A program made the position numbers and the translations under genes. Positions 1 to 21,823 of a stretch of 21,823 nt of DNA are shown piece after piece. This DNA comes from a virus, in IMG/VR virus record IMGVR_UViG_3300031276_000129, positions 1 through 21,823 of that record. One strand, 5' to 3'. Positions within the stretch are counted from its first letter, which is position 1. Each line of letters begins with the position of its first letter. The notes beneath the pieces are model-generated. The model was not told where the DNA came from and ran no database searches. It saw only the letters and a program-made list of their open reading frames with translations.

Positions 1-2
1 AC

Positions 3-197
3 ATTGAGGAATACCACGCAAAACAAAATTTACTTAAGAAAGTCATTATTGATTGTCTCAATGAACAGGGTTTTGATTCAGCTTTTAATATTCCTGACTA
101 TATTCTTGCAGACCATATGGTTGAATCACTTTGGCAATTTGCTCGTTCTATATCAGATCTAGCATTTCATGAAAAAAAGGCAGACGTAGACGATTGA
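3..197 (+). CDS. C-terminal end of an unrecognised protein (cut by window start)
   Basis: An open frame runs from the first complete codon at 3 to TGA at 195-197, giving 64 residues with no start inside the window, so the gene begins upstream. The visible part is rich in charged and hydrophobic residues in a helix-like pattern (IEEYHAKQNLLKKV at the start) and ends in an acidic tail (KKADVDD). No motif or family is recognised. It reads in the same direction as everything downstream and probably belongs to the same block of small early or accessory phage genes. Confidence 0.6.
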   Translation: MEEYHAKQNLLKKVIIDCLNEQGFDSAFNIPDYILADHMVESLWQFARSISDLAFHEKKADVDD

Positions 198-251
198 TAC
201 ATAATGGCATTGTGTGTATATTGTTTATGGATTCTTAAAAAAGGAAAAAAA

Positions 252-437
252 ATGAAAAGCAAATCATTAAGAAAAAGGTCATATATTGGAGAGGAAAAAA
301 GAGGAATGGGTCCCGGTGGAAGATGTGTTTGCAAAAAGTGTGGTTACACGAGTCCTCATGGATTAGGTAAACCGTGTGATGAGACAAAGTGTCCAAAATG
401 TGGAGCAATGATGGATCGGCAAGACACGAACGCTTAA
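252..437 (+). CDS. Small stand-alone zinc-ribbon protein
   Basis: This 61-residue basic protein is dominated by a six-cysteine signature: C-x-C-x2-C-G, then about 11 residues ending in P, then C-x4-C-x2-C-G. It includes the string GPGGRCVCKKCGY followed by PHGLGKPC and CPKCGAMM. Stand-alone ribbons of this type (GPGG-CVCPKCGY...PH...G.PC...CPKCG) recur as uncharacterised small proteins in anaerobes and their phages and are sometimes labelled ferredoxin-like. Zn or Fe binding is inferred from the cysteines. The start at 252 was chosen over an upstream ATG at 204 because AAAGGAAAAA lies just before it. A related cysteine pattern recurs in the gene at 21330. Confidence 0.7.
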   Translation: MKSKSLRKRSYIGEEKRGMGPGGRCVCKKCGYTSPHGLGKPCDETKCPKCGAMMDRQDTNA

Positions 438-566
438 ATGGGTTCTATCGATTGATCATTGGTCTTTTTGAGTCTATCAAGGTTTTTTTCTAGAAGATCA
501 AGAAGTTTGATCCGTTCAGAAATGTTGGAAAACGGTCCGCAAGAGAAGTCTCATAGGAGGTTCAAG

Positions 567-827
567 GTGTTAAGGGATAGAGAATATATTGATGAGTCAG
601 AGGTACTATTAGAGAGTAAACCTCGTTTCAAGATTGGAACGAAATTCGTTCGTTCAACTGGGCAGAGGAAAGACGTTGAAACTGTTGACGATATCTACAC
701 GACAACAAATTCAAAAGGACAAGTCGTCAATATAGTGTATATAACATCTCATGAATTCATGGGGCAAAGAGTCACTGATCCCGAAGTCCCAGAGGCAACG
801 ATTGCAAGAGCAAGGATTGTTAAATAG
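567..827 (+). CDS. Small conserved-looking phage protein, function unknown
   Basis: The product is 86 residues. The frame is open upstream to a TTG at 459, but the only convincing ribosome site is AGGAGG at 555-560, six bases before an in-frame GTG at 567, so 567 is taken as the start. The C-terminal two thirds (FKIGTKFVRSTGQRKDVETV, then DDIYTTTNSKGQVV and THEFMGQ-like SHEFMGQRVTD) reads as a small beta-rich domain. Its motif order (K-x-G-x-K-F-x-R-x-T-G-x-R-K-D, then S-x-E-F-M-G-Q and a final ATIAR) resembles small orphan phage proteins known to me only as hypothetical. No catalytic motif is visible. The preceding 438-566 stretch carries no gene that can be supported. Confidence 0.65.
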   Translation: MLRDREYIDESEVLLESKPRFKIGTKFVRSTGQRKDVETVDDIYTTTNSKGQVVNIVYITSHEFMGQRVTDPEVPEATIARARIVK

Positions 828-949
828 GAGAAGACAGCCCGTAGACTACAGGGTGTGGTGTTTAGACACATTATTCGTGGATTGTGATATTTTTTTGTGT
901 TAGGATTTGTGATGGTTTAGGTCTAAGATGGGCCAAGGAAAGATTTATT

Positions 950-1162
950 ATGGGACATAGAGGGATATCAGAGCCGAACACAGTGTCATGTCGTTGCAAA
1001 AAGACAACGGATGAGGTGTTTCTTGTCGAACCCAAAGCTATCACTTTGACTGGCAAGGCAGCCGATGAGTTTGTCGACATGGTCCTATCCCCTGCTCCAG
1101 AGATATCCTCGGCGCTTAGACTAGCTGTAGAGTTCTATGAGAAGACTGTTGTCAGCGAATAA
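950..1162 (+). CDS. Small protein with TacA/DUF1778-like C-terminal tail
   Basis: The product is 70 residues. ATG 950 is preferred over a GTG at 884 because AAGGAAAG precedes it with normal spacing. Residues 13-17 hold a CRCKK patch. Residues 27-64 read EPKAITLTGKAADEFVDMV followed by LSPAPEISSALRLAVEFYEK. That layout (a beta-like segment, then a helix with F-x3-L/V, a P-x-P turn, then L-x3-A-x3-Y) resembles the toxin-neutralising tail of TacA-type (DUF1778) antitoxins, which in that family follows an N-terminal ribbon-helix-helix. No ribbon-helix-helix is visible here and no GNAT toxin lies next to it. The similarity is a pattern impression, not an alignment, and the protein may be unrelated. 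Confidence 0.55.
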   Translation: MGHRGISEPNTVSCRCKKTTDEVFLVEPKAITLTGKAADEFVDMVLSPAPEISSALRLAVEFYEKTVVSE

Positions 1163-1213
1163 TCAACAACGATAAAGGATGAGATCGTAAATTGATGGAA
1201 GAACAGGCGAAAG

Positions 1214-1822
1214 ATGATAGTTACATCGATAATATTTGATAGGGTGACGGTTTATAAGCTAAATCAAAATGGTCAACACGAAAAAGATGTTTATGAAAAA
1301 TGTTTAGTTAGGTTAAACAAGGACGACAGTGTCTATATCCAGGTAAGTAAAGCAGACATATCTTCAAATGAATTTGGTAACGGTCCTGTGATGGTTAGTT
1401 ACAGAGTGATCGAATTCAATCCAAAACTTTTGGTTTTTGATGCTAAGATAGAAGATGGTGAGGAGTTAAAACCTGTTTATGTTATGTGCGAGTTTGATGT
1501 CGTTTCATCTAAGAAAAGCAGAGTGGATGACATCGATGTAAAGCATGCAAAACCAATGTATTTTGGTAACAGGAAGTGTGAAGCATGTGGATGGGTGAAG
1601 TCAATTATAGAGTTCCATGGACACAAAGAATGTGACGCATGTGTCGATGAGGCCAGGGAGGCTTTATCTGTTGTTGAGGCAAAGATACGTGAAGGTGGTT
1701 ACTGTAAGGAACTTGTTTCAACACTGATTCCTAGCAAGAATGCCTATATGAAGGATTACTTAGCTAGGAAAAAATTGAGATTAAAAATGGATGATGAAGG
1801 TGAGGGAGAAGATGAAAAATGA
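1214..1822 (+). CDS. Unknown protein with a central CxxC...CxxC zinc site
   Basis: The product is 202 residues and no family is recognised. The N-terminal 100 residues look beta-rich (MIVTSIIFDRVTVYKL, then alternating hydrophobic strands). Residues 122-142 contain CEACGW and then CDAC, two CxxC pairs 14 residues apart that would fit a structural zinc knuckle with intervening histidines. The C-terminus is a charged helix with a basic run (ARKKLRLK) and an acidic end (DDEGEGEDEK). The SD is weak (AGGCGAAAG just before ATG 1214). The last 11 bases overlap the next gene, which suggests translational coupling. Confidence 0.65.
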   Translation: MIVTSIIFDRVTVYKLNQNGQHEKDVYEKCLVRLNKDDSVYIQVSKADISSNEFGNGPVMVSYRVIEFNPKLLVFDAKIEDGEELKPVYVMCEFDVVSSKKSRVDDIDVKHAKPMYFGNRKCEACGWVKSIIEFHGHKECDACVDEAREALSVVEAKIREGGYCKELVSTLIPSKNAYMKDYLARKKLRLKMDDEGEGEDEK

Positions 1823-2012
1823 GGATACAATAAGAAAAGAGACCGAGAGTAGTCTAATTAAGATGTGTTCCGATCTTGATGACCAGAAAATAATTCTGTT
1901 GAGTATTATTGACGTTTGGAAGCATTCAAAAAATGCTAGTGGAATGATACAGGCGTTGTCGAATATAGATTTAGCTATAAGATCGTTGGAGAAAATAATT
2001 AGAGGTCTTTAG
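1812..2012 (+). CDS. Small helical protein, function unknown
   Basis: The product is 66 residues, starting at ATG 1812 inside the end of the preceding gene, with GGTGAGGGAG as ribosome site. An in-frame ATG at 1791 is less likely because it lacks an SD. The protein looks almost wholly alpha-helical and amphipathic (ETESSLIKMCSDLDDQKII, later MIQALSNIDLAIRSLEKII), with no cysteine pairs, signal or membrane segment. It overlaps its upstream neighbour by 11 bases and ends two bases before the next start, which is operon-like packing. No function can be assigned. Confidence 0.6.
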   Translation: MKNEDTIRKETESSLIKMCSDLDDQKIILLSIIDVWKHSKNASGMIQALSNIDLAIRSLEKIIRGL

Positions 2013-2014
2013 TT

Positions 2015-2218
2015 ATGGTGGAGTATTTCATTAAAGGCTTTGCCAATGCGTTTGATTTATTTGGAGTATTGAGACATAGTACTCAAAACATACAAGAAGA
2101 TGGTTTTAAGAAAGACATGGAAGCCATAGCCGGTGACTGGCAAGCTGTAGGCGATGACCTTAGACGGGTGATGAAGTGTTACTCTAAAGCCCATGGACTT
2201 TTTAAACAAGCGAAATAG
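2015..2218 (+). CDS. Small protein upstream of the IS607 element, unknown
   Basis: The product is 67 residues. ATG 2015 has AGAGG about ten bases upstream, at the end of the previous gene. The sequence is mixed helical (MVEYFIKGFANAFDLFGVL, later EAIAGDWQAVGDDLRRVMK) and ends with a basic tail. The segment AIAGDWQAVGDDLRRVM is typical of short phage proteins with no known role, and no motif is recognised. It is the last intact phage gene before the gene interrupted by the IS607 element, whose remnant ATG lies 20 bases downstream. Confidence 0.6.
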   Translation: MVEYFIKGFANAFDLFGVLRHSTQNIQEDGFKKDMEAIAGDWQAVGDDLRRVMKCYSKAHGLFKQAK

Positions 2219-2238
2219 AAAAATACTCAAAAGCGGGG

Positions 2239-2280
2239 ATGTTGACAGCAAACGAAGACTGCCTTAGACTAGGACTATGA
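2239..2280 (+). pseudogene. 5' remnant of a phage gene split by the IS607 element
   Basis: ATG 2239 begins MLTANEDCLRLG and would stop at TGA 2278-2280 just inside the element. The codons CTA GGA at 2269-2274 carry a GG at 2272-2273. On the other side of the element the frame TTG GGT AAG at 4041-4049 carries a GG at 4044-4045. Replacing everything between the two GG pairs gives CTA GGT AAG TTT, a continuous frame of about 120 codons ending at 4373. IS607-type serine recombinases are known to join ends at a GG dinucleotide, so this reads as the interrupted N-terminus. The SD for 2239 is weak (only a G-run adjacent), which lowers confidence. Confidence 0.5.
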
Positions 2281-4044
2281 GGGTCAAATTATCAGAATGG
2301 GCCAAGCAAACAGGTATAAGTTTCAAGACTGCCCAGAGGTGGTTTTATTCTGGTAAGATGCCTGTTTCCACAATCAGAACCCCCACGGGTAGGATTATGG
2401 TTATACTCGAAGAACCTGTTAGCAAGGATGAACGTACCGTGTTATATGCCCGAGTATCTTCATCAGATCAAAAAGGCGATTGTCAACGGCAGGCAGATCG
2501 GCTTCGCTTATTGGCTACAGGGCGAGGATGGTCGAATATTGAAATTGTGTCTGAGATAGGTTCTGGTTTGAACGGTCACCGTAAGCACTTGATTCGATTA
2601 TTATCGGATCCCACAGTTAGACGCCTTGTTGTTGAGCACCGCGACCGTCTTGCGAGATTCGGTGTTGAGTACATCGAAGCTGTTTTGAAGGCCCATGGTA
2701 GAGAGCTTGTGATAGCGGAAGAAGGAGAACAGAAGCTTGACATAGTTCAAGATTTTATTGATGTGGTAACATCTATGTGTGCCAGAATTTATGGTCGACG
2801 AGCAGCAAAAAATAGAGCGAAGCGAGCTGTTGATGCCGCTGGAGAAAAGGTTACTTGATACGGTCACATAAAATCAGGTTAGATCCGAACGATAAGCAGG
2901 CTACTGGATTATCGCGGGCGGCTGGCTGTGCTAGGTTTGCATGGAATTATGCGTTGTCCGAATGGAAACGACAGTATGCGTTAGGCCAGAAACCGAGTGA
3001 GACAACTTTGCGAAAGCAGTTAAATGCGGTAAAAAGGGAGCATTATCCGTGGATGTTGGAATCCACAAAGAATGCTCCGCAGCAGGCGATCAAGAATCTT
3101 GGTACAGCGTTCAAAAATTTTTTTAAAAAACGAGCAAGATATCCTAGGTTTAAGAAAAAGGGTATTCATGATTCTTTTAGGGTTGACAATGGACCTGGTA
3201 CGTTTGAGACAGATGCAGAAAAGATCCGGATCCCTAAAATAGGTTGGGTACGAATGCGAGAGGCATTACGATTTGAGGGGCGCATTATTTCGGCTACGGT
3301 GTCGAGACGTGCAGATCAGTGGTATGTGAGTATTCAGGTGGAGGTCGAGGATGTTCCAATTGTGTGCAAGAGCCAAGGCACGGTTGGGGTGGATCTCGGT
3401 ATTAGGCATCTGGCGACACTATCTACAGGGGAGCACATTGAAGGACCGAAGTCATTAAAGAAAGCGTTGCCGAGGTTGCGTCGACTGAATAAGTCGGTTA
3501 GTCGAAAGAAGAAAGGATCGAAGAATAGACAGAAGGCGAAGGCCAAGTTGGCACTGGAACACATTCGGATTTCAAATATTCGAAATAATTTCTTACACAA
3601 TCTGACAACGAAATTGGTGCGACAGTTTAGTGTCATTGTCATCGAAGATTTGAACGTATCAGGAATGATGAAGAATCGGCATTTGTCACGAGCGATATCG
3701 GATATGGGTTTTTTCGAATTCCGTCGTCAACTAAGTTATAAGGGACCGTTATTCGGTTCCGAAATTTTGGTTTATCCTAGATTTGCTCCGTCATCGAAGA
3801 AATGTTCTTATTGTGGGTATGTGATTGAGAATCTACCGCTATCCATTAGGGAATGGGATTGTCCTAGTTGCGGAACAGCCCATGACCGCGATGAGAATGC
3901 TGCGAAGGTTTTAAGGAATTGGGCCGCGAGTTTCTCGGTATCAGCCTGTGGAGAAGGTTGCTCTGGCGCGCAGATTTGCAAGTGCGTGAAACGATCTTCT
4001 GAGAAGCAGGAAATCAACACTGAACAAGGTATGTCCTTGCTTGG
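2273..4044 (+). mobile_element. IS607-family insertion sequence (tnpA + tnpB)
   Basis: The element is about 1.77 kb and holds a serine recombinase gene followed by tnpB, the IS607 arrangement. It shows no terminal inverted repeats or target duplication, as expected for the family. The ends are placed at GG 2272-2273 and GG 4044-4045 because joining them restores a phage reading frame. With these ends tnpA starts only four bases inside the left end, and the TnpB stop codon is completed by flanking DNA. Both are unusual enough that the left end could instead lie some tens of bases upstream. Both genes are uninterrupted and retain their active-site residues, so the element may be active or recently inserted. 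CGN arginine codons seem somewhat more frequent than in the neighbouring genes. Confidence 0.75.
2277..2858 (+). CDS. tnpA: IS607-family serine recombinase (transposase TnpA)
   Basis: The product is 193 residues, close to the usual size for this family. Residues 4-30 form a MerR-like helix-turn-helix (KLSEWAKQTGISFKTAQRWF), the N-terminal DNA-binding domain characteristic of IS607 transposases. Residues 53 onward form the resolvase catalytic domain. YARVSSSDQK carries R59 and the nucleophilic serine, S61 by alignment to the resolvase ARVS motif, and EHRDRLARFG (120-129) supplies the conserved arginines R124 and R127. A C-terminal basic helix follows. The enzyme would cut and rejoin element ends through a covalent serine-DNA intermediate with little target specificity. 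The stop codon overlaps the tnpB start (TTGA), so the two are probably translated together. Confidence 0.93.
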   Translation: MRVKLSEWAKQTGISFKTAQRWFYSGKMPVSTIRTPTGRIMVILEEPVSKDERTVLYARVSSSDQKGDCQRQADRLRLLATGRGWSNIEIVSEIGSGLNGHRKHLIRLLSDPTVRRLVVEHRDRLARFGVEYIEAVLKAHGRELVIAEEGEQKLDIVQDFIDVVTSMCARIYGRRAAKNRAKRAVDAAGEKVT

Positions 4045-4048
4045 GTAA
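2855..4048 (+). CDS. tnpB: TnpB RNA-guided endonuclease of the IS607 element
   Basis: The product is 397 residues, a normal TnpB length. The start is TTG 2855, overlapping the tnpA stop, with GGAGAAAAGG just upstream. The N-terminal helix-turn-helix-like OrfB region contains RFAWNYALSEW (about 27-37) and PRFKKKG. The RuvC-like nuclease motifs are all present: D180 in GVDLGIRHLATLS, E264 in VIVIEDLNVSGM, and HDRDENAA at 343-350. The C4 zinc finger is C317-x2-C320 and C336-x2-C339. The tail ACGEGCSG...KQEINTE matches the style of TnpB C-termini whose coding DNA doubles as guide-RNA scaffold. Biochemically studied TnpB proteins cut DNA next to a short TAM under omega RNA guidance. All catalytic residues are kept, so activity is plausible. 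Confidence 0.94.
   Translation: MIRSHKIRLDPNDKQATGLSRAAGCARFAWNYALSEWKRQYALGQKPSETTLRKQLNAVKREHYPWMLESTKNAPQQAIKNLGTAFKNFFKKRARYPRFKKKGIHDSFRVDNGPGTFETDAEKIRIPKIGWVRMREALRFEGRIISATVSRRADQWYVSIQVEVEDVPIVCKSQGTVGVDLGIRHLATLSTGEHIEGPKSLKKALPRLRRLNKSVSRKKKGSKNRQKAKAKLALEHIRISNIRNNFLHNLTTKLVRQFSVIVIEDLNVSGMMKNRHLSRAISDMGFFEFRRQLSYKGPLFGSEILVYPRFAPSSKKCSYCGYVIENLPLSIREWDCPSCGTAHDRDENAAKVLRNWAASFSVSACGEGCSGAQICKCVKRSSEKQEINTEQGMSLLG
3900..4045 (+). ncRNA. Candidate omega RNA scaffold at the tnpB 3' end
   Basis: The tnpB 3' end contains a run of small hairpins that coding alone need not explain. CAAGG-TATGT-CCTTG (4025-4039) is a perfect 5-bp stem directly before the inferred right end at 4044-4045. 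CTTC-TGA-GAAG lies at 3996-4006. A weaker TTGC/CTG...CAG/GCAA stem lies around 3958-3984, and a CCG/GAG...CTC/GG element near 3923-3937. Known TnpB systems process an omega RNA from this part of the mRNA, with the guide supplied by DNA just past the right end. By that rule the guide would start near 4045. The boundaries are approximate and the 5' limit is a guess. Confidence 0.4.
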
Positions 4049-4373
4049 GTTTGATGAAACGGTAATTGGTTTCAAGAACAGGAGTACGGCTTTTTTAAAA
4101 AACCTAAATCCTGATTTTTTATCAGATGGAGAGTGGGATGAACGCAAAGTTTCAATTAAAGAATTATCTTCAGTTAAAACAGTAAATGACGTCATGAAAT
4201 ATCTAGGAGTAAAAAGGTCTGATGTTTTTGCTCGTGCCCTTCAAAGTGGGCTCAGACAGTTTGGCCTGGCTTCTAGGGTAGTTGTTAATGACGAATTTTT
4301 TGATGTTTTAATAAGTGCAGAGAGACCTGTGGAGTATGCGAGTCTGAGACTTAGATTTGGAGATGAAGAATGA
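4041..4373 (+). CDS. 3' part of the IS-split phage gene, possibly still translated
   Basis: The frame is open from 3990 and the first usable start is TTG 4041, inside the tnpB 3' end, with AAGG 11 bases upstream. This would give 110 residues. From G2 (GGT 4044) onward the sequence appears to be the original phage protein, whose first 11 residues lie at 2239-2271. The product reads GKFDETVIGFKNRSTAFLKN, then a helix-rich middle (VNDVMKYLGVKRSDVFARAL). No family is recognised. Its stop overlaps the start of the next gene (ATGA at 4370-4373), so it may be coupled to the peptidase-like gene. The original start would be ATG 2239. Confidence 0.6.
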   Translation: MGKFDETVIGFKNRSTAFLKNLNPDFLSDGEWDERKVSIKELSSVKTVNDVMKYLGVKRSDVFARALQSGLRQFGLASRVVVNDEFFDVLISAERPVEYASLRLRFGDEE

Positions 4374-5080
4374 ACGCTTTGGTTTTTTATTCAAGTCGTG
4401 ATTCAAAGGGTAAAGTTGATGCATCAGGGGCCTTTATTCCTGAGGCGAAAGCGTTTGCAAAAAGGCATGGTATCCCAGATGAGGATGTCATCGGAATAGA
4501 TTGCACGAAGAGGAATCCTGCGAGTGTGAGGAGATCTTTGGTAATTAAGGAATTATCTCGAAGTGACAAAACAGATCTAGAGGTATTGGCATTTTTTGGT
4601 CATGGTTGGCCAGATGGCATCCAGTTCGGTTTCAGAAGACAGCATATACCGTTGCTAGTAGAAAGCCTTCCTTATCCAGTTAGAACCGATTTAAAGGTAG
4701 GCCTATTCGCATGTCTTACTGCTGAAAATGATAAACGGGACAGTGATCGTAAAAATATTGGACCGGGTACTGATAATGGATTTGCTGACCGGTTACGAGA
4801 TGGGCTGGTAAGACATGGGGTAACTGATGGGTGGGTGGATGCTCACAAGACGGCTGGACATACCAATTGGAATCCGTACGTCGTTAGGATGCGATGCAGT
4901 GACGTGGTTAATCCAGAGCGAGGGGGTATAGGTGGTATATGGTTAGTACCACCTAGTTCACCACGCTGGAAGCGTTGGTGTAAGGCGTTAAGAGACAAGG
5001 ATACTGGACTTAGATATGATTTTTTAGTTATGGATAGAGATGAGATAATCGAAAAAATACAAATCAGACAGGATATTTAG
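4370..5080 (+). CDS. Caspase/gingipain-like (clan CD) cysteine peptidase candidate
   Basis: The product is 236 residues. A hydrophobic strand ending in FFGHGW (LEVLAFFGHG, H78) and a second ending in FAC (LKVGLFACLTA, C115) lie 37 residues apart. This His-Gly / Ala-Cys layout is the hallmark of clan CD peptidases (caspase, gingipain, legumain, CHAT). The following GPGTDNGFADRLRDGL, a later HTNWNPYVVRM and a C-terminal PSSPRWKRWCKALRD look like conserved blocks of a family seen in phages and prophages as hypothetical proteins. H78 and C115 as the catalytic pair is an inference. The start overlaps the upstream stop (ATGA). No signal peptide or membrane segment is visible. The substrate is unknown; it could be a virion protein, a host protein or a defence component. 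Confidence 0.65.
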   Translation: MNALVFYSSRDSKGKVDASGAFIPEAKAFAKRHGIPDEDVIGIDCTKRNPASVRRSLVIKELSRSDKTDLEVLAFFGHGWPDGIQFGFRRQHIPLLVESLPYPVRTDLKVGLFACLTAENDKRDSDRKNIGPGTDNGFADRLRDGLVRHGVTDGWVDAHKTAGHTNWNPYVVRMRCSDVVNPERGGIGGIWLVPPSSPRWKRWCKALRDKDTGLRYDFLVMDRDEIIEKIQIRQDI

Positions 5081-5081
5081 T

Positions 5082-5480
5082 ATGAAATTATCAGAAAAAA
5101 TACTTGAGGATATTGAATCGAACAAATGTGGTTGCGAAACGTGTCAAAAGAGGAGTCGTATTGTTACTCCGGTCATAGATGCATTGGTCACAGCTCTTGA
5201 TCAGGTGGATTTGGACGACAGAGAGCATATGGGGCTGCCTGAGTTTATTGAGGCAGTTTTGATAATGACAAGTGCAATGGTAGAGATATCTCCTTCCAAT
5301 ATTGAATTTGTGTCTTGTCAAGCTTTGCTGCTTGCTGAGAAATTTCGTTCTCTAAATAATCATTTTTCCATTAGAGCTGCTATTGAGGAAGGGATATCGG
5401 ACTTTGTGAGTAAATATTTGATACTTAACAATACATTTCCTGGGTTTAATAATGATGATGAAGGTAACACTGTGCATTAA
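5082..5480 (+). CDS. Unknown protein with N-terminal CxCxxC
   Basis: The product is 132 residues. ATG 5082 follows the upstream stop by one base, with AGGA eight bases before it. Residues 16-21 form C-G-C-E-T-C, a compact cysteine cluster that could bind metal, although no second cysteine pair lies close by. The rest is predicted helical (VTPVIDALVTALDQVDLDD, later EFIEAVLIMTSAMVEI) and ends with an acidic tail (FNNDDEGNTVH). It is rich in hydrophobic residues but has no clear transmembrane stretch. No family is recognised. It sits in a tight operon directly after the peptidase-like gene, which could mean a shared function but does not show it. Confidence 0.6.
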   Translation: MKLSEKILEDIESNKCGCETCQKRSRIVTPVIDALVTALDQVDLDDREHMGLPEFIEAVLIMTSAMVEISPSNIEFVSCQALLLAEKFRSLNNHFSIRAAIEEGISDFVSKYLILNNTFPGFNNDDEGNTVH

Positions 5481-5491
5481 AGGTGGTTTTT

Positions 5492-5800
5492 ATGTGGGAA
5501 AAATCGAATAGCGATCCTCCGGCCTACACGAGTGAGGATCGAAAATGGGGATTAGTAAGAATGGATTCTGGATGGATACTTCATTTTTTATCATCTGGTA
5601 GGTCAATAAGGGAGGTTTATTCTTTTGATAGTGAGGATCCACCGTTAGATAGAGCATCGGACAAAGTGAATGAGATTAACAATAAGAGAAAAGGTGCGTC
5701 ATGGAAAGAGGTATCAATTAGGGGACGTCCTGGTGAAGAGGGTCCATTAGGTGGACGGCCGATTCCTATGCAGACGCAAGACAAAAGGAGGAAAAAGTGA
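5492..5800 (+). CDS. Small phage protein, function unknown
   Basis: The product is 102 residues. ATG 5492 is chosen over GTG 5483 because AGGTGG lies six bases upstream of it. The N-terminal half is beta-like with aromatic residues (WGLVRMDSGWILHFLSSGRS), and the C-terminal half is a disordered basic and glycine/proline-rich tail (RGRPGEEGPLGGRP, then DKRRKK). The tail could contact nucleic acid, but nothing more specific can be read. The last four bases overlap the GTG start of the next gene, and AGGAGG for that gene lies within its own final codons. Confidence 0.6.
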   Translation: MWEKSNSDPPAYTSEDRKWGLVRMDSGWILHFLSSGRSIREVYSFDSEDPPLDRASDKVNEINNKRKGASWKEVSIRGRPGEEGPLGGRPIPMQTQDKRRKK

Positions 5801-6009
5801 CAGCGATGAATAAGGTTTTGGCAGACGTTACAAAGACGGAGCAGGTTGTCGTTTGTGCTTATTGTTCAGAAAGGCATAACGTAAACACTGATGGTTTTAT
5901 TGTGGTTTTTGGTGATATTCATAAGGGAATGGATACACCTGTAATTTCAGGAAATATAAGCGATAGGGGTAAGCTTATTGGGTCCATTGGTATTGTGTAC
6001 GAAACATGA
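5797..6009 (+). CDS. Small protein with a CAYC knuckle, unknown
   Basis: The product is 70 residues. GTG 5797 has AGGAGG about five bases upstream and overlaps the previous stop; an ATG three codons later (5806) is the alternative start. Residues 20-23 are C-A-Y-C followed by SERH, half of a zinc knuckle. The remainder looks like a beta-strand domain (GFIVVFGDIHKG, later GKLIGSIGIVY). No family is recognised. About 45 bases then separate it from the next gene, with no terminator visible. Confidence 0.55.
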   Translation: MTAMNKVLADVTKTEQVVVCAYCSERHNVNTDGFIVVFGDIHKGMDTPVISGNISDRGKLIGSIGIVYET

Positions 6010-6054
6010 TTTTGTAGAGGGTTTATTGTCCGCTATGCAGACAGGAGATGTATA

Positions 6055-6522
6055 ATGGTTAAGGTAAAATATCCGGTAAGTATATCAAACAGACAGCGTC
6101 CATTCGTTTTTGTCGCAGGATCTGGTGGGGCATGGATTGATCAAGTTGAGAAAGGGCTTGAGAGTCTTCCTAAGTGCACACTTATTATTCCCTCTGATGG
6201 TCCAGTGGAAGGAGTTACCGAGGATTGGGGGATGTGGAGGTATCGTGCAGCGTGGGAAGCAGACGTTATAGCCATTTGGTTTGGATCAGGTAATGATCAG
6301 GAACTCAAGTTAATTGAGCTAGGGCTACACGTGGGGAGATATTGTTCAGGAAGCGGTGCTCGAAGAATGATTATTGGAGTAGATAAAGGTTGTCGGTTTA
6401 AGGATAAGATCGAGGCAATCGTAAATGCTTCAAACATCAATCTTCAAGGGTCTTGGAAATTTGAGATAATAGATTCACTGGACCGTTTTTGTTTAAAAGT
6501 TAAAAACTGTGCCACAAGGTAA
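6055..6522 (+). CDS. Nucleoside 2-deoxyribosyltransferase-like protein
   Basis: The product is 155 residues. ATG 6055 has AGGAG seven bases upstream. The N-terminal FVFVAGSGG is a glycine-rich strand-loop of the Rossmann-like fold. The middle, WGMWRYRAAWEADVIAIWF (58-76), matches the family layout of a W-x3-E/A-x-ADVI-strand. KLIELGLHVG (85-94) matches the S/L-x-x-ELG motif that carries the active-site glutamate, here E88. Family members swap bases on deoxynucleosides or hydrolyse the N-glycosidic bond. In a phage the role could be nucleotide salvage, base modification, or NAD or nucleotide-signal metabolism, none of which the sequence can decide. Its end overlaps the GTG start of the next gene by 14 bases. 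Confidence 0.7.
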   Translation: MVKVKYPVSISNRQRPFVFVAGSGGAWIDQVEKGLESLPKCTLIIPSDGPVEGVTEDWGMWRYRAAWEADVIAIWFGSGNDQELKLIELGLHVGRYCSGSGARRMIIGVDKGCRFKDKIEAIVNASNINLQGSWKFEIIDSLDRFCLKVKNCATR

Positions 6523-6928
6523 AGCAAAAAAAATCAAAGAAGATAAGCAGGCGTCTTTGTTTTTTTCTGTGGAAAGTAATATTCCTTCGGAAAAATTGAG
6601 GCCAGGTGGGTCGGTCAAGAGTGATCCTGTCTTATACGGTGGAATATCAATTGAGGAGCTTGTAAGTCGGTTCGTATCTTTAGCAGAAAAATATTCAGGT
6701 GAGTATCGTGCTGTAGAGTGGAATGGGAGTGGGGAGATCGATTTCAGGTCCAATAGGTTTAGTGAAGTACAAGAGGCTATGGAAATGGTTTCTGTTTTGT
6801 CTTCTAAACATGAATTTACCTGTGTATTTAGAGTTATGATGTTTGCTAAGGATGATAATGGATTTCGTTATTCGGTGAATATTAAATTACCAGGAGTTCT
6901 TAGAGCGGACGCTTTTGTTGTCAAATAG
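6509..6928 (+). CDS. Unknown phage protein
   Basis: The product is 139 residues from GTG 6509, inside the end of the previous gene. The SD is poor, so the exact start is uncertain and translational coupling is likely. The first 30 residues are lysine-rich and look disordered (MPQGKAKKIKEDKQASLFF). The remainder alternates helix (SIEELVSRFVSLAEKYSGEY) and strand (CVFRVMMFAKDDNGFRYSV). No family is recognised. A 56-base AT-rich spacer follows, one of the few gaps in this block. Confidence 0.55.
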   Translation: MPQGKAKKIKEDKQASLFFSVESNIPSEKLRPGGSVKSDPVLYGGISIEELVSRFVSLAEKYSGEYRAVEWNGSGEIDFRSNRFSEVQEAMEMVSVLSSKHEFTCVFRVMMFAKDDNGFRYSVNIKLPGVLRADAFVVK

Positions 6929-6984
6929 TTAGCTAAATATTGCCTCTTTCTTTTTATTTGATTAAGTTAGAGTTGAGGTGATAT

Positions 6985-7473
6985 TTGAAAAACAAAAATC
7001 AAAAGTATTTTGATTATGTTATGAGAATGGCTGTTTCTTCTCTGTCAGATAATGAAATTATGATTTGTCATGGTTTTTTGTCTCCTGAACTTGGACCTGG
7101 TGAAGGAGACATCATTGGTGATTATTCTGATGCGTTTGCATGGATAGAGACAAATGATGTGGTTTATCATTTTAGTATAAGTCAAGAGCGTCCAGTTAAT
7201 GGAAAGAAAAGAAACGTATCAAAGTTTAATTTTTATTGTACATATCAGCCTACTTTTGTTCGCAAGTATAGCTCGGTTAAAGCTGTTAGGCTTCATGGTA
7301 AAACAGGCAGTAATGGTCCATGGTCAGATATTCTTTTGCAAGGGAAACGATCAATTGGTAGGAGAAAGATAACATCTAAAGTGAACATCGGTAAAAAAAA
7401 TAAAGTTACTTTAGATAAAGTTAAGTCTTCTTTGGAGATAAAAAGTGGCAAGAAATGGAAAGCTATCGCTTGA
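6985..7473 (+). CDS. Unknown phage protein with basic C-terminus (TTG start)
   Basis: The product is 162 residues. The start codon is TTG, but it is preceded by GAGGTGAT, one of the best SD sites in the window, three bases away, so the start is well supported. Residues 1-110 look like a mixed alpha/beta domain (MICHGFLSPELGPGEGDIIG, later YHFSISQERP). Residues 120-162 are strongly basic (GKRSIGRRKITSKVNIGKK), which suggests nucleic acid contact. The 56-base spacer before it may hold a promoter, but no clear -35/-10 pair is seen. The last 29 bases overlap the next gene. Confidence 0.6.
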   Translation: MKNKNQKYFDYVMRMAVSSLSDNEIMICHGFLSPELGPGEGDIIGDYSDAFAWIETNDVVYHFSISQERPVNGKKRNVSKFNFYCTYQPTFVRKYSSVKAVRLHGKTGSNGPWSDILLQGKRSIGRRKITSKVNIGKKNKVTLDKVKSSLEIKSGKKWKAIA

Positions 7474-7831
7474 GCATTACGGGCCTGGGCGTTGGAAAAC
7501 GGTTGATGGTAGATTTGTTGTACTGAGGCAACTGGAGCCCATCAATCCTATGTTGGTTACGTCTTCATGGAAGATAAAGAACGTTTATTCTATTCGTGAT
7601 TTAAGGGAGTACGATGGGCCCAGGGAGTTCCCAGAGTTTGCTCCTGAGGTTGGTTTGGTAGGTTCATACCGAGAGGTATATCCATGGCTTGGAAAGTTTA
7701 CAGGTGAGGGTAGCTTTGAGATTGGCAATCCAGATAGAGTTGAGGCTAAGACGTCAGGTGGTGCAGTAGCAGTGTCGATAAAGGAGAAGCGTGAGTGTCT
7801 CAGTCGTCTGAGATATACTTTGATGGATTGA
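7445..7831 (+). CDS. Unknown phage protein
   Basis: The product is 128 residues from GTG 7445, which has GGAGAT five to seven bases upstream within the previous gene. The sequence is rich in aromatic residues, prolines and glycines (HYGPGRWKTVDGRFVVLRQL, later YPWLGKFTGEGSFEIGNPD), which suggests a beta fold. FVVLRQLEPINPMLV and the repeated W/Y positions do not match a family I recognise. The end is helical (KEKRECLSRLRYTL). It is probably co-transcribed with the HNH-like and terminase genes downstream, 15 bases away. Confidence 0.55.
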   Translation: MARNGKLSLEHYGPGRWKTVDGRFVVLRQLEPINPMLVTSSWKIKNVYSIRDLREYDGPREFPEFAPEVGLVGSYREVYPWLGKFTGEGSFEIGNPDRVEAKTSGGAVAVSIKEKRECLSRLRYTLMD

Positions 7832-7846
7832 GGATGATGGAGAAAG

Positions 7847-8590
7847 ATGATGGCCGGATTGTCGTTTCATGAATTATGGGATCAGTCTGAAGCTTTTAGG
7901 ATTATGCTTATAAGTCAAAGGTGCTTCAACGCAGCAAATAGGTTTGATCTAGGGTTGGCTGAAGCATTATGGGATGACCGGTTTCCAAGAATAGGGTGGG
8001 ATTTTTGTCAGGTGGATGGGTGTACCTGTTTGGTAAAAGCTGGTGAGAGATGTATAAAGCATATTCATGACGTGGACAATATTCCTAGTTTTAAATGGGC
8101 TAAGGGATATTTGTATCATTATGTCACCAGGAATTCACATGATAAAAATAGGCCCGTAAGAAGGTATTATGATTACGAAAGAAACGATTTGTACGTATGG
8201 AGATATAATTATGGAAAAGTAAACCCTGGGTATAAAATAAGGCAGATAGACAGAAATCCTTTTAATCATAGGATCGGAAATCTTTTTTTATTGAGTCGGT
8301 ACATTGCCCCAGCTTATGACGCAGACGTCATTAATGCTTCGGAGGCTTTGAAAATGGATGATGTTATGCCAGAGGTACTAAGAGACCGTCTTGGAGGTGG
8401 ACGAAGAAGTGGATGGGTATATGGAATAGATGGTATTGCGAAGACTGCTGGTATCAGAGAAGGTAGGGTTAGACAGGAGATAAGTCGTGGCAATCTTTGT
8501 CCTGGTGATCTTTCATCCGTTGTTGATTTTTGTAAAAGACACCAGGAAAAGCGTATATTAAAGATGGAGCGAATGAAAAATGGCAGATAA
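7847..8590 (+). CDS. HNH-endonuclease-derived protein with degenerate catalytic motif
   Basis: The product is 247 residues. C54-x4-C59-x-C61-x7-C69-x2-H72 resembles the CxxxGC...C..H zinc knuckle placed before phage HNH nucleases. Residues 126-150, NPGYKIRQIDRNPFNHRIGN then LFLLS, follow the HNH_3 pattern (G-x-x-I-D-H-x-D-x-N-P-x-N-N-R-x-x-N-L). However, the usual first histidine is Q133 and the Asn of N-N-R is H141. Residues 190-232 (GIDGIAKTAGIREGRVRQEI) look like a C-terminal helix-turn-helix. HNH proteins beside terminases assist packaging cleavage in some phages such as HK97. Loss of both residues suggests DNA binding without cutting, or an altered active site. It overlaps the next gene by 11 bases. 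Confidence 0.6.
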   Translation: MMAGLSFHELWDQSEAFRIMLISQRCFNAANRFDLGLAEALWDDRFPRIGWDFCQVDGCTCLVKAGERCIKHIHDVDNIPSFKWAKGYLYHYVTRNSHDKNRPVRRYYDYERNDLYVWRYNYGKVNPGYKIRQIDRNPFNHRIGNLFLLSRYIAPAYDADVINASEALKMDDVMPEVLRDRLGGGRRSGWVYGIDGIAKTAGIREGRVRQEISRGNLCPGDLSSVVDFCKRHQEKRILKMERMKNGR

Positions 8591-9314
8591 AATTGTAAAA
8601 TTAAAGGATCATCACGATAAGAGACAGAAGAACGGGCGTTCTAATACCAGCGTTTCAAAGGACAATGTTAGGAATTATGATCCAGGTGCGCAAATTAGAC
8701 GTCTAAAGTGTTATCCGGAAGTTGACCAGATGGTTCGGCAAGGTTCTTATGTCAAAGACGTTGTTACCTATATACATGGGGAGGGAGAACTTACCCATCT
8801 ATCAGCAGAAGCAGTTGGCCATATAGTAATGAGATATAAGCGTCATGTTTTTTCAGATCACATGGTTGAAGATTCCGGGGACGTAATAAAAAAGATAGGA
8901 GATTTAGATAAGGATAATCCTGCATCTGTTGTTTTTGCGTTGCAGGAAATGTATTACTTAATGATGGATAGAATAAGAATGGAGTCCGAGACAGAAAAAA
9001 CTCTGAATAAACTTTTTTCTACGACTCATAAAGAATTTATGACTATGACGATAGTTGGTAGAGAACTTCTTAAATTTATGAAAGAGTTCGACATGATGAA
9101 CAGTACGACTCCATTGTCTCAAAAAAGTGGGTCATTTCCGGGAGGGGTAGACGTTGGTGGGGTAGCCACGAATCCTAATCCTGAGTCTAGACAGAAGTTA
9201 TTGGGTATTCTTGGAATTGTTATGAATAATCCGGATATGTTATCTGGAATGCTTGACAAGGTTAATGAGGGTGAAAAAAAGAGCAATAGGCCAAAGAGGA
9301 AGAAAACCAAGTGA
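8580..9314 (+). CDS. Putative terminase small subunit
   Basis: The product is 244 residues and is assigned mainly by position directly upstream of, and overlapping, the large subunit. Residues 41-85 (RRLKCYPEVDQMVRQGSYVK then DVVTYIHGEGELTHLSAEAV) have the helix pattern of a helix-turn-helix DNA-binding segment in which a repeated-unit recognition helix would fit. The middle is long amphipathic helix (FALQEMYYLMMDRIRMESET), consistent with oligomerisation. The C-terminus is very basic (KKSNRPKRKKTK). Small terminases bind phage DNA and regulate the motor. No specific family signature is visible, so this could be another packaging-associated DNA-binding protein. The stop overlaps the GTG start of terL. 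Confidence 0.5.
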   Translation: MADKIVKLKDHHDKRQKNGRSNTSVSKDNVRNYDPGAQIRRLKCYPEVDQMVRQGSYVKDVVTYIHGEGELTHLSAEAVGHIVMRYKRHVFSDHMVEDSGDVIKKIGDLDKDNPASVVFALQEMYYLMMDRIRMESETEKTLNKLFSTTHKEFMTMTIVGRELLKFMKEFDMMNSTTPLSQKSGSFPGGVDVGGVATNPNPESRQKLLGILGIVMNNPDMLSGMLDKVNEGEKKSNRPKRKKTK

Positions 9315-11395
9315 TAATCGAGACAAAAACAGGCCGACGAAAATCAGTTCTTACAAATGATGAAGTTGCTAGGGAACTTTTAAAGAGGATGAAAGGCCTT
9401 GGTAGAGATGAGTTGTCTTGGCTTGGTCAGATAGCAGAAGAACTTCAGTTTTTAATTAAAGATGGTAAGGATGGTTTTGAGGCAGTAGATGAGATTAGAG
9501 AAAAATCATCGATGTATCTTAATCATGCTGATCGTCATTATGAGGGGAGAATTCTTGGTGTTGAAGAATTCTGTATGGACAAAAATTATCTTGGGCATAT
9601 AGGTGCATATCTTTATGATCAATGGAAAAAGGATCTAATAGAGCTTTTCCGTGGTCAATATAATGAGGCCATTGTTACGGGGAGCATCGGTAGTGGGAAG
9701 ACTACGTTCATTGATATTGGTCTCTCTTACATGTTTTATGAACTATGTATGCTTAGGGATCCACAGGCCACATTTGGATTAATGCCTGGTTCTGAGATTG
9801 TACTAGTGTGTTTTAATCGTGATCAGCAACTTGCCAGGGATGTTACTTTTGGTGGGTTTAAGAGGAAGATAGAGGGGAGTCCTTTTTTTCAGCATCTTGG
9901 AATGAAGTTTGGAACCTCGGAACTCTCTTATCCAAGGAAGAATATCAAAGTAATAGCAATATCGGCTAAGTCAGCTAATGCGTTGGGACGAGATGTTTTT
10001 GGTGGAATCATTGACGAAACTGATTTTATTGACGGAAGTATTCTAAAGGGGAATGGTGGGCTTCCACGTCCAGGCGAGAAGCCGTTTGTTGAGATGCTTC
10101 ATGAGTCAATAAAAAGAAGAATGGCTTCTAGATATGATAGGGCTGGAGTTTTACCAGGTAAATTATTTATGGCGTCTTCTGCCAGACATAAAAAGTCGTT
10201 TTCAAACAGGAGGATAAGTGAAGCCGCAATTGATCCAAGCGTTTTCTGTAGGGATTATGCTATTTATGATGTTGCTCCTAGTGATAGGTTTTCTAAAGAT
10301 AAATTTTGGGTAATGATTGGAAATGAGCGCATAAACCATGAGATTTTGTCTAGGAAAAAGTATCGTTCTATAGGGGAAAATGGTCGAAGAAAATTAGAAG
10401 AACAGGGATGTAGATTTATAAGGGTTCCTATTAATTTCAAATCTGATTTTGAGCGTAACATAGAAGATGCTATTCGTGATATTGCTGGTGTAGTAACAGT
10501 AGCAGTATCTCCTTTCTTTCAGATTCGTAGTCGACTATATGAAATGATAGACCCAACATTGACGTCTCCGGTAAAGGTTACTGAGTGGTGCACAGACAGT
10601 GTTCTTGAAATAGATTGGAGTTTGCTTTCTAAGAGATATAGGAGAAGGATTGGTCCTGGCGATTATGTGGAGGACTTGGGTCCAGTTCGTCATCCTGGAG
10701 CACCAAGACATGTCCACTTGGATTTAAGCCTGGGTCTTACAGATCCGGCTGGAATGTGTATTGCTCATGAAGTGGGGAAGATCAGCATTGAGAGGAGAGC
10801 TTCAGATGGAACACTTGCCAAGGAAGAAGTTCCTTTGATTGAGGTTGATTTTCTTATGAGGATTATTGCTCCACCAGGTGGGGAGATTGATTTTGGTGCG
10901 ATCCGTGGTGTTATTTATGATTTTCAGAGACATGGATTTAATATTGCTTTTGCTTCGATGGATTCTTTTCAGTCAAGGGATACATTACAGCAGCTTGCCT
11001 CGAAGGGGATAGATGGAGAGATAATCTCTGTAGACAAGACGGTTGAACCATATACGTGTATGAAGACAGCTATTTACGAGGGACGTCTAAGTGTGTACAA
11101 TTATCCAATTTTGATTGAGGAACTTGAGCAGTTAGAGCGAGATGAGGTTAAAAGCAAGGTAATTCATCCTCCAAATGGTAGCAAAGATGTAGCAGATGCT
11201 TTATGTGGGGTTGTTTTTAGCCTTACAACGAAACAATCGTATAATGCATCAATACTAGTTGGTATAAATGAATATTCAGGTGAAGATAAAAGAGATGATG
11301 AATGGATACGTAGTACAATGGTTCGATCAGGGGAAAAGGCCCCTGTCGAGGTTAAAAATGGTGAATACGATGGCCCGCTTATATTTAGTGGGTGA
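9311..11395 (+). CDS. terL: Terminase large subunit (DNA packaging ATPase-nuclease)
   Basis: The product is 694 residues. GTG 9311 overlaps the previous stop, with AGAGGAAG about ten bases upstream. The ATPase domain has Walker A TGSIGSGKTT (123-132) and Walker B with FGGIIDETD (D235, E236). SSARHK at about 289-294 fits a coupling motif. The C-terminal RNase H-like nuclease domain shows HVHLDLSLGLTDPAG (D471), a central strand FASMDSFQS (D551) and SKDVADALCGVVF (D626/D629), the three acidic positions expected for metal-dependent cutting. The protein would dock on the portal, translocate DNA by ATP hydrolysis and cut it at initiation and headful completion. It is longer than T4 gp17 by several tens of residues, mainly in an N-terminal helical region. 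Confidence 0.93.
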   Translation: MIIETKTGRRKSVLTNDEVARELLKRMKGLGRDELSWLGQIAEELQFLIKDGKDGFEAVDEIREKSSMYLNHADRHYEGRILGVEEFCMDKNYLGHIGAYLYDQWKKDLIELFRGQYNEAIVTGSIGSGKTTFIDIGLSYMFYELCMLRDPQATFGLMPGSEIVLVCFNRDQQLARDVTFGGFKRKIEGSPFFQHLGMKFGTSELSYPRKNIKVIAISAKSANALGRDVFGGIIDETDFIDGSILKGNGGLPRPGEKPFVEMLHESIKRRMASRYDRAGVLPGKLFMASSARHKKSFSNRRISEAAIDPSVFCRDYAIYDVAPSDRFSKDKFWVMIGNERINHEILSRKKYRSIGENGRRKLEEQGCRFIRVPINFKSDFERNIEDAIRDIAGVVTVAVSPFFQIRSRLYEMIDPTLTSPVKVTEWCTDSVLEIDWSLLSKRYRRRIGPGDYVEDLGPVRHPGAPRHVHLDLSLGLTDPAGMCIAHEVGKISIERRASDGTLAKEEVPLIEVDFLMRIIAPPGGEIDFGAIRGVIYDFQRHGFNIAFASMDSFQSRDTLQQLASKGIDGEIISVDKTVEPYTCMKTAIYEGRLSVYNYPILIEELEQLERDEVKSKVIHPPNGSKDVADALCGVVFSLTTKQSYNASILVGINEYSGEDKRDDEWIRSTMVRSGEKAPVEVKNGEYDGPLIFSG

Positions 11396-11410
11396 AATGG
11401 AGAAATTTTC

Positions 11411-12652
11411 ATGACGAATCGTTTAGAAGAAATAAGAGCTTTAAAGGAAATGATAGCAAATACAGCGTCGACGGGAAGGAGAAGGCGTGGGATGTTAATG
11501 TCCGAAGAGCCGGAAGACAATGAGGATGATTTTGTTATACCGATGAGAATAAAGAACAAGAAGATTAAAAATAAAAAAACAACTACCAGTATACGTTCGA
11601 AGAGGACATTCAAGGAGTGGTTTATCGAGGTAGCAGATTTCATAGAGGAAATAACAGGTATGGAGTTGGATGTACTTCCAGATATTCCTTGGAGTAAGAT
11701 GTACAGGGATAAGATGACAGTAGATGAGGCTGTCCATAATGCTTTAAGGATTGCAGAAGAAGACGTTGAAGAGGATTTTAGTAATTTGTCTTATAGTGAT
11801 TGGTTGTCGGGAGTAAATGAGGAACTGTTATCTTCTGGTAATGATACGACAGAAGAAATGAGAAAAAATGGTGCACTTACTCACAGTAAGCTTCATATGC
11901 TTTATATGGACTATAGGGATCCAAATGATGCAGTAGGGGAAATATTGAAAACTAGAGTTGTTTCTAAAACGAGAGTTACAAAAGAAGATGTTGATTGGAT
12001 TAGTAGATTGGACCGCAAGAGAGGTCCTGATTTGTCAAAGCTTATGCGTAGTCTTGGTATGTCATCGAGCAAAATATCCAAGACAAAGGAATTACCGATT
12101 GATGAGAGCCAGGACGATGAGGAAACTATTCCGGTATATTCTGATAGGTGTAGGGTTAATCCTATTGATGAGGCTCTTGGGATAATGCCTGTTAAAGAGT
12201 CTGTTGATATGGATATCATAAAAAATGCAATAGAAGGGGTAAATAAAGACAAGAGAAAATCAGGCAAGGTCAATATTGAGGAAGCATCTGTCCTTGGTGG
12301 TGATTTTGGAAGGTGGGGTAGTGCTACTGCAGCTGCTTCAGCGACTGGTTCTGGTATTGCGAAAAAGATTAGTAATGGAGACGTCAAGTATACATTTAAT
12401 CCTGATGGGATACCGCAGAGTGGAGAAGGTGGAACAACACTTTGGTTCAATTTTTCACCTGATAAAAAAGATGTGGATAATTATTGGATAGGCTTTCAGA
12501 TTAGTGGTGATAAAGAGGACCCAAATTGGGGTATCAAGATAAAGAAAGGTAAGGGATTAGGATCTTCGTCTACTGTTGCGTCAAAGACTGGGTTAAAATC
12601 GAGTGACCTGAAATCTGCATCTATTGGTATTAAAAACGAGTTGGGCAAATAA
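11411..12652 (+). CDS. Unknown protein between terminase and portal
   Basis: The product is 413 residues. ATG 11411 has GGAG eight bases upstream. The N-terminal region is an acidic linker (SEEPEDNEDDF) followed by a strongly basic patch (RIKNKKIKNKKTTTSIRSKR). A helical middle includes a region rich in acidic residues (IAEEDVEEDFSNLSYSDWL). The last 110 residues are glycine/serine-rich with aromatic strand-like segments (TLWFNFSPDKKDVDNYWIG), and look like a separate beta domain. No family is recognised. Its position between terL and the portal makes a head, packaging or core role plausible, but nothing in the sequence demonstrates it. In T4 tail genes sit at this place, and it does not look like a tail sheath or tube protein. 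Confidence 0.65.
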   Translation: MTNRLEEIRALKEMIANTASTGRRRRGMLMSEEPEDNEDDFVIPMRIKNKKIKNKKTTTSIRSKRTFKEWFIEVADFIEEITGMELDVLPDIPWSKMYRDKMTVDEAVHNALRIAEEDVEEDFSNLSYSDWLSGVNEELLSSGNDTTEEMRKNGALTHSKLHMLYMDYRDPNDAVGEILKTRVVSKTRVTKEDVDWISRLDRKRGPDLSKLMRSLGMSSSKISKTKELPIDESQDDEETIPVYSDRCRVNPIDEALGIMPVKESVDMDIIKNAIEGVNKDKRKSGKVNIEEASVLGGDFGRWGSATAAASATGSGIAKKISNGDVKYTFNPDGIPQSGEGGTTLWFNFSPDKKDVDNYWIGFQISGDKEDPNWGIKIKKGKGLGSSSTVASKTGLKSSDLKSASIGIKNELGK

Positions 12653-12663
12653 GGAAAACAATT

Positions 12664-14364
12664 ATGGGCAAAAAAGATTTTTCAGGTATTTCGTTTATTA
12701 GAGACGTTTTCAGGAGAGATAACCAGCGTCAGCAGTTGGCTGTATCAACAAAAGAGTTGGCTCATAATGCTGGTAGATTATCTTCCTTTGGATCTTCCTT
12801 TGGATCTTCTGTTGATGCCCAAATGAGTGGGGATGTTAAAAGCATGTTGGAGTTGGATCGTAGGATGCTTTACAGGTATCGGGATTATGAGGAGATGGAT
12901 GATTATCCTGATATTTCGTCAGCTTTGGACATTTATGCAGATGACGCAACCCAAGTAGACAGTGAAAAAGGTAAGACAGTCTGGGTTCATAGTTCAGATG
13001 AGCAAGTAAAAAATGAGCTTACAGATCTTTTTGATAAAAGGATAGAGGTTGATAACGTAATTTGGGAATTAACAAGAAATCTTTGCAAGTACGGTAACGA
13101 CATGGAGGAAATCCTAGTTGGGGATCATGGTGTTGTTGGTATTAGTTTTTTGCCTACTCCAACCATGAGAAGGGTTGAGAGTAGTCGTGGAGATTTACTT
13201 GGGTTTATTCAGACATTTTCTGACACGATGGATATTACTGCAGAACAATTTGAGAAGTTTAAGATACAGGGTGGAGCTAAATTAAGCGAGAGCAGGGATA
13301 TGGCAGCGTTTGAAGATTGGAGGGTTGCGCACACCCGTCTGACGTCTAAGCATCGTGAGGCTATGTATGGATGGTCAGTTGCCGATTCTGCAAGGTGGGT
13401 ATGGAAACGTTTGATGTTACTTGAGGATGCTGTCCTGGTTTATAAATTAACTCGCTCGCCATCGCGGTACGCATTCTATATTGATGTGGGAAAGACGAGC
13501 AAACAGGATGGTGAGAGAATAATGCAGGAGGCTATGCATAGATTAAAAAAGAAAAAATTCGTAGATAAAAATGGAAAACTAGATTTAAGGGCATCTCCTA
13601 TGTCAATGGATCAGGATTTTTTCTTATCTATGAGAGATGGAAGAGAGAGCACGCGAGTTGAGTCATTGATGGGTCCGTCGTATCAGCAGGTTGATGATGT
13701 TCAATATTTTTTATGGAAACTTTATGCAGCGTTAAAAGTCCCAAAAGCTTACATGGGATATGACGAAAACATGCCTAGTAAGGCTACGTTGAGTCAGGAA
13801 GACGTAAGATTTGCCAGAACTATTCTTCGCGTTCAACGAGAGGTGAGAAACGGTCTTAAGAAGATTTGTCGTGTTGATTTAGCTGCAAGAAAGATAGACC
13901 CTTCTGTTATAGATTTTGACGTAAAGATGACTGTTCCAAGTTCTGTTTTTGAACTTGGTCAGATGGAAGCGAGAAGAGCTAGGGCAGATCTGGCATCAAT
14001 GATGGAGCGACATGTATCATTGCTGTGGTTGCTTAAAAATGTCTATGGTATGAGTGATACAGAGGTTGAAGAAATAACAGCACAGAAAAAGAAAGAGGGT
14101 TCTGAGCGAGCTGCTATGGGGGGGGGCCTTGAATCTATTCAAGGCTCACCTTATCATCGTTTGGAGCATCCTCATCCTAGTAAAGTTCGTCCGTATGGGT
14201 CGATAACGGAGCGTGAGTTAATGTCTGGAAATAAGGAGCATGAGAAACAGATTGAGGAAACAATTTTAAAGGCGATAGGAAATCCTAGTAGTGTCTTAGG
14301 ACGTCAGCTTAAAGAGACAGGAATGTTTTTGCGTGAGATACTAAGCGCAGTTAAGACTAAATAG
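12664..14364 (+). CDS. Portal protein, T4 gp20 type
   Basis: The product is 566 residues, similar in size to T4 gp20. ATG 12664 follows AAGGAAAA. Family-typical segments are YRYRDYEEMDDYPDISSALD (74-93), where the pattern E-M-D-x-x-P-x-I-x-x-A-L-D-I-Y is characteristic. Others are NLCKYGND, a strand region LLEDAVLVYKLTRSPSRYAF (258-277) matching the gp20 R-A-P-x-R-x-F-Y-x-D-V-G block, YFLWKLYAALKVPKAYMGYD and the late SQEDVRFARTILRVQ. The dodecameric ring would sit at one vertex, nucleate prohead assembly and receive the terminase. The N-terminus has a short SSFG repeat. A 9-base G-run lies near the C-terminus (14118-14126). Confidence 0.9.
   Translation: MGKKDFSGISFIRDVFRRDNQRQQLAVSTKELAHNAGRLSSFGSSFGSSVDAQMSGDVKSMLELDRRMLYRYRDYEEMDDYPDISSALDIYADDATQVDSEKGKTVWVHSSDEQVKNELTDLFDKRIEVDNVIWELTRNLCKYGNDMEEILVGDHGVVGISFLPTPTMRRVESSRGDLLGFIQTFSDTMDITAEQFEKFKIQGGAKLSESRDMAAFEDWRVAHTRLTSKHREAMYGWSVADSARWVWKRLMLLEDAVLVYKLTRSPSRYAFYIDVGKTSKQDGERIMQEAMHRLKKKKFVDKNGKLDLRASPMSMDQDFFLSMRDGRESTRVESLMGPSYQQVDDVQYFLWKLYAALKVPKAYMGYDENMPSKATLSQEDVRFARTILRVQREVRNGLKKICRVDLAARKIDPSVIDFDVKMTVPSSVFELGQMEARRARADLASMMERHVSLLWLLKNVYGMSDTEVEEITAQKKKEGSERAAMGGGLESIQGSPYHRLEHPHPSKVRPYGSITERELMSGNKEHEKQIEETILKAIGNPSSVLGRQLKETGMFLREILSAVKTK
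12781..12804 (+). repeat. Two tandem 12-bp repeats in the portal gene
   Basis: The unit TCTTCCTTTGGA occurs twice in direct tandem, followed by a partial third copy (TCTTC). It encodes SSFGSSFGSS near the portal N-terminus, a flexible serine/glycine segment. The unit length keeps the frame, so copy-number change would not disrupt the protein. Confidence 0.8.
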
Positions 14365-14493
14365 TAAAAGTGATCCAGTTAGACACATATCTGACACATA
14401 ATACACACAACTAAATTAAAAAAATATTTAAAATAGATACAGTTTATTGACATTGTGTCTGTTTGGATTCGTAATGTTAAAAGAGAGGTATTG
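14365..14493 (+). promoter_or_regulatory. AT-rich intergenic region with a possible promoter
   Basis: This 129-base gap is among the largest in the head module. It holds two direct copies of GACACATA (14382-14389 and 14393-14400) at an 11-base period, followed by a CACACA run, then an A/T tract. TTGACA (14447-14452) with a 17-base spacer to CGTAAT (14470-14475, four of six matches to TATAAT) could form a sigma70-type promoter for the downstream gene. AGACACA (14381-14387) is inversely repeated as TGTGTCT (14454-14460). GAGAGG at about 14483-14488 is the SD of the gene starting at 14494. No terminator is visible. The promoter call is weak, since late genes of such phages often use modified promoters. 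Confidence 0.35.
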
Positions 14494-15357
14494 ATGCATA
14501 AATCTCTAGTCGTAGAGGCAGAAAAATTAAATGGTCTAGTAGTTGGTTCTTATGAGGATTTGCTTCAGAGAACCAGTTTGGCTGTTGATGAAAATGCTCA
14601 TAAATGGGGTGGAGACGTTACGCTATTTGCCACTTATCCAGATCACGTAGTGGTGTATCTTGAAGATCAGGGTTTTTTTTCTTGTAGGTACAGGCGAGAT
14701 GGAGAGAATGGCATTGAGTTCGTAGGGGAAATGGTTCAAGAGGATGTTCCTATTATTGATGAGGATATGTTGGCGTCACGTGGTATTGACGCTATGTATT
14801 CAGGTAGATCAATAGGATCAGTTCTTATGCATATTGCTTCGGTTTCTCCTGTTAAATTTACACCGAGTATTGCAGAGTCAAAAATAGACAAACTATTTGG
14901 AAGGTCTCTTTGGCGTGATTATGTATTAAAAGATAAAGCTAGGATTGTTGAATACATCTCTAAAGATGGGTCATTTAGCATAAAAGAAGAATTTCCTTTT
15001 TCTGATGGAATGAAAGATTCTGAAAGTGTTCTTTCTTCTCTTGTGAAGATGTCTCAGGTGTTTTCAGAAATGAATGCAGCTGTACTTGAATCTGTTTCTG
15101 TTTATCAAGAGAAAACTGGTGGAATGAGGACACCTGACGAAGATATTATACTGTCAAAATTTGATTCTATTGCTGGGGATATTCTTGAGAATATTGATAA
15201 TACACTTGATAGTATTTCTGAAGCAATTCGCGAATCAAGAAAAGGTAATTATGGCTATTCCAAAATAATTTATGATGGAGTAGCCAATGAGTATGATAGT
15301 TTTCATTTAGGATGTCGATTCATTTGCAAAATGGCTAATGATTTGGCGTCTATTTAA
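14494..15357 (+). CDS. Putative prohead-core-region protein, unknown
   Basis: The product is 287 residues. ATG 14494, with AGAGAGG five bases upstream, is preferred over GTG 14455, which has no SD. The N-terminal 90 residues include a segment FATYPDHVVVYLEDQGFFSC followed by RYRRDGENGIEFVGEMV. This resembles the beta-rich short domain that some phages carry in or near their prohead-protease and core proteins. The remainder is mostly helical with heptad-like spacing (DILENIDNTLDSISEAIRES). It lies between the portal and the protease, where T4 has the core proteins gp67 and gp68, so a core role is inferred from position. No motif fixes it. Confidence 0.6.
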   Translation: MHKSLVVEAEKLNGLVVGSYEDLLQRTSLAVDENAHKWGGDVTLFATYPDHVVVYLEDQGFFSCRYRRDGENGIEFVGEMVQEDVPIIDEDMLASRGIDAMYSGRSIGSVLMHIASVSPVKFTPSIAESKIDKLFGRSLWRDYVLKDKARIVEYISKDGSFSIKEEFPFSDGMKDSESVLSSLVKMSQVFSEMNAAVLESVSVYQEKTGGMRTPDEDIILSKFDSIAGDILENIDNTLDSISEAIRESRKGNYGYSKIIYDGVANEYDSFHLGCRFICKMANDLASI

Positions 15358-15373
15358 CAGTTGGAGGATAGGA

Positions 15374-16486
15374 ATGTCTAATAAGTCGTTGTTAGATGGT
15401 TTTTCGAAACTTGGGATGACATCAAGAGAAATCAGTGAGGCCATGACACCACTTGGTGAGCGATTTGATAAAAATGGTATTGACAATGGCATTGGAGACA
15501 ATGCCTATTTATCAGAAGAAGGAAGTGTAGAAGAGGGATTTGTGAAGTTACGTCCGCTAGCTGTGCGCAGGAAAGCAGCAAAGGCGGCCAAGATACGGAG
15601 GAGATCTGGATCAGGCAAGCAGGCTTATCTTCATCAACTGAAGATGGCTAAGACGGGTGTAGCTAAGCAGAAGCGGAAAAAGCACTATAAACTATTGAAA
15701 GCCAGGGGTGGCCCTAAAAAGGGTAGCAGAATGATGACAGCATCATTTGATAACCCTGGGAAAGGATTGAAGATCATGTCTGAGAAATTAATGCAAAATA
15801 TAATGCAACTTGCTGAAGCTATCGACAGGGATCCTGAAGATCGTTTTGATGAGTATGCAGAGGCCTTTAACCACATTGCCGATATCGGTGAATTGGCTGC
15901 GATTCAGTTGATGGATGTGGATGAGGAAGCAGCAAAGGACGTACTTAATTTATCACTTGCGGCAGAGTCTGTTCTTAAGCATATGGAGAGTCTTGATGGG
16001 GCTTTGACAGAGGAAGAGGATGCAGACCTGGAAGAGACTTTACAGGATGCTATGGAGAGTGTTGGGGAATACATGACAGAGTATGGCCTCATTACAGAGG
16101 AAGATGAAGAAGACGACGATGAAGATGAGGATGAGGATGATGATGACCTTGAGGAGGATTACCTTAATGGTGATGAGGATGACGACCTTTTGTCAGCATT
16201 CAGGACGCTGAAGGAGGCAAGAGCAGCTGTTAAGGCAAAAGGTAAAAAAGGTCGTGGCAAGAAAGAGATAAAGAGAATGGCTCCTCCTAAGTCCCGTAAG
16301 ATCATGACTGCCAAGGGTATTAAGAGAAAAAAAGGTGCTTCCAATTGGAGTAAAAAGAATCCTGCAGGTAATGCATCCAGTAAACAGATCGCAAACCGTG
16401 GAGACGTCAGAGACAAAGAGGCTCTTCTTGGATATCTTCGTCAGGTAAAAATGGGGAAAGTGGCTCCTGGTCAGTCGTTGCGTTAA
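15374..16486 (+). CDS. Highly charged putative prohead core/internal protein
   Basis: The product is 370 residues from ATG 15374 with GGAGGAT just upstream. Charge is segregated. Residues about 60-120 are basic (VRRKAAKAAKIRRR, QKRKKHYKLLKARGG), 130-210 are helical, and 213-271 are very acidic (EEDEEDDDEDEDEDDDDLEE at about 242-261). Residues 285-330 are basic again (KAKGKKGRGKKEIKRM, IKRKKGASNW). Such blocks suit a prohead core or scaffold protein, or an internal protein that contacts DNA, and its place before the protease matches T4 core genes. Possible protease sites exist, but none is identified with confidence. No sequence family is recognised, and the low-complexity composition makes distant similarity unreliable. 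Confidence 0.6.
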   Translation: MSNKSLLDGFSKLGMTSREISEAMTPLGERFDKNGIDNGIGDNAYLSEEGSVEEGFVKLRPLAVRRKAAKAAKIRRRSGSGKQAYLHQLKMAKTGVAKQKRKKHYKLLKARGGPKKGSRMMTASFDNPGKGLKIMSEKLMQNIMQLAEAIDRDPEDRFDEYAEAFNHIADIGELAAIQLMDVDEEAAKDVLNLSLAAESVLKHMESLDGALTEEEDADLEETLQDAMESVGEYMTEYGLITEEDEEDDDEDEDEDDDDLEEDYLNGDEDDDLLSAFRTLKEARAAVKAKGKKGRGKKEIKRMAPPKSRKIMTAKGIKRKKGASNWSKKNPAGNASSKQIANRGDVRDKEALLGYLRQVKMGKVAPGQSLR

Positions 16487-16510
16487 GCAATAAAAAAAGG
16501 ATTTTTGATC

Positions 16511-18073
16511 ATGGACTACAGGGAGAGACAGTTGATGGAGCAGGATGGGGACGTCATATTATTCGATCCACCAGTTGGTAAGGATATGCTTCAAGAGTGC
16601 TTTTCTTTCGAGGTGGTACCTGGTTCTTTGACAGAAGAGGACACCAAGGAAGGTAAGCGGTCATATTTGGAAGGGCGTCTTGGTCTAGTTGATAAGGCTA
16701 CAGCAAACAAGCGTTTATATACCAGGAAATTAATGGAGCGTGAAATTGCCAAAAAACTTTCAGACATGAAGTCAAAGAAAATTTATGGCGAATTAGATCA
16801 TCCTGGTGATGGTAAAACCAAACTATCTCGTGCTAGTCATTTTGTTCTTGGTGCAAATGTAAATGAGAATGATGAGATATTTGGAAAATTAGAGTTTATT
16901 CCAGGTACTCCAAATGGAGATATTGCGTTGAGTATTGCTAGGGCAGGTGGAACGCTTGGTGTAAGCAGTCGTGGGTTCGGTACAGTTGTACCTGATGCAA
17001 AGGGAAACCTTGTTGTTCAGGAAGACTATCAATTGGTCACTTGGGATATTGTTGCTGATCCTGCCAATGCTGGTGCTCACCCAAACTTTGTGGTCGAAGA
17101 AAAGGAGACTGTTATGGATCTCGAGAAATTAAATAAAGAACATCCTGAGATTTTAGAGGCGCTCAAGGTTCAATTACGTAAAGAGATTGAGCCTGAGTCG
17201 CGGGAGCATGCTCGGGAGGCCTTAAGAGAAGAGCTTGAGGGACAGCTTAAAGAGGTGGGTGAAAAAATCCGCGAGGAAGCTGTGGAGCAAGCAAGAGAAG
17301 AAGCTGAAAATGATCCAGACGTTGCTGGTGCGAAAGTTATTGTTGAGCAATTGAAGGAAATTGTTGGGCCATTCGTTCTAGGAGAAGACGGCAATGAGGT
17401 TATAGTACAACTCAAAGAGAGAATAGGAAAGCTTGAGGGTACTATTGCGGATCAAGATGCGATTATTGCAGAGCAAAAAGATCAGATGGAGACAATAGCA
17501 ACTGTTGCTACAGAGTTGGGATACAAACTGTATCTAGAGCGTACTCTTGGAGAGGATGCAGATGCTATTATTAAAGAGCTTGGAGGCGTCTCTGAGTTTC
17601 AGTCTCTTGATGCGTTGAAGGAGGCTGTCTCTGCTATACTTGAGAGGATTGAATCTGTTGAGGAGGATAAATCTAAGTATAAGGATGAGATTCTCAAACG
17701 AGAAAAAGAGATCGAGAAGCGGGATAGAGAGATCGAGGCTCTAAGAGAGCAGCGCGAACAAGCGCTGGGGATAGGGGCCAAGATGGGTATCCGAGCGTAT
17801 CTTGAAAAATGTATTTCCGGTCATCCGAGGGCGATTGGAATAAGGAAGTACGTTCTTGAGGCTGACCCTGACACAAAAACAGAGGTTGATGGCCTCATTG
17901 AGTCGTATGATAAAGAGCACCCTTTGTCAGATGAATATTTGAAGATAAGAAAAGGTATTTCGAAGCCTAGGCTGACAGAGGACCTTTCGTCTTTGACTCC
18001 AAAAACAGGGATATCTGACATCATGGGTGTTCCTATGGGGGAACTTGATAGTAGAACGAAGATGATCTCTTAG
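16511..18073 (+). CDS. Prohead protease fused to a scaffold-like coiled coil
   Basis: The product is 520 residues. ATG 16511 has AAGGA nine bases upstream; TTG 16505 would leave only three bases. Residues 30-195 resemble the T4 gp21 / herpes-assemblin-type serine protease fold: a substrate-domain start (YLEGRLGLVDKATANKRLYT), the catalytic His in YGELDHP (H97), the Ser in LGVSSRGFG (S152 or S153), and a following acidic position in VTWDIVADPANAGAHP. Residues 200-440 are long charged coiled coils (REHAREALREELEGQLKEV, EILKREKEIEKRDREIEAL), and a helical tail follows. In T4 the protease (gp21) and scaffold (gp22) are separate genes. Here they are joined, as in lambda C/Nu3-type arrangements. 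It would process prohead core and capsid proteins. Confidence 0.85.
   Translation: MDYRERQLMEQDGDVILFDPPVGKDMLQECFSFEVVPGSLTEEDTKEGKRSYLEGRLGLVDKATANKRLYTRKLMEREIAKKLSDMKSKKIYGELDHPGDGKTKLSRASHFVLGANVNENDEIFGKLEFIPGTPNGDIALSIARAGGTLGVSSRGFGTVVPDAKGNLVVQEDYQLVTWDIVADPANAGAHPNFVVEEKETVMDLEKLNKEHPEILEALKVQLRKEIEPESREHAREALREELEGQLKEVGEKIREEAVEQAREEAENDPDVAGAKVIVEQLKEIVGPFVLGEDGNEVIVQLKERIGKLEGTIADQDAIIAEQKDQMETIATVATELGYKLYLERTLGEDADAIIKELGGVSEFQSLDALKEAVSAILERIESVEEDKSKYKDEILKREKEIEKRDREIEALREQREQALGIGAKMGIRAYLEKCISGHPRAIGIRKYVLEADPDTKTEVDGLIESYDKEHPLSDEYLKIRKGISKPRLTEDLSSLTPKTGISDIMGVPMGELDSRTKMIS
17114..18073 (+). CDS. Likely separate scaffold product from an internal start
   Basis: Within the protease-scaffold gene an in-frame ATG at 17114 (codon 202, reading MDLEKLNKEHPEILEA) has AAAGGAG at 17101-17107, six bases before it. 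That is as good as the SD sites used by real genes here. It falls exactly at the boundary between the protease domain and the coiled-coil part. Initiation here would yield a 319-residue free scaffold in addition to the 520-residue fusion. The lambda C/Nu3 gene pair is the known precedent for this type of nested expression. The SD and boundary are visible, while production of the short protein is inferred. Confidence 0.55.
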   Translation: MDLEKLNKEHPEILEALKVQLRKEIEPESREHAREALREELEGQLKEVGEKIREEAVEQAREEAENDPDVAGAKVIVEQLKEIVGPFVLGEDGNEVIVQLKERIGKLEGTIADQDAIIAEQKDQMETIATVATELGYKLYLERTLGEDADAIIKELGGVSEFQSLDALKEAVSAILERIESVEEDKSKYKDEILKREKEIEKRDREIEALREQREQALGIGAKMGIRAYLEKCISGHPRAIGIRKYVLEADPDTKTEVDGLIESYDKEHPLSDEYLKIRKGISKPRLTEDLSSLTPKTGISDIMGVPMGELDSRTKMIS

Positions 18074-18095
18074 TAGATATCTTCATTGTTTTTTT
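18058..18095 (+). terminator. Rho-independent terminator after the protease gene
   Basis: GAAGAT-g-ATCT (18058-18068) pairs with AGAT-ATCTTC (18075-18084): ten base pairs with one bulged G and a six-base loop that contains the stop codon. A T-run follows at 18089-18095 (7 T after ATTG). It lies between the protease and the capsid gene, so the capsid gene would need its own promoter or read-through. Confidence 0.65.
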
Positions 18096-18133
18096 ATTTG
18101 TAAATATTCAAACCCAAAAATGGGAGGTTAAAA

Positions 18134-19636
18134 ATGTTTAATGAAGCGAGAGATTTTTTAAATGAGGATGCAAGAGAAAATGCAGAAGGAACCATCCTCG
18201 ATGAAGAGAAAAATAATATGTTGCAGAGGCGCTGGGGTCAGATGATTGAGTCCTCTTGGGATCCTTGGACTCGGCGATGTATGGCTCAGTTGTATGAAAA
18301 CGAATACAATCATCTTGGTAGCCTAAAAAGGGCTGTATTGGCCGAGTCAACTGTTGCTGGAAGTATTCCAGATTTGGTCAAATTTGTGTTTCCGGTTATT
18401 CGAAGAGTATGGTCGAATCTTCTTTCAAATTCTTTGTTTTCGATTCAACCGATGAACAATCCGATTGGTGGAATCTTTTTCTGGGAATATCAGTATGGAA
18501 CCACCAAGGGTACCATTACGGCTGGCCAGAATATGGTTGAGAACTTCGACAGGTTTTATTCTTCGGAATATGTGCATGAGGAGGTTGTCGGTGCTGGTCC
18601 TGGAACCAATTTTACAGGAACGGCGTCTTGGATTCCTGTGAAGGCTTACGGTCTTGGGCAGGTCGGCATTGAATTCAATGCTACTGCCGTGTCTGATGGG
18701 TCTGCAAAGAGGATTTATGATGCTGATGGGACTGGGGTGTTGGCAGGTGATGTCGCCACTCCTACGGGTTCTACGATTACTCTTTCCTCTGGTGTATATG
18801 ACATCACGTTTGATGAGTCAGTTACTGGTGTCACGGCAAATTACTTTTTCAATATGGAGGCTGTATCCGGGAATGTGCCACAGGTAAACGTGAGCATCAC
18901 TCTTGAGGCTGTGAAGGCTATCAGTCGAAAGTTGAAGGTGATTTGGTCCAGTGAGGCCGCTGATGACATGAGGGCAGTTCTCAATATGGATATTGAGAGC
19001 GAGTTAACGTCTGGTGTTGCCAGCGAGATTGCTCTTGGTATCGACCGAGAGATGATCATGGCTGCTTACGGGAGCGGAACGACTAATACTGCGACATTCG
19101 ATGCTGCTGTTCCTCCTGGAAGAAATATGGTCGACCATTTTCGAAATATTACGACTGTGGTAGAGAAAGTGTCAGGGGAAATCAACACCAGAACGCATCG
19201 TGGACCTGGTAACTTCATCATAATTGGTCCAAGTATTCAGCCGATCTTTGGTGCGCTTGCTACACACGGAGATTTTGTCCGTGTTCTTCAGAACCAGGAT
19301 CATCCTGCTCAGGGGCAAGGTGTAACAGGACGTCCGGCTTTTCCGCTTCCTCAAGCTCCTCAGGGATATGGCGTATATCCTATGGGATTTTTGCAGAGTA
19401 AATGGATTGTCATTGTGGATCCATATTTTCCGTCAGGTAAGATGCTTGTAGGCCTGAAGGGTACATTGTTCGCAGATTCTGGTCTTGTGTATGCTCCATA
19501 CGTACCGCTTCAAATGACGTCTACTTTTTTGGATCCTGCGGACTTTACGTTAAGGAAAGGCATGAGAACTCGGTACACAAAGAAGTTGGTCAATTCTAAT
19601 TTCTTTGGTGTTATTACGGTGAGCAATCTTCCTTAA
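18134..19636 (+). CDS. Major capsid protein, T4 gp23 type (HK97 fold)
   Basis: The product is 500 residues, close to T4 gp23 before cleavage. ATG 18134 has GGGAGG about seven bases upstream. Gp23-style features include VFPVIRRVWSNLLSNSLFSI then QPMNNPIGGIFFWEYQYG at about 85-122, and the block AISRKLKVIWSSEAADDMRA to DREMIMAAYGSG. The C-terminal run is GTLFADSGLVYAPYVPLQM, then FTLRKGMRTRYTKK and NSNFFGVI. The N-terminus, with several acidic positions such as FLNE and ILDE, may include a propeptide cut by the protease at an L-x-E site, an inference from T4 biology. It would form the hexameric lattice of the head. It is flanked by terminators on both sides, as expected for a highly expressed gene. 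Confidence 0.92.
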   Translation: MFNEARDFLNEDARENAEGTILDEEKNNMLQRRWGQMIESSWDPWTRRCMAQLYENEYNHLGSLKRAVLAESTVAGSIPDLVKFVFPVIRRVWSNLLSNSLFSIQPMNNPIGGIFFWEYQYGTTKGTITAGQNMVENFDRFYSSEYVHEEVVGAGPGTNFTGTASWIPVKAYGLGQVGIEFNATAVSDGSAKRIYDADGTGVLAGDVATPTGSTITLSSGVYDITFDESVTGVTANYFFNMEAVSGNVPQVNVSITLEAVKAISRKLKVIWSSEAADDMRAVLNMDIESELTSGVASEIALGIDREMIMAAYGSGTTNTATFDAAVPPGRNMVDHFRNITTVVEKVSGEINTRTHRGPGNFIIIGPSIQPIFGALATHGDFVRVLQNQDHPAQGQGVTGRPAFPLPQAPQGYGVYPMGFLQSKWIVIVDPYFPSGKMLVGLKGTLFADSGLVYAPYVPLQMTSTFLDPADFTLRKGMRTRYTKKLVNSNFFGVITVSNLP

Positions 19637-19648
19637 TATCTAATTAGG

Positions 19649-19685
19649 AATGGTGGGTAAGCGAAAGCTTGCCCACCATTTTTTT
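19649..19685 (+). terminator. Strong rho-independent terminator after the capsid gene
   Basis: A 14-bp stem AATGGTGGGTAAGC (19649-19662) pairs with GCTTGCCCACCATT (19667-19680) around a GAAA tetraloop, with a single T-G wobble. A run of T follows at 19679-19685. This is textbook intrinsic termination and the clearest such signal in the window. Confidence 0.95.
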
Positions 19686-19719
19686 CTTGGATTATAGGAA
19701 AATCAAATAGGAGACTAAA

Positions 19720-20310
19720 ATGAAAATAACAGTGATCAATAAAAGGCCGACTGGTGGCCTAAGCGTTCAGGTTTTAGATGGTACGCAGGTTGCACCTGGT
19801 GCACAGCATGAGATGACAGGAAGGTCTGCTGCTGAACTGATTTTTCAAATGGCTATTGCAGATGCAGACATAGCCGTTGTTGGGGAATTAGAGGGTGAGG
19901 ACAGGTCTCCATTGGTATGCACAATGAAGACTGTAGCAGACCCTGCAGGTGATGCGGTAGAGAGCGATCAAGAAGGATTTGATATTCTGGATGAAGCTGG
20001 TTCTGCGACAACAAATCAGTCGCCGATGTATATTGGAATCTTTGATGATGAGGATTGCCAGACGCCATCTGTTATTGGGACGCTAGAAGCGGCTGGTACT
20101 CCGGTTGGTACGATTCAGTCTGGTGAAGAGACCAATCTAATGGCTGTAACGCCCGCTGCAACTGGTGATTTTGAATGTAAGGCAGTTATTCCTGCGGCAG
20201 TGGTAGGTGACGATGTCACATATTACATCAAGGCTTGGCCACAACCGACAAGTACGAGTTACGTGATTGATAGTAGTAGCGTTACTAGCGTTACGTTCTC
20301 TGCAGCGTAA
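19720..20310 (+). CDS. Putative capsid accessory/decoration protein
   Basis: The product is 196 residues. ATG 19720 has TAGGAGA a few bases upstream. The sequence is acidic, poor in basic residues and rich in Thr, Ala, Val and Gly. A short N-terminal beta/alpha part reads MKITVINKRPTGGLSVQVLD, and the remainder (about 75-196) has alternating strands and no helix-rich segment (GDFECKAVIPAAVVGDDVTY). This composition and its single-gene unit between two terminators right after the capsid gene are typical of head decoration or accessory proteins, but no family is recognised. The role is inferred from position and fold character only. Confidence 0.55.
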   Translation: MKITVINKRPTGGLSVQVLDGTQVAPGAQHEMTGRSAAELIFQMAIADADIAVVGELEGEDRSPLVCTMKTVADPAGDAVESDQEGFDILDEAGSATTNQSPMYIGIFDDEDCQTPSVIGTLEAAGTPVGTIQSGEETNLMAVTPAATGDFECKAVIPAAVVGDDVTYYIKAWPQPTSTSYVIDSSSVTSVTFSAA

Positions 20311-20326
20311 AAGGTATTCCTATATG

Positions 20327-20397
20327 ATAGGGAGTATTCCAAAGTATGATTTTTTACCCCGTACATCATACTGCGGAGTGCTCCCTATTTATTTTTT
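20327..20397 (+). terminator. Long-hairpin terminator after the accessory gene
   Basis: ATAGGGAGTATTCC (20327-20340) pairs with GGAGTGCTCCCTAT (20375-20388) with two G-T wobbles. An inner stem AGTATGAT (20343-20350) pairs with ATCATACT (20365-20372) across a two-by-two internal loop. The loop is 14 bases. A T-rich run follows at 20389-20397. The total of about 22 base pairs is longer than a usual terminator, so other RNA roles such as 3' stabilisation are possible. Confidence 0.85.
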
Positions 20398-20424
20398 GTC
20401 TTTTCTATTTATTGGAGGAGTTAG

Positions 20425-20682
20425 ATGGACACTGATTTAAAACAATTTGTTGAGTCTACGATAAGGAAGCATGCGCTTGCTGAGGTCAAGAGCGAAGGTA
20501 ATGTTGAGACATGGTGGGATAAGCTACCAGGAAAACGAAAATCAAAAGTGATTAATGTTCTTGGTTTGAGCAAGGGAAAAGACAAATCTGTTTTTTTGAA
20601 TTTAACTGACAGTGAGAAGAATGAGGTAAGTGCTTATTTTCTCAAGCACCATGGTCGTGTTGAAAACGACACAAGCTATTAG
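20425..20682 (+). CDS. Small protein downstream of the capsid block, unknown
   Basis: The product is 85 residues from ATG 20425, with GGAGGAG five bases upstream. It is basic in the middle (LPGKRKSKVINVLGLSKGKD) and mostly helical (LKQFVESTIRKHALAEV, NEVSAYFLKHHG). No cysteine pairs or catalytic motif are present and no family is recognised. It starts a new transcription unit after the long-hairpin terminator, closely followed by the next gene (9 bases), whose AGGAGG lies just after its stop. Confidence 0.65.
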   Translation: MDTDLKQFVESTIRKHALAEVKSEGNVETWWDKLPGKRKSKVINVLGLSKGKDKSVFLNLTDSEKNEVSAYFLKHHGRVENDTSY

Positions 20683-20691
20683 GAGGACAAG

Positions 20692-21318
20692 ATGAGGTTT
20701 TATAAAAAGAATCCGGATGTGGAAGGGACACCTTTTGTATGTGGAAAAAGAATGGATGACGAGACGATTGTATGTGGAGAAGAATTTGCACCCTTTGCAG
20801 ATCCAAAAACTTTTCCTGGTAAGCCTCCAAAGTTGGTTGAAGTCTCTATTGATGTTCTTAATGAGAAGCAGAAGTTAATGGCTAAGGATGTTGCAATTGA
20901 GCAGGCAGAAAGGCCTCCAAGACATCTTGGTGTGGTAACTTCTGATAGTATAGCTTCTGGTATTAAAGGTACAGGACCAATCAATATTGTAGAATCACCA
21001 ACTGATATGGGTTCAGGTAAGAATAAGAAGTCGTCTCAAGCCAAGGTTATTCCTGATAAAAAGAAATATGAAATCAAAGATGTGTTTACAGATAAAATTC
21101 CAGTTCTTAATACAAAATATGGTGAAACTGGCTTAATAGATGTATTTCCAGGTATTACAGAGAGGAATGTTAAAAAAATATTAAGTAGTTTTAATAATTT
21201 ACTGGAACTTACAAATGCATCTAACGCGGATTTAAGAAAAGCTGGTGTTCAGCCTAATTTTTTTGATCGTGTAAGAAAGACAGCCAAAGACGAAATAGAT
21301 TTACACGCTAAGATTTGA
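20692..21318 (+). CDS. Protein with C-terminal helix-hairpin-helix-like domain
   Basis: The product is 208 residues from ATG 20692, with AGGAGG seven bases upstream. The N-terminus carries two cysteines in similar contexts (FVCGKR at 17 and IVCGEE at 28), with no second pair seen. Residues 60-130 are proline- and lysine-rich and probably flexible. The last 60 residues (GLIDVFPGITERNVKKILSS, then FNNLLELTNASNADLRKAGV) read like tandem helix-hairpin-helix motifs of the RuvA/DisA/ComEA type, which bind the DNA backbone without sequence preference. In T4-type phages the genes after the capsid include head completion and neck proteins, but this one is not recognised as such. Confidence 0.6.
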   Translation: MRFYKKNPDVEGTPFVCGKRMDDETIVCGEEFAPFADPKTFPGKPPKLVEVSIDVLNEKQKLMAKDVAIEQAERPPRHLGVVTSDSIASGIKGTGPINIVESPTDMGSGKNKKSSQAKVIPDKKKYEIKDVFTDKIPVLNTKYGETGLIDVFPGITERNVKKILSSFNNLLELTNASNADLRKAGVQPNFFDRVRKTAKDEIDLHAKI

Positions 21319-21329
21319 GGAGGCTATAA

Positions 21330-21823
21330 ATGGCTAGTTGGTGTGGGATGACAAACGACAATCTCAATGTCTTAGCTAATCTCAAGAAACGCCTTCTTGA
21401 GGAAAAGGGCGGGGTAAAGAATGGTTTGACAGGGTTTCAGTGGGATTCTTTGAATAAAATTGCTAGTGATATTACTGAGGCTTGTAAATCCGGAAATCTT
21501 GGTGATGTTGCGAAGTCAACGAGAAGAATGAAAAATAAATTAAGGAAAAGATCTTTTAAAAAGGTTCTTGAGGATCTTGAGTCTAACGAATTGAAAGACC
21601 CTAATAAGCCCAAAGTTAATACAGGGAAGGTTGTTAAAGGAGATATCGGTAAAAGTATTTCTAAAAATACAAGGAAAGATGATGATAAACCTGATGGGGA
21701 GTGCAGTTGTTCTAAATGCGGAAAAACGATAGATGGGTCAAGTAGCCCTTGTTTAGATAATGTATTATGCACAAAATGTGCTCTTGATAAGACGACAGAT
21801 AAAGATAAAGATAAAGATAAAAA
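21330..21823 (+). CDS. Unknown protein with zinc-ribbon signature (cut by window end)
   Basis: ATG 21330 has GAGGAGG about six bases upstream. The frame remains open to the window end, so about 164 residues are visible. The N-terminal half is helical and basic (LANLKKRLLEEKGG, STRRMKNKLRKRSFKK). A cysteine block follows, C-S-C-S-K-C-G, about ten residues ending in P, C-x5-C-T-K-C. This closely parallels the six-cysteine ribbon of the small protein at 252. The last visible residues are a repeated Lys-Asp tract. The product probably binds metal and perhaps nucleic acid, and no family is recognised. Confidence 0.65.
   Translation, partial: MASWCGMTNDNLNVLANLKKRLLEEKGGVKNGLTGFQWDSLNKIASDITEACKSGNLGDVAKSTRRMKNKLRKRSFKKVLEDLESNELKDPNKPKVNTGKVVKGDIGKSISKNTRKDDDKPDGECSCSKCGKTIDGSSSPCLDNVLCTKCALDKTTDKDKDKDK
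21798..21821 (+). repeat. Tandem GATAAA repeats coding Lys-Asp
   Basis: Four uninterrupted copies of GATAAA, possibly more beyond the window end, encode alternating Asp-Lys in the gene starting at 21330. Six-base units keep the frame, so slippage would only change linker length. Confidence 0.9.

What the first reader, a model, noticed from the sequence alone, without database searches (positions are those of the whole stretch)
4370..5080. Caspase/gingipain-like peptidase encoded by a phage
LAFFGHG (H78) and GLFAC (C115), each at the end of a hydrophobic strand and 37 residues apart, form the clan CD His-Gly / Ala-Cys dyad. Bacterial caspase-like and CHAT proteins are known as suicide effectors in anti-phage defence and in type III CRISPR systems, so a phage copy is of special interest as a counter-defence enzyme, a decoy or a virion-maturation protease. 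Conserved-looking blocks (NGFADRLRD, HTNWNPYV) suggest a defined family of its own. The head protease is a different gene at 16511.
Basis: partly seen in the sequence, partly recalled or inferred. Interest (0 to 1): 0.65.

Follow-up and report, generated by a model that had tools for sequence, protein, structure and literature searches.

The report
Unrecognised caspase-fold protease family in phages
A tailed phage carries a small gene whose product is predicted to have the same fold and the same His-Cys active-site pair as caspases; it belongs to a family not catalogued in the libraries searched, found in about 28 environmental phages, whose bacterial cousins are joined to cell-wall-digesting and toxin-injection parts.

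Summary
ORF 4370-5080 (+, 236 aa) is intact. Its His78-Gly and Cys115 are invariant in a previously uncatalogued family: the window, 27 IMG/VR contigs and one standalone Myxococcota gene. An AlphaFold2 model (pLDDT 91, pTM 0.91) puts H78 and C115 two residues past consecutive core strands. Its best structural matches are clan CD enzymes (metacaspase-9, caspases, a toxin autoprotease). A separate model of a 29%-identical member matches SAVED-CHAT best, with gingipain also matched. The protein has no hit in Pfam, PHROGs, NCBIfam, PADLOC, PDB sequences or isolate phages.

New here: (1) a third invariant histidine, H159; (2) homologous domains, found in 19 Myxococcota proteins, often in large proteins with glucosaminidase, SleB-type hydrolase, tail-lysozyme, LysM, SH3 or eCIS-core domains. 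These form the sister side of a 100%-supported split from the phage clade. So the closest relatives found are cell-wall-associated or injected domains, not defence caspases.

The proposed roles are not supported. The head protease is another gene, no defence linkage was found, and the phage gene has no conserved partner. My best reading is an autonomous cysteine endopeptidase that cleaves host proteins, possibly envelope proteins late in infection. The enzyme class is likely; the substrate is unknown.

The parts
4370..5080 (+). Clan CD-like cysteine peptidase gene, 236 aa, intact
   Evidence: ORF; 25-member family alignment; AF2 model pLDDT 90.9, pTM 0.91; Foldseek PDB hits dominated by clan CD
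4359..4362 (+). Shine-Dalgarno-like GGAG, 7 bases before the ATG
   Evidence: sequence
4418..4420 (+). Asp17, start of helix 1 after strand 1; invariant in 25/25 phage-clade rows but not in the bacterial multidomain clade
4601..4606 (+). His78-Gly79, two residues past strand 3 (residues 72-76): presumed catalytic His
   Evidence: invariant in 25/25 phage-clade and 19/19 bacterial rows; strand positions
4712..4714 (+). Cys115, two residues past strand 4 (residues 109-113): presumed nucleophile
   Evidence: invariant in 25/25 and 19/19 rows; strand positions
4844..4846 (+). His159, last residue of strand 5 (155-159): third invariant polar residue, a mark of this family
   Evidence: 24/24 phage-clade rows that reach it and 19/19 bacterial rows
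4859..4861 (+). His164 of the GHTTxN motif, nearly invariant (N in one phage; T or N in two bacterial rows)
4041..4373 (+). 110-aa ORF overlapping the peptidase start by 4 bases; no family match and no homologue at the related loci; its 5' end abuts the IS607-type element, so it may be a truncated gene
5082..5480 (+). 132-aa ORF directly downstream, no family match, not conserved at related loci

Best explanation
The gene encodes a single-domain cytoplasmic cysteine endopeptidase with a caspase-like (clan CD-type) fold. His78 (end of strand 3) activates Cys115 (end of strand 4), and the invariant His159 at the end of strand 5 lines the active site or the substrate pocket. It was drawn from a bacterial domain family that is otherwise used at the C-terminal end of cell-wall-associated and eCIS-loaded proteins. 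The phage uses it as a stand-alone, partner-free accessory effector made during infection that cleaves host proteins, plausibly envelope or cell-surface proteins near the end of infection. Shown here: the gene, the invariant residues, the confident predicted fold, the homology to the bacterial domains. Inferred: catalysis, timing, substrate and benefit. The confidence given is for a catalytically active clan CD-type cysteine peptidase acting on a protein target; the late/envelope role alone I put at about 0.3.
For: Invariant H78, G79, C115 and H159 across 44 sequences. Confident AF2 model with the order b1-a1-b2-a2-b3(H)-a3-b4(C)-a4-b5(H)-b6, reproduced for a 29%-identical member, L025. Foldseek: the window model hits metacaspase-9 (E 1.2e-3, prob 0.97), TcdB protease domain, caspases 7/8/3/2 and CED-3 in most of the top 50; the L025 model hits SAVED-CHAT (E 1.3e-4, prob 1.00), gingipain R (prob 1.00), Csx29 and caspase-6. 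Bacterial homologues at E down to 1.9e-24, besides full-length standalone copies, carry Glucosaminidase+SH3, LysM+Hydrolase_2+PG_binding_1, LysM+Phage_lysozyme2+GDSL, or eCIS_core, with the domain generally towards the C-terminus. Three of ten also give sub-threshold DUF4347 matches (E 0.002-0.004) on this same domain. No shared partner gene at the phage loci, so it is likely to act alone. Some phage copies lie beside lysis-type genes: SLT transglycosylases in one lineage (L010, L011, L014, L021) and a holin-like gene (L028/L029).
Against: No activity data. TM-scores to solved clan CD structures are only 0.26-0.48 and the window model's best E is 1.2e-3; the L025 search also returns PLP-enzyme and Rossmann-fold hits. 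No sequence-profile match to C14, C25 or CHAT. The lysis link rests on few lineages: other copies lie beside replication, recombination, methylase or tail genes. Clan CD folds also include inactive or non-proteolytic members, and a conserved dyad could serve another thiol hydrolase chemistry.
Confidence: 0.68

Rival explanations
1. Counter-defence: the phage peptidase cleaves, or acts as a decoy for, a host immune protein such as a CHAT/caspase effector pathway component.
For: The L025 model's closest folds include SAVED-CHAT and Csx29, both anti-phage effectors. Copies are rare, scattered and in variable accessory positions, as counter-defence genes often are. One of the 120 neighbouring proteins matches DarA_C, an anti-restriction family.
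Against: Nearest sequence relatives are cell-wall/eCIS domains, not CHAT. No PADLOC match. All presumed catalytic residues kept, which argues against a pure decoy.
Confidence: 0.15
2. Cell-wall enzyme: the caspase-fold domain has been turned to peptidoglycan or wall-peptide chemistry (amidase, endopeptidase or transpeptidase) and helps lysis.
For: Bacterial homologues are fused to glucosaminidase, SleB-type hydrolase, tail lysozyme, LysM, SH3 and PG_binding_1. Some phage copies are next to SLT transglycosylase or holin-like genes. The extra invariant His159 and near-invariant His164 are unusual for a caspase-type site (the comparison is from general knowledge).
Against: No clan CD enzyme is known to me to cut peptidoglycan; the phage protein has no obvious signal or wall-binding domain; other neighbours are replication genes.
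Confidence: 0.15
3. Self-serving defence: a toxin or abortive-infection/superinfection-exclusion enzyme carried by the phage against competing phages.
For: Clan CD proteases are known suicide effectors (general knowledge); the gene is a non-syntenic accessory gene; the apparent prophage copy in G382 lies near an integrase-like gene.
Against: No regulator, sensor or immunity partner is conserved beside it; no PADLOC match.
Confidence: 0.12
4. Virion maturation protease.
For: It lies about 4 kb upstream of the terminase gene on the same strand.
Against: A canonical head maturation protease is encoded at 16505-18073 (phrog_207); family members are not tied to capsid genes.
Confidence: 0.03
5. Not a clan CD enzyme: another three-layer alpha/beta hydrolase with a chance His/Cys arrangement.
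For: Foldseek TM-scores below 0.5; Rossmann-type and PLP-enzyme hits also appear; a simple hhalign comparison cannot separate clan CD from alpha/beta hydrolases.
Against: Two models of divergent members put clan CD first; H and C sit at the same places relative to strands 3 and 4 as in clan CD; dyad invariant in 44 sequences.
Confidence: 0.12

Closest known systems
Caspase-like peptidase domains of bacterial polymorphic toxins (Tox-Caspase; Zhang et al. 2012, PMC3482391)
   Same: Caspase-like alpha/beta fold with an H, C active site; C-terminal position in secreted or PVC/eCIS-delivered proteins, as in the Myxococcota homologues
   Different: The phage protein is a lone domain with no delivery module; third invariant His159; no match to the curated caspase families
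CHAT proteases of SAVED-CHAT and Craspase (Csx29)
   Same: Best fold match of the L025 model (8tl0, E 1.3e-4); His and Cys after consecutive strands
   Different: No PF12770 sequence match; no SAVED, TPR or CRISPR partner; encoded by the virus, not the host
Peptidase C14 (caspases, metacaspases; PF00656)
   Same: Best fold matches of the window model; HG and AC motifs
   Different: No PF00656 match at E up to 1
Gingipain R (peptidase C25)
   Same: Fold match 1cvr, prob 1.00; His-Gly / Cys dyad
   Different: No PF01364 sequence match; far smaller; no pro- or adhesin domains
DUF4347 (PF14252)
   Same: Nearest Pfam profile: E 0.002-0.004 on the homologous domain of three bacterial relatives; the family profile weakly hits one true DUF4347 protein (G121); SHG and YGC motifs align with H78 and C115
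   Different: Below the curated cut-off; DUF4347 has ASxDxTG where this family has GHTTAGH; function of DUF4347 unknown

Membership tests
Clan CD (caspase-hemoglobinase fold) | alpha/beta core with catalytic His after strand 3 and Cys after strand 4 | tested here: met
   AF2 strands 72-76 (H78) and 109-113 (C115); the same in L025; Foldseek top hits clan CD
Clan CD (caspase-hemoglobinase fold) | Conserved His-Gly and (Ala)-Cys motifs | tested here: met
   H78, G79, C115 in 44/44 rows; residue 114 is Ala in 19/25 phage-clade and 18/19 bacterial rows
Clan CD (caspase-hemoglobinase fold) | H and C side chains face each other in space | not testable with these tools
   model coordinates are not returned
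Clan CD (caspase-hemoglobinase fold) | Thiol endopeptidase activity | not testable with these tools
   needs biochemistry
Peptidase C14 (PF00656) | Match to the family profile | tested here: not met
   no match at E up to 1
CHAT (PF12770) / Peptidase C25 (PF01364) | Match to the family profile | tested here: not met
   no match at E up to 1, though folds are similar
DUF4347 (PF14252) | Match over the curated cut-off | tested here: inconclusive
   no match for the phage protein; 17-18 bits against a cut-off of 24.6 for three bacterial homologues
Phage head maturation protease | Profile match and capsid-module position | tested here: not met
   no PHROG match; that role is filled by 16505-18073
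Known anti-phage defence protein | PADLOC model match | tested here: not met

The most novel reading that the evidence does not exclude
A phage-borne caspase-fold protease family with a His-Cys-His active site, derived from domains of cell-wall-targeting and contractile-injection proteins, that kills or opens the host by cleaving envelope proteins or wall peptides: a proteolytic component of lysis or host takeover not described before.
Probability: 0.25. Interest if true: 0.85.

Novelty: new variant of a known kind. Interest (0 to 1): 0.6.

Why it matters
Caspase-type proteases in bacteria are mostly studied as host suicide effectors against phages or as toxin-processing domains. A monophyletic family carried by phages, absent from the isolate phages searched and from the family libraries, shows viruses using the same fold. 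Its bacterial sister clade links cell-wall hydrolase proteins, eCIS cargo and phages through one conserved enzyme domain and supplies obvious mutants (C115, H78, H159) for testing what the domain cuts.

Tried and rejected
hhalign of the phage family against C14, DUF4347 and alpha/beta-hydrolase alignments: the negative control (alpha/beta hydrolases) scored as well as clan CD when the phage family alone was used, so I do not use those numbers; with phage and bacterial rows merged, DUF4347 (85%) exceeded the control (39%) and C14 (0.6%), which is suggestive only. Lysis-cassette association: looked strong by eye, but SLT neighbours come from essentially one lineage (L010/L011/L014/L021), and most other neighbours are replication, recombination or tail genes, so it is kept as a lead only. 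A small partner gene upstream (seen in many loci): neighbours are not homologous to one another except among close relatives. Defence-island idea: no PADLOC match. Decoy (dead enzyme): rejected because the active-site residues are invariant. BFVD structure search gave no E below 1e-3. Isolate-phage (50,697 records) and plasmid searches gave nothing. Bacterial neighbourhood scan showed no contractile-injection structural genes among the 25 commonest families, so delivery by eCIS rests on the eCIS_core domain alone. Literature searches in the held library found no description of such a phage family.

Full report
What is there. The window is an IMG/VR virus record of 21,823 bases. It carries a terminase large subunit (9311-11395), portal protein (12664-14364), head maturation protease (16505-18073) and major head protein (18134-19636), so it is a piece of a tailed phage. 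ORF 4370-5080 is intact, on the same strand, with a GGAG site before its ATG and a 4-base overlap with the preceding ORF. The paired motif appears in only 6 of 20,000 shuffles of this protein and in 2 of 653 other genes of the loci.

Family. The protein has no match in Pfam, PHROGs, NCBIfam, PADLOC or PDB sequences, and none in 50,697 isolate-phage or 72,556 plasmid records. Scans of IMG/VR brought in 27 viral contigs with relatives (L007-L032 and L044), 26-54% identical to the query used. In GTDB species genomes the pattern scan gave one standalone copy, L033, on a Myxococcota chromosome-like contig among cellular genes. In the 25-row alignment the only invariant residues are D17, F22, F76, H78, G79 and C115. 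H159 is present in all 24 rows that reach it, and H164 in 23 of 24.

Fold. AlphaFold2 on the 20-row alignment gives pLDDT 90.9 and pTM 0.91 with the order b1-a1-b2-a2-b3-a3-b4-a4-b5-b6; H78 lies two residues past b3, C115 two past b4, and H159 ends b5. Foldseek against the PDB ranks Arabidopsis metacaspase-9 first (E 1.2e-3, prob 0.97), then the TcdB protease domain and caspases 7, 8, 3, 2 and CED-3; most of the top 50 are clan CD. As a replicate I modelled L025, 29% identical to the window protein: pLDDT 86.8, same topology. Its best match is the SAVED-CHAT filament (E 1.3e-4, prob 1.00), with gingipain R (prob 1.00), Csx29 and caspase-6 further down, mixed with PLP-dependent and Rossmann-fold enzymes. 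TM-scores are modest (0.26-0.48), so the caspase-like core is well supported but the protein is a divergent version.

Bacterial relatives. A profile search of 379 genomes of the phylum of L033's host (Myxococcota) found matches in 21. Besides L033 itself, one is a full-length standalone copy (G382, 2.5e-59), about 9 kb from an integrase-like gene, so probably a prophage. The others run from 1.9e-24 to about 1e-11, plus three marginal ones; one of those marginal hits (G121) is a true DUF4347 domain. The 19 domains studied sit in proteins of 299-2416 aa, generally towards the C-terminus. Pfam scans of ten of the bacterial proteins show Glucosaminidase+SH3_3, SH3_3 pairs, LysM+Hydrolase_2 (SleB type)+PG_binding_1, LysM+Phage_lysozyme2+GDSL lipase, and eCIS_core in two. 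All 19 domains keep HG, C and H159. A maximum-likelihood tree separates the phage/standalone clade from the multidomain clade at 100/98 support, with L033 inside the phage clade. D17 is invariant only in the phage clade.

Context in phages. No neighbouring gene is shared by more than a handful of related contigs. Neighbours include DnaB helicase, exonucleases, DNA polymerase, RecT, a cytosine methylase, tail fibres, SLT transglycosylases and a holin-like protein. The copy often closes a rightward operon before a strand switch. This is how an autonomous accessory gene looks; it does not fix a role.

Interpretation. Most likely the gene makes a stand-alone clan CD-type cysteine endopeptidase with a His-Cys pair and a family-specific third histidine. 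Its sister domains are attached to wall-binding, wall-cutting and injection modules, and caspase-like domains in such proteins have been proposed from comparative genomics either to process toxins or to be the toxin (PMC3482391; eCIS-core proteins carry C-terminal toxins, PMC8213781). I therefore favour a host-directed proteolytic effector over a defence decoy or a virion protease. Residue conservation and homology are shown and the fold is a confident prediction; catalysis, timing and target are inferred.

Limits. Profile-profile comparison failed its negative control and is not used. Gene calls in GC-rich loci are approximate; L014 carries a frameshift and L026 runs off its contig; L044 was not aligned.

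Noticed in passing
window 2277-4048 (+): An IS607-type element: serine resolvase-like TnpA (PF00239, E 6e-18) overlapping an RNA-guided TnpB (guided_TnpB, 4.8e-98), inserted just upstream of the peptidase operon; the 110-aa ORF at 4041 may be a gene truncated by it. No Rfam match in 2000-6000.
   Followed up: partly
window 6055-6522 (+): 155-aa protein weakly like nucleoside 2-deoxyribosyltransferases (PF15891, E 0.055), a fold also seen in phage/defence nucleotide enzymes.
   Followed up: no
window 7847-8590 (+): HNH endonuclease-like protein (phrog_1891, 7.7e-7) two genes upstream of the terminase large subunit gene.
   Followed up: no
window 11411-12652, 14455-16486, 19720-20310, 20692-21318 (+): Several proteins in the head-gene region with no PHROG or Pfam match (or only weak ones), so this phage belongs to a poorly sampled group.
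   Followed up: no
L090, L094: Myxococcota eCIS_core (DUF4157) proteins whose C-terminal domain is homologous to this phage protein: candidate injected caspase-fold effectors.
   Followed up: partly
L082, L087, L089, L091, L098: Bacterial proteins joining peptidoglycan hydrolase modules (glucosaminidase, tail lysozyme, SleB-type) to the same caspase-fold domain, some with a further GDSL lipase domain.
   Followed up: partly
L085: A 2416-aa bacterial open frame with at least two copies of the domain (two separate profile matches, G228:C724).
   Followed up: no
L014:10001-10712: The family gene is frameshifted in this contig (frame broken near 10221-10360), a sequencing error or a decaying copy.
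   Followed up: no
L019:8640-8933 (-): Small ORF next to the peptidase that by eye resembles ADP-ribosyltransferase-type phage/toxin proteins (YHYT...).
   Followed up: no
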